60,821 nucleotides of DNA from Dialister micraerophilus DSM 19965 (GCF_000194985.1 NZ_GL878519.1:883898-944718), one strand, 5' to 3'; counted from the stretch's first letter, positions 1 to 60,821 are shown. The notes: generated by a model from the sequence alone, not told the origin. Translations and numbers: made by a program.

Positions 1-78
1 TATTTTAAAAATGCATATCGAGTTTTTTATTGGGAAATTATCGTTTATAAATTTTAATCTTTAATATTTGCATTCGAG

Positions 79-113
79 TATCTTAAGTAGTAAAATTCAG
101 TAAATATCTTAAG
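79..113. repeat. Direct repeat upstream of the hydroxyacid dehydrogenase gene
   Basis: The 9-base word TATCTTAAG occurs at 79-87 and again at 105-113, 26 bases apart and about 50 bases ahead of the first gene. Each copy contains the palindrome CTTAAG. It could be an operator for a dimeric regulator, but that is inference from position alone. Confidence 0.3.
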
Positions 114-160
114 AAATATAATATTTCAAGAGTATTGAATTTTAAGGAAGGACGGATACT

Positions 161-1081
161 ATGGCAGGAAAAGTGGCAGTTATCGGTATGGGTAATGTCG
201 GTGCGGCAGTTGCTCATCAGCTTGTTGTTGAAGGTTGTACGGATGAACTTCTTTTGTATGATAAGAACGAAAAGAAAGTGAAAGCCGATGCTTTGGATTT
301 TGAAGATGCAATGAATAATTTGCCTTTTCATGTGAATATTACCGTCAACGATTATGAACGGTTGAAGGATGCAGATGTGATTGTTTCCGCATTGGGAAAT
401 ATTCATTTGATTACGCTTGAGAAGGCGGACAGATTTGCGGAACTTCGTGTAAATAAATTGGCAGTTGCAGAGGTAGGTAAAAAAATTAAAGATTCCGGAT
501 TTAAAGGTATTTTGGTGGATATTACAAATCCTTGTGATGCGATTTGCGGATTGTATCAGAAGGCTACAAATCTTCCACGTGAAAATATTATGGGTACGGG
601 AACGTTACTCGACTCTGCAAGGTTGCATCGTGCAGTCGGTAAATTTTTCAATGTAAATCCTAAATCGGTTCAAGGTTACAGTTTGGGAGAGCATGGAGAT
701 TCTCAGTTTGTTGCATGGTCTACGGTGAAGGTTCTTGATTTACCTGTTGAAAAACTTGCAGCGAAATCAGGAATAGATTTGGAAGCTATAGAAAAGGAAA
801 CACGCAGCGGAGGTTTTACGGTTTTTGCCGGAAAATTGTATACAAATTACGGAGTGGCGGCTTCCGCAGTGCGTTTGGTATGTGCAATTATGTCCGATTC
901 GCATGAAGTGTTCCCCGTTTCAAATTACAGAGATGAGTACGGCACTTACTTATCTTATCCGGCAGTGGTAGGAAGAAAAGGTATAGTAAAACAAGTACAA
1001 CTTGATTTAAGAGAAGACGAACTTGAAAAACTTAAAATTTCGGCTGAAACGATTTTGGAAAAGGAAAGTTTCAACGAATAA
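161..1081 (+). CDS. L-2-hydroxyisocaproate/L-lactate dehydrogenase family protein
   Basis: NAD-dependent 2-hydroxyacid dehydrogenase of the LDH/malate dehydrogenase superfamily, 306 aa, cytosolic. The Rossmann glycine motif is GMGNVGAAVAH near residue 9, and the active-site histidine lies in GEHGDSQFVAWS near residue 175. Several blocks (TGTLLDSAR, the GGFTV stretch, YLSYPAVVGR) match lactobacillal L-2-hydroxyisocaproate dehydrogenase as I remember it better than true lactate dehydrogenase, and the substrate-loop Gln of LDH is absent. It probably reduces branched 2-oxoacids from amino-acid breakdown to 2-hydroxyacids and regenerates NAD; substrate is inferred. The start follows AAGGAAGG at 7-8 bases. 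It is a single-gene unit closed by a terminator. Confidence 0.85.
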   Translation: MAGKVAVIGMGNVGAAVAHQLVVEGCTDELLLYDKNEKKVKADALDFEDAMNNLPFHVNITVNDYERLKDADVIVSALGNIHLITLEKADRFAELRVNKLAVAEVGKKIKDSGFKGILVDITNPCDAICGLYQKATNLPRENIMGTGTLLDSARLHRAVGKFFNVNPKSVQGYSLGEHGDSQFVAWSTVKVLDLPVEKLAAKSGIDLEAIEKETRSGGFTVFAGKLYTNYGVAASAVRLVCAIMSDSHEVFPVSNYRDEYGTYLSYPAVVGRKGIVKQVQLDLREDELEKLKISAETILEKESFNE

Positions 1082-1087
1082 AAAACA

Positions 1088-1120
1088 ACTCCTTTATCAT
1101 AAAAAGATAAGGGAGTTTTC
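1088..1120 (+). terminator. Intrinsic terminator after the hydroxyacid dehydrogenase
   Basis: An 11-bp stem (ACTCCTTTATC with GATAAGGGAGT, one G-U pair) is followed by a short T run, seven bases after the stop codon. Confidence 0.8.
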
Positions 1121-1241
1121 ATTTGTCGAGAAATGTTTTCGCAGGCGGAATAATATTAATGCAGTTTGAGTCTTGAATGAAACGATATTGCATATGATTT
1201 ACAGGTAAGCTTTTTGTGTACAAGTCGAAAGGAGGAACTAA

Positions 1242-1433
1242 ATGGCAGAAAATGAGAAAACAGATATTAAAGAAATACAGACAGAAGAAGATTAAAAGCC
1301 TGATGGCATTCTTACAAAAAAGATAAATGGAAAGACACTTGTAACAGAAATATATTTTGATAAAAAGAGTAAGGAAACATTTCAAGATAAGCTATTTAAG
1401 GTAATACATTCTAAAAAGAATGAAAAACAATAA
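1242..1433 (+). pseudogene. TnpW-like transposon protein, broken by an in-frame stop
   Basis: ATG at 1242 follows a good GGAGG (1231-1235) and opens a 17-codon reading frame that stops at TAA, then continues in the same frame for 45 more codons. Both halves together give about 63 residues containing the pattern PDGILTKKINGKT and SKETFQDKL, which resembles TnpW, a small protein carried by Firmicute conjugative and mobilisable transposons. A single nonsense change has split it. No transposase, integrase or other transposon module is visible nearby, so this is a relic. The family assignment rests on remembered motif similarity and is moderately sure. Confidence 0.6.
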
Positions 1434-1523
1434 ATAGGTATACCACTCCTACAATATGAAAGACAAAAATAATTGAATCCATATAAAAATGATAGAAAAA
1501 ATAACTAAAAAATAGTATATTAT

Positions 1524-1539
1524 AAGTATAATTATACTT
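1524..1539. promoter_or_regulatory. 16-bp perfect palindrome over a -10-like box
   Basis: AAGTATAATTATACTT is a perfect inverted repeat that contains TATAAT at 1527-1532, about 30 bases before the next start codon. A regulator bound here would block the promoter. Both the palindrome and the hexamer are directly visible; the regulatory role is inferred. Confidence 0.4.
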
Positions 1540-1568
1540 GAAAACAAAGTAAATGGAGGAATAGAAAA

Positions 1569-2084
1569 ATGGGTTTATTCGGACTGTTTGGAGGAAAAAA
1601 AGAAGTTGAATTAGATAAAGCAAAAAGCGATGAAAACAAGGCATTAATGAGAGAAATCTTTGATAGGAAAGTAGATAATGGCTCAGAATATCAAATAATC
1701 TATGCTTATTCAGAAGATATAGGTGGAGCTAATTTTGCGGTACTTCGTACGGTTTCCTATAAGTATAGAAGTTTTATACTTGGCTATAAGGAAAGTGATT
1801 TAAGTTTAGTTTTTCTTGAGGTAAGCCCTGATTTAACTCAGGTTGGTGAAGCACTTCTTTATAGACCGCAAGATGTAAAGAAAACTAATTTCACCAAGAT
1901 GGTAGGTTCCTATTATCTACAATACGGAAACTCATTTAAGAAAGAATTTTTCAACTTTTTTGTTCCTAAGACTATTGACGATATAGTAAATCACGATTGG
2001 TATGACGAAGAAACATTCACTTACGTTGACCAAAGAGAAGAACACAGTAACTGGGTTGAGTTTTGGAATAAATTTTGCAACTAA
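1569..2084 (+). CDS. Hypothetical protein
   Basis: 171 aa, family not recognised. It begins with a short hydrophobic, glycine-rich stretch (MGLFGLFGGKK) and continues as a soluble protein rich in Phe, Tyr, Asp and Glu with no membrane segment. The start follows GGAGGA at 1556-1561. Codon use leans to AGA, AAA and ATA more than the genes beyond 3.4 kb, and it lies right after the TnpW relic, so it may have arrived with that element. It is followed 13 bases later by a small membrane protein; the two may be one unit. Function unknown. Confidence 0.6.
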   Translation: MGLFGLFGGKKEVELDKAKSDENKALMREIFDRKVDNGSEYQIIYAYSEDIGGANFAVLRTVSYKYRSFILGYKESDLSLVFLEVSPDLTQVGEALLYRPQDVKKTNFTKMVGSYYLQYGNSFKKEFFNFFVPKTIDDIVNHDWYDEETFTYVDQREEHSNWVEFWNKFCN

Positions 2085-2097
2085 AAGGTAAAGTATA

Positions 2098-2322
2098 ATG
2101 AGTATGTTACCAAATTATATTTTAGTTTTTATATTTGCAGTATTTCTCATATATAGCTATATAAATATAAAAGTTAAAAAAGCTAAAGTTAGTAACGGAT
2201 GTCTTTATGGAATAGGCATAGTTGTTGCAGTATTGCTACTTGGAATGTCTATTTACGGGATAATATTTAATATCCCATTAGGGCAAGTGCAGATGCTAAT
2301 AGAAAATAGCTTCAATATTTGA
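2098..2322 (+). CDS. Small membrane protein, hypothetical
   Basis: 74 aa with two predicted membrane helices (about residues 5-23 and 38-60) separated by a basic linker (IKVKKAKVSNG), suggesting a hairpin with the loop in the cytoplasm. It lies 13 bases after the previous gene, with AAGGTAAAG as a moderate RBS. It overlaps the beginning of the next open frame, whose start is missing. No family recognised. Confidence 0.5.
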   Translation: MSMLPNYILVFIFAVFLIYSYINIKVKKAKVSNGCLYGIGIVVAVLLLGMSIYGIIFNIPLGQVQMLIENSFNI

Positions 2323-2479
2323 AGCGTTTGAAGATTACTTTGAAAACGAATTTGATGATGTACATACGACGGGTACGGGATATTGGGAAGTAAAAATTAC
2401 ACGTGAAAACGGAAAAGTTGAATTTTATGAGTGTTCTTTTTTAAAAAATGCAAGAAAATTATCCGAGTTTGTAAGGTGC

Positions 2480-3256
2480 ATGCTCGAAGAAAATAATTTG
2501 ATGCTTTTGGACGGTAATTTTTACATGGACAGAATAGAAGAAATAACGTTGAGTTACAGCAGAATGGCAGAAGTACCTTTCTTTGATGCGACCGAACATA
2601 TTGAGCGAAAATATTCCGAATATTTGACAATAAACGGAAAAACAAAAACAATTGAATTTTCAAGAGAATTTGAAAACGGAAACAAAGTTTATCACAAGTA
2701 TGAAGTCGGGGAATGCATAGATATTTTGCTGAGTTATTTTGAAAACAATAGAGTTTTTGAACGTATGAAATTGGAAGAAGCCGATTTATGTTCATCCATA
2801 AGTATGGAAGAAGAGATTGATGCAGGTTTACCTGTAAGTGAAGAGTCGTACTACAGTCTTACGATATATTATGAAAACGATAAAGAAAAAGAACTTGGTG
2901 GAATCTTCGATTTCATAGGTTTGCCGGATAATTATGACGAGTTTATCAATGCGGTTTCCGATTTTTTGAAAATTTACAATGAGGGTGACATTTTCGATAA
3001 AAAATTTTATTACAAAGGAAAAGGTTGCAAGGGTAAATACATGTTTGCAAGCGTGGTATTTCCGGGAACTGTGAAAAGCTACTATTACCTGACGGAAGAC
3101 GAAAGCATAGAAGTCGGTGACTATGTAATAGTTCCGGTAGGGCCTGAAAATGAAAGAAAAATAGTGCAAGTGGTAAATATAGAATACTTCGAAAAATACG
3201 ATGCACCTTATCCGGTAGATAAAATAAAAAGAATAATAAAAAAATGCTACGTGTAA
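2480..3256 (+). CDS. Hypothetical protein, probably 5'-truncated
   Basis: 258 aa from the first ATG, but the frame is open and protein-like back to a stop at 2300-2302 with no usable start codon between. The ATG at 2480 has no properly spaced RBS. The visible protein is therefore probably the remainder of a longer one whose beginning was replaced by the inserted patch upstream. The last ~70 residues (VGDYVIVPVG, then YDAPYPVDK) look like a small beta-barrel similar to the N-terminal DNA-binding domain of PriA-like proteins; this is a weak resemblance. Function unknown. It may be non-functional. Confidence 0.5.
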   Translation: MLEENNLMLLDGNFYMDRIEEITLSYSRMAEVPFFDATEHIERKYSEYLTINGKTKTIEFSREFENGNKVYHKYEVGECIDILLSYFENNRVFERMKLEEADLCSSISMEEEIDAGLPVSEESYYSLTIYYENDKEKELGGIFDFIGLPDNYDEFINAVSDFLKIYNEGDIFDKKFYYKGKGCKGKYMFASVVFPGTVKSYYYLTEDESIEVGDYVIVPVGPENERKIVQVVNIEYFEKYDAPYPVDKIKRIIKKCYV

Positions 3257-3291
3257 GAAATTTTTTACAAGTTTGGATACAAATAAAAGGT

Positions 3292-3334
3292 AAAAAGAGA
3301 AATGAAAGATAAAAACAATTCATTTCTCTTTTTT
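3292..3334 (+). terminator. Intrinsic terminator
   Basis: A perfect 15-bp stem (AAAAAGAGAAATGAA at 3292-3306 with its complement at 3319-3333) is followed by Ts. It closes the unit ending with the truncated gene. Confidence 0.85.
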
Positions 3335-3414
3335 ATTGAAAAGATAAAGCTTGTATTTTTCAGCAAGTAGAAAAATTGTGTTAAGGACATTTTTCAATTT
3401 TCAATTATTTACCA

Positions 3415-3423
3415 TGATATAAT
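3415..3423 (+). promoter_or_regulatory. Extended -10 promoter for the DUF4153-sbcDC unit
   Basis: TGATATAAT matches the extended -10 form TGnTATAAT, 33 bases ahead of the start codon. No good -35 box is seen, as is usual for this class. Confidence 0.55.
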
Positions 3424-3456
3424 GAAATAAATATTTGTTCGATAAAGGAGCAGTTT

Positions 3457-5067
3457 ATGAAGTTTTTGATGACCGATTTTTTTACCGGACGTGTTTTGGG
3501 TATTTGCCGATTTTTTATTTCTTTCGTACTTACAATTTTAATTTTTCTTACGGTATTTTTCCGTGTGTATATTTCTGCGGACGGTGCTTTGTGGAGTACT
3601 GTTTTTCCGATTTTTTTGCAGGCACTTCTCATGTCGCTTTCCTGCACTTTCTTTTCTTCGATATTTTTGAGGATTTTGTCGGAGCGGTTTAAGTTCAATC
3701 GTTTCGTGTGTGATTTTTTGAATGTACCGATTGCGGCTCTTCTTTATTTTTACTTTATAAATATGCCGCTCAACGATTATCTTCTTATGTATATATCGGG
3801 CGGTGCGGCAGCTGTTTTTTTCGTATCCGTATTTTTGCTTTGGACTTATGAAAACGGAAAAGTTTTATTCAGATTTGTTTTTAAATCTTTTTGGAAAGCT
3901 TTCGGTATTTCATTACTTGCTTTCGTTTCGGGATTTATCTGTTTGCAAGGATTGAAAAATCTTTTGTTTGCAAATCTTTCCGATAATTGGATTGCAGTTT
4001 TATTTACATTTGCATTCGGCGTACTTTTTGCGAATTTGTTTTTGTCGTACTTGCCTCGTTTTGATGTGGAGTTACATGAGGAAAATTCCCTTTTGTGGCT
4101 TTTGAAACGCATTTTATTTCCAGTATACATAATTCATATGGTTATTTTGTACGGATACATTGCAAAGATTGCTTATTTACAAGAAATGCCGATTGGTGTG
4201 ATGAACGGTTACGCTTTGTTTGCAACTGTATTTTATGCGTTGTTTTATTTTTCTCTGCATCGGGAGAATAACGACAGAATTCGTATGCTTCTTCGTGTCG
4301 GAGGAGCATTGATGATTCCGATATTTATCGTTCAGGCGGCAGGTTTGTATATACGTATTTTTGCTTACGGACTTACTTCGATGCGTTATATTTCCATAGC
4401 CTGTATGATTTTCGGGATTTGTGTTGCGATTTCCGGAATTTTCGGAATTTTTGCGAGAAAACTTTTGCCGGCGGCAATTGTTATCGTTCTTTTTTCAACT
4501 TTGACTCCTCTCAATTTGATTGATGTACCTGCCTATGATCAGGGAATGCGTTTGAAGTTTGTTGTTGAAAAGTACGGTATCGTAAAAAACGGAACCGTTT
4601 CGGTGCCGATGAATATTACAAGTGAAGATGAAAAAATTTTGAAAAGTTCCTTTTCGTATCTTTCGGGAAATGAAGGTGCATGGCGCTTTCCATGTGTTAA
4701 GACATTGAGTGAAAGTGCGCCTTTTCGTGAATTTATATATTCCGAAAAAGAGGACGGGAAATTGAATTTTACTCACACTTGGAATACGATTTCCGTTTCC
4801 GGTTACAATCGTATGTATGTGTTTGACGAATATTTGAAGAATAATGTTTTGAGCATTGAAACCGAGAGCGGTACTTATAATGTGGACATAAATAAATATT
4901 TGGAAGAAGCGGATAAAGTAAAAAACAAAAATATTGAAGAGCGCATGATTTATAAAGTTGATGAAAACTATACTTTGTATTTTTCAGATGTTTATGTAGA
5001 TAAAAGTGAAGATATAAAAATTCATGTAAGCGGATTTTTGCTTGAAAAACAGTTGGAGGCGTTATGA
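3457..5067 (+). CDS. DUF4153 family integral membrane protein
   Basis: 536 aa. Residues 1-360 hold about ten hydrophobic helices; the remaining ~170 residues are soluble and mixed alpha/beta. The block with SLLWLLKRILFPVYIIH and later LYIRIFAYGLTSMRY is characteristic of DUF4153 membrane proteins, whose role is not known. The start follows AAAGGAG at good spacing. The stop overlaps the start of sbcD by four bases (ATGA), so the two are translationally coupled, though no functional link with DNA repair is established. Confidence 0.75.
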   Translation: MKFLMTDFFTGRVLGICRFFISFVLTILIFLTVFFRVYISADGALWSTVFPIFLQALLMSLSCTFFSSIFLRILSERFKFNRFVCDFLNVPIAALLYFYFINMPLNDYLLMYISGGAAAVFFVSVFLLWTYENGKVLFRFVFKSFWKAFGISLLAFVSGFICLQGLKNLLFANLSDNWIAVLFTFAFGVLFANLFLSYLPRFDVELHEENSLLWLLKRILFPVYIIHMVILYGYIAKIAYLQEMPIGVMNGYALFATVFYALFYFSLHRENNDRIRMLLRVGGALMIPIFIVQAAGLYIRIFAYGLTSMRYISIACMIFGICVAISGIFGIFARKLLPAAIVIVLFSTLTPLNLIDVPAYDQGMRLKFVVEKYGIVKNGTVSVPMNITSEDEKILKSSFSYLSGNEGAWRFPCVKTLSESAPFREFIYSEKEDGKLNFTHTWNTISVSGYNRMYVFDEYLKNNVLSIETESGTYNVDINKYLEEADKVKNKNIEERMIYKVDENYTLYFSDVYVDKSEDIKIHVSGFLLEKQLEAL

Positions 5068-6206
5068 AGTTTATTCATACTGCAGATTGGCACATAGGTA
5101 AATTGTTTTACGGCGAGTATTTGACGGAAGAACAGGAGTGGATTTTGAAAAACCGATTTCTCCCTCTTGTAGATGATGAAAAGCCCGATGTTGTTTTGCT
5201 TGCCGGTGATGTTTACGATCGCTCGGTTCCGCCGTCTGAAGCGGTGGAGCTTTTGGACGAGATGATTTATGAAATAGTCGGTCGACGCAAAATACCGTTC
5301 ATAGTTATAAGCGGTAACCACGATTCATCTCAGCGTCTGTCTTTCGGCGGACGTTTGATGGAAAGTGGAGGACTTTTCATGGTCGGAGATATAAAACGCA
5401 GTGTAAAACCGATTGTATTGGAAGATGAGTGGGGTGCGGTGGCTTTTGCACCCATTCCGTACGCCGAACCGGGGACGGTACGTACCGTTATGAAAGATGA
5501 AACGGTAAAAACGCATGAAGAATCTGTGCTTTCACTTTCAAATTACTTACTTTCAAAGATAGATAAAAATATAAGAAAAATTGCAATAACTCACGAGTTT
5601 GTCGCCGGAGGAAGTACAAGCGACTCCGAACGTCCTTTGTCAATCGGCGGTACGGATTTGATTCGTGCGGAAATTTTCAAACCTTACAATTATACGGCAC
5701 TCGGACATTTGCATTCTCCGCAGCGTGCAGGTTTTGACAATGTACGTTATAGCGGAAGTCTTTTGAAGTATTCATTCAGTGAAGTTACGCAAAAGAAAGG
5801 TGTTATTGTCGGAGAACTTTCAAAAGACGGAGAAGTAAAGACAAAATTCGTACCTTTGAAACCTCGCCGTGATGTACGAATTATAACCGGACTGTTTGAA
5901 GATTTGATGAAAAACGAATCTTTATTTACAGATGATTTTCTGCAAATCGAACTTACAAATGACGGACCCGTTATAGATGCAATGGCAAGACTTCGCACTC
6001 ATTTTCCGTACGTAATGGCATTGCAGACGAAAAAACGTGTACAAACGGGTGAAGGAGCAAGGAATTTCGATTTCAAAAAAAGAGTAAATCCTATTGATAT
6101 GATGAAAACATTTGTAGATGAATTTCGTGATGAGCCGATGAATAAAACGGAAGCGGAATACATGCAAAAAATTTTTGAAGAATTGAAAGGAGGAGAATTT
6201 GATTGA
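5064..6206 (+). CDS. sbcD: Exonuclease SbcCD, nuclease subunit D
   Basis: Mre11-type Mn-dependent phosphodiesterase, 380 aa. Metal-binding motifs in order: HTADWHIGK near the N-terminus, AGDVYDR, SGNHDSSQR, and the GHLHSPQ motif near residue 215. With SbcC it cuts hairpins and processes DNA ends, removing palindromic structures and blocked breaks. It starts within the stop of the upstream gene and ends overlapping the TTG start of sbcC, fitting a two-subunit complex made at fixed ratio. Confidence 0.95.
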   Translation: MKFIHTADWHIGKLFYGEYLTEEQEWILKNRFLPLVDDEKPDVVLLAGDVYDRSVPPSEAVELLDEMIYEIVGRRKIPFIVISGNHDSSQRLSFGGRLMESGGLFMVGDIKRSVKPIVLEDEWGAVAFAPIPYAEPGTVRTVMKDETVKTHEESVLSLSNYLLSKIDKNIRKIAITHEFVAGGSTSDSERPLSIGGTDLIRAEIFKPYNYTALGHLHSPQRAGFDNVRYSGSLLKYSFSEVTQKKGVIVGELSKDGEVKTKFVPLKPRRDVRIITGLFEDLMKNESLFTDDFLQIELTNDGPVIDAMARLRTHFPYVMALQTKKRVQTGEGARNFDFKKRVNPIDMMKTFVDEFRDEPMNKTEAEYMQKIFEELKGGEFD

Positions 6207-8854
6207 AACCGATTAGACTGAAAATGTGCGCATTCGGACCGTATTCGGACGAGCAGGAGCTGGATTTCACTTTACTCGGAAATCAAAAACTCTTCTTGAT
6301 TTGTGGACAGACGGGTGCCGGTAAAACTACTATACTCGATGCCATGTGCTATGCGCTTTACGGAAAAACGGGAGGCGGATTGCGAAACGGTGAAACGATG
6401 CGAAGCAGTTATGCCGATTTGGATACCGAAACGAAAGTCGAATTTGATTTTGCGATAGGAAATGATTTTTATCGTGTAATCAGAAAACCTACACAGGAAC
6501 ACACAAGGAAAAAAGGTGATTTGAATAAATCCGTCACACGACAAGGTAAAGCGGAACTTTTTGAAATAGATGACAACGGAAATGAAATAAAACTTATAGC
6601 GGCAAAAGGTGTAGATTACCATATCGAAAAACTTATCGGAGTAGGTGTGGATCAGTTCAGACAGATAATACTTCTGCCGCAAGGCGATTTCAGAAAACTT
6701 TTACTTGCAGACTCGAAAGAAAGACAAGGCATAATGCAGCAACTTTTCAAAACGCAAATGTATGCCTCCGTGGAAAATCTGCTGAAAAAGAAATATCGTG
6801 AAATCGAGAAATTTTATGAAGAAGACAAAATCAGGTACAATACGATACTTGCAAATTGTGATGCCGAAAATGAAGAGGAATTGAAAGCAAAAGAAAAAAA
6901 TGCGTCAACCGAACTTGAAAGTGAAAGTGAAAAGTTGAAAATTGCAAATGAAAAGCAACAAGAATTCACAAAAATATATGATTGGGAAAAAAGCATATAT
7001 GACGCATACATGCGAATAAATGAAATTGAAAAAGAAGAAAAAATTTTAAAATTGAAAGAACCGGACATGAAAAAACTTTATTCCGACATGGAAAAAGTAA
7101 AACGTGCATCGCATTTGAAAGAAGCATTTCAATTAATAGAAGAAATAAAAACGGAAGGCGTGGAAAAGAAAAAACTTTTTGATGAGAAATACGGAATATA
7201 TGAAAAAGCATATAATTCGGAAAAGGAAATTTATAAAGAAAAAGAATTTTTGGATAAAGAAGAAGAGCAACATAATAAAAACGTTCAAGAGCTGCTTTTA
7301 CTTAAAAACATACGACCTTTGGCACAGGGGTACAGTGAATCCGTTTTGAAATGCAATCTTTTGAAAAGCGAATTGGAAAAACAGGAAAAAATACTTGAAG
7401 AAATAAAAATAAAAATAAAGCTGGCGGAAGAAACAAGTTTGAACAAAAAAAAGACCGCCGTCGCACTTCAGGAAGTTTTTCTGAAAGGGCAATCGGCATA
7501 CTTGGCATCGCATTTGAAAGACGGAAGTCCTTGTCCGGTATGCGGCTCGACCGAGCATCCGCTGCCGGCACATAGCAATGAATTGTTGCCGGATAAAAAA
7601 GATGTGGACAGAGCATCAAGCGAAGCGGAACAAGCAATGAAAAACGAAAAAGACTTGAAAGAAAAAGCGAACAAACAATTGACGGATAAAATAAATCCTC
7701 TGAAACTTCAACTTGTGAAAGCTCAAGAAGTTTTAATTCAAACGGAAAATCAAGTAGAAGAAAAGTATAGAAATATAGAAGAACTCGACAAAAAAATCGA
7801 AAATTCGGAAAAAGCAAACAAACATTACGAAGAAAGATACAAACACGTAGAGGAGGAATTGAAAAAAACATCGGAAATCACGGCATCTTTGAAAGGTGAA
7901 CTTGCACGACTTGATGAAGAAGTGAAATCTTTGAGAGTAAAATACGAAGACAGAAGAAACGAACTTGAGGCAAGATCGAAGGAAGAAGGATTTGCAGACA
8001 GAAAAGAAAGTGCCGAATATTTCAGACGTGTGAACGAACTTTCGAAAATGGAAAAAGAATATACGGAATACATATCGTTGTGCAAAGCGATAAGCAAAAG
8101 ACTTGAAAAAGAACACAACTATATCGGAGAAAAAACTTGTCCGGATATGGAAACCCTCGAAAAGAAACGCAACGAATTACTCACCGATGTAAAAGAAGCA
8201 ACGGTAAAAGAAGAACGTCTGAAAGGTATAATTTCACAATACGGAAAAGCGAAAAAAGAATTGGACATACTTGCAAAACATGGAAAGGAACTTGATGAAA
8301 AGTACAAACTTGTAGGAGGACTTTCCGAATTGGTAAGCGGAAAAGAAACGGGAATAAATCTTGAACGTTTCGTTTTGGGTGCATTGCTTGACGAAGTTAC
8401 ACAAAAAGCAAATTTAAGACTGGACACGATGAGCGGAGGAAGATACGAACTGAACAGACGCTTGGGCGACAGACTCGATGCGAGAAAAACCGCAGGGTTG
8501 GATCTTGAAGTATTCGACAGCTATACGGGTAAAGCACGACCGGCATCGACACTTTCGGGAGGAGAAACATTTTTGGCATCTATGTCGCTGGCATTGGGAC
8601 TTGCAGATGTAGTTCAAGAATACTCCGGCGGAATAAAACTCGATGCGATGTTCATAGATGAGGGATTCGGCACACTCGACTCGGAATCTTTGGACCTGTC
8701 ATTAAAAACTTTGACAACCGTCGACGAAAACGAAGAAAGTCCACGTCTTGTAGGTATAATTTCCCATGTGGAAGGACTTGAAGAAAGAATACCGGCAAAA
8801 TTGCGTGTAGACAAAACAAAAAAAGGCAGTCGTGCATATTTTGATATTGCATAA
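6203..8854 (+). CDS. sbcC: Exonuclease SbcCD, ATPase subunit C
   Basis: SMC-like Rad50-type ATPase, 883 aa. Walker A GQTGAGKT is at residues 35-42, two long charged coiled coils fill the centre, the zinc hook CPVC is at 444-447, the ABC signature LSGGE is at 784-788 and Walker B ends with Asp819-Glu820. All parts needed for a working Rad50 fold are present. The start is TTG at 6203, overlapping the sbcD stop by four bases, with AAAGGAGGAG just upstream; no ATG fits the family start better. Confidence 0.95.
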   Translation: MKPIRLKMCAFGPYSDEQELDFTLLGNQKLFLICGQTGAGKTTILDAMCYALYGKTGGGLRNGETMRSSYADLDTETKVEFDFAIGNDFYRVIRKPTQEHTRKKGDLNKSVTRQGKAELFEIDDNGNEIKLIAAKGVDYHIEKLIGVGVDQFRQIILLPQGDFRKLLLADSKERQGIMQQLFKTQMYASVENLLKKKYREIEKFYEEDKIRYNTILANCDAENEEELKAKEKNASTELESESEKLKIANEKQQEFTKIYDWEKSIYDAYMRINEIEKEEKILKLKEPDMKKLYSDMEKVKRASHLKEAFQLIEEIKTEGVEKKKLFDEKYGIYEKAYNSEKEIYKEKEFLDKEEEQHNKNVQELLLLKNIRPLAQGYSESVLKCNLLKSELEKQEKILEEIKIKIKLAEETSLNKKKTAVALQEVFLKGQSAYLASHLKDGSPCPVCGSTEHPLPAHSNELLPDKKDVDRASSEAEQAMKNEKDLKEKANKQLTDKINPLKLQLVKAQEVLIQTENQVEEKYRNIEELDKKIENSEKANKHYEERYKHVEEELKKTSEITASLKGELARLDEEVKSLRVKYEDRRNELEARSKEEGFADRKESAEYFRRVNELSKMEKEYTEYISLCKAISKRLEKEHNYIGEKTCPDMETLEKKRNELLTDVKEATVKEERLKGIISQYGKAKKELDILAKHGKELDEKYKLVGGLSELVSGKETGINLERFVLGALLDEVTQKANLRLDTMSGGRYELNRRLGDRLDARKTAGLDLEVFDSYTGKARPASTLSGGETFLASMSLALGLADVVQEYSGGIKLDAMFIDEGFGTLDSESLDLSLKTLTTVDENEESPRLVGIISHVEGLEERIPAKLRVDKTKKGSRAYFDIA

Positions 8855-8916
8855 TAAAATTTCAGAGTGTAAAATAGTAAAGCTGAAAACAGAGAGAAAA
8901 AAAGGAGTTGATAAAA

Positions 8917-9495
8917 ATGATAAATTTGCGTTACGTAGAACCTGAAGATTCGGAAATATTGAGAGACATATACTCCTACTATGTAGAAAATACTTGCATT
9001 ACAACGGAATGCACACTTCCCGATGAATACGCATTTCAAAAAAGAGTGGAAAAAATTTCAAGCAAGTATCCCTATATAGTGGCGGAAAGAGACGGACACA
9101 TAGTCGGATACATTTACGCATCACCTCTTGTAGAACGTGAAGCGATAAATCACTGTGTACAAATTTCAATTTACGTAAGACATGGACTCGGAAGAAGCGG
9201 AGTAGGTAAAAGAATGTACCGTGCAATTGAATCCGTACTGAGCCGTATGGGAATTACAAATATGTATGCACGTGTAGCTGTACCGAAAATTGAAAACGAA
9301 CATTTAACCAGAAACAGTTTGCAATTTCATGAATACATGGGATTTACAAAAGTGGGATTTTTGGAAAAAAGCGGATACAAATTTCATCAATGGTTCGACC
9401 TGGCGATAATGGAAAAATTCATCGCACACCACAGAGACAGAGCCGAAGACGTAAGATTTTTCGATAAATATCCGAAACCGTCAATTGAAGAATAG
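8917..9495 (+). CDS. GNAT family N-acetyltransferase, phosphinothricin acetyltransferase-like
   Basis: 192 aa. The order of elements fits the Pat/Bar branch of GNAT: an N-terminal REP-like start (RYVEPEDSEIL), the central VGYIYASP strand, and an acetyl-CoA loop (RSGVGKRMY) preceded by an IYVRHGLG strand, then HEYMGFTKVGFLEKSGYK. It likely acetylates a small amine or amino acid; the substrate is unknown. ATG at 8917 is chosen because AAAGGAG (8901-8907) sits nine bases upstream, whereas a TTG at 8908 would touch the RBS. It lies 62 bases after sbcC, with no clear terminator between, so it is probably read from the same promoter. Confidence 0.8.
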   Translation: MINLRYVEPEDSEILRDIYSYYVENTCITTECTLPDEYAFQKRVEKISSKYPYIVAERDGHIVGYIYASPLVEREAINHCVQISIYVRHGLGRSGVGKRMYRAIESVLSRMGITNMYARVAVPKIENEHLTRNSLQFHEYMGFTKVGFLEKSGYKFHQWFDLAIMEKFIAHHRDRAEDVRFFDKYPKPSIEE

Positions 9496-9498
9496 AAG

Positions 9499-9533
9499 AA
9501 AAGCAATTCGATAAAAAAGTCGGATTGCTTTTA
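9499..9533 (+). terminator. Intrinsic terminator after the acetyltransferase
   Basis: A 12-bp stem (AAAGCAATTCGA with TCGGATTGCTTT, one G-U pair) is followed by TTTT, directly after the stop codon. Confidence 0.8.
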
Positions 9534-9575
9534 TATTTAAAAAATTCAAGTCATAATTAAAAATTATGTGCAGTA

Positions 9576-9584
9576 TGCTATAAT
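9576..9584 (+). promoter_or_regulatory. Extended -10 promoter for the HNH-like/dcd pair
   Basis: TGCTATAAT fits TGnTATAAT and lies 31 bases before the GTG start at 9616. No convincing -35 box. Confidence 0.5.
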
Positions 9585-9615
9585 TAATCAGAAATACCGA
9601 AAGAAGGTGTATTCC

Positions 9616-10470
9616 GTGGCAAGGCGTAAAGGTCGGAAAGAGTGGAACATAATAACGGAAAAAGGTTGGATGTCTATTTTGGGAAATACCGAAGTGATTT
9701 CCGATTTGATGATGCAAATATTTTTTTCGTTATATCGCTCACCGAACTATACGGACAACGCCAAACAAATTGCACACAAATTACACACCGAATATCGTGC
9801 ATTGAATGCGGCGGTAGGTTGGGCAGGTAATAAAATAAAAAATCTGTGCAGAGAAAAAAAGATTGAAACCTGTTCTACAACCGAAAAAGCCTCTTTGAAA
9901 ATGGCACCTTGGGAATATGTTTTCAACGGAAAAGAAGATGAAGACGGAACATATCTGTGGATACTTAAAGAGAATGCGGTACGGGCATTTCGTGAATTGG
10001 AAGAATCGGGATATATAAACTATATAGGACTTGAAGAAATTTTATCCGAAGACATTTCTTCCTTCGGAGTGGAAGGAAATTTATTTTCTCAAACATCCGA
10101 AACGACAGTGAAAAATATAAAAGAATATATAGAAAGTGAAAGAAAATTTGAAAGAAAATCACTGACGGAAAATTCACAATGTACGGTATGCGGAATAAAA
10201 AGGCTTTCACTTCTTCGCATGGAACCTTACGGGAAAAGTGATAAAAAACACAAAGGTTTATGTTTCTGTCCGACACATGCAGCTTTGTTTTCGGCACATT
10301 TGATATCATTTGACAAAGACGGAAAACTTATAATTTCCGACAAAATAGACGAAGAAGAACGTAAAATTCTCAAAATTGAAAACGGAATGCCGGCAAAAAT
10401 GCCGTTCAGCAACAGAAGAATGCAATTACATCGTAAAAAATTTAATCAGGAAAGCAGGGGAACGAAATGA
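9616..10470 (+). CDS. HNH-endonuclease-like protein, probably with altered active site
   Basis: 284 aa from GTG at 9616, which follows GAAGGTG; an in-frame ATG at 9568 lies upstream of the promoter and is rejected. The N-terminal ~120 residues look like a helical DNA-binding region (QIAHKLHTEYRALNAAVGWAGNKI divided over two helices). The C-terminal part (about residues 185-260) has the layout of an HNH_2 domain: CTVCG, then CFCPTHAALFSAH, then a DKDGKLIIS hairpin. The first catalytic His of the usual ASHI motif is replaced (LRMEPY), so nuclease activity is doubtful. The stop overlaps the dcd start by four bases. Confidence 0.55.
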   Translation: MARRKGRKEWNIITEKGWMSILGNTEVISDLMMQIFFSLYRSPNYTDNAKQIAHKLHTEYRALNAAVGWAGNKIKNLCREKKIETCSTTEKASLKMAPWEYVFNGKEDEDGTYLWILKENAVRAFRELEESGYINYIGLEEILSEDISSFGVEGNLFSQTSETTVKNIKEYIESERKFERKSLTENSQCTVCGIKRLSLLRMEPYGKSDKKHKGLCFCPTHAALFSAHLISFDKDGKLIISDKIDEEERKILKIENGMPAKMPFSNRRMQLHRKKFNQESRGTK

Positions 10471-10988
10471 TTTTATCGGGTAAAGAAATAGTAAGACACT
10501 TGGGAAATGAAATCGAAATAAAACCTTTCGATCCGTCAAGAGTAAATCCCAACAGTTACAACCTTACATTGTCGGACGAACTTATGGTATATGACAATTA
10601 TGAACTCGACATGAAAAAGAAAAATGTCGGTAAATTGATAAAAATACCTAAAGAAGGATACCTTCTTGAACCGAATAAATTATACTTGGGAAGAACACAT
10701 GAGTTCACACGAACGGAATGTTTCGTTCCGATGCTTGAAGGAAGATCCTCTATAGGACGCTTGGGACTTTTTATTCACGTGACGGCGGGATTCGGAGATG
10801 TAGGATTTGCCGGTTATTGGACACTTGAAATGTTTTGCGTTCAACCGATAAGAATATATGCCGGAGTGGAAATTTGTCAGATATATTTTCATACCGTTTT
10901 AGGTGAAGCGGACAAGTACACAAGCGGAAAATATCAAAATAATAAAGGAATTCAACCCAGCCTACTTTACAAAGATTTTGAGAAGTAG
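10467..10988 (+). CDS. dcd: dCTP deaminase
   Basis: 173 aa, within the usual size of bacterial Dcd. It converts dCTP to dUTP, feeding thymidylate synthesis. Diagnostic blocks are NPNSYNLTLSDEL near residue 28, the GRSSIGRLGL segment with the nucleotide-contacting Arg and Ser, and HVTAGFGDVGF followed by WTLEMF carrying the catalytic Glu. Whether it also has dUTPase activity cannot be told from sequence. ATGA overlap with the HNH-like gene shows translational coupling. It lacks the extra N-terminal domain of anti-phage dCTP deaminases, so a housekeeping role is likeliest. Confidence 0.92.
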   Translation: MILSGKEIVRHLGNEIEIKPFDPSRVNPNSYNLTLSDELMVYDNYELDMKKKNVGKLIKIPKEGYLLEPNKLYLGRTHEFTRTECFVPMLEGRSSIGRLGLFIHVTAGFGDVGFAGYWTLEMFCVQPIRIYAGVEICQIYFHTVLGEADKYTSGKYQNNKGIQPSLLYKDFEK

Positions 10989-10994
10989 TATAAT
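10966..10994 (+). promoter_or_regulatory. Sigma-70-type promoter upstream of the TRAP operon
   Basis: TTTACA (10966-10971) and TATAAT (10989-10994) are separated by exactly 17 bases and overlap the 3' end of dcd. Transcription would start near 11001, ahead of the hairpin at 11022-11065. Confidence 0.6.
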
Positions 10995-11021
10995 TAAAAG
11001 CAACTTAATAAAAAAGCGATG

Positions 11022-11065
11022 AAGCTACAGAATTGTATGTGCGCATACAGTCTGTAGCTTTTTTT
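11022..11065 (+). terminator. Strong terminator hairpin, possible attenuator of the TRAP operon
   Basis: Outer stem AAGCTACAGA with TCTGTAGCTT, inner stem TGTATG with CATACA around a TGCG loop, then seven Ts. It stands 20 bases before the TAXI receptor start and after a good promoter, so it can both end dcd transcription and sit in the TRAP operon leader. Confidence 0.85.
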
Positions 11066-11084
11066 GTAAAAAGGAGGAAATATT

Positions 11085-12035
11085 ATGAAGCGTTGGATGA
11101 AACGTTTGGCAGCTGTCACAGCTGTTTGTCTGGCAGGTACGATTATTTTGACAGGATGCAGCGGTGACAAGAATTTTATTAATATTGCTACCGGCGGTAC
11201 TGCAGGTACATACTATCCGCTCGGCGGTGCATTGGCCGAATTGATGAATAAAAACATTGAAAACATGAATGCATCCGCACAGTCAACAGGGGCTTCCGTT
11301 GCAAATATAAATATGCTTAAAGACGGATCTGTAGATGTGGCATTCGTACAGAATGATATTTCCTACTATGCGGTAAACGGATTGGAAATGTTCAAAGACA
11401 ACAAAGTGGGAAATTTGAAAGGGCTTGCGGCATTGTATCCTGAAACAATTCAATTCGTAACTACCGAAGGATCGGGAATTCGTTCAATAGCGGATTTGAA
11501 AGGTAAAAAAGTTGCGGTCGGTGCATCGGGATCGGGTGCCGAAGCAAATGCAAGACAAATTCTTGCGGCATACGGAATTACATATGACGACATAGATGAA
11601 CAATATTTGTCATTCGGTGAAGCTTCCGATGCGTTGAAAGACGGAAACGTAGATGCAGGAGTTGTAGTTGCGGGCTTCCCGACAGCGGCAATTCAAGACT
11701 TGTCCGCAAGCAAATTGATAAGAATTATTCCTTTGGATGAATCTATAATAGACAATCTTATTAAGAAATATCCGTACTACACAAAGATGATTATTCCGGC
11801 AGGCACATATTCAAATCAGAATGAAGACGTTGTAACGTTATCGGTAAAATGCCTCTTGGTAACCACGGATAAAATGGAAAAATCATTGGGTGAAAAGATT
11901 GTAAAAGTAATTTATGAAAATCTCGATCGTATGAAAGCGGCACATGCTGTAGGACAATACATAAGCAAAGCTACCGGAATGGAAGGTATGTCTATTCCTA
12001 TGAACGAAGGAGCAAAAAAGTTTTTTGAAGAATAA
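11085..12035 (+). CDS. TAXI family TRAP transporter solute receptor (lipoprotein)
   Basis: 316 aa. An N-terminal signal of lipoprotein type ends in lipobox LTGC with Cys25 as the anchoring residue, so the protein is tethered outside the cytoplasmic membrane. The start of the mature part, NIATGGTAGTYYPLGGALAE, is the TAXI signature, and further family blocks (DVAFVQND, GKKVAVGASGSGAE) follow. It binds an organic solute, perhaps a carboxylate, and passes it to the TRAP permease encoded two genes on. Substrate is not predictable. RBS is AAGGAGG. Confidence 0.92.
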   Translation: MKRWMKRLAAVTAVCLAGTIILTGCSGDKNFINIATGGTAGTYYPLGGALAELMNKNIENMNASAQSTGASVANINMLKDGSVDVAFVQNDISYYAVNGLEMFKDNKVGNLKGLAALYPETIQFVTTEGSGIRSIADLKGKKVAVGASGSGAEANARQILAAYGITYDDIDEQYLSFGEASDALKDGNVDAGVVVAGFPTAAIQDLSASKLIRIIPLDESIIDNLIKKYPYYTKMIIPAGTYSNQNEDVVTLSVKCLLVTTDKMEKSLGEKIVKVIYENLDRMKAAHAVGQYISKATGMEGMSIPMNEGAKKFFEE

Positions 12036-12052
12036 TACGAGGTGAACGACAT

Positions 12053-12565
12053 TTGTCGGTAAATATGGAGAGCTTTCGGCGTATTTCAAAAAGTAAAAAA
12101 ACAATAGTGATTATATGTCTGATAATTCTTGCAATTGCAGTTTACTTTTTAAATCAAAAATACATAGTAGGTAAATCCGAAAAAGGTATTTTGTTTGTAA
12201 AACGTGCATACGCCGGAATGCCTCTTGTACTTGAGTACAGACATTCGGTACAAAGAACGATGATTTATGAAAATTTGGAAATTGACGGCAATGTAAGCGG
12301 ACTCGTTTTGAAATCTACAAAGTATCAATCATATGGAGCCGGACTTCCGTTTTTACAAACGGACGGTCACTTCAGAAAAGAAAAAGATTGGTTTGTTCTC
12401 GATTCCATAAATCGTAAATATCCCGTACTTTCAATTCGTAACGGAGTTACAAATGAGGAAAAAGTTCATGTAGGTAATTCTGTATACAACTTGAAAGATG
12501 AAATGCCGATAGGGACGAAATTGGATATTTGTGTCGTACCGTTGTACAAAGTTTGTTTTTTATAA
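12053..12565 (+). CDS. DUF1850 domain protein of the TRAP cluster
   Basis: 170 aa from TTG at 12053 (GAGGTG nine bases upstream); ATG at 12065 is an alternative. One N-terminal membrane helix (about residues 16-35) is followed by an extracytoplasmic beta-rich domain with YRHSVQRT and YQSYGAGLPF, the hallmark positions of DUF1850. Genes of this family usually lie between a TAXI receptor and a fused TRAP permease, exactly as here, so an accessory role in that transporter is probable but unproven. Confidence 0.8.
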   Translation: MSVNMESFRRISKSKKTIVIICLIILAIAVYFLNQKYIVGKSEKGILFVKRAYAGMPLVLEYRHSVQRTMIYENLEIDGNVSGLVLKSTKYQSYGAGLPFLQTDGHFRKEKDWFVLDSINRKYPVLSIRNGVTNEEKVHVGNSVYNLKDEMPIGTKLDICVVPLYKVCFL

Positions 12566-12584
12566 TGATAAGGAGTTGAATCAA

Positions 12585-14534
12585 TTGGCTGACTTGGATA
12601 CAAATGCAAAAAAGATCAATAAAAAGGGGAAAGATTTGCAAGAGACTTTGAAAGAGCTTGATAAAGAATCCAACTTTGCGGAATATTCAGGTATCTGGGC
12701 AAAGCTGATTGCGTTGATTTGTATAGTCTTTTCGTTATTTCAGATTTATACCGGACTTTTCGGAGTTTTGGACGCAATGATTCAGCGTTGCATTCACTTG
12801 TCATTCGGTATAGCATTGGTATTTTTGCTCAATCCTACAAAAAGATCTTGGGTGAAAAAAGGACGGATACACTTACTTGATTTGGGACTTGCAATATTAT
12901 CCGTTGTACCGTCATGCTATATTCTCGTTCAATACAAGAGCTTGATTTTGAGAGCAGGTACAGTTACTCCTTTGGATGCGGTTATGGGAGTGCTTGGACT
13001 TGTTATGGTTATTGAAGCCGCAAGACGTATTGTAGGTATGCCTATAGTGTGCGTTGTGCTTGCTTTCATGGCATATGGATTTTTAGGTCCCTACATGCCG
13101 GGCGCATTGGCACACAGAGGTTTGACAATAAATCAGATGGTCGGACATCTTTTCTTTACTACTGAAGGGGTATTCGGCATTCCTATGGGAGTTTCCTCCA
13201 CATTTATATTTTTGTTTATTTTATTCGGTGCTTATCTTGAAAAAACGGGACTCGGAAAATTTTTCATAGATATAGCAAATGCAATTGCAGGCTGGGCATC
13301 TGGCGGACCGGCAAAAGTTGCTGTGCTTTCAAGCGCACTTGAAGGTACAATCTCGGGAAGTTCGGTAGCAAATGTTGTCGGCAGCGGTGCATTTACCATT
13401 CCCATGATGAAAAAATTGGGATATGAAAAAAACTTCGCCGGAGCGGTGGAAGCGGCAGCATCTACCGGCGGACAGATTATGCCTCCTATTATGGGTGCGG
13501 CGGCATTCCTTATGGCGGAATTTGTGGGTATTCCGTACATGGAAGTGGTAAAAGCCGCAATCGTACCGGCAATTTTATACTTCATCGGAGTATTTTTGGG
13601 AGTTCATTTTGAAGCGAAAAGAAATAATTTGAAAGGTACACCGAGAAGTCAACTTCCTTCATTTGGAAAAATAATGAAAGAGCAAGGACATCTTGCAATT
13701 CCTCTTGTGGTCATTATCGGATTGCTTTCCTCGGGATACACTCCGATGAAAGCGGCACTGTGGGGAATATTTATTTCCATAGGTACAGCGATGCTTCGTG
13801 CAAACACAAGAATGAAGATGAGTGATATAATAGGCGGACTCGTGCAAGGTGCACGCGGATGTCTGGGTGTACTCATAGCATGTGCGGCTGCCGGTATTAT
13901 TATCGGTATAGTTACAAAAACCGGTGTCGGACTTAAAATGGCATCCACACTTGTACAACTTGCATCAGGCAACTTCCTTTTATTGCTTATTTGCACAATG
14001 CTCACATCACTTATACTCGGAATGGGAGTTCCGACAACTGCAAACTATGTAATAACATCTACAATAGTCGCACCGGCGCTTGTAGGTGCCGGAGTTCCGA
14101 TTTTGGCGGCGCACATGTTCGTATTCTACTTCGGAATTATTGCGGATATTACACCTCCGGTGGCACTTGCAGCTTATGCAGGAAGTGCGATAGCAGGAGG
14201 CAATCCCATGAAAACTGCGGTGAATGCATCGAAACTCGGTATAGCGGCATTTATTATACCCTACGTATTCGTATTCTCACCCGTACTTTTAGGAATAAAT
14301 GCGACAATTACGGGAATGATTTTCTCCACACTTACCGCACTTATCGGAATGGCGGGACTCTCCGGAGCAATGATCGGACAATTTGCAGATAAATGTAAAG
14401 CATGGGAAAGAATAGTTCTCACCATCGGCGGACTCTGTCTCATAGATCCGAAATTGATGACGGACGTTGCAGGCATAGCATTACTTGCAATAGTAGGAAT
14501 TATTCAATACATGAGAAAGAAAAAAGCTGAATAA
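12585..14534 (+). CDS. TRAP transporter permease, fused 4TM/12TM (DctQ-DctM type)
   Basis: 649 aa from TTG at 12585, nine bases after AAGGAG; upstream in-frame codons overlap DUF1850 and lack an RBS. After a charged ~35-residue N-terminus come four helices (small subunit-like) and then the large DctM-like subunit with conserved segments GTISGSSVANVVGSG, STGGQIMPPIMGAAAF and the second-half repeat LGMGVPTTANYV and FYFGIIADITPPVALAA. It is a secondary, Na+ or H+ driven importer working with the TAXI receptor. Ends in a terminator. Confidence 0.92.
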   Translation: MADLDTNAKKINKKGKDLQETLKELDKESNFAEYSGIWAKLIALICIVFSLFQIYTGLFGVLDAMIQRCIHLSFGIALVFLLNPTKRSWVKKGRIHLLDLGLAILSVVPSCYILVQYKSLILRAGTVTPLDAVMGVLGLVMVIEAARRIVGMPIVCVVLAFMAYGFLGPYMPGALAHRGLTINQMVGHLFFTTEGVFGIPMGVSSTFIFLFILFGAYLEKTGLGKFFIDIANAIAGWASGGPAKVAVLSSALEGTISGSSVANVVGSGAFTIPMMKKLGYEKNFAGAVEAAASTGGQIMPPIMGAAAFLMAEFVGIPYMEVVKAAIVPAILYFIGVFLGVHFEAKRNNLKGTPRSQLPSFGKIMKEQGHLAIPLVVIIGLLSSGYTPMKAALWGIFISIGTAMLRANTRMKMSDIIGGLVQGARGCLGVLIACAAAGIIIGIVTKTGVGLKMASTLVQLASGNFLLLLICTMLTSLILGMGVPTTANYVITSTIVAPALVGAGVPILAAHMFVFYFGIIADITPPVALAAYAGSAIAGGNPMKTAVNASKLGIAAFIIPYVFVFSPVLLGINATITGMIFSTLTALIGMAGLSGAMIGQFADKCKAWERIVLTIGGLCLIDPKLMTDVAGIALLAIVGIIQYMRKKKAE

Positions 14535-14571
14535 ATAAAGAACGAAGATAAACTTAAAAAGACAAAAATAA

Positions 14572-14607
14572 AACTCGGTTCAATAATAGTTGAGCCGAGT
14601 TATTTTT
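14572..14607 (+). terminator. Intrinsic terminator of the TRAP operon
   Basis: A 12-bp stem (AACTCGGTTCAA with TTGAGCCGAGTT, one G-U pair) is followed by ATTTTTAT. Confidence 0.85.
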
Positions 14608-14694
14608 ATAAAATTTATTCTTAAAACAAAATATTATTTGAAACGGAAATAAATTCTCCGTTCAAATTGCAAAAACAAATAAAACATTCAATTT

Positions 14695-14737
14695 AAATAA
14701 AAAACCGATACTTACGGAAATTTGCAAAGTATCGGTT
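14695..14737 (-). terminator. Intrinsic terminator of the NhaC-family gene
   Basis: A perfect 11-bp stem (AACCGATACTT with AAGTATCGGTT); read on the minus strand it is followed by six Ts, 36 bases after the antiporter stop. Confidence 0.8.
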
Positions 14738-14773
14738 GTAATTTATAAATGAAAATAAATATAAATTTCGTTT

Positions 14774-16117
14774 TTATTTTTCAAACTGTTGTTTTTTTGA
14801 AGAACCCCAATTGTCATAAGGAATATAAATTGAAATGAGTGCGAAAACTGCAAGAATCCAACAATACCACACATAAGGAACAATCTCAATCATGCTTACC
14901 GGCAAACCGAACTTGGATGCCAATGCGGAAGCCGTAAGAAGTTGAGCACCGTAAGGTATAGTACCTTGGAAAACGCAAGAAAAAATATCAAGAAGTGAAG
15001 CGGACCTTCTCGGGTCTATGTCGTACTCCTTACTGATATTTTTTGAAATATCACCTGTAATTATAATTGCAATGGTATTATTTGCAGTAGCACAATCAAC
15101 CAATGAAACCAATGCGGAAATTCCGAGTTCGGCGGATTTTTTTCCCTTAATCATTACTCTCAATTTATGTATAAGCCAAGTAATTCCGCCGTAATGTGCT
15201 GCAATTTCTGAAATACCGCCGCAGAACAGAGCAAGGAAGAAAGCTTCATTCATATTGTTGAAGCCGATCCAAATTTGCTGTGAAAGTGAAACGACAGTCA
15301 AATTTCCGGCAAAAATACCGATAAGACCTGCAGAAAAAATACCGATAATAAGAACAATGAATACGTTCGTACCGAGCAGTGCAAGAGCAAGAACCAAAAT
15401 ATAAGGGAAAACCTTTATCAAACTGTAATCAAGATTTCCTATACTTGAAACTACATCCGGACGACCGAAAAACAAGTATAAAACAAAAGTGACGATTGCA
15501 GCCGGTAAAGCGATTAAAAAATTCACTTTGAACTTATCCTTAAGCTCACAACCCTGAGTACGTGTCGCAGCGATAGTCGTGTCCGAAATCATGGAAAGAT
15601 TATCACCGAACATTGCACCGCCCACACAAGCAGCAACAATGAAAGGAATGGAAATGCCGGCTTTTTCACCTATACCTACAGCAATAGGAATAATTGCGGC
15701 AATGGTACCGACCGAAGTTCCCGTCGAAGTACCCAAAAAAGCGGAAATAATAAAAATTCCGGCAGTCAAAAACTCGACCGGTATCAAACTGATACCCATA
15801 TTTACAGTAGCATCACGACCGCCCATAGCGGAAGCCACAGCGGAAAACGCACCTGCAAGAATGTAAATAATAAGCATAGTCATTACATTTTCATTTGCGG
15901 CACCTTTTGAAAAAATTTTAAACTTTTCGCTTATACTTTCCTTACCCAAGAAAAATGCGGATATGACCGCAATAAACATGGCAGTTACAGACGGAAACTG
16001 ATAGAAAGCCATGTCAACGCCCTGTATGGAGAAATAAACTCCCATGCCGAGATAAATTATTATAAAAACAACGAACGGTAAAAGTGCAAAACCGTTGCCC
16101 TTTTCAGATGCGTTCAT
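14774..16117 (-). CDS. Na+/H+ antiporter, NhaC family
   Basis: 447 aa with about eleven membrane helices. The conserved region GTSTGTSVGTIAAIIPIA, then GGAMFGDNLSMISDTTIAATRTQG, and later DCATANNTIAIIITG followed by a PYGAQLL loop identify the NhaC/MleN antiporter family. It exchanges Na+ for protons, or in some members Na+ and malate for protons and lactate; which applies is not decidable. The start at 16117 is preceded by GGGAGGTG eight bases upstream; an in-frame ATG 15 bases earlier overlaps that RBS. Confidence 0.88.
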   Translation of the reverse strand: MNASEKGNGFALLPFVVFIIIYLGMGVYFSIQGVDMAFYQFPSVTAMFIAVISAFFLGKESISEKFKIFSKGAANENVMTMLIIYILAGAFSAVASAMGGRDATVNMGISLIPVEFLTAGIFIISAFLGTSTGTSVGTIAAIIPIAVGIGEKAGISIPFIVAACVGGAMFGDNLSMISDTTIAATRTQGCELKDKFKVNFLIALPAAIVTFVLYLFFGRPDVVSSIGNLDYSLIKVFPYILVLALALLGTNVFIVLIIGIFSAGLIGIFAGNLTVVSLSQQIWIGFNNMNEAFFLALFCGGISEIAAHYGGITWLIHKLRVMIKGKKSAELGISALVSLVDCATANNTIAIIITGDISKNISKEYDIDPRRSASLLDIFSCVFQGTIPYGAQLLTASALASKFGLPVSMIEIVPYVWYCWILAVFALISIYIPYDNWGSSKKQQFEK

Positions 16118-16199
16118 ACCCGCACCTCCCATTATTAAAAATTAAAAATATTTTATAAAATTCAGTATAGCAAACGTAAGTTTTATAAGCAATTCAAAA

Positions 16200-16241
16200 T
16201 AAAAAAATAAAGTGAAGGAAATTAATTTTTCACTTTATTTT
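16200..16241 (-). terminator. Intrinsic terminator of the TSUP gene
   Basis: A 12-bp A/T-rich stem (AAATAAAGTGAA with TTCACTTTATTT) flanked by A and T runs, so it can work in both directions. It separates the TSUP gene from the NhaC-family gene downstream on the minus strand. Confidence 0.7.
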
Positions 16242-16274
16242 CCGATACAAAATTTATTCAAATTCATTTACCGA

Positions 16275-17036
16275 TTATTTAATAAATAAATCGTAAACTA
16301 CACGAAAGAAAAATATTGTAAGAACCGTAAGTATAATCGGACGAACACCCTTGGCACCTTTTCCCTTGAAATACGTTGCACCCAAATGATTGCCCGCTAT
16401 ACCGAAAAGTCCTGCTACAACTCCGAGCGGAAGAAGAACCTGATTATTCAAAAGAAACACACTCAAAGCCGCAAGATTTGTAGTTGAATTTATAACCTTC
16501 GTTATACCGTTGGCCTGCTTCAAAGAAACATGAGAAACTCCGGTAAGAATTAAAATGAGAAATGTTCCCGTACCCGGACCGTAAAAACCGTCATAAACAC
16601 CTATAAGAGATGAAGTTACAATACTCAAAATTGCAGTCTTACTGAAAGAAAAAGGGATTTTCTCTTTTATCAGCGACTTACTTCGAAGTACATACAAACC
16701 CGTTATGGGAATGAGAACAAGCATGCAAAAAAGAAAAGTTCTCGCATCAATCGCAAGAGCGATATTTGCACCGAAAATTGAACCGATAAATGCAAACACA
16801 ACACACGAAAGAGCAAGCTTCCAAGGAATGTAACCGTCCCTTGAAAATTTATAAGTCGCCCACAAAGTACCCATCGAAGAACTCATCTTGTTAGTTGCAA
16901 TAGCTGCATGCACAGGTACACCGCTTACAATATATGCAGGAATGGAAATAAGACCGCCACCGCCCGCAACTGCATCTATAAATCCCGCAATAAAAACAAG
17001 AGTACAAATAAATAAATATTGAAAAATAGGATCCAT
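16275..17036 (-). CDS. Sulfite exporter TauE/SafE (TSUP) family protein
   Basis: 253 aa, about eight membrane helices in two repeated halves. The N-terminal GFIDAVAGGGGLISIPA motif and its pair YDGFYGPGTGTFLIL in the second half are the hallmark of TSUP proteins, which move sulfite, sulfoacetate or related sulfur anions. AAAGGGGGC lies just before the ATG. It is transcribed away from the YeiH gene across a 199-base gap, which suggests shared control of sulfur-anion export. Confidence 0.88.
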   Translation of the reverse strand: MDPIFQYLFICTLVFIAGFIDAVAGGGGLISIPAYIVSGVPVHAAIATNKMSSSMGTLWATYKFSRDGYIPWKLALSCVVFAFIGSIFGANIALAIDARTFLFCMLVLIPITGLYVLRSKSLIKEKIPFSFSKTAILSIVTSSLIGVYDGFYGPGTGTFLILILTGVSHVSLKQANGITKVINSTTNLAALSVFLLNNQVLLPLGVVAGLFGIAGNHLGATYFKGKGAKGVRPIILTVLTIFFFRVVYDLFIK

Positions 17037-17183
17037 AAATGCCCCCTTTATAAATTACAAAAGGTAATAATACTATGATTTATTATGGTAACATTCTTTT
17101 TAAAAATTTTAAAGCCACAAAATAAAAAATGTTTATTTAATTTATAAAATATTTAACAAACTCATCTTCAGAATATTTTATTG

Positions 17184-17192
17184 TGATATAAT
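17184..17192 (+). promoter_or_regulatory. Extended -10 promoter for the YeiH gene
   Basis: TGATATAAT fits TGnTATAAT, 43 bases before the ATG at 17236; no clear -35 box. Confidence 0.5.
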
Positions 17193-17235
17193 TTTGATGT
17201 ATTTATGTTTTTTTATAACAATAAGGGAGATGCGT

Positions 17236-18246
17236 ATGAAATCGTTTTTTGAAAATATCTTATACAATAGAAGTTTTGATTTTGCTATTATTGTCACGCT
17301 CATTTGCTCCCTCGCCGGGAAATGGCTTGCATCATTTCCCGGATTTTCTCTCGTGGGACACTTGGTGTTGGCATTGATTTTAGGAATGCTCGTACAACTT
17401 TGGAAAACCGTATCAAACCGCTCGAAAACAGGTACAGGATTTATTGCGAACAAATTTTTACGAGCCGGAATAATTCTTTTGGGATTTAAACTGAACTTAT
17501 TTTTCCTTTTAACATCCGGACTCGATAGTTTGAAAGCGGCAATAGTTGTCGTAGCGATAATGCTCGTACTTAATTATTTTGTCGCAAAACTTTTCAAAGT
17601 GGACCATACACTTGCAATGCTTACGGCATGCGGTTGCAGCATTTGCGGGGCAGCGGCAGTTATGGGAGTATCCGCTCCGATGAAAGCAAAAGCCGATCAA
17701 TCCGTACTTGCAATAGCAATAGTATGCATACTCGGTACACTCTTCACACTGGTAGAAGTATTTATGCAACCGTTACTCGGATTTACAGACAGTCAATTCG
17801 GAGTAATGGCAGGACTGAGCCTTCACGAAATTGCACATGCGGTAGCGGCAGGAGGTGCGGGCGGCTCAATAGGAATGGACAGCGCGATAATTGCAAAACT
17901 CTCAAGAGTACTTCTCTTGGCACCCGTTGCACTTATAGTAGGACTTATAGAATACAAAAAGAACAAAAATGCGGAAGAAAAAATATCAATACCCGTACCG
18001 TGGTTCATGGGAGGATTCATACTGGCAAGTGCAGTAGGATCATACCTTCAACTCTCCGACAATATCACACAAAACTTGGTAAATATCGCTTATATACTCT
18101 TGGGAATGGCTATGGCGGCACTCGGAATAAACGTAAATTTCAAAGTAATAATAAAAAAAGGAGCAAAACCCTTCGCCGCAGCATTCATATGTTCAATAGT
18201 AATACTTGCACTCGCATGGTTCATAGCAGGACACTTCTTCGCATAA
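17236..18246 (+). CDS. YeiH family putative sulfate exporter (UPF0324)
   Basis: 336 aa with about ten helices. Family marks are LLGFKLNL in the first third, the Cys/Gly-rich ACGCSICGAAAVMGVSAP segment, and SLHEIAHAVAAGGAGG with a conserved His pair. YeiH proteins are annotated as sulfate exporters, but the transported ion has weak experimental support. ATG 17236 is used because AAGGGAGA lies at proper spacing; an earlier in-frame ATG at 17194 has no RBS. It is divergent from a TSUP exporter and ends with a terminator. Confidence 0.88.
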   Translation: MKSFFENILYNRSFDFAIIVTLICSLAGKWLASFPGFSLVGHLVLALILGMLVQLWKTVSNRSKTGTGFIANKFLRAGIILLGFKLNLFFLLTSGLDSLKAAIVVVAIMLVLNYFVAKLFKVDHTLAMLTACGCSICGAAAVMGVSAPMKAKADQSVLAIAIVCILGTLFTLVEVFMQPLLGFTDSQFGVMAGLSLHEIAHAVAAGGAGGSIGMDSAIIAKLSRVLLLAPVALIVGLIEYKKNKNAEEKISIPVPWFMGGFILASAVGSYLQLSDNITQNLVNIAYILLGMAMAALGINVNFKVIIKKGAKPFAAAFICSIVILALAWFIAGHFFA

Positions 18247-18255
18247 ATCGAACTG

Positions 18256-18285
18256 AAAAGCTTTCGTAAATCGAAAGCTTTTTTT
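18256..18285 (+). terminator. Intrinsic terminator of the YeiH gene
   Basis: A perfect 11-bp stem (AAAAGCTTTCG with CGAAAGCTTTT), loop TAAAT, then a T run. Confidence 0.9.
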
Positions 18286-18422
18286 GATTGCATAAATGTG
18301 AAAACACAGTTTAAAGTTTTATAAAAGCTTGTGTGATAGATTTATTGGATTTTTTATGCATAAAATATTACTATATAAACATAATGTAGAATAAATATTC
18401 GTTTAATATTGAGGTGTATTCA

Positions 18423-20864
18423 ATGCGAGCGGAACAAAGTAAATTTTTCGGTGATTTGTTGGAAAAGAATAAAAGAATTTTTAAAGTGCCTGTTTATCAA
18501 AGAAATTATGATTGGTCAGGTGAACAATGTGAAAAATTATATAAAGATATTATGTCGGCAAGTAAACGTAATCGTCAGCATTTTACGGGAACTGTAGTAT
18601 ACATAACGGATGTCGACAGGGGCAGCGGATTGAATGAAGTTTTGATAATTGACGGACAGCAAAGAATAACGACGGTTTATATTTTATTGAAGGCTTTGTA
18701 TGAGAGTTCCGAAAATGTATCTTATCGTATTGAATCCGAATTGAAAGATGTTATGTTTAACAGAAATTGTGATGATAAGTACAAGGTTAAGTTGAAGCCG
18801 GTAAAATCGGATAATGAGCAATTGCAACTTTTACTTAAAAATGAAATTGAAAAAATGAACAAAAATTCAAATGTTTATAAAAACTTTGTTACGTTTAAAC
18901 GTTTGATAGAAGAAACCGTTTCGGAGGGTTTTGAGTTAAGTGATATTTTAGAAGGAATAAAAAAGCTTGAAATTGTAGAAATTATTTTAGATAAAAATCA
19001 GGGCGATGAGCCGCAAAAAATTTTTGAATCTATAAACTCTACCGGTTTGGAATTGAGTTTGGCCGACTTGGTAAGAAATTACTTGCTTATGGACGATAAG
19101 AATCAAGATGAGTTGTATTCAAAATATTGGGTGGAATTGGAAAAGAATGTAGGATATGAAAATTTAAGAAATTTTATAATAAAATTTGTCGATGCTCAGG
19201 TGAAAAATTCGGTCAACAGTAAAAATGCATATGATTTATTTAAAAAACATTGTGAAAATAATAAGTTGACGCATGAAGATGTATTGTTCAAATTGGAAAG
19301 AACTTCAAAGTGTTATGGTGCTTTTGCAGGTGCAAATCAATTTTACAGTAAGCGAATTCAAGACGATTTACGTGCTTTTTGTGCGATAAAGCAAACAACA
19401 GTTTTGCCTTTGATTTTTAAGATTTTTGATGATTTTGAAGACGGAAATATTAATGAATACGAAGTTTGTAAGGTTTTGGAATATTTATTTACATACATTC
19501 TTCGTGTTATCGTGTGTGAAACGGGTAAGGGTTTAAGCGGATTTTTCAAATCTTTGTATTCAAGGGTTATTAAAGATGATTTTGTTAATTATTCCGAAAA
19601 ATTTATAGGGTTTTTGAACGGAGTGAATTCACAGAACAGAATTCCTTCGGATGAAGAGTTCAGAGAAGCTGTTATTCATAAGCCTTTATACAATAATAAA
19701 CACGTATGCAGATATATTTTATCCGTTATAGAAAATTCATCCAAAGAAAAAATAGACTTGAAGAATTTAACGATTGAGCATATTCTTCCTCAGAAAGAAA
19801 ATTCTCGGATTTGGAGAAAAGAAATAGGTGAAGATTACGGCAGAGTTCGTGAAACGTACCTTCATACATTGGGAAATTTGACAATTACCGGATATAACAG
19901 TGAGTTGGGGACGAAACCTTTCAAAGAAAAGAAGAAAATTATAAGTGAACATTCCAAGGCAAATGTTTTGAATGAAAAAATTCTTGATGTAGATACGTGG
20001 AATGAAAAAAATATATTGAGGAGAGCGGAATCTTTATCTGAAAAGTTAATATCCATGTATCCTTATGTAGGGAGCAGTGTCGATGTTTTCACAAAAGATG
20101 AACCTTGTATAGGTATTTCGGAATATTATGATTTTTCGGGTACGACACCCAGCGGATTTTCTTTTATGGGTGAATTTGTAAGGGTTAAAAATTGGGTTAA
20201 TTTGCTGACGGAGTTTATTGAATTGAGCTATGGTTTGGACAGTAGAATTTTGATAAATCTGGCAAATAAAAATTTCATTGTCGAAGGGTGCAGCAGTGTA
20301 TATTTGACTCATGATAAAAGACTCTTGAGAAAACCGAGAGAAATTTTTAACAACGGAATTTTTTATGAGTCGAATTTAAGTGCAAATGCAATTATTTCAT
20401 TTATTAAAGAATTGATTTTAAATATGGACTTGGATCCGGATGAATTTGAAGTTTATCTTGAGAATAAAGATATTGATACAAATAAATCTTTGGAATGGGT
20501 AAATTGGGACAGCGATTTCAATCCTTCTTTCAAGGATGTTGTTGAGTTTGAAATAAAGGGTAAAAGAATAAAACCGGAAAAAGGTAAAAAAGATATTAAT
20601 TTTAAAGATGTATTTATAAAAGTCAACGAGTTTTTGTATAAAGAAAATCCGTTTGTGTATACCGAAAGTAATTTTATTTGGGTGAGCAGTGACGAAAAAG
20701 GTATGACAAGTCCTTATTCACTTGGAGAAAAGGTATATATTGAAACGAACAGATCCAATGAAGTGAATTTTGAAAATATTTCTGCCGTTGCAAAGTTGAT
20801 GGGGTTGGATTCAAAGGATATAAAGTTTTTGTTTAAGGAAAGAGAGCGCAAGGGCAGTAAATAA
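18423..20864 (+). CDS. GmrSD-type type IV restriction protein (DUF262 + DUF1524) with C-terminal tandem domain
   Basis: 813 aa from ATG 18423, six bases after GAGGTG. Domain order: GmrS-like DUF262 with VPVYQRNYDW near residue 25 and the DGQQR nucleotide-binding motif near 77-81; a helical middle; GmrD-like DUF1524 HNH nuclease with His453 in IEHILPQ and Asn485 in LGNLTI, then YNSELG and KPFKEKK; and two related ~105-residue units at about 577-680 and 706-813, each a short beta hairpin (FSFMGE.. / FEIKGK..), helices, and a closing Y-E-[ST]-N-x-S segment. Fused GmrSD enzymes cut modified phage DNA using nucleotide hydrolysis. It is a solitary gene, lower in GC than its neighbours, typical of a mobile defence gene; the target is unknown. 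Confidence 0.85.
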   Translation: MRAEQSKFFGDLLEKNKRIFKVPVYQRNYDWSGEQCEKLYKDIMSASKRNRQHFTGTVVYITDVDRGSGLNEVLIIDGQQRITTVYILLKALYESSENVSYRIESELKDVMFNRNCDDKYKVKLKPVKSDNEQLQLLLKNEIEKMNKNSNVYKNFVTFKRLIEETVSEGFELSDILEGIKKLEIVEIILDKNQGDEPQKIFESINSTGLELSLADLVRNYLLMDDKNQDELYSKYWVELEKNVGYENLRNFIIKFVDAQVKNSVNSKNAYDLFKKHCENNKLTHEDVLFKLERTSKCYGAFAGANQFYSKRIQDDLRAFCAIKQTTVLPLIFKIFDDFEDGNINEYEVCKVLEYLFTYILRVIVCETGKGLSGFFKSLYSRVIKDDFVNYSEKFIGFLNGVNSQNRIPSDEEFREAVIHKPLYNNKHVCRYILSVIENSSKEKIDLKNLTIEHILPQKENSRIWRKEIGEDYGRVRETYLHTLGNLTITGYNSELGTKPFKEKKKIISEHSKANVLNEKILDVDTWNEKNILRRAESLSEKLISMYPYVGSSVDVFTKDEPCIGISEYYDFSGTTPSGFSFMGEFVRVKNWVNLLTEFIELSYGLDSRILINLANKNFIVEGCSSVYLTHDKRLLRKPREIFNNGIFYESNLSANAIISFIKELILNMDLDPDEFEVYLENKDIDTNKSLEWVNWDSDFNPSFKDVVEFEIKGKRIKPEKGKKDINFKDVFIKVNEFLYKENPFVYTESNFIWVSSDEKGMTSPYSLGEKVYIETNRSNEVNFENISAVAKLMGLDSKDIKFLFKERERKGSK

Positions 20865-20880
20865 ACGGTAATTTTGCATT

Positions 20881-20932
20881 AAAAAACTTCCTCTTTGATA
20901 TTGTCGATGATAATATCGTGAGGAAGTTTTTT
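20881..20932. terminator. Bidirectional terminator between the GmrSD gene and mnmA
   Basis: A 13-bp outer stem (20881-20893 with 20920-20932) bounded by A6 and T6, with an inner GATATT/AATATC stem. It serves two convergent genes. Confidence 0.9.
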
Positions 20933-20938
20933 GAATTT

Positions 20939-21988
20939 TTACAGCGGTCGTATAATCGTGCCGCCGCCGATTAGGCGGTCGCCTTCGTAGAATACTACCG
21001 ATTGTCCCGATGTGATTGCTCTTTGCGGTTGGTCGAATGTGACGGTTGCTCTTCCGTCGTCTTGAAGTTTTACATGGCATTTATGTACTTTCATACCGTA
21101 GCGTACTTTGCCTTCTGCGGTAAATTCTTGTGCAGGAGGTTTTCCGTCTGTGAATGCCAAGTCTTTTGCCAAGAGTTTTGTGCGGAACAGGTCTTCGTTT
21201 TCTCCTACTATTATTTTATTGTTTTTTGCATCTATGGATACAACGTATTGAGGTGTTTTTGCGTATATTCCCAATCCTTTACGTTGTCCGATTGTGTAGT
21301 TGGGTATTCCGTGGTGTTTTCCGAGAATTTTACCTTTTTTGTTTACTATGAAGCCTTCGTTGAACGCTTCAGGTGCTTCTTCTTTGAGAAAATCTACATA
21401 GGATTGCTCGGATGTAAGGAAGCATATGTCTTGGGATTCCGCTTTGTTGTATGTCGGAAGTCCTTTTTCTTTTGAAATTCTTCTTGTATCTTTTTTGCAT
21501 ATGCGTCCCAACGGGAATATAATACGAGATAACTGTTCTTGTGTCAGGTGGTACATCATGTAAGATTGGTCTTTCGGCAGGTCTACCGCTTTTCTTACTT
21601 CGTATTTTTGTCTTTCGCTGTCAAATACGATACGTGAGTAGTGTCCTGTTGCGAAATAGTCGCAGTCAAACATTGCTTTTGATTCGTCGTAGAATACTCC
21701 GAATTTGAGTTTGAAGTCACACATCATGCAGGGGTTGGGTGTGATACCGTTTTTGTAGGAGTCTATAAAGTATTCGAGTACAATTTTTTTATATAGCTCC
21801 CTTATGTCGATTACTGCATGTTTGATGCCTAAAAATTTTGCCATTTCTTTTGCATCGTTCAGATTTTGTCCGTCAAACAGTTGCATGGTTGCACCGAATA
21901 CTTCGTAGCCGGCTTCTTGCAAAAGTCTTACGGTCAATGTGCTGTCTACACCGCCCGACATGGCGGCAATTACTCTTTTTCTTGCCAA
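20939..21988 (-). CDS. mnmA: tRNA-specific 2-thiouridylase MnmA
   Basis: 349 aa. It thiolates U34 of tRNAs for Glu, Gln and Lys. The ATP PP-loop SGGVDS is at residues 11-16, the catalytic Cys motif NPCMMC ends at Cys90, and the second Cys is Cys189 in SQDICF; GHYSR, KDQSY and YTIGQRKGLG are further family marks. The usual DxxC of E. coli MnmA is CxxC here. TTG at 21988 is preferred since AAAGG lies nine bases upstream; the ATG three codons earlier touches the RBS. Confidence 0.93.
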   Translation of the reverse strand: MARKRVIAAMSGGVDSTLTVRLLQEAGYEVFGATMQLFDGQNLNDAKEMAKFLGIKHAVIDIRELYKKIVLEYFIDSYKNGITPNPCMMCDFKLKFGVFYDESKAMFDCDYFATGHYSRIVFDSERQKYEVRKAVDLPKDQSYMMYHLTQEQLSRIIFPLGRICKKDTRRISKEKGLPTYNKAESQDICFLTSEQSYVDFLKEEAPEAFNEGFIVNKKGKILGKHHGIPNYTIGQRKGLGIYAKTPQYVVSIDAKNNKIIVGENEDLFRTKLLAKDLAFTDGKPPAQEFTAEGKVRYGMKVHKCHVKLQDDGRATVTFDQPQRAITSGQSVVFYEGDRLIGGGTIIRPL

Positions 21989-22005
21989 TAAAATCATCCT
22001 TTCTC

Positions 22006-22028
22006 AGATTTCATTTTTTTGAAATCTA
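22006..22028. promoter_or_regulatory. Hairpin in the mnmA leader
   Basis: AGATTTCA and TGAAATCT enclose a run of Ts on the plus strand, forming an 8-bp stem directly before the mnmA RBS on the minus strand. There is no T run after it in the mnmA direction, so it is not a normal terminator. Its role is unknown. Confidence 0.35.
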
Positions 22029-22159
22029 AAACCATCATTCTAGGAAATCAATTTCCTTTTTCCAAACGGAGTGAAAGTCCGAAGGATACTCATTAATTAT
22101 AGCATTGAAATGCAAGTTCTTATTATATTTTATTTATTAATTTTTAAAAGGAGAGTTTT

Positions 22160-22525
22160 ATGCAATTGTATGTTTTCTTGGGTGGCGGGTTCGGTGCTTT
22201 GTGCCGCTTTTTTATCGGAAGGTTGTGTGAGTATTTTTCTTTTGCAAGTGCGTTTTCAACGGTTTTTGTAAATTTGGCGGGATGTTTTTTTATAGGTTTG
22301 CTTTTTACCGTTTTCAAAAATAATGATTGTCCGGCGTTTTTGAATGCTTTTTTCATAACCGGTTTTTTGGGAGGATTTACTACATTTTCCACTTTTACTC
22401 TTGATGCATTGCAATATATGAGGGGCGGAGATGTTTCCGTTGCCGTTTTATATGTTGCGTTGCAAGTTGTTTTCGGTCTTGTACTTGCATGGCTCGGTGT
22501 GCGTGTCGGAGTTTTTATTTCTTAA
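22160..22525 (+). CDS. crcB: Fluoride efflux channel CrcB/FluC
   Basis: 121 aa with four membrane helices, the full size of the family. GGGFGALCRFF at the N-terminus, VNLAGCFFIGLL in the second helix and GFLGGFTTFSTFTLDA in the third (with the Na+ and Phe-box region) are diagnostic. It forms dual-topology dimers that let fluoride leak out of the cell. AAAGGAG precedes the ATG. I could not recognise a fluoride riboswitch in the 170-base upstream gap. Confidence 0.93.
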   Translation: MQLYVFLGGGFGALCRFFIGRLCEYFSFASAFSTVFVNLAGCFFIGLLFTVFKNNDCPAFLNAFFITGFLGGFTTFSTFTLDALQYMRGGDVSVAVLYVALQVVFGLVLAWLGVRVGVFIS

Positions 22526-22640
22526 TCTGGTTATATCGTAAAATACTCTTTTGAATATTAAAATAAAACCAAATTTTAAATATAATGTAATTGTGATAAT
22601 AATTGTATTTAAATAAATTTGTTTAAGAGAGGGTATCGTT

Positions 22641-23168
22641 ATGGATATTTTTTCAGATAAAAGCGAGATATCGTCCACTCGTGTGATGGTTATGGCGGCG
22701 TTGTGGGCGGCTATTGTGTTTTGTATGACTATGTTTCCGAAGGTTCCTATTCCTCTTGGGTATATGAATTTGGGGACTACTACAATATTTTTGTCTATTT
22801 TCTTTTTGAGAAGGCATGAGGCTTGTCTTGCCGGTGCTGTAGGTTCTTGTCTTGCGGATCTTATAGGCGGATTTCCGATTTGGATTATTCCGACTGCGGT
22901 TGTGAAGTTTGCTGTCGCTTTTGCAGTTTATACGGTTATGAAGATTGTTTACAGAGAGGGTCGTTTTTGGATTTCTTCGGCTTTGGCATTTATAGCCGGA
23001 TCGGCAGCTTCCGTTATCGGTTACACTTTTTTCGGAGTTTTTCTTTTCGGCGGGTTTGAGGCGAGTCTTCAGCAGGTGCCGGGGTTGGCAATTGAGGGTG
23101 TTATGAGTACAGTTGTTGCTCTCGTTGTGTGCGGTTTCTTGAAGGCGAGATTGAGTTTGAAGATTTGA
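22641..23168 (+). CDS. ECF transporter S component
   Basis: 175 aa with five to six membrane helices. Near the N-terminus AALWAAIVFCMTMF and PLGYMNLGTTTIFL, then an LRRHEACLAGAVGSCLADLIGG segment, match the substrate-binding subunits of energy-coupling factor vitamin transporters (PF07155-like). The substrate, perhaps a vitamin or precursor, is not predictable. The ATPase and T subunits are not nearby, as usual for group II ECF systems. AGAGAGGG lies before the ATG. Confidence 0.8.
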   Translation: MDIFSDKSEISSTRVMVMAALWAAIVFCMTMFPKVPIPLGYMNLGTTTIFLSIFFLRRHEACLAGAVGSCLADLIGGFPIWIIPTAVVKFAVAFAVYTVMKIVYREGRFWISSALAFIAGSAASVIGYTFFGVFLFGGFEASLQQVPGLAIEGVMSTVVALVVCGFLKARLSLKI

Positions 23169-23175
23169 TGATTTT

Positions 23176-23209
23176 AAAAGGATAGGGTCGTTTTGACCTT
23201 ATCCTTTTC
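23176..23209. terminator. Bidirectional terminator between the ECF S gene and the transglycosylase
   Basis: A 14-bp stem (AAAAGGATAGGGTC with GACCTTATCCTTTT, one G-U pair). The stop codon of the minus-strand gene lies inside the 3' arm. Confidence 0.85.
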
Positions 23210-24077
23210 TTACGTGAAACTCTTTTTCCGCTTTGAGTGCGTTTTCGGTTGTTATATATCCTTCTTGTGTCATGAGTGTGAGTACCGTCATCATGCGTCT
23301 TTTTCCGTCGTCGGGGTTGTTTATCGGGTCGTATGCGGTCGGTGCTTGGGGAAGTCCGGCGAGCATTGCACATTCGGCGAGGTTGAGTTCGGACGGTTTT
23401 TTGCCGAAGTATGTTTGTGCGGCGTCTTTTATTCCGTATGTTCCGTGTCCGAAGTAAATAGTGTTCAGATAGAGTGTAAGTATTTCATCTTTTGTGTAGG
23501 ACTTTTCCAGTTGCATTGCAAGGAAGAGTTCTTCGATTTTTCTTGTGATTGTTCTTTCGTGCGAGAGGAATATATTTTTTGCCGTTTGTTGTGATATCGT
23601 GCTTCCGCCTTCAAGTGTACGATTTGCTTTGTAGTTTGTAATAAGTGCACGTGTAAGTCCGATGATGTCGATTGCGCCATGTTCGTAAAATCGTCTGTCT
23701 TCTGTCGCTACAACTCCTTTTTTCAGAAGGTCCGGTATTTCATTTGACGGTACGAAGTTTTCGTTTTGTTTATATTTTTCTATTGCCGGTTTTATATTTC
23801 TTATGTTGTTCAATTTTTCAAAAAATGTTTGTGATTCGTTTTTTCCGGCTTTTGCAGTTTCTTTTTTGTTTTCGTTTGTATTTTCATTTCCTTCGAGTTT
23901 TGTTTTTATATTGTCAAATATATTTTTGATTTGTGAAATCGTGTCCGTACTTTCCTGTTTTCGGGTTTGCGTTTGCGATTGAGTTTGCACAGTTTGTGTA
24001 TCGAGTATGCCGTTTCCCATTTCATATCCTATGTAAACGGCAATTATTATTGTAATCAGTATGAGAAGTTTTTTCAT
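23199..24077 (-). CDS. Monofunctional peptidoglycan transglycosylase (GT51)
   Basis: 292 aa. One N-terminal membrane anchor (residues 4-22), a ~80-residue low-complexity Gln/Thr/Asn/Lys linker, then a complete GT51 domain: EDRRFYEHGAID with catalytic Glu126, GGSTISQQTAKN, RKIEELFLAMQLE and LTLYLNTIYFGHGTYGI. It polymerises lipid II into glycan strands. There is no transpeptidase domain, so it is like MtgA rather than a class A PBP. GGAGAATAA precedes the ATG. Confidence 0.9.
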   Translation of the reverse strand: MKKLLILITIIIAVYIGYEMGNGILDTQTVQTQSQTQTRKQESTDTISQIKNIFDNIKTKLEGNENTNENKKETAKAGKNESQTFFEKLNNIRNIKPAIEKYKQNENFVPSNEIPDLLKKGVVATEDRRFYEHGAIDIIGLTRALITNYKANRTLEGGSTISQQTAKNIFLSHERTITRKIEELFLAMQLEKSYTKDEILTLYLNTIYFGHGTYGIKDAAQTYFGKKPSELNLAECAMLAGLPQAPTAYDPINNPDDGKRRMMTVLTLMTQEGYITTENALKAEKEFHVRKG

Positions 24078-24185
24078 TTATTCTCCTTTCTTTTTGTATT
24101 ATACCAAATGAATTATTTATATGGAATTTTAATGTCTTTGTGCGATTTTATCGTATATTCCCAAAGTGCATGGAGGTGTCTTTTA

Positions 24186-24194
24186 TGGTATAAT
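24186..24194 (+). promoter_or_regulatory. Extended -10 promoter for gyrB
   Basis: TGGTATAAT fits TGnTATAAT, 76 bases ahead of the gyrB start; no good -35 box. Confidence 0.45.
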
Positions 24195-24222
24195 ATATAA
24201 AATGTTTTATACAAAATTGTAA

Positions 24223-26211
<1,989 letters not shown>

Positions 26212-26214
26212 ATC

Positions 26215-26254
26215 AAAACTCTTGAATTCGGAATTTTCGTTTTCAAGAGTTTTA
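26215..26254 (+). terminator. Intrinsic terminator of gyrB
   Basis: A perfect 12-bp stem (AAAACTCTTGAA with TTCAAGAGTTTT) and T run. Confidence 0.85.
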
Positions 26255-26380
26255 TTATTTTAATATTAAATTTTTATAAAAGCAGCTGAATTTTATCATT
26301 TGATATTGGCAGCAGGGGGCAAAATGTATTACAATAAGTGAAGTAATAATTTTTTGTTCATATTTTCAAGGGGGCTGCAT

Positions 26381-26761
26381 ATGCAATATTTTTATCCGGC
26401 AGTTTTTAAGTATAATCACAAAAAACAGTATTTTACCGCAATCTTTCCGGATATAAACGGTTGTAGAGCGCAAGGCAGTTCTATAGAAGAAATTGTAAGT
26501 GAATTGAAAGAAAATCTTTGTGCTTATTTATGGGAGCTTGAAGAGCGTGAAATGGAAATACCTGCGCCTTCCATGCAAAAAGAAGTTCAAATGAAGTACA
26601 GATCTTGCAGCGTAATTACGGTTATAGCGGATATGGAAAAGTATCGGGAATATCGTGAATACAAAGTGAGATATGCTCATGAGCAAGCACGGTTGTGGGC
26701 TGAAGAAGCAAATAACAGAAGACATAGCAGTATTTTTTCACGTGTATTCGGTATTCGTTAA
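26381..26761 (+). CDS. HicB-like domain protein, without HicA partner
   Basis: 126 aa from ATG 26381 after GGGGG. Residues 1-65 have the partial RNase-H-like HicB fold: YPAVFKYNHKKQYFTAIFPD, then INGCRAQGSSIEEIVSELKENL and an acidic WELEERE stretch. HicB proteins are usually antitoxins with a ~60-aa HicA toxin gene beside them; none is seen on either side, and the C-terminus is a charged helix without a clear DNA-binding domain. It is therefore an orphan, perhaps with another role. Confidence 0.65.
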   Translation: MQYFYPAVFKYNHKKQYFTAIFPDINGCRAQGSSIEEIVSELKENLCAYLWELEEREMEIPAPSMQKEVQMKYRSCSVITVIADMEKYREYREYKVRYAHEQARLWAEEANNRRHSSIFSRVFGIR

Positions 26762-26849
26762 GAGGCAATCGCCTCTTTTCTTTTTATAGTGCATTTTTGT
26801 TTATGCTGTCTTTTCGGGCAGCAATTATAAAAATGATATGAGGTGTTCA

Positions 26850-27479
26850 ATGTTAGAATTATCAGTTACATCATTGGCGTATCGTATACCGGCACTTTTG
26901 GTGGCGTTGAGTGTTCACGAATTCGGTCATGCGATAGTATCCGATTCATTGGGGGATCCTACTCCTCGTATGGAAGGCAGACTTACGTTGAATCCTTTGG
27001 CACATTTGAGCAAATTGGGAACGATTATGCTTTTGATTTTCGGTTTCGGTTGGGCAAATCCCGTACCGGTAAATCCGATTTATTATAAAAATCCGAGAAG
27101 CGGTATGTTTCTTGTAGGAATTGCCGGAATTGTAATGAATTTGCTTGTTGCTTTAGTATCTGTATTTATTTCGGCGACAATGGATATTGCAGGATTTTTG
27201 AAAGAAGGCGGAGCTACGCTTTTGTTTTGGATAATGACTTATAATACATGGCTCGCTTTTTTCAATATTTTACCGATTTGGCCGATGGACGGATTTCGTG
27301 TGGTAAGTGCTTTTCTTCCCTATGATCTTTCGTTACGGTTCGAGCAGTTTCTTGCAAAATACGGTTTTATCATACTTATGCTTTTGGTATTTACCGATAT
27401 AGTCGATGAAATAGTCTCTCCTCTTGCGGGTACATACTTGTATTACTGCAGGGAAGTTATTTATTCGCTGTTACTTTGA
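26850..27479 (+). CDS. Site-2 protease family (M50) membrane metallopeptidase
   Basis: 209 aa with about five helices. HEFGH at residues 23-27 is the zinc motif and NILPIWPMDGF supplies the third ligand, both intact; the ANPVPVNP loop is also typical of short Rip/S2P homologues with no PDZ domain. The start ATG 26850 follows GAGGTG; an in-frame ATG 12 bases earlier overlaps the RBS. It probably cleaves membrane-bound substrates, but none can be named. Confidence 0.88.
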   Translation: MLELSVTSLAYRIPALLVALSVHEFGHAIVSDSLGDPTPRMEGRLTLNPLAHLSKLGTIMLLIFGFGWANPVPVNPIYYKNPRSGMFLVGIAGIVMNLLVALVSVFISATMDIAGFLKEGGATLLFWIMTYNTWLAFFNILPIWPMDGFRVVSAFLPYDLSLRFEQFLAKYGFIILMLLVFTDIVDEIVSPLAGTYLYYCREVIYSLLL

Positions 27480-27499
27480 TAAAAAAATACGAAATAAAA

Positions 27500-27535
27500 A
27501 AAAGCACGAAATTTACGAAAAAGTTTCGTGCTTTC
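27500..27535. terminator. Bidirectional terminator between the M50 and Lrp genes
   Basis: A perfect 11-bp stem (AAAGCACGAAA with TTTCGTGCTTT) preceded by As and followed by Ts, serving two convergent genes. Confidence 0.85.
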
Positions 27536-27547
27536 TTATATGCTTTA

Positions 27548-27994
27548 TTATTCGTCTGCCGGATGAGTTCCGCGTATTTCTTTATTTATAATGTGTGTGT
27601 GGCATGTTCCGAAACGTGCAAGATAAGCTTTGAATTCTTCGGTTTCTTCTATTGATTTGAAGTGTGCATCTATGTGCATTTTCGTATTTGAATCCGACAG
27701 ATAGCAATGCAATATATGTGATGATGCTTTTTTTATAAATTTAACCAGTTCGGATTTTTTGCCGAAATCTATATCGACGTGAAACAGTGCATGTACGTTG
27801 TAACCGAAAGCGGGACAGTTCGTATTTATTGTATAGCGCTCAACTATTCCCAAATCTTGAAGACGTTCTACACGATTTTTTGTCGCCTGTCCGGTAAGAA
27901 AAACTTTTTCTCCCAATTCTTTCATTGTAATGCGGCTGTTTTTACGCAATTGTTCTATAATTTGTAAATCCGTGTTGTCGATTAACTTATCCAT
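27548..27994 (-). CDS. Lrp/AsnC family transcriptional regulator
   Basis: 148 aa. The N-terminal winged helix (LIDNTDLQIIEQLRKNSR, then ITMKELGEKV and the recognition helix ATKNRVERLQDLGIV) is followed by an RAM-like ligand-binding alpha/beta domain. Such proteins sense amino acids and act as octamers. ATG 27994 is six bases from AAAGGAG; the TTG two codons earlier abuts it. It is divergent from the TRIC-family gene, which may be a target; that is inference. Confidence 0.85.
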   Translation of the reverse strand: MDKLIDNTDLQIIEQLRKNSRITMKELGEKVFLTGQATKNRVERLQDLGIVERYTINTNCPAFGYNVHALFHVDIDFGKKSELVKFIKKASSHILHCYLSDSNTKMHIDAHFKSIEETEEFKAYLARFGTCHTHIINKEIRGTHPADE

Positions 27995-28106
27995 TTTCAA
28001 CTCCTTTGTTGTACGTGTATAATGTTATTATACCATTTTTATTTGCAATGTTTTTACTGTAAATTTGCATAAATTTCGTTTTATAAAATTCTTTTTCGGA
28101 GGAATT

Positions 28107-28742
28107 ATGGTTATAACTTGGATTGTATTTGAATTTGTAGGTACTCTTGCATTTGCATTCTCCGGTGCAATGGTGGGTATAAAGGAAAGTATGGATCTTT
28201 TCGGTATAGTTGTACTTTCCATAATGACGGCTGTCGGTGGAGGTATATTGCGTGATTTGATGGTAGGGAATATACCCGTTACAATATTCAAACATCCTGC
28301 ATCTTTTCTGATTGCCATAATTCTGGCGCTTGTTTTATCTATAGTTTACAGAATTACGGCGTTTTCATTCAGGAAGAATAAAATTTTTAAAATTCTTTTT
28401 TATATTTCCGATACCTTAGGATTGGGTGCATTTACCGTTACCGGTGCAACAATGAGTTTGTACATGTATCCGGAAATGCAATATGTCGCACCGATTACTT
28501 TAGGTGTGATTACTGCGGTGGGAGGCGGTTTGCTTCGTGATATGGCGGTACCGAAACGTCCTGTCGTATTGTATGCCGACATTTATGCCACTGCCTCGCT
28601 TGCAGGAAGTGTGATATTGTGTGCGATTTGGAGTTTAGGATACAAATTTGAAGCGGAGTGGGCAGGGTTTATCGTTGTAGTGCTTTTGAGATTTTTTGCA
28701 ATTATTTACAAATGGCAACTTTTTAAACCTGTGGAAAAATGA
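28107..28742 (+). CDS. TRIC family cation channel (UPF0126, YicG-like)
   Basis: 211 aa, seven helices. Two repeated halves each carry a Gly-rich motif: TAVGGGILRDLMVG in the first and TAVGGGLLRDMAV in the second, with FEFVGTLAFAFSGA at the start. Prokaryotic TRIC proteins form trimeric K+ or Na+ channels; some homologues have been proposed to move glycine. Start ATG 28107 follows CGGAGG; the upstream in-frame ATG at 28065 has none. Confidence 0.88.
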   Translation: MVITWIVFEFVGTLAFAFSGAMVGIKESMDLFGIVVLSIMTAVGGGILRDLMVGNIPVTIFKHPASFLIAIILALVLSIVYRITAFSFRKNKIFKILFYISDTLGLGAFTVTGATMSLYMYPEMQYVAPITLGVITAVGGGLLRDMAVPKRPVVLYADIYATASLAGSVILCAIWSLGYKFEAEWAGFIVVVLLRFFAIIYKWQLFKPVEK

Positions 28743-28780
28743 ATATGAATGAAATATTTTTATTTTGATGTATGTAAAAT

Positions 28781-28867
28781 AAAAATTCCATTTAAGTAGA
28801 AATACTGAAATGTTCTCTTATCGTATGTACGTAAGGGGTACATAGTATATGCCTAAATGGAATTTTT
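28781..28867. terminator. Branched terminator-like structure between the TRIC and RuBisCO-like genes
   Basis: A perfect 14-bp outer stem (28781-28794 with 28854-28867) flanked by As and Ts encloses about 60 bases with two more helices: AGTA-GAAA-TACT at 28795-28806 and TATGTAC/GTACATA at 28824-28844. It ends at the stop codon of the minus-strand RuBisCO-like gene. It can terminate both convergent genes, but the multi-branched loop is unlike the simple terminators elsewhere in the window. Confidence 0.6.
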
Positions 28868-30016
28868 TTATTTGTTTTTACTTGCTTCGCTAAGTTTTTG
28901 TACGTAAAATTTTGTACTTTCACATAAATCTTTACCGTGAGTGAGTAATGCTCCTCCTACGAGGAAAATCGTGTCGTCACCGTAAGTATTTACCATGTCA
29001 TTGAAATTTTGCCACTTCATTCCGCCGGACGGTACGGGGAAGGCTTTTTTCAGATTTCCGATTTCGGTTTCCGTACCTTTTTTTACTGAAATGCAAGTTT
29101 CTTTCGTGAAACCGAATCTTCCTCCGTAACTTGCAAATATCACCGCATCCGCACCCATAATTCGAGTGAGTTTGCCGTAGTAACAATACGGAGAAATTCC
29201 GCAGGAGTCCGATAATGTCCATGCACCGGTGAGTGCAGGATGCATGAATATGGGCTTGTTGAATTTTTTATCGAAAGCCAATTTTTTAATGGCGGGAAAT
29301 CCTACAAGTCCGGCAGATGCCATTACTGCATCAACTCCCATTTCCTGTGACAAAAATGCACGTTCTTCAAATTCGTTTGCATCGGCGGAAATATTTGAAA
29401 CGTAAATGCAATTAAGACCGGTTTCGCTATTTGCTCTTTGCAGGGCATCTACGCAAGCTTTTACACGTTCTTTGAAAGGTGCATAACTTTGATTTATGAG
29501 ATTGTGATCGTCTTTTATAATCGTACATCCGCCTTTTGCCAATTTGTAGACGAGATTTTGAAGCTCATTTATGTTGTATCCTACCGGTTTTATTGCCGAC
29601 ATGAAAATAGGACCGTTTTGTATATTACAAAGTTTTCGTATACCTTCTCGTCCGAATTTGGGACCTTTGTATATTTTGTACATTTCATCCGTCAATGAAA
29701 TATCTTCAAGACGTATATTCGATTTTAAAGATGTATTTCCGAACAATGTATTTAATAATCCTACACATTCACTTTCGCAAATTGAAGAATCATATGAAAT
29801 AGTTGCAAGGAAACAATTGTCGGAAATTTTTTCAAGAGATTCTACATTTCCCAATAAAGTGTTTTCTATGCGAGTGTTTTCTATAAGTGAATAAGGACAC
29901 TCGACAGTTTGTTCCAATGCTGTTGCAAATGCGATGTCCTTTGCTTCGTTGTAGGAATTTGATGAAATTTTGTAAGTTGCCGAAAAACGTTTATTGGCAT
30001 TCGTGTCAAAACTCAT
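28868..30016 (-). CDS. RuBisCO-like protein (form IV)
   Basis: 382 aa, homologous to the RuBisCO large subunit. Aligned to RuBisCO, Lys143 matches Lys175, Lys168 the carbamylated Lys201, Asp170 matches Asp203 and His259 matches His294, but the second Lys of KPK is Val, Glu204 is His171 (KDDH), and the loop-6 Lys is Arg300 in YGGRFGF. Carboxylation of ribulose bisphosphate is therefore excluded. Enolase, isomerase or decarboxylase reactions on other sugar phosphates are known in form IV; KDDH plus YGGRF points away from the Bacillus MtnW group. The start directly follows the stop of the glycosyltransferase gene, whose end contains the RBS AAGGAG. Substrate unknown. Confidence 0.85.
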   Translation of the reverse strand: MSFDTNANKRFSATYKISSNSYNEAKDIAFATALEQTVECPYSLIENTRIENTLLGNVESLEKISDNCFLATISYDSSICESECVGLLNTLFGNTSLKSNIRLEDISLTDEMYKIYKGPKFGREGIRKLCNIQNGPIFMSAIKPVGYNINELQNLVYKLAKGGCTIIKDDHNLINQSYAPFKERVKACVDALQRANSETGLNCIYVSNISADANEFEERAFLSQEMGVDAVMASAGLVGFPAIKKLAFDKKFNKPIFMHPALTGAWTLSDSCGISPYCYYGKLTRIMGADAVIFASYGGRFGFTKETCISVKKGTETEIGNLKKAFPVPSGGMKWQNFNDMVNTYGDDTIFLVGGALLTHGKDLCESTKFYVQKLSEASKNK

Positions 30017-30949
30017 TTAATTCTCCTTGTTGTGATTTGCGGTATCGTCGGAAAGCCAGTACAAAGGTCTGTTACGTGTTTCCTCGTATATGCGGCTTAT
30101 ATATTCTCCGATTATACCCAGACCCATCAAATTTACACTTCCGAAAAGTGAAATCAAAATAGTTACCGTAGACCATCCGGGCACCGTTGAATCGGTAAGG
30201 TAGCAAAACAATACATGAATAATCATCACGCAACCTAAAAATCCGGACAACAAACCTATGTAAAAAGATGCACGAAGAGGAAGAGTTGAATTTGCCAAAA
30301 TTCCGTCAACTGCCAAGTGAAGCATTTTACGCATCGAAAATTTAGATACACCGGCATGACGCTTGGGAGCTTTGAAACTTACTGTCGTTTGCTTAAAGCC
30401 CATTCCGCCTACAATTCCTCTTATAAAACGGTTATGCTCTTTGAACTTGAGAAAAGTATTCAACGCTTTTCTGCTCATAAGACGAAAATCGGATCCGCCC
30501 GGAACGACCGGAGTTGTGGAAATCGTGTTTATAAAAGCATAATAACTTTTTGAAGTTAATTTTTTCACCCAATTTGCATCTGAAGTCGCAGTACGGACAG
30601 TCTGCACCACATCATATCCTTCACGCCACTTTTCGACAAGGACGGGAATAAGTTCCGGCGGGTGCTGCAAGTCTCCGTCCATTGTAATTACACAATTGCC
30701 TTTTGCAAAATCCATACCGCAAGTAATTGCAATCTGATGACCGAAATTTTTTGCGAAAGTCAAAGCACGAACATGAGAATCTTTTTGTGCAAGTTCATTT
30801 AAAAGAAATTCACTTTTATCTCTAGAACCGTCATTTACATATATAATTTCATAATCCGTTCCCAAAGACTGCATGACCTTGGTTACTTCTTCGTAAAAAA
30901 ACGGTATATTTTCTTCTTCATTATATACAGGTGTTACAATCGAAATCAT
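30017..30949 (-). CDS. Polyprenyl-phosphate glycosyltransferase (GT2, GtrB/ArnC-like)
   Basis: 310 aa. GT2 catalytic domain with VTPVYNEEENI, VNDGSRDKS and the metal-binding MDGDLQHPPE; QTVR and GGSDFRLMSR segments follow. Two C-terminal membrane helices (about residues 222-245 and 258-280) are typical of enzymes that charge undecaprenyl phosphate with a sugar at the inner membrane. ATG 30949 follows GGAGGA; earlier in-frame codons lack it. It is co-transcribed with the RuBisCO-like gene. Sugar not predictable. Confidence 0.88.
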   Translation of the reverse strand: MISIVTPVYNEEENIPFFYEEVTKVMQSLGTDYEIIYVNDGSRDKSEFLLNELAQKDSHVRALTFAKNFGHQIAITCGMDFAKGNCVITMDGDLQHPPELIPVLVEKWREGYDVVQTVRTATSDANWVKKLTSKSYYAFINTISTTPVVPGGSDFRLMSRKALNTFLKFKEHNRFIRGIVGGMGFKQTTVSFKAPKRHAGVSKFSMRKMLHLAVDGILANSTLPLRASFYIGLLSGFLGCVMIIHVLFCYLTDSTVPGWSTVTILISLFGSVNLMGLGIIGEYISRIYEETRNRPLYWLSDDTANHNKEN

Positions 30950-31093
30950 AAATCCTCCAAGTAATTTTATATAAACATTATACATGAAAAAAGGAGCTTT
31001 GTTTATCCATATTTTGATTAAATAAATTATTTATGCTTGCCTTTATATTTTCTTTTTAGTACCATTGAAACGATGAGACATGGAGGAAATACA

Positions 31094-31324
31094 ATGAAAC
31101 TGAGAGATTTGTTACTTGTACTTGTACTGATTTATTCCGGATACAGAATAATATATGGAAACGGGTTTACTACAGTTAATCTGTTTTTGGTTTTATGTTC
31201 GGTAATTGCGGTAATATCAACCGTTTTGGAACGCAGCGGATATTTTGAAAAAATTCGCAAAGAAAAAGAAGAATACATGAAAAAAGAAGAATTGCAAAGT
31301 CGAGAAAACGGCAATCGGGAGTAA
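31094..31324 (+). CDS. Small membrane protein, hypothetical
   Basis: 76 aa with two hydrophobic helices (about residues 4-20 and 25-43) and a charged C-terminal helix rich in Lys and Glu. ATG 31094 follows GGAGGAAA. It ends three bases before the PAP2 phosphatase start, so both belong to one unit. No family recognised. Confidence 0.6.
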   Translation: MKLRDLLLVLVLIYSGYRIIYGNGFTTVNLFLVLCSVIAVISTVLERSGYFEKIRKEKEEYMKKEELQSRENGNRE

Positions 31325-31327
31325 AAT

Positions 31328-31852
31328 TTGGATATAGAAACATACATAGTAAAGAAAGCGAATGAATTTGCAAGAAGTAATGAAAAAAGAATGAAAATTA
31401 CAAAGTATATTGCAAAATACGGACATTTGCTGTTTGTAATTTACGGAGCTATATACTTTCTGCTTCCCGGAAGAACACAGAGGGAGAGGCGGAAAAATTG
31501 TATTTTGATTCTTGCTTCGATATGCATAAGTTCGATAATTTCTTTTTTTATCGGGAAAAAATTTTATAGAAACCGTCCGTTTGTAAAAGATAAAAATATA
31601 AAAGACATAACAAATCATAAAGCCAACGCATCATTTCCGAGCAATCACACAATGAACGGCGCAATAGTATTGATGTATCTTTTGAAAGAAAAAGCACCGT
31701 TTTCAAAAATGTTGGTACCTATTTGGCTTGCAATGTCCGTTTCACGTGTTTTTGCAGGAATACATTATATAAGCGACTTGGCGGGCGGAGTATTTATTGC
31801 AAGTGTGGTATATAAAATAAAGGAACTTATATTTCAAAATAAAAGAGGCTGA
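31328..31852 (+). CDS. PAP2 family phosphatase, undecaprenyl-diphosphatase BcrC-like
   Basis: 174 aa, about five helices. The three phosphatase motifs are complete: KKFYRNRPF, SFPSNHT and SRVFAGIHYISDLAGG. It most likely dephosphorylates undecaprenyl diphosphate, recycling the lipid carrier of cell-wall synthesis; related lipid phosphates are possible. It starts with TTG at 31328, six bases after GGGAG. It lies in an envelope-flavoured cluster between a small membrane protein and a WYL regulator. Confidence 0.85.
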   Translation: MDIETYIVKKANEFARSNEKRMKITKYIAKYGHLLFVIYGAIYFLLPGRTQRERRKNCILILASICISSIISFFIGKKFYRNRPFVKDKNIKDITNHKANASFPSNHTMNGAIVLMYLLKEKAPFSKMLVPIWLAMSVSRVFAGIHYISDLAGGVFIASVVYKIKELIFQNKRG

Positions 31853-31853
31853 A

Positions 31854-32894
31854 ATGGAAGCACATGAAAATACCGGTAAATTTGCGATGCTGCATATAGC
31901 GGAAATACTTATACACGGCTCCGATGAGCGGCATCCTTTGTCGCAACAAAAAATTTTGGAAATATTGAAAAATAAATGCAATGTAACGGTTAATCGTAAA
32001 ACTGTAGGTAAAAATCTTACACGAATGAAAGAAACGGGTTGGCCGGTGGAATGTAGGCAAGTGATGCGAACCATGAACGGGAAAAAAGTACCGCTCACAT
32101 TGGATTGGTATTGGAAACATCATCTGTCACATGATGATTTCAATCGCTTATCTGAAATGCTTTATTTTTCACATAATTCTCCGACACAAATAAAGAAAAT
32201 TTTGACGAAAATAAAAGAATTTCAGTTCCAAGGTGAAAATGAAGAAAAAGTATTTATAAAAAATATTCCCAACAATAATTACAGTTCAAGCGACTTGTCC
32301 AAATCTTTGCAAATTGTATCGGATGCGATAACCGGTAAAAAACGTATTGATTTTTCATACATGATTTATGATATTGACGGAAAATTGAAATCCGATAAAA
32401 ATGTCGAAGGCAGTGACAAAATTTATTCTGTAAGTCCGTATCTTATAGTTGCGAGTGACGGAAGATACTATCTTTTGGGCAATGAAGACGGTAAAGAAAG
32501 TGTAAATTTTTTCACAATGGAACGCATGGCAAATATAAAAATATCTGAATACGATGCAAGAGTTCAGAAAACTGTAAACGCTTTTAAAAACGGAGTGAAG
32601 TTAAATGAACTTGTCGGAGTTTATCCTGAAATTTATGTAGGTAATGAAGATGTATGCGTATGTGAAATAGCACCTGAATTTCTGACTGATGTAATTGAAG
32701 TTTTCGGAAAATCCGTACATGTAACTGAAGTAACTCCGAATAAAATAAAAATTGAAATAAAAGCATTTGTATCGGCGGTTTACGGTTTGGCAATGAGAAA
32801 TTCCTCTTTCGTGCGTGTAATTTCTCCTGCCGATTTGGTAAAAAAAATACGTGACGATGTAAAAAATCTTTCACGTATGTATGGAGGAGTGTAG
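31854..32894 (+). CDS. WYL domain transcriptional regulator
   Basis: 346 aa. An N-terminal winged helix (about residues 10-70, with SQQKILEILKNK and NRKTVGKNLTRMK) is followed by the WYL domain, visible as IDFSYMIYDIDGK, then YSVSPYLIVASDGRYYLLG and the closing FFTMERM. WYL proteins sense nucleic-acid or nucleotide signals and often regulate stress or defence genes. The start lies one base after the PAP2 stop. Its target is unknown but may include its own cluster. Confidence 0.85.
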   Translation: MEAHENTGKFAMLHIAEILIHGSDERHPLSQQKILEILKNKCNVTVNRKTVGKNLTRMKETGWPVECRQVMRTMNGKKVPLTLDWYWKHHLSHDDFNRLSEMLYFSHNSPTQIKKILTKIKEFQFQGENEEKVFIKNIPNNNYSSSDLSKSLQIVSDAITGKKRIDFSYMIYDIDGKLKSDKNVEGSDKIYSVSPYLIVASDGRYYLLGNEDGKESVNFFTMERMANIKISEYDARVQKTVNAFKNGVKLNELVGVYPEIYVGNEDVCVCEIAPEFLTDVIEVFGKSVHVTEVTPNKIKIEIKAFVSAVYGLAMRNSSFVRVISPADLVKKIRDDVKNLSRMYGGV

Positions 32895-32895
32895 T

Positions 32896-33624
32896 ATGTG
32901 GCTCGGCATTGTAGCAATTGCAGTAATCGCCATAATATTACTTATACTTATCCTTCTTTCAATTCCTTTACGTTATAGTATTTTTGCGGATAACGAACAT
33001 ATATGTATAAAAGGAAGTTGGTTATTCGGAATTTTAAGTAAAAAATATGAAATAAATTTTTCGAAATTTATCGAAAGTAATATTGAAAGTAAAGACAAAG
33101 AAAAAAACTCGTATGCCGAAAAAGATGAAAAATTTATTGAAGATACGATAAAAAACACTGAAAATGTAGAAAAAAATCTTGAAATGAAGGATAATGAAAG
33201 TACGAAGTTTTCCGAAAGAGGTGCAAAAGAGGAAAAAGAAAATGATTCGTTTAAAGAAAAAAGCGAAAAAATTACTTTTATGGATAAGCTTCGTTTTGCG
33301 ACAAAAAACGGAACGGTGCGTATAGTATTGGAAAGTTTGAAAAAACTTCTCTACATAAGTAAGCCTGATGAGTTGAATGTATCCGGGAAAATAGGATTGG
33401 GAGATTCTTCCGATACCGGAATACTTGTCGGAGCAACTTATGCGATTTTTCCTGATTTTGCCGTAGAGATAGATTGGAAATATTTGGAAAAAGTTTTTGA
33501 GTTGAAGGCAAATTGCAAAGGTTCCGTAATGCCGATAAAAGCAATTTGGATTATAGGTATAGCTTTCATGTCCAAGCCTGTTCGTGAATTTTTGTCATAT
33601 ACAAGGGGGAAAACCGATGAATGA
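32896..33624 (+). CDS. DUF2953 domain membrane protein (YtfI-like)
   Basis: 242 aa. One N-terminal helix (residues 2-24), a highly charged Glu/Lys/Asn insert (about residues 58-118), and a C-terminal DUF2953 part with KPDELNVSGKIGLGDSSDTGIL and a final hydrophobic segment. ATG 32896 follows GGAGGAG. In Bacillus subtilis a DUF2953 gene (ytfI) neighbours ytfJ, and the same order holds here. It overlaps the YtfJ-like gene by eight bases. Confidence 0.75.
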   Translation: MWLGIVAIAVIAIILLILILLSIPLRYSIFADNEHICIKGSWLFGILSKKYEINFSKFIESNIESKDKEKNSYAEKDEKFIEDTIKNTENVEKNLEMKDNESTKFSERGAKEEKENDSFKEKSEKITFMDKLRFATKNGTVRIVLESLKKLLYISKPDELNVSGKIGLGDSSDTGILVGATYAIFPDFAVEIDWKYLEKVFELKANCKGSVMPIKAIWIIGIAFMSKPVREFLSYTRGKTDE

Positions 33625-34051
33625 TGAATTGAAGAAAGAATTGTTTAAGGAATTCAAAGATTTGATTACTACTGAAACTGTAGTAGGTGAACCGGTTTAC
33701 TTGGGTGATACCGTTATAGTTCCTTTTGTAGAAATTTATTTCGGATTCGGCAGCGGTACGTCAAAATCTTCAAACGGCAGTCAAGGATTCGGAGGCGGCG
33801 GAAAAGTTGTTCCTACAGCGGTTTTGATTATACATGGAGAAAGAGTGGAAATATTCTCCGTAAAAAATGCTGCACCCGGAAATACCGTAGATCGAATAAT
33901 CAATTTGGTTCCCGATTTGATTTCAAAATTCAAAAAGAGAAAAGACAAAAAAGACAAAGTGCGTGAAGCGGCATTGGAAGAAGCTCAAAAGGCAATGCGT
34001 GAAGAAGCGGAAACAGCTGCACTGGAAGCGAAAACAAATATTAAAGAGTGA
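33617..34051 (+). CDS. YtfJ/GerW family protein
   Basis: 144 aa. The YtfJ core TETVVGEPVYLGDTVIVP, then FGFGSGTSK, a Gly-rich FGGGGKV and TAVLIIHGERVEIFSV is complete; the tail is a Lys/Glu/Ala coiled-coil-like helix. In Bacillus the protein (GerW) is linked to spore germination, yet the family is widespread in non-spore-formers where its role is unknown. ATG 33617 follows AAGGGGG. It is the last gene of the unit starting at 31094. Confidence 0.85.
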   Translation: MNDELKKELFKEFKDLITTETVVGEPVYLGDTVIVPFVEIYFGFGSGTSKSSNGSQGFGGGGKVVPTAVLIIHGERVEIFSVKNAAPGNTVDRIINLVPDLISKFKKRKDKKDKVREAALEEAQKAMREEAETAALEAKTNIKE

Positions 34052-34061
34052 TTTAAAAATA

Positions 34062-34091
34062 TTGACAGAGTTTAATATTATATAATATAAT
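34062..34091 (+). promoter_or_regulatory. Sigma-70-type promoter for the OmpH-like gene
   Basis: TTGACA (34062-34067) and TATAAT (34086-34091) with an 18-base spacer, 46 bases ahead of the start codon. Confidence 0.8.
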
Positions 34092-34136
34092 GTTGTATGT
34101 TCAAGCATTTTGTAATGCCTGTAAGGAGGATATTAT

Positions 34137-34553
34137 ATGAAGATGAATAAATTGGTAGCCGTTGTGGCAGCCGGTATGATTACGATGGGTGCAGCTGTTT
34201 CAGCTTCAGCAGCCGGAGTAGGATATGTAAACGTAGCAGCATTACTTCGCGCACATCCGAAATTTGAAAGAGCTCAACTCGAACTTCAGAGCACTGAACA
34301 GAGATTGAGTGCTGATTTAGAAAAGAACGCAAAGAACAAAACACCGCAGCAGCAGCAGCAGTTGCTCGGAGAAGCACAGAGACAATTGGCAGAAAAGCAG
34401 CAGTCCGTAATGGCTCCGATTCAGCGTGATATCGTAAATGCGATTAAATCTGTTCGTAAAGAAAAAGGATTGGACATTATTATCGATCAGGCAGCTGTAA
34501 TTGACGGCGGTGAAGATGTAACTGCAGCAGTAGCACAGAAAGTTGCAAAGTAA
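34137..34553 (+). CDS. OmpH/Skp family periplasmic chaperone
   Basis: 138 aa. A signal peptide (residues 1-26, cut after ASA-A) precedes GVGYVNVAALLRAHPKF, the OmpH hallmark, a Gln/Lys-rich coiled-coil arm (QQQQQLLGEAQRQLAEKQ) and the terminal LDIIIDQAAVIDGGEDVT block. Skp-like trimers hold unfolded outer-membrane proteins in the periplasm. Its presence in a Firmicute-like genome is a marker of a diderm envelope. It has its own strong promoter, RBS AAGGAGG and terminator. Confidence 0.88.
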   Translation: MKMNKLVAVVAAGMITMGAAVSASAAGVGYVNVAALLRAHPKFERAQLELQSTEQRLSADLEKNAKNKTPQQQQQLLGEAQRQLAEKQQSVMAPIQRDIVNAIKSVRKEKGLDIIIDQAAVIDGGEDVTAAVAQKVAK

Positions 34554-34569
34554 TTAATGAATAAAATTT

Positions 34570-34598
34570 AAAAATGCACATCCAGGTGTGCATTTTTT
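34570..34598 (+). terminator. Intrinsic terminator of the OmpH-like gene
   Basis: An 11-bp stem (AAAAATGCACA with TGTGCATTTTT), loop TCCAGG, and T6. Confidence 0.85.
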
Positions 34599-34714
34599 AT
34601 TTTCTGAAATCATAAAATTTTAAAATAAATAAAAATTTGTTTTTAGTATATACTTTTTAAAATTTGTGTTAATATAGATAGGTGAAAATGAAAAGTAAAG
34701 AGAGATGAGACATT

Positions 34715-35365
34715 ATGAAGTTTTTTATCGACACTGCAGATATAAATTTAATACGTTCGGCTGTTGAATTGGGATTTATTTCGGGTGTTACCACAAATCC
34801 GTCATTAATTGCAAAAGAAGGTGTAAATTTCCACGAAAGAATAAAAGAAATTTCAGAAATAGTAGACGGACCGATTTCAGCGGAAGTTTTGTCTGATGAT
34901 GAAGAAGGAATGATGAAAGAAGCGTTGGAGCTTTCGGCAATTCATAAAAATATCGTCATAAAAATACCTATGACCGAAAACGGAATGAAAGTTGTTTCCG
35001 CATTGAAGAAAAAAGGTATAAAGACAAACGTTACTTTGGTATTTTCCGCAAATCAGGCATTATTTGCAGCACGTGTAGGAGCATCATATGTAAGTCCGTT
35101 TGTAGGACGTATTGAAGACATCGGCTGGGACGGTGTGGAACTTATAAGTAAAATTTCTGAAATTTTCAATTTTCATGATATAGATACGGAAATCATTGCC
35201 GCTTCAATCAGAAAGCCTTTACATTTGGAACAATGTGCACTTGCCGGTGCAGATATAGCTACCGTACCGTATAAAGTGCTTATAGATGCGTTGTACCATC
35301 CGCTTACGGAAAAAGGGATAAAAAAATTTCAAGAGGATTACAAAAAAATTCGTATTCATGATTGA
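34715..35365 (+). CDS. Small transaldolase / fructose-6-phosphate aldolase
   Basis: 216 aa, the compact TalC/Fsa form. [10 protein letters not shown] at the start, GVTTNPSLI, the Schiff-base Lys in IVIKIPMT (about residue 90), [12 protein letters not shown] and [11 protein letters not shown] are all present. It either runs the non-oxidative pentose phosphate pathway or cleaves fructose 6-phosphate; the two activities are not separable with confidence by eye. An intrinsic terminator follows, before the MATE gene. Confidence 0.9.
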
Positions 35366-35373
35366 TAATAATG

Positions 35374-35400
35374 AAATCGTCTCGAACGGGGCGATTTTTT
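35374..35400 (+). terminator. Hairpin terminator between the transaldolase and MATE genes
   Basis: AAATCGTCTC pairs with GGGCGATTT (two G-U pairs) and is followed by T6. Only 17 bases separate it from the MATE start codon, so MATE expression needs read-through or a promoter upstream of the hairpin. Confidence 0.7.
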
Positions 35401-35417
35401 ATTTAAGAAAGGTATAT

Positions 35418-36764
35418 ATGGAATTCAAACAAGATTTGAGAAAAATTGCGACTACCATGATTCCGGTGCTTATAGCACAACTTTCAATGGTAGGGATGAA
35501 CTTTATGGACAGCACGATGAGCGGTCATGTAAGTGCGGATGATTTGGCGGGAGTTGCGGTAGGCGCAGGATTGTTCATGCCGGTACTTACATGCTCATTG
35601 GGTATTTTATCAGCATCTACACCGATAATTGCACAATTGGTAGGTAAAAAAGAAAATGAAAAAATACCGTATGTGGTAAGAACCGGTATTTTGCTTGGAA
35701 TAATTATCGCACTTGTATTTGCAACGGCATATTTTATTTTTATAGACAATATAATGAACGCACTTGCGCTTACACCGTCGGTAGAGAAAATTGCACGAAT
35801 GTACCTTCTTGCAATGGTGGTTGCAGTGTTCTTTCAAGCGCCGCTCATATCGATACGAGCATTAACGGATACCGTTCAAGGTACTGCATTGTCCATGAAA
35901 CTTTTTTTAACGGCACTTCCGATAAACGGACTTTTGAATTACCTTTTTATCTTCGGTGCGTTCGGTATGGAAGGATACGGAGGAGTAGGAGCCGGAATTG
36001 CAACTGCAATTACATACATGCTTGTTCTTGGTATGTTTTTATTTGCAATACGACAAGATCCCGTATTTCAAAGTAAAAAAATATTTTCAGGTTTAAAAAC
36101 TTACATACGTGATTGGAAAGAGTATTGTGAAATAGGAATACCGAACGGACTTGGAATATTTATGGAAACAAGTCTTTTCGGATTTTTGATAATATTTATG
36201 GCGAAATTCGGTACCGTTGCAATCGGTTCGTATCAAGCGGCACTAAATTTTTCAAATTTGATATACACCATACCTTTAAGCTGTTCGATAGCAATGACTA
36301 TCTTGATAGGAGTTGAAGTGGGTGCAGGAAGATATAAAAAAGCGAAAAAATACGGAAGATGCGGAATTGTACTTACACTTGCAATTGCGGTAATTACACT
36401 TATATCGACAATAGCATTTCGAAGTTATATAGCAAGACTGTATTCAAATGAAGCCGAAGTTTTGGAATTGGTTGCACAATTTCTTGTATATTGCGCGTGT
36501 TGGCAAATGTTTGATGCCGTAGCTGCTCCGATACAAGGTATATTGAGAGGGTATAAAGATGTAAAAATACCGTTTATTATGATGGTGATTGCATATTGGT
36601 GCGTGTGTCTTCCTGTCGGATTGATTATGGATCACGTATTTAATCACGGACCTTTTGCATATTGGCAAGGACTTGTAAGCGGAGTCGGTGCATCTGCAAC
36701 ATTACTAACTGCAAGACTTATATACTTGGAAAGAAAATACGGAAAATTTAAAAGTACAAATTAA
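35418..36764 (+). CDS. MATE family efflux transporter
   Basis: 448 aa with twelve helices. TMIPVLIAQLSMVGMNFMDSTMSG at the N-terminus (given here in part), the ALPINGLLNYLFIFG segment and the second-half CWQMFDAVAAPIQGILRGYKD match NorM-type MATE exporters that expel cationic drugs in exchange for Na+ or H+. ATG 35418 follows AGAAAGG; the frame is open back to 35358 but that ATG has no RBS and overlaps the preceding gene. Confidence 0.88.
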   Translation: MEFKQDLRKIATTMIPVLIAQLSMVGMNFMDSTMSGHVSADDLAGVAVGAGLFMPVLTCSLGILSASTPIIAQLVGKKENEKIPYVVRTGILLGIIIALVFATAYFIFIDNIMNALALTPSVEKIARMYLLAMVVAVFFQAPLISIRALTDTVQGTALSMKLFLTALPINGLLNYLFIFGAFGMEGYGGVGAGIATAITYMLVLGMFLFAIRQDPVFQSKKIFSGLKTYIRDWKEYCEIGIPNGLGIFMETSLFGFLIIFMAKFGTVAIGSYQAALNFSNLIYTIPLSCSIAMTILIGVEVGAGRYKKAKKYGRCGIVLTLAIAVITLISTIAFRSYIARLYSNEAEVLELVAQFLVYCACWQMFDAVAAPIQGILRGYKDVKIPFIMMVIAYWCVCLPVGLIMDHVFNHGPFAYWQGLVSGVGASATLLTARLIYLERKYGKFKSTN

Positions 36765-36774
36765 TATATGAAAC

Positions 36775-36812
36775 AAAAAAGTCGTTCACTCGTCAAATGT
36801 GAACGACTTTTA
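36775..36812. terminator. Bidirectional terminator between MATE and PotE-like genes
   Basis: A perfect 13-bp stem (AAAAGTCGTTCAC with GTGAACGACTTTT) flanked by As and Ts; it serves both convergent genes. Confidence 0.9.
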
Positions 36813-36814
36813 AC

Positions 36815-38131
36815 TTATACATGGGAAATTTTTACGTTGTTGTGAAATCTCTTTTTGATATAAAAAATTATAATGCCTATAATTGCGACAATTACTCCGT
36901 CACCGATTATACTCCAACCGCAACCGTAAATTGCATAAATGCTATATACTGCGCCGATAAATGCGGAAAAGTTTGTCAGACCGCGTTTGCTTTTCTCTAT
37001 ACCTTCTATTCTTTGCATCGCAGGAACGGAGGCCATGGAAAGTACATAAGGTATAAGGTTTATAGTTACCGCCAAATTAATCAAAATGTTGAACTGATTA
37101 ATCAAAGTTGGACTTATAGTCATCAAAGACAAAACCAGCTGAATGATAAGTACGGTAAAGATAGACATATAAGGAGCGCCTCTTGAAGTTACTTTTTGCA
37201 AGTAATGCGGGAAATGTCCGAGCGATGCCGAATTACGTACGACTTCGGCAATTGTGAATTGCCAAGCAGTTAAAGAAACGAAACATGAAACTACCAACAT
37301 GCAAGAAACGATATGACCGGTAGTATTACCCATCATTGCCGCATAAGCAAGTCCGAAAGGAGCATTTGCACCGATAAGTTCCGTATAAGGTACGATACCT
37401 CCGATAATTGCAGTAGACAAAGTATACATAATACCTGCAAGCAATGTTCCGGATAAAACTGCGATAGGAACGTTTTTTTCAGGATTTTCAACAGCAGAGG
37501 AATTTGCACACGCAGTTTCAAGTCCTAAGAAAGACCAAAGAATAATTGCAATAGAATCTTTCAATGTTACGATAAACGGTAATCCTCTAGGATTCCACGC
37601 CTGCATGTAAGTGTCCATACTGAAAGAAGTGAATCCGAACAAAAGTAATCCTATAATAGGAATCATTACACAAATTACACCTATTGAACCGAAACGTCCG
37701 GTACCTTTTGACCCCAAAAAACTTATGGAAGCCGAAAGTATAAGAACAACTATAGTAGTCAAACAAGATCCTACAGGCGAAAGATTCCAACCGAACACAT
37801 AAGAAGCATAACTTACAACACCTATAGAAATAGCTATATTTGCGATAATAAGAGAAATCGTATAAGTGAAATTGGCAAGGAAATTGCCCAATTTACCGAA
37901 ACCGTACTCCGCATAACCCCCTAAACCGCCGCCTTTTTTGTTGTACATACCGCATTTTGCAAAAGCATAAGCCAAAATAGTAGCTCCCAAAGAAGCCAAA
38001 ATCCAAGCAAATATTGAAATAGTACCTATTTCGGCAAGCTTGGAGGGCAGCAAAATTATTCCCGAACCCATCATATTGATAGCAGTAACGGTAGTCAGCT
38101 GTAAAACACCCATTTTTTTTGCGTTAGCCAT
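36815..38131 (-). CDS. PotE-like amino acid/polyamine antiporter (APC family)
   Basis: 438 aa, twelve helices. MGVLQLTTVTAINMMGSGII and LPSKLAEIGTISI are the N-terminal PotE/CadB signature, followed by AYAFAKCGMYNKKGG, LWSFLGLETACANSSAVENPEKNVP and LTAWQFTIAEV. It is clearly related to the two PotE proteins at 48.3 and 54.7 kb but more diverged from E. coli PotE, and it has no decarboxylase beside it. Probably exchanges an amino acid with a polyamine or another amino acid. RBS AGAAGGATG. Confidence 0.85.
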   Translation of the reverse strand: MANAKKMGVLQLTTVTAINMMGSGIILLPSKLAEIGTISIFAWILASLGATILAYAFAKCGMYNKKGGGLGGYAEYGFGKLGNFLANFTYTISLIIANIAISIGVVSYASYVFGWNLSPVGSCLTTIVVLILSASISFLGSKGTGRFGSIGVICVMIPIIGLLLFGFTSFSMDTYMQAWNPRGLPFIVTLKDSIAIILWSFLGLETACANSSAVENPEKNVPIAVLSGTLLAGIMYTLSTAIIGGIVPYTELIGANAPFGLAYAAMMGNTTGHIVSCMLVVSCFVSLTAWQFTIAEVVRNSASLGHFPHYLQKVTSRGAPYMSIFTVLIIQLVLSLMTISPTLINQFNILINLAVTINLIPYVLSMASVPAMQRIEGIEKSKRGLTNFSAFIGAVYSIYAIYGCGWSIIGDGVIVAIIGIIIFYIKKRFHNNVKISHV

Positions 38132-38635
38132 AATATCATCCTTCTTTCTTTCCGGTATGCGAAAAGCGAAATAATCAAATAGAGAGTATCGCTAATTCAC
38201 GTTATTGCTAAAGCAATATAACATATAAAAAAAGTTGATACAATACTTATTTTGAGGAGAAAAATGAATAAAAAATTTTAAATTTTTTTTGAGAACAGAA
38301 AATAGAGAATTTGGAAGAAATGGGAAGACAAATTTAAAAGTCAAAAGAATAAAGGCGTTATAAAACGGAATTTTTATGCAATAAAAATTAAAAACATGCG
38401 AGAAAAACGGAAAGAATATACAAAAATAAATAAAATCTGAAAAATATTTCAGTGTTAAAAAAACCTTAAATAGCTTTATTCAGCTTAAAACGAGCATAAA
38501 AGGCTTAATATTAAAATATAACCGTATGAAAAGTTGAAGAGATATTTTTTTATACAAATATAAAAATTTTTTTATAAGAAAAAATATCCGTTTTGTGCGA
38601 AAATAAAGAAAAAGAAGAGAGAAAAGTATTCGTTG

Positions 38636-38653
38636 TTTGCATATATATGCAAA
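38636..38653. promoter_or_regulatory. 18-bp perfect palindrome
   Basis: TTTGCATATATATGCAAA is self-complementary along its full length and stands in the middle of the gene-free gap. It looks like an operator for a dimeric regulator, but no gene or promoter lies close enough to assign one. Confidence 0.35.
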
Positions 38654-38871
38654 ATATAAAACATTTGAAATCAAAAAAATATTTTCATTTTAATTTTGAG
38701 TAAAGTAAAGAAATACGAAGTAAAAACGAAAAAAAGCGATAAATGTAAAGAAAAATGAAAAAATATTTTTCAATGTAAGCGTTCAACGTAAATGAATCAT
38801 ATAAACATGTCGGAAAATGTATTAAAGACCTTATTCATATTAATAAAAACCGGCGGATTTTAATATATTTG

Positions 38872-38900
38872 TTGACTTTTGAGGCTCTTTTGTTTATACT
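38872..38900 (+). promoter_or_regulatory. Sigma-70-type promoter for greA-lysS
   Basis: TTGACT (38872-38877) and TATACT (38895-38900) with a 17-base spacer, 61 bases before the greA start. Confidence 0.8.
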
Positions 38901-38960
38901 TAACTACAATATTAACGGTCGATGATTCGAAAGTATTCTTAATGAAAAGGAGAAATTGCT

Positions 38961-39449
38961 ATGGCTGATATGCAACGTACGCTTGTCACCCGTGAAGGGC
39001 TTGAAAAAATGCAAAAAGAATTGGACGAGCTTCGCTCCAAAAAACGTGGCGAAGTGGCACAGCGTTTAAAAGAAGCCATTTCAATGGGAGATCTTTCGGA
39101 AAACTCCGAATACGATGATGCAAAGAATGAACAGTCTTTCGTTGAAGGTAGAATTTTGGAACTTGAAACGAAGATCAGAACTGCAGTACTTATTTCTCAA
39201 AAGAAAAAAGGCGGCAGAGTGGATTTGGCATCAACTGTCACCATACAGGATATGAGTGACGGTTCCGAAGAGACCGTGACCATTGTAGGCAGTACGGAAT
39301 CCGATCCGTTTGAAGGTAAGATTTCAAACGAATCTCCGGCAGGACGTGCACTTATGGGCTCAAAGTTGGGAGATATCGTGGAAGTTGATGCTCCTACAGG
39401 TATTATTAAGTATAAAATAACAGGTATCGACGGTGCGAAAGTCAAATGA
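38961..39449 (+). CDS. greA: Transcription elongation factor GreA
   Basis: 162 aa. The N-terminal coiled coil carries the functional tip acids in ISMGDLSENSEYDDAKNEQ, and the C-terminal FKBP-like domain ends with SPAGRALMGSKLGD and VDAPTGIIKYKI. GreA enters the secondary channel of RNA polymerase and stimulates cleavage of backtracked RNA. RBS AAAAGGAG. It is followed 104 bases later by lysS, a pairing common in Firmicutes. A short GAGCC/GGCTC hairpin sits at its stop codon but lacks a T run. Confidence 0.95.
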   Translation: MADMQRTLVTREGLEKMQKELDELRSKKRGEVAQRLKEAISMGDLSENSEYDDAKNEQSFVEGRILELETKIRTAVLISQKKKGGRVDLASTVTIQDMSDGSEETVTIVGSTESDPFEGKISNESPAGRALMGSKLGDIVEVDAPTGIIKYKITGIDGAKVK

Positions 39450-39553
39450 GCCTTACGGCTCAGATTAAATTAAACTCGGATATGAAAAAAACACGTTCAA
39501 CAGAACGTTAGTCACTTGATTAGTTATGTATTGTAAATAAAGGAGTTTTTATT

Positions 39554-41056
39554 ATGTCAAATAACAGAGTTAACGATACCAATGAACAAAGAGAAATTCG
39601 AATTGCAAAGTTAGATCAGATTCGTGCATTAGGATATGACCCCTTCGGTCAGAAGTTTGCATTCACGCATCGTGCTGCAGACGTTTTGGAAAATGCTCAG
39701 GCATTGGAAGAATCCGGTGAACATGTAAGACTTGCCGGACGTTTGATGCTTATTCGTGACCACGGTAAGACTGCATTTGCAGTACTTCGTGATGACAGAA
39801 GCGACATTCAGCTTTACTTCCGTAAGGATGAACTTACAGAAAATGAATGGGCATTGTACAAGCTCTTGGATATGGGAGATATTATCGGAGTTGAAGGTAC
39901 GGTATTCAAGACACATACCGGAGAAACTACGATTCGTGTTTCCACATACACAATTTTAACTAAGACATTACGTCCGATGCCTGAAAAGTGGCATGGACTT
40001 ACAGATAAGGAACAGCGTTATCGTATGAGATACGTAGACTTGATTTGCAACCCGCAAGTTAAGGATACATTTATCAAGAGAACGAAGATGCTCAATGCTA
40101 TTCGTAAGTGGTACACCGATCACGGATTCTTGGAAGTTGAAACACCGGTATTGCAGCCGTTGTACGGCGGTGCAAATGCTCGTCCGTTCGTTACACATTT
40201 GAACGCTATGGACATGACAATGTACTTACGTATTGCACCGGAACTTTACTTGAAGAGATTGGTTGTCGGCGGTATCGACAGAGTGTTTGAAATTACACGT
40301 AACTTCCGTAATGAAGGTATGGATGCAAAGCACAATCCTGAATTTACAGCTATGGAATCATACCAGGCATACGGTGATATCGAAGATGCAATTCATCAGA
40401 CGGAAGAAATTGTTGCGGAATGTGCAAGAATTTGCTACGGTTCTACAAAGTTCGTATACGAAGGTGTTGAATTGGATGTAACTCCTCCGTGGCCGCGTCT
40501 TACAATGTCGGAAGCTGTAAAGAAGTACACAGGCGAAGATTTCGACGCTGCAAAGACATTGGAAGAAGCACGTGCAATTGCAGATCGTTTGAATGTAGAA
40601 TACGGTGAATACGAAGGTCCGGGTAAGATTTTGGCAGATGTATTCGATGAATACGTTGAAGACAAGCTCGTACAGCCGATTCATATTACACGTCATCCGA
40701 TTGAAGTTTCACCGTTGTCCAAGCTCAGTGCGGACGACCACAGATTCACAGACAGATTTGAATCTTACATCTTTACACGTGAACTTGCAAACGGATTCTC
40801 GGAAATTAACGACCCGATTGATCAGCGTAAGCGTTTCGAAATTCAGCTTGCAGACCGTGACGATGACGAAGCACATCCGATGGATGAAGACTTTATCAGA
40901 TCTTTGGAATACGGTATGCCTCCGACAGGCGGATTGGGTATCGGATTGGATCGTCTCTTTATGCTTATGACAGGATCACACAGCATTCGTGACGTAATAT
41001 TCTTCCCGACAATGAAGCCGGAAGGTTACGGTGAAGACGAAGAAACTGAAAAATAA
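39554..41056 (+). CDS. lysS: Lysyl-tRNA synthetase, class II
   Basis: 500 aa. N-terminal OB-fold anticodon domain (about residues 55-150), then the class II core with motif 1 near FLEVETPVLQP, motif 2 FRNEGMDAKHNPEFT and motif 3 GLGIGLDRLFML. Completely typical in length. AAAGGAG precedes the ATG. I found no T-box in the 104 bases before it, so it is probably transcribed from the greA promoter. Two terminators follow. Confidence 0.96.
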   Translation: MSNNRVNDTNEQREIRIAKLDQIRALGYDPFGQKFAFTHRAADVLENAQALEESGEHVRLAGRLMLIRDHGKTAFAVLRDDRSDIQLYFRKDELTENEWALYKLLDMGDIIGVEGTVFKTHTGETTIRVSTYTILTKTLRPMPEKWHGLTDKEQRYRMRYVDLICNPQVKDTFIKRTKMLNAIRKWYTDHGFLEVETPVLQPLYGGANARPFVTHLNAMDMTMYLRIAPELYLKRLVVGGIDRVFEITRNFRNEGMDAKHNPEFTAMESYQAYGDIEDAIHQTEEIVAECARICYGSTKFVYEGVELDVTPPWPRLTMSEAVKKYTGEDFDAAKTLEEARAIADRLNVEYGEYEGPGKILADVFDEYVEDKLVQPIHITRHPIEVSPLSKLSADDHRFTDRFESYIFTRELANGFSEINDPIDQRKRFEIQLADRDDDEAHPMDEDFIRSLEYGMPPTGGLGIGLDRLFMLMTGSHSIRDVIFFPTMKPEGYGEDEETEK

Positions 41057-41065
41057 GAATAATAA

Positions 41066-41097
41066 GAGTAACCGATACGATATCGGTTACTCTTTTT
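41066..41097 (+). terminator. First terminator after lysS
   Basis: An 11- to 12-bp stem (GAGTAACCGATA with TATCGGTTACTC), loop CGA, then T5. Confidence 0.9.
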
Positions 41098-41110
41098 GAT
41101 TGCAGAATAG

Positions 41111-41136
41111 GAGTAAGGGAAACCTTACTCTTTTTT
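41111..41136 (+). terminator. Second terminator after lysS
   Basis: An 8-bp stem (GAGTAAGG with CCTTACTC) closed by a GAAA tetraloop and followed by T6; it backs up the first terminator. Confidence 0.85.
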
Positions 41137-41395
41137 GTTTGTGTGAAAATATAATAATCGTGAAATGAATTTTCTGAATTTGATTTTTGCAATTGTGTAA
41201 AAAGATGAAACTAAAACTTTTTTTATATGTATGAATTACATAAATTTATTTTTGAAATTTATACGGATTTTACAATAGAGCATTTCTTTTTGAATAATTT
41301 TAATTTAATTTTCAAATTTTATACATGCATTTGATTGGATTTTGATAAACGGTTTGTATATTGAATAAAGAGAGTTATTTTTAGGAGGATGCGAT

Positions 41396-43240
41396 ATGAG
41401 AAAAACTCAGAAAAAACTTCTTTTGTGCGGTATATTGGCTTGTATGTCCGCTTTGGGAAATGTAGCGGGAATATCCGCTGCGGACATAAGAATTTTACCG
41501 ATAGACACGGCGAAGTTCTGGGCGGGCGCCCGCTTCGACTTTGACGTGGAAGTGGCGACGGAAAAACCGTTGGGAGATGTAAAAATAGAAATTAACGGCA
41601 TTTCAGCGGATAAATTTTTCGAAAAACCGCTTGTAAAAAAAGATTTGGGAAACGGAGTTACTTCTTTCAGAGTAAACGACGTAACTTTCAAGAAACCGGG
41701 TAAAGCCGTTGTAACCGTGAAGGCGGATGAAAACGGAAAAACATACACTGCAAACGCGGATTATTCCGTAGTTTCCGAAAAAGCGAACAAGAAAGCGAAA
41801 AACGTAATTCTCTTCATAGGTGACGGCATGTCGCTTCAGGCAAGACAAATTGCAAGAATTATTTCAAAAGGAATGACGAACGGAAAGTACAATGATTATC
41901 TTGCAATGGAAAAACTTGAAAACAACGCCGTTATTACGACAAGCGGCTACGATTCGCTCGTTACCGACTCGGCAAACTCGGCATCCGCTTATGCCACCGG
42001 ACATAAATCCGTGGTAAATGCAATGGGCGTATATGAAAACTCCACCGAAGATCCTTTTGACGACCCGAAAGTTGAAAACATAGCGGAAATTTTGAAAAGA
42101 ACAAGAGGTATGTCAATCGGTCTTGTAACGACGGCGGAATCAACCGACGCGACCCCGGCCGCAATGGTAGGACATACAAGAAGACGTGCAAATCAGGATT
42201 ATCTTGCAAAAGACTACTTGGAAGACTATCATCGTCCCGATGTAATTTTGGGCGGCGGCTCTCGCAGATACATTCCGAAAGATCTTCCGGGTTCGAAACG
42301 TAAAGACAATATAGATGTAATTGAAGAATTCAAGAAGAAAGGTTACACTTTCGCTTCCGACAAAGAGGAACTTTTGAACGCATCGGGAGATAAACCGCTA
42401 TTGGGACTCTTCCATACATCTACAATGAACGTTTATATCGACAGAGAAATGTTTAAAAATCCGAAAGTTTTGAAAAATTTCCCAAATCAGCCCAACTTAA
42501 TAGACATGACGAAGAAAACATTGGAAATTTTATCCAAAAACGAAAACGGTTTCTTCGCGATGATAGAAGGCGCTTCCATCGACAAACAATTACACGATAT
42601 GGACTGGCACAGAGCTACATATGACACAATCGAATTCGACAAAGCGATAGAATATGCGCGCGACTGGAGTTTGAAACGCGGCGACGATACGTTGATTATC
42701 GTGCTTGCGGACCATGCTCACGGTATTTCCATAAGCGGTACATACCATGAAAAAGACGGCAAGAAAGGCGCCGAAGCGGTACGTATTTATGCAGATTCCA
42801 TATTACCGACATTCAAGGATTTGGACGGCGACGGATTCCCTGAAAATCCCGATCCGGACGTAACTTTGGCGGTACAATACGCAAACCACCCGAGTTACTA
42901 CGAAAACTATCACTTCATGGAAGTTCCTACACCTCCGGCGCTTGCAATAAATGAAACCGTGAAAGAAGCGGTACGTACAGGAGATAAAGTAGAATACAAA
43001 GAAGTATTGCAGGCAAGTTCGAAAGCAAATCCGGCACGCATTCCCTTAGGCGGAAAACCGGAGCTTGTACCGGCAAACATTCCGAAATCAGATCCTCAGG
43101 AAGTGCACTCCGCGGACGACATTCTTCTCAATGCGGGTGGTCCGGGATCCGAATACTTCAAGGGTATGATGGACAACACGGAAGTATTCTTCGGAATTCT
43201 CCGCGCGCTCGGAATAGATGCGAATAAAAACTTAAAATGA
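41396..43240 (+). CDS. Secreted alkaline phosphatase, PhoA family, with N-terminal Ig-like domain
   Basis: 614 aa. A signal peptide (residues 1-28, cut after ISA-A) is followed by a ~100-residue beta-rich domain (about 30-130) and the catalytic domain: FIGDGM, TDSANSASAYATG with nucleophile Ser192, TDATPAA, EGASIDKQLH, ADHAHG and EVHSADD. All zinc and Mg ligands of E. coli PhoA have counterparts. It frees phosphate outside the membrane. Codons are richer in GCG, CGC and GGC than in the neighbours, and the operon contains a secreted CPFC protein and an ABC transporter, so the cluster may be acquired. RBS AGGAGG. Confidence 0.9.
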   Translation: MRKTQKKLLLCGILACMSALGNVAGISAADIRILPIDTAKFWAGARFDFDVEVATEKPLGDVKIEINGISADKFFEKPLVKKDLGNGVTSFRVNDVTFKKPGKAVVTVKADENGKTYTANADYSVVSEKANKKAKNVILFIGDGMSLQARQIARIISKGMTNGKYNDYLAMEKLENNAVITTSGYDSLVTDSANSASAYATGHKSVVNAMGVYENSTEDPFDDPKVENIAEILKRTRGMSIGLVTTAESTDATPAAMVGHTRRRANQDYLAKDYLEDYHRPDVILGGGSRRYIPKDLPGSKRKDNIDVIEEFKKKGYTFASDKEELLNASGDKPLLGLFHTSTMNVYIDREMFKNPKVLKNFPNQPNLIDMTKKTLEILSKNENGFFAMIEGASIDKQLHDMDWHRATYDTIEFDKAIEYARDWSLKRGDDTLIIVLADHAHGISISGTYHEKDGKKGAEAVRIYADSILPTFKDLDGDGFPENPDPDVTLAVQYANHPSYYENYHFMEVPTPPALAINETVKEAVRTGDKVEYKEVLQASSKANPARIPLGGKPELVPANIPKSDPQEVHSADDILLNAGGPGSEYFKGMMDNTEVFFGILRALGIDANKNLK

Positions 43241-43683
43241 CAAAATTTCAAAAAAATATAATTTTACTTTTGCTGACGATACTGTTGCTTCTATGTTTTA
43301 AATTCTCGGCATCCGCGACCGAACTAGAATTCGATGAAATGTATGCGGGATGGTCATCTGGCGCATTAATCTATTCGCAAAAACTCGAAAGTCTGGAAGG
43401 GCGTGAAGTCACCGTTACGGGGTACATGGCTCCGCCGCTTACACCGACAATTCGATTTTTCGTACTGACGGAAGTGCCCATGGCAATCTGTCCCTTTTGC
43501 AGCAGCGACGCTGATTGGCCGGACAATATTATCGTAGTTAAAGTACAGAATTCGATTACCGCACTTCCCTATGACGTACCGATTTCCGTAACCGGAACTT
43601 TGGAAATAGGAAGTGAAATAGATTATGAAACCGGATTCGTCAGTCAACTCAGGATAAGAGCATACGATATTTCTACATATTGA
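43237..43683 (+). CDS. Secreted protein with CPFC motif, DUF3299-like
   Basis: 148 aa. A signal peptide or membrane anchor (residues 1-28, ending SASA-T) precedes a small beta-barrel-like domain: LEGREVTVTGYMAPPL near residue 52, then FFVLTEVPMAICPFCSSDADWPDN with a CxxC. Its layout resembles DUF3299 proteins, which often accompany LolD/FtsX-type ABC transporters. The two Cys may bind a metal or form a disulphide. It starts inside the stop of the phosphatase gene (ATGA overlap), so the two are made together. Exact function unknown. Confidence 0.65.
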   Translation: MTKFQKNIILLLLTILLLLCFKFSASATELEFDEMYAGWSSGALIYSQKLESLEGREVTVTGYMAPPLTPTIRFFVLTEVPMAICPFCSSDADWPDNIIVVKVQNSITALPYDVPISVTGTLEIGSEIDYETGFVSQLRIRAYDISTY

Positions 43684-43703
43684 TGAAAGGAAAGGAGAAA
43701 CTC

Positions 43704-44369
43704 TTGATTGAAGTAAGTAATTTGACTCGTACATTCTCCGATTCTTCGGGATATGTGGTAAAAGCCTTGTTGGTTAAAGAGTTCAAGCTGGAAAAAGGAG
43801 AAAAAACGGCACTCATAGGACCGTCGGGAAGTGGAAAAACAACTTTTTTGCACTGTCTTTCCGCTCTCCTTTCTCCGACATCCGGAATTATTCTCATCGA
43901 CGGACGAAGCGTAGAAACGATGACAAGCAAAGAAAAAGAAAAATGGCGCGCGACATTCGTAGGATATATATTTCAAAAAGCACTTCTGATTCCGTATCTA
44001 AACGTTTATGAAAATATTTCTCTTTCTGCGGAGATGGCGGGAAAAAAGAAAACGAAAAAAGAAATAGAAAATTGGCTTGAGAAAGTAGGACTTGAAGGTT
44101 ACGGAAAAAGAAAACCCTCCGGACTTTCCGGAGGAGAACAGCAACGAGTTTCATTCATTCGCGCAATTATTAAAGAGCCGAAACTTATTCTTGCGGACGA
44201 ACCCACCGCATCGCTTGATATGGAAAACGGTCGCATTCTTATGAAACTGCTTCTCGATTATCAAAAAGAAAGTGAATGCATGCTCATATGTGCGACTCAC
44301 GATCGACAAGTGCAAAAATATTTTTCTCGTAAATTTGTTTTGGAAAGAGAGCGTGTACCATGTACCTGA
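43704..44369 (+). CDS. ABC transporter ATP-binding protein (LolD/MacB type)
   Basis: 221 aa from TTG at 43704, which has AAAGGAG at six bases; earlier in-frame codons overlap the previous stop and that RBS. Walker A GPSGSGKTT, signature LSGGEQQR, Walker B LILADEP and the switch His in ATHD are intact. The sequence is of the MacB/LolD class, whose permeases move lipoproteins, peptides or other substrates by mechanotransmission rather than classical import. It overlaps the permease by ten bases. Confidence 0.9.
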   Translation: MIEVSNLTRTFSDSSGYVVKALLVKEFKLEKGEKTALIGPSGSGKTTFLHCLSALLSPTSGIILIDGRSVETMTSKEKEKWRATFVGYIFQKALLIPYLNVYENISLSAEMAGKKKTKKEIENWLEKVGLEGYGKRKPSGLSGGEQQRVSFIRAIIKEPKLILADEPTASLDMENGRILMKLLLDYQKESECMLICATHDRQVQKYFSRKFVLERERVPCT

Positions 44370-45538
44370 AATTGGCATTCCTTTCTCTTTGGCGCCGCGC
44401 ATTGAAACATTGCATAATACTTTTCTTCATTGCTGCGGTCACGGCTCTCCCCGTTTTTCTTTTACAAATGACAGGCGGTTTGTATCGCGGAATTAATCGT
44501 GCGGTCGAACCGTTTCCCATTATAGCCGGATCGAAAGGTTCGGCTTATCAGCTTGTATTGAGTACGGTGTTTTTAAAAGACAGACCTTTAGGAAACATTT
44601 CTTATAAAACCGTTGAAGATATAAGAAAAAGCGGAAAAGCTCATGCGGTTTATCCTTTGGCGTTCGGCGACAACTATCGCGGATTTCCTATCGTAGGCGT
44701 AGAAAAAGAAATTTTTCAATACAAACCCGATTTGCAAAAAGCACCGTGGCTTACAATTGAAAACGGAAAAATTTTCTCCGAAAAAAGAGAAGTCGTTTTG
44801 GGAAGTGAAGCCGCACGTCTTTCCGGTCTTAAAATCGGAGATACTTTCGCATCGATACACGGAATTGCGAAAAAAGGCAAAAAACATGCCGGTGAAAATA
44901 AAGTGGCCGGGATACTGGCTCCCCTCGGAGGTCCTTACGACACTGCAATTTTTACCGATATACGCGATGTGTGGGAAGTTCATCATTTGCCAGCATGGAT
45001 GGAAAAAGGTGAAGTCACCGCGCTTCTGATTCGTCCCGAAGGTTACAAAGAAGCGATGCAACTTTTAGCCGAATATCAAAATAATAAAGAAGTACAACTT
45101 GTATTTCCTTCTCAACCGGTTATTTCTTTGTACCATACAATAGGACAAAGCAAGGAGTTTTGGGAAATTCTGATTGCATTTCTTATAACGTTTTGCATTC
45201 TTATTACACTTTCGGTAATGTACTTAAACGGTAAAAACAGAGTGCACGAATTTGCTCTCTTGAAAGCTTTGGGTGCCGGAAACGAAGGCATCGTGAAAAT
45301 TGTTATCGGAGAACAGGCGATTCTTCTTTTCGTCGGATCGGTTCTAGGTTGGCTCGGTGCATGGGCGGCGACTTTGCTTGTTGCTCATATGATTTCAAAT
45401 GAAGCGGCGATTGTTATGGACACGTCTCCGCTTTGGCAGGGAATGCTTGTAATTCCGATTATGACAATTTGCGGAACTTTGGCAAGTTTCGTTCCCGCAT
45501 TTTTTATCAAAAACAAAGAACTGTCTTCTTATTTGTAA
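44360..45538 (+). CDS. ABC transporter permease, FtsX/MacB type
   Basis: 392 aa, four helices: one N-terminal (about residues 17-38), then an extracytoplasmic domain of ~230 residues, then three helices in the C-terminal third with LLKALGAGNEGIVKIVIGEQ, the FtsX coupling region. It pairs with the ATPase encoded just upstream. In other bacteria such pairs with DUF3299-type secreted partners are linked to zinc handling; here that is only a hypothesis, supported by the zinc enzyme at the head of the operon. No terminator recognised after it. Confidence 0.85.
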   Translation: MYLKLAFLSLWRRALKHCIILFFIAAVTALPVFLLQMTGGLYRGINRAVEPFPIIAGSKGSAYQLVLSTVFLKDRPLGNISYKTVEDIRKSGKAHAVYPLAFGDNYRGFPIVGVEKEIFQYKPDLQKAPWLTIENGKIFSEKREVVLGSEAARLSGLKIGDTFASIHGIAKKGKKHAGENKVAGILAPLGGPYDTAIFTDIRDVWEVHHLPAWMEKGEVTALLIRPEGYKEAMQLLAEYQNNKEVQLVFPSQPVISLYHTIGQSKEFWEILIAFLITFCILITLSVMYLNGKNRVHEFALLKALGAGNEGIVKIVIGEQAILLFVGSVLGWLGAWAATLLVAHMISNEAAIVMDTSPLWQGMLVIPIMTICGTLASFVPAFFIKNKELSSYL

Positions 45539-46024
45539 AGAGGCTGTTTTGTAAATTCAATATTAAAAAGCTCGCATCGCATATGAATTTATCGTGAAAA
45601 GAAGAGTGCATAAAAATAATAAAATAAAGTATACCGTATGAATTAAAATTGAGAATAACTATAACTCTTAAGTTATGTAAAGAAACAATTTCAACCGATA
45701 TTTATTAAAACAAGATTATCAAAAATGTAAGTAACGGCACTGTCGGAGGGAGAAAAGGATGTTTTTTAAAATTTGCAATGCATAGAATGTTATTGCGATG
45801 ATTAAATCATAATGAATTTCTATTGATTATATTTATACACCGTTTGTATTGTCTTTATTGTAATAAAAATAAAAGATGATTAAAAAGCAATATTTAAAAG
45901 TATTAGTCAGGGGGTGATGATTTATGATATTTTAAGTACAGATGAGGTTTTCAGAAAACTCTTAAGAAAGTCTTATCTGTTTTATGCGCATAAAATATGG
46001 TGTTTTATTTCAAGGAGGAGTACG
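45539..46024. other. 486-base leader region before the first speF
   Basis: A/T-rich with no full gene. Two tiny frames have good ribosome binding sites: an eight-codon frame at 45759-45785 after GGAGGG, and a three-codon frame at 45924-45935 after AGGGGGTGAT, which matches the ideal Shine-Dalgarno in nine of ten bases. The speF frame itself is open back to 45914, so an N-terminal extension is also possible. Confidence 0.5.
45759..45785 (+). CDS. Possible leader peptide of speF (8 aa)
   Basis: ATG at 45759, eight bases after GGAGGG, encodes MFFKICNA and a TAG. It lies 240 bases before speF. Short upstream peptides control E. coli speF through ornithine-induced ribosome arrest; no real sequence match to that peptide can be claimed, so this is a candidate by position and RBS only. 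Confidence 0.25.
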   Translation: MFFKICNA

Positions 46025-48208
46025 ATGAAAAAATTGAAATTGTCCTACTCGGATAAAGCTCGCGAATTGTTTGAAATTAGAACAGCACGTGAAATCGTTG
46101 ATTTAGCTAAAACCGACTTTTTGGACATTGCAACAATTATCATCACAGCTGATGATGAAGCTTTGTTGAAACCGGCAGTTGCAGAATTTAAGATTCCGGT
46201 ATTCTTGATTGCAGAAGAAGGAAAACCAATTTCTGATGAATTATTGTCAAAAGTTTTCCGCGTAATTGACTTGGATAAATCCGGAGTTCAGTTCTACAAC
46301 GACCAGATTGAAAATGCGGCTACAACATATGAAAACAAACTCTTGCCGCCATTCTTCAAAGCATTGGTGGACTTCGTTGAAGCAGGTTTCGGTAACTATG
46401 CTACACCGGGTCACCACGGTGGACAATATTTCTGTAAGCATCCGTCAGGAAAAGCTTTCGTTGATTTCTTTGGGGAAAACCTTTTCAGAGCAGACTTAAG
46501 CTCCTCTGACGTTCAGATGGGTGACCTCTTGATTCACGAAGGTGCTCCATGTGATGCTGAACAGTATGCAGCCAGCGTATTTAAAGCTGACAAGACTTAC
46601 TTCGTATTAAATGGTACTTCAGGCTCCAACAAGGTTGTATTGAATGCAGCTATCGCTCCAGGCGACATCGTTCTTTACGACAGAAACAACCATAAATCAA
46701 TTTCTCAGGGGGCTTTGGTACAGGCAGGCGCTATTCCGGTATTCTTGGAAGACGCTCGTAACCCGTACGGCTCCATCGGTGGTATCAAGAGTCACTGCTT
46801 CGAAGAAGACTACATTCGTAAGCTCATTGCCGAAAAAGATCCGGTAAAAGCTAAGGAAGAACGTCCGATTCGTATCGCAGTTATTCAGCTCGGAACATAT
46901 GACGGATGTATCTACAACGCTCGTCAGGTAGTAGATCGTATCGGTCACCTCTGTGACTACATCCTCTTCGACTCTGCTTGGGTAGGATATGAACAGTTCA
47001 TTCCGATGATGAAAGACTGCAGCCCGATGCTCTTGGAACTCGGCCCGAATGACCCTGGTATTTTCGTAACTCAGTCCGTTCACAAACAGTTGGCAGGTAT
47101 TTCAATGGCATCTCAGATCCACAAGAAAGACCGTCACATTAAGGGACAGGACCGTTACATTCCGCACAAACGTGTAAACAACGCATTCATGCTTCACGCA
47201 TCCACATCACCGTGCTACCCGATCTTCGCATCCTTGGACGTAAACGCTAAGATGCACGAAGGCAAAGCCGGAATTCGTATGTGGGTAGATACAGTTAAGA
47301 ACGCAATTGAAGCTCGTAAGGCTGTATTGCGTAACTGCAAGTACGTTCGTCCGTTACTCCCGAAAGAAGTATATGGCAAGAAATGGGAAGACGGCGACAC
47401 CGAAAAGATGGCAAACGACTTGGAATACTGGAAACTTACACCGGGTGCTAAATGGCACGGATTCAAAGGCTACGGCCAAGATCAGTACTTTGTAGACCCG
47501 ATGAAACTTCAGTTCTTGACAGCAGGTATCAACATCGAAACAGGCGAATATGAAGAAAACGGTGTACCGGCTAACGTTATAGCCAACTACCTCCGTGAAA
47601 ACGGAATTATTCCGGAAAAGACGGACTTGAACGCAGTTCTCTTCGTTCTTACACCGGCTGAAACCAAGTCCAAGATGGATGACTTGATTGCTAAGCTCGT
47701 TCGTTTCGAACAGTTGTACGAAGCAGATGCTCCGATGGAAGAATTACTTCCGAACATCTATGCAGCAAACAAGGATGTTTACAAAGGATTCACAATTAAG
47801 ATGCTCTGCCAGAAGATGCACAACTTCTACAAAGACAGAAAAGTTAACGTTCTTCAGGAACGTCTCTTCCACGCAGACTACTTACCTGAATGGGCAATGA
47901 CAGCTCAGCAGGCAAACTTCGAATTCGTAGCTAACCACGGCGAATTGATTCCGTTGGATCAGGCTCAAGGCAGAATCGCATTGGAAGGTGCGCTCCCGTA
48001 CCCGCCAGGAATTCTGACAATTCATCCAGGTGAAAGATGGTCTGAAACATGTGTTAACTACTTCCTTGCATTGCAAGAAGGTATTAACTTGTTACCGGGC
48101 TTCACACCTGAAATTCAGGGTGTATACCTCGAAACTGAACCGGACGGAAGCAAGAGAGCTTACGGCTACGTTTTGAAGAAAGAATATGACCCGAAATTCC
48201 AGAAATAA
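46025..48208 (+). CDS. speF: Ornithine decarboxylase, inducible type (copy 1)
   Basis: 727 aa, PLP fold-I decarboxylase of the SpeF/SpeC/CadA family; near-colinear with E. coli SpeF. An N-terminal wing domain (1-105) precedes the catalytic core with PGHHGGQYF, FNGT-like FVLNGTSGSNK, FDSAWVGYEQF and the PLP Lys354 in SVHKQLAG; the C-terminal domain closes with LPYPPGILTIHPGE and LLPGFTPEIQGVY. It turns ornithine into putrescine plus CO2, using up a proton. ATG 46025 follows AAGGAGGAG; the open extension to 45914 is not used in relatives. potE follows. Confidence 0.94.
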   Translation: MKKLKLSYSDKARELFEIRTAREIVDLAKTDFLDIATIIITADDEALLKPAVAEFKIPVFLIAEEGKPISDELLSKVFRVIDLDKSGVQFYNDQIENAATTYENKLLPPFFKALVDFVEAGFGNYATPGHHGGQYFCKHPSGKAFVDFFGENLFRADLSSSDVQMGDLLIHEGAPCDAEQYAASVFKADKTYFVLNGTSGSNKVVLNAAIAPGDIVLYDRNNHKSISQGALVQAGAIPVFLEDARNPYGSIGGIKSHCFEEDYIRKLIAEKDPVKAKEERPIRIAVIQLGTYDGCIYNARQVVDRIGHLCDYILFDSAWVGYEQFIPMMKDCSPMLLELGPNDPGIFVTQSVHKQLAGISMASQIHKKDRHIKGQDRYIPHKRVNNAFMLHASTSPCYPIFASLDVNAKMHEGKAGIRMWVDTVKNAIEARKAVLRNCKYVRPLLPKEVYGKKWEDGDTEKMANDLEYWKLTPGAKWHGFKGYGQDQYFVDPMKLQFLTAGINIETGEYEENGVPANVIANYLRENGIIPEKTDLNAVLFVLTPAETKSKMDDLIAKLVRFEQLYEADAPMEELLPNIYAANKDVYKGFTIKMLCQKMHNFYKDRKVNVLQERLFHADYLPEWAMTAQQANFEFVANHGELIPLDQAQGRIALEGALPYPPGILTIHPGERWSETCVNYFLALQEGINLLPGFTPEIQGVYLETEPDGSKRAYGYVLKKEYDPKFQK

Positions 48209-48237
48209 TCTGAATTTTAAGTGTTAAAATATCTGAT

Positions 48238-48260
48238 GATCCGGCCGAAAAGGCCGGATC
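48238..48260 (+). other. Intercistronic hairpin between speF and potE (copy 1)
   Basis: GATCCGGCC and GGCCGGATC form a perfect 9-bp GC-rich stem with loop GAAAA and no T run. It probably stabilises or processes the shared mRNA, or tunes the ratio of the two products, rather than ending transcription. Confidence 0.6.
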
Positions 48261-48289
48261 GGAAGATATATATAAGGAGATTTTATATC

Positions 48290-49600
48290 ATGGCAGAAGC
48301 TAAAAAGATGAACGTTGTACAGTTAACGATTATCACTGCTGTTAATATGATGGGTTCAGGTATTATCATGCTCCCGTCCAAGTTGGCACAGGTAGGTGGA
48401 TTGTCAATTGTATCTTGGTTGGTTACAGCAGTAGGTTCCACATTATTGGCTTACGCATTCGCAAAATGCGGTATGTACAGTAAGAAAGCCGGCGGTATGG
48501 GTGGATATGCTGAATATTCATTCGGAAAATCCGGTAACTTTATGTGTGGTTTCACATATGGTATTTCATTAGTTATTGCAAACATTGCTATCGCTATATC
48601 CGCGGTTGGTTATGGCTCTACATTCTTAAATATTACATTAGACCCGATTAGCACATGTATAGCAACAATTGCAGTACTTTGGATTACAACACTTGCAAAC
48701 TTTGGTGGTGCAAGCATTACAGGTCGTATCGGCTCAGTAACAATTTGGGGCGTTATCGGACCGATTTTCGCTATATCTATCTGTGGATGGTTCTTCTTCT
48801 CCGGAGATCAGTACGCAGCTAACTGGAACTACAACAACTTGCCGCTCGGAGAAGCAGCAGTTAACGCTATTACAATGACACTCTGGTCCTTCTTGGGATT
48901 GGAATCTGCATGTGCAAACGCAGATGCAGTAGAAAACCCGGAAAAGGCAGTTCCGATGGCAGTTCTTATCGGTACAATGGGTTGTGCAGTTGTATACATC
49001 GTTTCAACAAACGTTATGTTCGGTATGCTTCCGGCAACAGAACTCGTTAAGAGTAACGCTCCCTTCGGATTGGCATTTGCTACAATGTGGGGCGGAGTTG
49101 CAGGTAAGACAGTAATGGGATTGATGACATTAGCATGTATCGGTTCCTTACTCGGCTGGCAGTTCACAGTTGCAAACGTTTTCAAGGGATCTGCAGATGT
49201 AGGATACTTCCCGAAGGTATTTACAGAAGTTACTTCCGCAGGTGCGCCGATTAAGGGTATGATTATCCTCGGTATCGTTCAGACACTTTTGGCTTTGATG
49301 ACAATCAGCCCGAGCTTGAATGAACAGTTCGAACAGTTGACAAACTTGGCAGTTATTACCAACTTGGTTCCGTACATCATGTCTATGGCGGCAGTATACG
49401 TAATCATGAAGACAGCCGGCAAGAGTGGAACAAGCGAAATGAGCAAGTCCATGGTTGCAGCAGTTCTCGGTGTAATCTACAGCTTGTACGCTTGCTACGC
49501 ATCCGGATTCGAAGCTATGACATACGGTGCATTGGTTACCTTCTTAGGCTGGCCATTCTACGGATTCATTGCAGACAGATTCGAAATGAAAAAAGACTAA
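48290..49600 (+). CDS. potE: Putrescine/ornithine antiporter PotE (copy 1)
   Basis: 436 aa, twelve helices. MNVVQLTIITAVNMMGSGII, LPSKLAQVGGLSIVSWLVTAVGS (shown here in part), AKCGMYSKKAGGMGGYAEY, LWSFLGLESACANADAVENP and the closing FLGWPFYGFIADRFE match E. coli PotE nearly block for block. It exports putrescine and imports ornithine, so that with SpeF it removes one proton per cycle from the cytoplasm. ATG 48290 follows TAAGGAG; the in-frame extension upstream contains the hairpin and is rejected. Confidence 0.94.
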   Translation: MAEAKKMNVVQLTIITAVNMMGSGIIMLPSKLAQVGGLSIVSWLVTAVGSTLLAYAFAKCGMYSKKAGGMGGYAEYSFGKSGNFMCGFTYGISLVIANIAIAISAVGYGSTFLNITLDPISTCIATIAVLWITTLANFGGASITGRIGSVTIWGVIGPIFAISICGWFFFSGDQYAANWNYNNLPLGEAAVNAITMTLWSFLGLESACANADAVENPEKAVPMAVLIGTMGCAVVYIVSTNVMFGMLPATELVKSNAPFGLAFATMWGGVAGKTVMGLMTLACIGSLLGWQFTVANVFKGSADVGYFPKVFTEVTSAGAPIKGMIILGIVQTLLALMTISPSLNEQFEQLTNLAVITNLVPYIMSMAAVYVIMKTAGKSGTSEMSKSMVAAVLGVIYSLYACYASGFEAMTYGALVTFLGWPFYGFIADRFEMKKD

Positions 49601-49620
49601 CAGTCTATGCAAGAAAATTA

Positions 49621-49648
49621 AAGACCATCAGAAATGATGGTCTTTTTT
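49621..49648 (+). terminator. Intrinsic terminator of the first speF-potE unit
   Basis: A perfect 10-bp stem (AAGACCATCA with TGATGGTCTT) closed by GAAA and followed by T7. Confidence 0.92.
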
Positions 49649-49997
49649 TATTTATACGAATATTTCTTATTATTGTGATTATTGAGATTTTCTTTGTAAA
49701 TGCCGGAGTAAATCAATTAACGAATATGATTAATTCAAGCATTTATAAATGATGAGAAATTTCTATAAGGATTCATTTTGGTTTTAATATTTCAAAATTT
49801 ATTTTGTAATTGATATGGTATATTATTTATTTATTTCAGTAAATAAGAGAATATGGTTGTATAATTCCGATGTTGTTTTTATGTTTTATGCTTATATAAG
49901 GTTATTTCAGGTGTATAAATTTTAATAACTGTAGGGTGCTTAGTAAATTTCATCTATTTTTTGCAAGGTGAAACTAAAGCGGTTGTGATTTTTTTAT
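49649..49997. other. 349-base gene-free stretch
   Basis: A/T-rich, between the potE terminator and that of the LysR gene. No frame with an RBS and no strong structure was seen. Confidence 0.5.
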
Positions 49998-50030
49998 AAA
50001 AAAATTGAGTAAGAAAATGTATTCTTACTC
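49998..50030 (-). terminator. Intrinsic terminator of the LysR gene
   Basis: GAGTAAGAA and TTCTTACTC form a 9-bp stem; on the minus strand it is followed by AATTTTTTT, just after the LysR stop. Confidence 0.75.
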
Positions 50031-50042
50031 TTGATATATCTG

Positions 50043-50963
50043 TTAATCATTTTTATTACTTATTATAAGGTTACCGTGTGCGTATTCAGGGAAGTTGTTG
50101 CAAATATAATTTTTCAGGAGCGATGCTGAATCGGATATATTGTCGGAGTTTTTCCATTTCAGCATTATATCTCTTGTGCAAACGGGATCGGATATTGGAA
50201 TGAGAGTTATTTCGGAGTTGCAGAATCGACTCCATGTAATTTTGGGTATGAGTGCGATTCCAAGTCCTACACGTATAAATTCACTGATTGTTTCCGGACT
50301 GTCGCTTTCGATTGCAATTTGAGGGTTAAATCCTACTTTTTTACAATAGTAATTTACAATTTCTCTTAGAGCTTGATTCGGATAGGAACAAATAAATTTA
50401 TGTTCTTTGAAGTCTTTTAATTTTGCTTCTTTCATTGTTGCAAGAGAACTGCTGCTTGGTACTGCGAGTAATAACGGTTCGGTAAACAGTGAAATTGTAT
50501 TTTTTTCTTTCTTAGGATTTATTGCCGAATAAATTTCAAGATCTACTATATCCTTACTATGGTCGCTGATTGAAGTTTCTGAAACAGAATAAATTTTTAT
50601 GTTAATTTCAGGATATTGTATTTTAAACTGTGATAAAAATTCAGGTAAAAGTTTGGAGGCGGAACGTATTGAAAGTGATACGGTTTTTTGTGAATGTTTT
50701 TCAATCATCATTATTTCTTTTTGAAAAACTGAAATTTCATTAAGTATCGTATTGGCGTGTGATAAAAATTTTTCTCCGTAAGGTGTAAGCAGCATTTCAT
50801 AACCGTTATACATTAAAAGCGGAACCTTTAATTCTTTTTCCAAATTTTTTATAGTTCTGCTCAGTGAAGATTGCGCAATATTTAATTCTTTTGCAGCTTT
50901 AGTAATATTTTTATGTTTAACTATTTTTTTAAAATAAATAAGTGTAGTAAAATTTAATTTCAT
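50043..50963 (-). CDS. LysR family transcriptional regulator
   Basis: 306 aa. The winged helix spans residues 1-60 with KNITKAAKELNIAQSSLSRTIKNLEKEL, the standard LysR HTH pattern; a linker helix and a periplasmic-binding-like effector domain follow. It is divergent from the exonuclease gene and lies between the two speF-potE modules, so control of one or both, or of the exonuclease, is possible. RBS AGAGAGGG. Confidence 0.9.
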   Translation of the reverse strand: MKLNFTTLIYFKKIVKHKNITKAAKELNIAQSSLSRTIKNLEKELKVPLLMYNGYEMLLTPYGEKFLSHANTILNEISVFQKEIMMIEKHSQKTVSLSIRSASKLLPEFLSQFKIQYPEINIKIYSVSETSISDHSKDIVDLEIYSAINPKKEKNTISLFTEPLLLAVPSSSSLATMKEAKLKDFKEHKFICSYPNQALREIVNYYCKKVGFNPQIAIESDSPETISEFIRVGLGIALIPKITWSRFCNSEITLIPISDPVCTRDIMLKWKNSDNISDSASLLKNYICNNFPEYAHGNLIISNKND

Positions 50964-51090
50964 GAAAGCCCTCTCTTTAACTCTGAAGTTTCTTATATAA
51001 GTTTACCACATATTACAATATAAAAACTATAATATATGTTTAGTTACTATGTGATAAAATATTATTATAGATATAAAAAAGGGGTACTAT

Positions 51091-51678
51091 ATGAAATATA
51101 CGGCTATTGATTTTGAAACTGCATTTTGGGGAAAAGGGAATGCGTGTTCGTTGGGTATTGTAATAAGTGACGGAAGTAAATTGACAGATGAATGGTACGA
51201 TCTTATACGTCCTGTGCATTTAAATTTTGATGAAGAATGTATACGTGTGAACGGAATTCATCCGGAAGATGTAAAGGATAAACCGGAATTTCCGTATTAT
51301 TGGAATAAAATTTCCGGTCTTTTAAACGGTACGGTTGCTTTTGCACATAATGCGCCTTTTGATTTCGGTGTACTTGCAAATACTATAGATCGCTACGAGT
51401 TGCCGGATATAAATTTTTATTGGGGCGATACTGTGGAAATTTCACGTATTTTGTGGAAAAAATTGCCTAATCATAAATTAAATACCGTTGCAGAGTTTTT
51501 GAATTTTGAATTCAATCATCATCAGGCTTTGGATGATGCACGTGCATGTGAATGGATTGTACGTCATGCCTTACTTGAAACCAATTCTTCAAATCCTTCT
51601 GAGATGATGGAAAAGATAGGTTTGAAATTGAAACCTTTTGAAATAAAGCGTACAAGAAAGCAGTCATCATTATTTTGA
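51091..51678 (+). CDS. DEDDh 3'-5' exonuclease (DnaQ-like)
   Basis: 195 aa. Exo I is AIDFETAF with Asp and Glu, Exo II is FAHNAPFDFGVL with Asp, Exo III is HHQALDDARACEW with His and Asp; all DEDDh catalytic residues are present. The C-terminal ~30 residues are basic and end in SSLF. It is a free-standing proofreading-type or RNase T-like exonuclease; the polymerase alpha subunit is not near. RBS AAAAGGGG. Divergent from the LysR gene across 127 bases. Confidence 0.85.
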   Translation: MKYTAIDFETAFWGKGNACSLGIVISDGSKLTDEWYDLIRPVHLNFDEECIRVNGIHPEDVKDKPEFPYYWNKISGLLNGTVAFAHNAPFDFGVLANTIDRYELPDINFYWGDTVEISRILWKKLPNHKLNTVAEFLNFEFNHHQALDDARACEWIVRHALLETNSSNPSEMMEKIGLKLKPFEIKRTRKQSSLF

Positions 51679-51715
51679 ATGTCAGGGTTATAAAAAATAA
51701 TTATATGTGTTTTTT

Positions 51716-51741
51716 GCGACTTTTCTAAAAAAGTCGCTTTT
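51716..51741 (+). terminator. Intrinsic terminator of the exonuclease gene
   Basis: GCGACTTTT with AAAAGTCGC, short loop, then TTTTG-TATTT. Confidence 0.75.
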
Positions 51742-52364
51742 GTATTTATATACAGATGTCTATATAATCACACATTGAAATATAATTTAATAATAATTTG
51801 ATTAAGGGAAATATAAATATTTTAATCGGCAAGTATTTCATAAAAAACAAATATTTCAAGTGCTTTTGCTAAAATTAAATCTTAACGTATTGATATATAT
51901 AGTGTTATAATTTTGTTAAATTAATAACAAAAAGGTGAGAAACAGATAGATAAAATGGAATTAATTTTAATATTAAAGCCTGCTTTCTTTTATTGTTTTA
52001 AATTTGCAAATTCAGTTTTTAATTGAATAAAAATTTCGGCATAGCGATATTGTCGGTGTTTATTTTTTATGTTGATGTAGAGTATCGGTTTTTGAATTAA
52101 AAAATATAAAAACTTTAACAGTTTTACTTTTATGTAAGATTATTCATAGAATGAAAAAGTTATCAATTTTTTTAAATACCTATTTTGTTATGCTAAAGAT
52201 ATGATAACTAAATAGAATACATATTCAGTATTAGTAAAAGCAGTAAATATTGATTATCATGATTATGGATAAAGCAATAATTATTTGCTTTAGACGTAGT
52301 GGAACGGTAGCGCGCGCAAATTACTGTAAAACTAAACCTTTATTGATGAGGGAGGTCATTTATT
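51742..52364. other. 623-base leader region before the second speF
   Basis: A/T-rich, no gene of normal size. It has an AAGCAA/TTTGCTT hairpin near 52275, a GC-rich patch with GCGCGCGC near 52312, and a 23-codon frame at 51955 that lacks a properly placed RBS. Its length, like that of the leader before the first speF, suggests regulation at RNA level. Confidence 0.45.
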
Positions 52365-54554
52365 GTGACGCATTTGAAAATTGCCTACACTGAAAAGGCT
52401 CTCGAATTATTCGGAGCTGTATGTGGTCGTGAAACTGTTGACATTGAATCGACTGATTTTACTGATGTGGCAGCAGTAGTACTTACTGATAGAGATGCAG
52501 ATGCACTTAAGACTCATAAGAAGATTGGCGCATTCGACATCCCTGTATTCTTGATTAGAACCGGTAGTGAAAATGTCAGTGATGAAGTAATCGGAAAGGT
52601 ATTCCGTGTAATTGACTTGAAGGAAACCGATCATGCTTTGTTTGAACGTCAGATTATCAGTGCTGCTGATAATTATGAAGCTAACATTTTACCGCCGTTC
52701 TTCAAAGATTTGAAAAAATATGTTGAAAACGGATATGCTCAGTTTGATTGCCCAGGCCATCAGGGCGGTGCATTCTACCGTAAGCATCCGGCCGGACGTG
52801 CTTTTTATGATTTCTTCGGCGAAAACACATTTAGAGCCGACCTCTGCAACGCAGACGTTGCTATGGGAGACTTGCTCATTCATGAAGGTCCTGCTTGCGC
52901 AGCTCAGAAACACGCTGCAGCTGTATACAACGCAGACAAGACTTACTTCGTATTGAACGGTACATCAAGCTCCAACAAGGTTGTATTGAATGCAGCTTTG
53001 GCTCCGGGCGACATCGTTCTTTATGATAGAAATAACCACAAATCTATCGACCATGGTGCTTTGGTTATAGCAGGTGCAACTCCGGTATATCTGGAAACTG
53101 CTCGTAACGCATTCGGCTCCATCGGTGGTATTTTGGAACATTGCTTCAATGAAGAATACATTCGTAAGCTGGTTGCTGAAAAGGATCCGGTAAAAGCTAA
53201 GGCTAAACGTCCGATTCGTTTGGCAGTTATACAGCTCGGTACATATGACGGCTGTATTTACAACGCTCGTCAGGTTGTTGACAAGATCGGTCACCTCTGT
53301 GATTACATTTTGTTCGACTCCGCTTGGGTAGGATATGAACAGTTCATCCCTATGATGAAGGATTGCAGCCCGTTGCTCCTCGATTTGGGACCGGAAGATC
53401 CGGGTATCTTCGTAACTCAGTCTGTTCACAAACAACAGGCCGGTTTCTCTATGACATCACAGATTCATAAGAAAGACCACCATATTAAGGGTCAGGCTCG
53501 TTACATTCCGCACAAACGTTTGAACAATGCATTCATGATGCACGCTTCAACATCTCCGTTGTACCAGCTCTTTGCAGCATTGGATGTAAACGCCAAGATG
53601 CATGAGGGTAAAGCGGGAAGAGAATTGTGGGCAGAAGCTGTCAAGACAGTTATTGAAACACGTAAACAGGTATTACGTAACTGCCACTACATCCGTCCGC
53701 TCGTTCCGCCGGTAGTTTACGGTAAGAAGTGGGAAGACGGCGACACCGAAAAGATGGCAAACGACATTAATTACTGGGCATTTGAACCCGGCGCTAAATG
53801 GCACGGATTTGAAGGCTACGGTAAAGGTCAGTACTTCATCGACCCGATGAAATTACAGTTTGTAACTTGCGGTATTGACATTGAAAACGGCGGATATGAA
53901 GAATTCGGTATCCCGGGCAACATTCTTGCAAACTACCTCCGTGACAACGGAATTATTCCGGAAAAATGTGACTTGAACGACATACTGTTCCTCATGACTC
54001 CGGCAGAAGACAAGACAAAGATGGACGACCTCGTAGCTAAACTCGTTCGTTTCGAAAAATTGGTTGACGAAGATGCTCCGATGTCCGAAGTATTGCCGAC
54101 AGTTTACAAGAACAATGAAGACAAGTACAGAGGATACACAATCCGTCAGATTTGTCAGGAAATGCATGACTTCTACAAAGACAGAAAAGTATTCACTTTG
54201 CAGAAGAAGTTGTTCTTGAAAGACTACTTCCCTGAATACGTAATGACACCACAAGTAGCACAGTATGAATTCATGCGTGCACACGGTGAATTGGTAGACT
54301 TGGAAGAAGCTGAAGGAAGAATCGCATTGGAAGGTGCTTTACCGTATCCGCCAGGAGTACTCTGTGTACACCCGGGTGAAAAATGGTCAAAGACCGCTTG
54401 CACATACTTCCTTGACTTAGTTGAAGGTATCAACATGTTGCCGGGATTCGCACCGGAAATTCAGGGCGTATACGTTCAGATGGGTGAAGACGGCAAGAAG
54501 CACGCATACGGCTATGTATTGAAGAAAGAATGCGAAAAGAATTTCGTAAAATAA
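52365..54554 (+). CDS. speF: Ornithine decarboxylase, inducible type (copy 2)
   Basis: 729 aa, colinear with copy 1 and with E. coli SpeF. CPGHQGGAFYRKHPAG, LCNADVAMGDLLIHEGPA, FVLNGTSSSNK, FDSAWVGYEQF and the PLP Lys356 in SVHKQQAG are present, and in several of these blocks copy 2 is nearer to E. coli SpeF than copy 1 is. It produces putrescine from ornithine. It starts with GTG at 52365 after GGGAGG. The two copies are clearly diverged along their length, so this is not a recent duplication. Confidence 0.94.
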   Translation: MTHLKIAYTEKALELFGAVCGRETVDIESTDFTDVAAVVLTDRDADALKTHKKIGAFDIPVFLIRTGSENVSDEVIGKVFRVIDLKETDHALFERQIISAADNYEANILPPFFKDLKKYVENGYAQFDCPGHQGGAFYRKHPAGRAFYDFFGENTFRADLCNADVAMGDLLIHEGPACAAQKHAAAVYNADKTYFVLNGTSSSNKVVLNAALAPGDIVLYDRNNHKSIDHGALVIAGATPVYLETARNAFGSIGGILEHCFNEEYIRKLVAEKDPVKAKAKRPIRLAVIQLGTYDGCIYNARQVVDKIGHLCDYILFDSAWVGYEQFIPMMKDCSPLLLDLGPEDPGIFVTQSVHKQQAGFSMTSQIHKKDHHIKGQARYIPHKRLNNAFMMHASTSPLYQLFAALDVNAKMHEGKAGRELWAEAVKTVIETRKQVLRNCHYIRPLVPPVVYGKKWEDGDTEKMANDINYWAFEPGAKWHGFEGYGKGQYFIDPMKLQFVTCGIDIENGGYEEFGIPGNILANYLRDNGIIPEKCDLNDILFLMTPAEDKTKMDDLVAKLVRFEKLVDEDAPMSEVLPTVYKNNEDKYRGYTIRQICQEMHDFYKDRKVFTLQKKLFLKDYFPEYVMTPQVAQYEFMRAHGELVDLEEAEGRIALEGALPYPPGVLCVHPGEKWSKTACTYFLDLVEGINMLPGFAPEIQGVYVQMGEDGKKHAYGYVLKKECEKNFVK

Positions 54555-54561
54555 TAGATAA

Positions 54562-54578
54562 TACGAAACGATTTCGTA
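54562..54578 (+). other. Small hairpin after the second speF
   Basis: TACGAAA and TTTCGTA form a perfect 7-bp stem with loop CGA, eight bases after the stop codon. Confidence 0.5.
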
Positions 54579-54601
54579 AAATATAGAAAGATGCACATTC
54601 A

Positions 54602-54627
54602 TGCTGCTCGGTGAGAGCCGGGCAGCA
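54602..54627 (+). other. Intercistronic hairpin between speF and potE (copy 2)
   Basis: TGCTGCTCGG and CCGGGCAGCA form a 10-bp GC-rich stem (one G-U pair) with loop TGAGAG. It has the same position as the hairpin in the first module but a different sequence, and no T run directly after it. Confidence 0.6.
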
Positions 54628-54656
54628 CGAATTGTTTTTTAAAGGAGATTTAAATT

Positions 54657-55967
54657 ATGTCTGAAACTAAAAAGATGAGCGTAGGACAATTGACAATTAT
54701 TACTGCTGTTAACATGATGGGTTCCGGCATTATCATGCTCCCGTCCAAGTTAGCACAGGTTGGCGGTTTGTCAATTGTATCTTGGGTAGTTACCGCTGTA
54801 GGTTCCATGCTTTTGGCATTTGCATTCGCAAAGTGCGGTATGTACAGTAGAAAAGGCGGCGGAATGGGCGGCTACGCTGAATACGCTTTCGGAAAATCCG
54901 GTAACTTTATGTGTGGATTTACATATGGTATTTCCTTGGTAATTGCAAACGTTGCTATCGCTATTTCAGCGGTTGGTTACGGCTCTACATTCTTTAATAT
55001 TTCATTGGATCCGCTTATGACATGTCTTGCAACAATTGCAGTTTTGTGGGTGACCACATTGGCCAACTTCGGTGGTGCAAGTATCACCGGACGTATCGGC
55101 TCAGTAACAATTTGGGGTGTTATCGGACCGATTTTCGCTATTTCCATTTGCGGTTGGTTCTATTTCTCAGGAGATCAGTATTCAGCTAACTGGAATTACA
55201 ACAACTTGCCGATAGGCGAAGCTGCAGTAAATGCTATTACAATGACACTCTGGTCCTTCTTGGGATTGGAATCTGCATGTGCAAATGCGGACGCAGTAGA
55301 AAATCCTGAAAAATCCGTTCCTTTTGCAGTATTGGCAGGAACACTTCTTTGTGCAGTTGTATACATCGTTTCAACAAACGTTATGTTCGGTATGCTTCCG
55401 GCAACGGAAATTGTCAAGAGTAATGCGCCTTTCGGATTAGCATTTGCTACAATGTGGGGCGGAGTTGCAGGTAAGACTGCAATGGCTCTTATGACAATTG
55501 CCTGCATCGGTTCTTTACTCGGCTGGCAGTTTACAGTAGCCAACGTATTCAAAGCATCTGCGGATGAAGGATACTTTCCGAAGATATTCTCAAAAGTAAG
55601 CAGCAACGGCGCTCCGATTTCAGGAATGATTGTTTTGGGCATAATTCAAACATTGTTATCCTTGATGACAATCAGCCCGAGTTTGAATGAACAGTTCGAA
55701 CAGTTGACAAACTTGGCAGTTATTACAAACTTGGTGCCATACATTATGTCCATGGCAGCAGTATTGATAATTATGAAGGTCGCAAAACGTAGCGGCGGTG
55801 AAACATCCAAAGCTATGGTAGCTGCAGTTTTAGGAATTATTTACAGCTTGTATGCATGCTATGCATCCGGATTTGAAGCTATGACATATGGTGCATTGGT
55901 TACATTCTTGGGCTGGCCTTTCTACGGATTTATTGCAGATAAATTCGAAATGAATCACGAAGAATAA
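54657..55967 (+). CDS. potE: Putrescine/ornithine antiporter PotE (copy 2)
   Basis: 436 aa, the same length as copy 1 and very similar in every block (VGQLTIITAVNMMGSGII, AKCGMYSRKGGGMGGYAEY, LWSFLGLESACANADAVENPE, FLGWPFYGFIADKFE). Differences cluster in loops and near the C-terminus (KVAKRSGGETSK against KTAGKSGTSEMSK). RBS AAAGGAG. It forms a two-gene acid-resistance/polyamine module with the second SpeF and ends in a terminator. Confidence 0.94.
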   Translation: MSETKKMSVGQLTIITAVNMMGSGIIMLPSKLAQVGGLSIVSWVVTAVGSMLLAFAFAKCGMYSRKGGGMGGYAEYAFGKSGNFMCGFTYGISLVIANVAIAISAVGYGSTFFNISLDPLMTCLATIAVLWVTTLANFGGASITGRIGSVTIWGVIGPIFAISICGWFYFSGDQYSANWNYNNLPIGEAAVNAITMTLWSFLGLESACANADAVENPEKSVPFAVLAGTLLCAVVYIVSTNVMFGMLPATEIVKSNAPFGLAFATMWGGVAGKTAMALMTIACIGSLLGWQFTVANVFKASADEGYFPKIFSKVSSNGAPISGMIVLGIIQTLLSLMTISPSLNEQFEQLTNLAVITNLVPYIMSMAAVLIIMKVAKRSGGETSKAMVAAVLGIIYSLYACYASGFEAMTYGALVTFLGWPFYGFIADKFEMNHEE

Positions 55968-55975
55968 AAAGTGAT

Positions 55976-56011
55976 AAAAAAGGAAATCTTGTAATGAGAT
56001 TTCCTTTTTTT
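55976..56011 (+). terminator. Intrinsic terminator of the second speF-potE unit
   Basis: A 13-bp stem (AAAAAGGAAATCT with AGATTTCCTTTTT) followed by Ts. Confidence 0.9.
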
Positions 56012-56030
56012 ATAATATTTATGTAAAAAT

Positions 56031-56073
56031 AAATACAGCAGATAAAACATTAGATTTTATCTGCTGTATTTTT
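56031..56073. terminator. Bidirectional terminator, mainly for the TetR gene
   Basis: A perfect 17-bp stem (56031-56047 with 56055-56071) with T and A flanks; it abuts the stop codon of the minus-strand TetR gene and backs up the potE terminator. Confidence 0.9.
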
Positions 56074-56683
56074 ATATGTGCGCAATACTTTGGAGTAATA
56101 TTTCTACATATTTTTCCAATTGCTCATTATTTTTAATATATTTTGACAGAAATGAATTTTTGCGATTAATTTCAACTATTATGGGATACTCCATTGCCGA
56201 AAAAATTTGCATACATTTCATCTCCAAATCAGGTTGAGAATTAATTTTTGACAATTCTCCTACATTTCTTAAAAACTTATCCCATGATTGGTTATGTAAT
56301 AAATTCAAGTAAATGAAGTAGGTGTCTTTTGCATCATTGCTTGAAGGAGTTGAAATTGAACGGAACAGTGCAGGATGTTGATGAGCCAATTTGAAGTATC
56401 CGAGTATGTATTTTCTTAAACGTTCTTTTACCGGCAAATCTGTTTTATCCAAGTAACTTACTATGGCTTCAAAGTTGAAAATCATTTTTTCCAAAGCGGC
56501 ACCTATCAACTCTTCTTTTGACCCGAAGTAATAATTTACAGATGCGATATTTGTATTGCATTCCTTTGCAATTCTTCGTATTGTCGCTTTTTTGAAACCT
56601 TCGTTACGTAAAATTCTTGATGTTACATCAATTATTTTCTGTTTGATTTTTTCACCTTTTTCCGTAAGCTCTTTGTTTCTCAT
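56072..56683 (-). CDS. TetR/AcrR family transcriptional regulator
   Basis: 203 aa. The N-terminal HTH is standard: KIIDVTSRILRNEGFKKATIRRIA, then NIASVNYYFGSKEELI. The C-terminal ligand domain is all-helical with nothing diagnostic. ATG 56683 follows GAAAGGA; an in-frame TTG five codons before overlaps the RBS. It starts 11 bases after the LOG gene stop, so both form one operon, and it may repress it. Confidence 0.88.
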   Translation of the reverse strand: MRNKELTEKGEKIKQKIIDVTSRILRNEGFKKATIRRIAKECNTNIASVNYYFGSKEELIGAALEKMIFNFEAIVSYLDKTDLPVKERLRKYILGYFKLAHQHPALFRSISTPSSNDAKDTYFIYLNLLHNQSWDKFLRNVGELSKINSQPDLEMKCMQIFSAMEYPIIVEINRKNSFLSKYIKNNEQLEKYVEILLQSIAHI

Positions 56684-56694
56684 AAAATTTCCTT

Positions 56695-57258
56695 TCAATT
56701 ATTTTCAAATTTTGAAATATGTATATTCAGTTCTTCTACGGAATTGCAAAAAATGATATTTGCCCATTCATTGCGCGGAATAAATGAATATTGTGTATAT
56801 GTTTCAAATAATTTCAGAAGCGGATCGTAAAAACCGTTTATATTTAAAACATATATAGGGTAGTTTTCAAGACAATCTTTGTATGTTCGTATATATGAAG
56901 CGGTATCTGCCAATTCTTCAAGAGTACCCAGTCCTCCGGGTAATATGATGAAAATATCACCATGCTTGAGAAAATATTCTTTGCGTTGTGATAAATTTTT
57001 TACAATGAAAAGTTTTTGCAGCTCGTAATGAGCTTGTTCTTTTTTGACAAAAACTTCCGGAATAACACCGGTTACAAATCCTTTTGATTTCATTGCGGAA
57101 TTTGCAACAATTCCCATAAGGCCCGATTTTCCTCCTCCGTAAATGAGGTTATGACCTTTTTTTGCTATAAGAGTACCTACGTCTTCGGCAACTTTTGAAA
57201 AAACGGAATTATTTCCAGGATGACAACCGCAATAAATCACAATATTTTTCTTAGTCAT
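56695..57258 (-). CDS. LOG family protein (TIGR00730-type phosphoribohydrolase)
   Basis: 187 aa. IYGGGKSGLMG near residue 40 and the catalytic LPGGLGTLEEL near residue 105 are the two LOG signatures; QRKEYF precedes the second. Related enzymes cleave nucleoside 5'-monophosphates of cytokinin type to base plus ribose 5-phosphate; in bacteria the natural substrate is mostly unknown and may be AMP or another nucleotide. ATG 57258 follows AAGGAG; the longer frame has no RBS. Confidence 0.88.
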   Translation of the reverse strand: MTKKNIVIYCGCHPGNNSVFSKVAEDVGTLIAKKGHNLIYGGGKSGLMGIVANSAMKSKGFVTGVIPEVFVKKEQAHYELQKLFIVKNLSQRKEYFLKHGDIFIILPGGLGTLEELADTASYIRTYKDCLENYPIYVLNINGFYDPLLKLFETYTQYSFIPRNEWANIIFCNSVEELNIHISKFENN

Positions 57259-57434
57259 GATTACTCCTTGTGTCAAACAATACCATATTAACTTAATTAT
57301 ACAGAACTTTTAAGATAAATAAAACATTTTGGGGAAAATGTAAAAAAATGATAATGAAAAAAAGCATTAATGACACACACGGATACGTTGTAAAAAAGTT
57401 ATCAATAAATACTGAATAAAATGAGTGTAAATAT

Positions 57435-57463
57435 TTGACAGGATTTCAGTGTAATGCTATAAT
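57435..57463 (+). promoter_or_regulatory. Consensus sigma-70 promoter of the str operon
   Basis: TTGACA (57435-57440) and TATAAT (57458-57463) with a 17-base spacer: both boxes are perfect. It lies 42 bases before the L7Ae-like start. Confidence 0.92.
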
Positions 57464-57505
57464 TCCATTGTATGTGATTTTGATGTGCAAAAAACAGGTG
57501 ATGAA

Positions 57506-57748
57506 ATGAGCTTGGAAGAGTTAAGTGCATCCGATTTTGTAGTCGGATTAAAAGAAACGGAAAGAGCGATTGATACAGGTAAAGTTAAGCATGTGTTTAT
57601 TGCAAAAGATTGTGATGAACGTATTGCGTTGCCGCTTTTGGAAATTTGTAAGGAAAGAAATATTTCCGTAAATCGTGAATTTACAAGAAAAGAAATCGGA
57701 CGTGCTTGCAAAATCAAAGTCAAGGCTGCAACTGCTGCAGTCATATAA
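57506..57748 (+). CDS. Ribosomal protein L7Ae-like (YbxF type)
   Basis: 80 aa. L7Ae/L30e fold: VVGLKETERAIDTGKVKHVFIAKD (in part), then LPLLEICKERNISV and a C-terminal strand. These small kink-turn-binding proteins sit just before rpsL in most Firmicutes. ATG 57506 follows AGGTGATG; a GTG at 57485 has no RBS. It is the first gene of the operon here. Confidence 0.85.
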   Translation: MSLEELSASDFVVGLKETERAIDTGKVKHVFIAKDCDERIALPLLEICKERNISVNREFTRKEIGRACKIKVKAATAAVI

Positions 57749-57823
57749 ATTCGGTAATATCTTTTAAGATTTATCTTGAAAGATCAATTATAAATATACA
57801 ATTGAGGAAAGGAGGTGCCTATA

Positions 57824-58198
57824 TTGCCGACAATTAATCAGCTGGTTCGTAAGGGTAGAGAAGTTTTGTCTACCAAGGCGAAGACTCCGGCGTTAAAACA
57901 GTCTCCACAGAAACGTGGCGTATGTACAAGAGTATATACAGCTACACCGAAAAAGCCGAACTCGGCGCTTCGTAAAGTAGCTCGTGTACGCTTGACAAAC
58001 GGAATTGAAGTTTCAGCTTATATTCCGGGTGAAGGTCATAACCTTCAGGAACACAGTGTAGTTCTTATTCGAGGCGGACGTGTCAAGGATCTTCCGGGTG
58101 TTCGTTATCACATCATCCGCGGTGCACTGGATACAGTAGGTGTAGCCGGTCGTCAACAGGGCCGTTCAAAATACGGTGCTAAACGTGAAAAGAAGTAA
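57824..58198 (+). CDS. rpsL: 30S ribosomal protein S12
   Basis: 124 aa, standard length. [11 protein letters not shown] opens the protein, and the decoding-site loop with [12 protein letters not shown] and [28 protein letters not shown] (in part) is intact, including the Lys residues where streptomycin resistance changes occur; wild type by eye. The start is TTG 57824, eight bases after AGGAGGTG; the GTG at 57815 lies in the RBS and would give a non-native N-terminus. Confidence 0.96.
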
Positions 58199-58219
58199 GT
58201 GATTAACAAACATTTTTAA

Positions 58220-58705
<486 letters not shown>

Positions 58706-58723
58706 TTATAAAGGAGACTTATC

Positions 58724-60799
58724 GTGGCTAGAGAATTTACGCTTCAAAAAACTAGAAATATCGGCATTATGGCACACATTGATGCCGGAAAAACAACAAC
58801 CACGGAACGTATCCTGTTTTACACCGGTGTAAATCATAAGATTGGTGAAGTTCATGATGGTGCAGCTACCATGGACTGGATGGAGCAGGAACAGGAACGT
58901 GGTATAACCATTACTTCCGCTGCTACAACTTGCCATTGGAAAGGTTACCGTGTAAACATTATCGATACACCAGGTCACGTAGACTTTACTGTAGAAGTAG
59001 AACGTTCCTTGCGTGTATTGGACGGATCTGTTGCTGTATTCAGTGCTAAGGACGGTGTTCAGACACAGTCTGAAACAGTTTGGAGACAGGCAGACCATTA
59101 CCACGTACCGCGTATTGCATTTATCAACAAAATGGATACTACAGGCGCAAATTTCTTGCGTGCTGTAGGTACAATTGAAGATCGTTTGCATGCAAAAGCA
59201 GTAGCTATGCAGCTTCCGATCGGCCAACAAGATACATTCGTCGGTATCATCGATTTGTTGGAAAGAAAAGCCGAAGTTTACAAAGATGATGACGGCAAGC
59301 AAATTGAATTTCAGGAAGTTCCTGAAGATATGAAAGACTTGGTTGAAGAATACCGTGAAAAGATTTGCGAAATTGCAGCCGAAGGTGATGACACCCTCAT
59401 GGAAAAATACCTTGAAGGTGAAGAATTATCTATCGACGAAATTAAGAAATCTATTCGTAAACAGGTATTGGCATGTAAATTGTTCCCGGTGTTCTGCGGT
59501 TCCGCATATAAGAACAAGGGAATTCAGATGATACTCGATGCAGTAATCGATTACTTGCCTTCACCGCTTGATGTTCCTCCGGTAAAGGGAACATTACCTG
59601 ACGGCGGCGAAGCTGAACGTGCAGTAGATGACAATGCTCCGATGTCGGCATTGGCATTCAAAATCATGACAGATCCGTTTGTAGGTAAGTTGGCATTCTT
59701 CCGTGTATATTCCGGACAGATGCACCAAGGTACATATGTACTCAACTCAACCAAAGGCAAGAAAGAACGTGTAGGACGTATCGTTCAGATGCACGCAAAC
59801 AGTCGTAAAGAAATCGACGCCGCATACACAGGGGATATTGCAGCTGCTGTAGGTTTTAAAGATGTAACCACAGGTGATACACTCTGTGATATGGATAATC
59901 CGATTATTCTTGAAAAAATGGAATTCCCGGAACCGGTTATTTCCGTAGCTGTAGAGCCCAAGACAAAAGCGGACCAAGAAAAGATGGGTATAGCTCTTCA
60001 GCGTCTTGCAGAAGAAGACCCGACATTTAAAGTACGCACAGATCCGGAAACAAGTCAGACAATTATATCCGGCATGGGTGAACTTCACTTGGATATTATC
60101 GTTGATCGTATGAAACGTGAATTCAAGGTAGATGCAACTGTAGGTAAGCCTCAGGTTGCATACCGTGAAACAATTAAGAAAACTGTCGAAGCGGAAGGTA
60201 AATTCGTACGTCAGACAGGTGGTCACGGTCAGTACGGTCACTGCTGGTTGCGTCTTGAACCAAGACAGCCGGGCGAAGGCTTTGAATTTGCAAATGAAGT
60301 TGTCGGTGGTGTTATTCCGAAAGAATTTATCAATCCGGTACAGAACGGTGTAGAAGCCGCAATGGAAGACGGTGTAGTAGCAGGATATCCGATGGTAGAT
60401 ATTAAAGTTACCGTATTCGACGGATCATACCACGATGTAGACTCTTCAGAAATGGCGTTCAAAGTAGCAGGTTCAATGGCATTCAAAGAAGGTGCAAGAA
60501 AAGCGGAACCCGTTCTCTTGGAACCGTACATGAAAGTCGTTGTTGAAGTACCGGAACAATACATGGGTGACGTTATCGGCGGATTGAACTCCCGTCGTGG
60601 ACGCATCGAAGGTATGGAAACGGAAAATTCCGAATCTAAAATTAACGGATTCGTACCGCTCTCTGAAATGTTCGGATATGCTACCTCATTACGTAGCTCC
60701 ACACAGGGACGTGGAACATTTACAATGACATTCGATCATTATGAAGAAGTTCCGAAGGCGATTTCTCAGCAAATTACTGAAGAACGTCTCGGTAAGTAA
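58724..60799 (+). CDS. fusA: Elongation factor G
   Basis: 691 aa, complete. G1 [14 protein letters not shown], switch [13 protein letters not shown]3 [10 protein letters not shown]4 NKMD, then domains II to V with [12 protein letters not shown] and the C-terminal [18 protein letters not shown] and [12 protein letters not shown] blocks. It drives translocation on the ribosome. It starts with GTG 58724 after AAAGGAG, 19 bases from rpsG. Only one copy is visible, and it is of the ordinary EF-G1 type. Confidence 0.97.
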
Positions 60800-60807
60800 A
60801 ATAAAAT

Positions 60808-60821
60808 AAAAGGAGATATTC
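60808..60821 (+). promoter_or_regulatory. Ribosome binding site of a gene beyond the window edge
   Basis: AAAAGGAGA stands eight bases after the fusA stop and the window ends before a start codon. In this operon the next gene is usually tuf (EF-Tu). Confidence 0.6.

Follow-up and report, generated by a model that had tools for sequence, protein, structure and literature searches.

How exported zinc enzymes acquire their metal in the cell envelope is still largely an open question. Alkaline phosphatase (AP) is a textbook zinc enzyme and catalyses a key step in phosphorus recycling. In Dialister micraerophilus DSM 19965, an AP gene is followed by three genes, which encode a second exported protein, here called D, and the ATPase and permease of an ABC transporter (Table 1). 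What could such a transporter do for a phosphatase? The sequence-only reading of this DNA had proposed that an envelope system supplies or handles the metal of the enzyme or, alternatively, moves a phosphorylated substrate for it. The genes lie in a stretch of 60,821 nucleotides (GCF_000194985.1 NZ_GL878519.1:883898-944718), which we call the window and from the first letter of which all positions are counted. The best reading of the cassette is that of a system of the Zrg type with alkaline phosphatase as its client.

Table 1. The four-gene cassette and its upstream region (positions in the window)
Feature	Position	Strand	Product size	Basis or remark
Intergenic region 5' of AP, presumed promoter	41057..41395	+		no significant Pho box
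AP gene	41396..43240	+	614 aa	PF00245 E 4e-74; 1alk alignment; subfamily profile
D gene	43237..43683	+	148 aa	63-member alignment, AlphaFold, Foldseek, hhalign
ABC ATPase gene, LolD/MacB type	43683..44369	+		ABC_tran 2e-35; LolD model 9e-52
Permease gene, MacB/FtsX type	44360..45538	+		FtsX PF02687 3.5e-14; AlphaFold; fold matches; residue conservation

The four open reading frames were found where the earlier reading had placed them, overlapping or nearly touching on the same strand. The AP and D genes overlap by 4 bp, the ATPase and permease genes by 10 bp. D and the ATPase gene either overlap by 1 bp or are about 20 bp apart, depending on the start of the latter: the candidates are an ATG at 43683 and a TTG at 43704, which stands behind AAAGGAG and is likely the true start. 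The four genes are one unit. Their fixed order recurs in scores of genomes, and the layout is therefore far beyond chance. The codons of the unit, which had been claimed to be richer in G/C than the surroundings, are not distinctive. GC3 of the AP, D, ATPase and permease genes is 0.45, 0.41, 0.34 and 0.37, respectively, with a window mean of 0.35; adjacent genes, at 39554, 45914 and 48221, are equally GC-rich (0.40, 0.46 and 0.44).

Some other genes of the window are recorded here in passing. Positions 28868-30016 on the minus strand of this 1.28 Mb genome encode a protein of 382 aa that resembles the RuBisCO large chain (PF00016, 3.5e-29) and is probably a RuBisCO-like protein. Two tandem pairs of an Orn/Lys/Arg decarboxylase and an amino-acid permease, plus a third such permease, are found at 36815-38131, 45914-49600 and 52365-55967; we read them as repeated acid-resistance or energy modules. 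A GmrSD-type restriction endonuclease (PF03235 and PF07510) is encoded at 18414-20864.

The first gene of the unit had been taken for that of a zinc enzyme, and rightly so. Its product belongs to the PhoA superfamily, has a Sec-type signal and, when aligned to 1alk, keeps every catalytic residue and metal ligand of E. coli PhoA. D143, S192, D251, T253, E391, D396, K397, H400, D439, H440 and H571 are invariant in 32 members, and the residues corresponding to the catalytic serine and to the zinc and magnesium ligands of PhoA are invariant among them. An N-terminal domain comprises approximately residues 30-130 and carries the motif PIDxAKFxxGxxFDFxVE; an insertion, DxDGDGFPxNPD, is also present. 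A subfamily profile gives no less than 693 bits to members and no more than 270 to other APs; none falls between, so that the long subfamily of the enzyme is clearly set apart.

D has a Sec-type signal peptide, in keeping with the export proposed before, and the CxxC motif that had been noticed, here C85-P-F-C88. The CPFC is invariant throughout the D family, and an alignment of 63 members reveals MAPPL, FFVLT, D91 and W94-P95 as further conserved elements. The supposed likeness to DUF3299 proteins has a mixed record. Neither Pfam nor NCBIfam has a family for D, and the gathering score of PF11736 is not reached; even the intermediate form in one Bacillota locus (L106), a CPFC lipoprotein here called D', attains 18.6 bits at a cut-off of 22 (E 0.002). 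A search of the PDB with the D profile by sequence yielded chance matches only, to designed repeat proteins, and the motif GACIHVPPPP-N-Q of DUF3299 is replaced by CPFCxxDADWPxxI. The likeness stands, however, in profile-profile comparison and in structure. Against nine DUF3299 proteins hhalign reports a probability of 73% (E 3.1e-5). The AlphaFold model (pLDDT 92) is an OB fold. In the PDB it is matched best by 4hsp, the structure of PA4066, which is a DUF3299 protein (Foldseek E 1.7e-6, the next one 5e-4), with a Z of 11.0 and an rmsd of 3.3 over 114 aligned residues. Profile and model thus support the assignment of D to the OB-fold proteins of the DUF3299 superfamily.

The CPFC invites another thought: it resembles redox motifs and is never lost in the family, so D might be a thiol-disulfide protein that folds AP, with the ABC genes as unrelated helpers. 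An OB fold, however, is not a thioredoxin fold, and the mature AP of the window does not contain a single cysteine; the same holds for 41 of 79 APs. D as a disulfide catalyst was rejected on these grounds, and the whole explanation is hardly credible.

In Rhizobiales, the D proteins (L071-L073, L075, L078, L080-L085, L089, L091-L097) have twin-arginine signals, while the APs of the same operons are mostly of the Sec type. Such consistent signals are confined to the Rhizobiales loci and are not a general trait. They suggest that there D may be exported in folded form, perhaps with its metal.

The last two genes do encode a transporter of the LolD-FtsX type, as had been claimed; the match of the ATPase to the LolD model stays under the equivalog cut-off. 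The permease model (pLDDT 93) has a large periplasmic domain, and its fold matches MacB, LolE, HrtB and a pneumococcal MacB-like transporter. The periplasmic domain displays D104, H167-G168, H176, D194 and W205-x-x-H208. D104, H167, H176 and H208 are identical in 24/24 aligned permeases, be they AP-linked, AP-less (Bacillota) or linked to ZrgA/DUF3299 (Pseudomonadota), and several of the DUF3299-linked ones adjoin genes for ZrgA (PF10986), for CobW and for a Zur-like regulator of the Fur family, which is the gene set of the zinc-starvation system ZrgABCDE or PA4063-PA4066. The motif is missing from the five other FtsX permeases in the genome of the window. Directly after H208 follows a hypervariable loop with 14.2% His, compared to 1.65% elsewhere; 38 of 71 such loops contain at least three His. 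The window permease keeps the invariant residues, but its loop is short and lacks a long His-rich stretch. Very long repeats rich in His, Asp and Glu occur in L028, L050, L072, L106, L110 and L126, reaching dozens of HAHDDHHHDD-like units in the case of L110. The permease thus belongs with those of ZrgABCDE, a zinc system linked to Zur, in one family.

These data bear on two other readings. The transporter could move a phosphorylated substrate, as had been offered as an alternative, or the dephosphorylated product of AP. A co-regulation by phosphate in relatives (see below) would fit. The permease, however, is of the MacB mechanotransmission type and not of an importer fold, and its invariant residues are common to zinc-linked relatives that have no phosphatase. 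The earlier alternative thus found no support, and transport of this kind is very improbable. Somewhat better, yet still decidedly unlikely, is a role like that of LolCDE or MacAB, in which the transporter detaches AP from the inner membrane, or assists the exit of AP or of another molecule, e.g., a metallophore, from the cell. The fold matches to LolE, MacB and HrtB speak for it, and so does the proposal that PA4064/65 exports pyochelin-cobalt (PMC11481552). A scan, however, revealed no consistent lipobox on AP or D, and such a box was rejected for both; no recurring partner gene is seen near the cassette, and the invariant His and the His-rich loop would be left unexplained. Moreover, the cassette also occurs in loci of Peptococcaceae and Anaerolineaceae, groups that are usually single-membraned.

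How far does the cassette reach beyond this strain? Sixty related genomes were surveyed. D is present in 16, every one of which keeps the order AP-D-ATPase-permease on one strand, as far as the fetched pieces extend. For a wider search of genome contigs, a query with the permease only gave no relatives, and the D profile was then used. It yielded 517 relatives, of which 80 loci were kept. AP lies directly 5' of D in 79 of these 80, and ATPase and permease genes follow 3' of D wherever the contig extends far enough. The loci belong to Negativicutes, Synergistaceae, Rhizobiales, Taylorella, Alcaligenaceae, Planctomycetota, Anaerolineaceae, Limnochordaceae and Peptococcaceae (metagenome-assembled genomes with their taxonomy as titled), i.e. 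to at least five phyla. In evenly drawn samples, strong D matches were found in 5/398 Bacillota and 10/299 Pseudomonadota, and the four-gene order was kept in 5/5 and 10/10, respectively. The existence and the spread of the cassette are thereby established, and the idea that the operon might not be conserved beyond the strain clearly fails. When the pairwise distances of the four proteins are compared across 68 loci, the correlations are 0.82-0.94; shared ancestry contributes to them. No widely common flanking gene and no extra conserved neighbour was found around the cassettes, which marks the cassette itself as the unit. A family of small proteins is encoded near seven cassettes (L031, L044, L045, L046, L049, L051, L052), 27 to 5555 bases away; one member has a Tat-like signal and, for the stretch tested, no Pfam match.

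The dependence is one-way. Canonical D is almost never found without AP, the only exception among the kept loci being L077, where D-ATPase-permease has no adjoining AP. AP, in contrast, is often alone: members of its subfamily have neither D nor the transporter close by in 9/18 Pseudomonadota and 4/9 Bacillota of the samples and in 6/22 relatives. That about half of the genomes with AP lack the module argues against an essential role; the module looks like an accessory to AP rather than an absolute need. In Megasphaera-like relatives (L098-L103) an AP 67-70% identical to that of the window is present without D and transporter, and the module has apparently been lost in this one genus.

The strongest sign that AP is the client is the repeated association with different APs. 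In one pseudomonadotal locus (L145) the AP is of another subfamily (29% identity) and the order of the cassette is kept. A Bacillota locus (L108) has yet another AP (34% identity) in the order AP-ATPase-permease-D'. In L146 a D-like OB protein lacking the CPFC directly precedes an AP; a transporter was not found there. Bacillota also contain a module without AP, with a CPFC lipoprotein that has an extra C-terminal domain (L109 4620-5417, L111 4657-5448, L112 4503-5309). In L109 and L111 it adjoins cobalamin genes; this B12 neighbourhood is considered incidental, since L112 lacks it.

The promoters of the relatives tell when the cassette may be used. In Rhizobiales, a Pho box, CTGTCAT-N4-CTGTCAT with at most 3/14 mismatches, stands 5' of AP in 15/19 loci, as compared to 0.7% of shuffles; in most cases it lies 57 to 77 bases ahead of the AP start. 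Negativicutes have TTNACA repeats with a sharp period of 11 bp, a layout which we take to be that of the Bacillus Pho box; 12 of 31 loci reach at least 13/15, other periods 0-1. A weaker excess of such repeats is seen in Synergistaceae and others. In the window itself the best 11-bp TTNACA repeat scores 11/15 and is not significant (p 0.31 against shuffles), and PhoU finds no match in this genome. A response to zinc limitation, considered earlier, is not supported. The relatives' promoters carry Pho boxes, and a consensus scan of 73 loci detected no consistent Zur-like site 5' of the cassette; a Fur scan likewise gave nothing consistent.

Regulation also bears on another explanation, namely a zinc importer like ZrgABC that is merely co-expressed with AP. 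Zinc would enter the cytoplasm, D would be a binding partner, and the rationale would be that an abundant external zinc enzyme depletes zinc. That permease and D fall into the zrg superfamily is in line with it, and so is the support of V. cholerae growth at low zinc by zrgABC. Yet the cassette has no ZrgA-type binding protein, its promoters show Pho and not Zur boxes, the genome of the window already has a ZnuA-family binding protein, and the association is with AP, divergent APs included. Nor is an ion path across the membrane known for MacB-type folds. A mere importer is therefore unlikely.

We consider it about an even chance that a Zrg-type metal-handling system serves the exported zinc phosphatase by the route outlined below and is used, in relatives, at phosphate starvation. 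The service is probably the supply of zinc; metal, direction and any effect on AP activity are inferred. The synteny, the Zrg-family permease with its invariant His and Asp and the His-rich loops, the fold of D, the linkage to divergent APs, the conserved zinc ligands of AP, the Pho boxes of relatives and the need for zrg at low zinc all argue for this view. To be counted against it are the genomes with AP alone, L077, the AP-less module of Bacillota and the short loop of the window permease. E. coli PhoA, moreover, is not known to need a helper of this kind, export of pyochelin-cobalt has been suggested for PA4064/65, and zrgE, the D-like gene, has no knockout phenotype in V. cholerae (PMC9820375). 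What had been proposed from the sequence thus survives as an envelope metal system for AP, carried by synteny, Zrg kinship, D fold and divergent APs, and weakened by the frequent solitary AP.

The route might be as follows. AP would be exported by its Sec signal in unfolded, metal-free form. The periplasmic domain of the permease would gather zinc, often through a His-rich loop, and hold it at a site made of H167, H176, H208 and probably D104, residues whose invariance is observed. Binding and hydrolysis of ATP by the ATPase would move this domain, as in MacB, LolCDE and HrtBA; here the fold agrees and the motion is an analogy. D, with its OB fold and CPFC, would carry the metal or hand it on to AP, an enzyme that requires two Zn and one Mg ion. 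We infer zinc as the metal, its transfer to AP by way of the permease and D, and the drive by ATP. In relatives, phosphate starvation would switch the cassette on, if the Pho boxes, seen as sequence, are what they look like, and much apo-AP would then have to be metallated. The cassette should be most important under zinc shortage, and this would explain why some genomes keep AP alone.

The four-gene block thus points to machinery dedicated to the metal supply of the phosphatase during phosphate shortage. A stricter version, which we regard as possible but tentative, is a dedicated ATP-driven metallation machine that loads zinc into AP outside the cytoplasm. Its parts would be a mechanotransmitter of the MacB fold, which has its His site in the periplasm, and an OB-fold carrier with CPFC; the Zrg systems would be cousins that load other clients instead of being importers. 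In either form, the coupling of AP to a transporter of a zinc family links phosphate starvation with metal supply, and the ill-understood Zrg/PA4063-4066 family gains a defined candidate client and residues to mutate. The literature searched, in which subscription journals are thinly covered, contains no description of an AP-D-transporter cassette, in agreement with the earlier statement that none was known.

How does the cassette compare with known systems? E. coli PhoA has the superfamily, all catalytic and metal ligands and Sec export in common with the AP described here. The latter differs by its length, with the extra N-terminal domain and the insertion, and by being part of a four-gene cassette, whereas PhoA is not encoded with a transporter of this type. 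PhoA is not known to need such a helper.

MacB, LolCDE, HrtBA and FtsEX combine the same permease fold with a LolD-type ATPase. The invariant H167, H176 and H208 and the His-rich loop set the cassette permease apart as a separate family. Compared with MacB-TolC, the MacB fold is there, but no MacA, TolC or lipoprotein client was recognised among the conserved neighbours.

Closest in its parts is the zinc-starvation system ZrgABCDE of Vibrio or PA4063-PA4066 of Pseudomonas aeruginosa; zrg is needed for growth of V. cholerae at low zinc (PMC9820375). It likewise has a split MacB-type transporter of a LolD-like ATPase and an FtsX permease, the latter with the same invariant Asp and His, and a periplasmic OB-fold DUF3299 protein. 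In the cassette, however, AP takes the place of ZrgA/PA4063, and no ZrgA (PF10986) is found among the four genes. D has CPFC where DUF3299 has CxH, the gene order differs, zrgD is absent, and the relatives display Pho boxes, not the Zur boxes of ZrgABCDE.

The closest working analogy is NosDFY/NosL, which serves nitrous oxide reductase. In NosDFYL-NosZ, too, an ABC transporter and a small periplasmic metal partner stand beside the exported metalloenzyme which they mature. The protein families are different, the metal is copper instead of (probably) zinc, and NosD is absent here, so that the comparison remains an analogy. The chaperone NosL is needed only at low metal, and an ample supply makes it dispensable (PMC7558416), which matches the genomes that keep AP alone.
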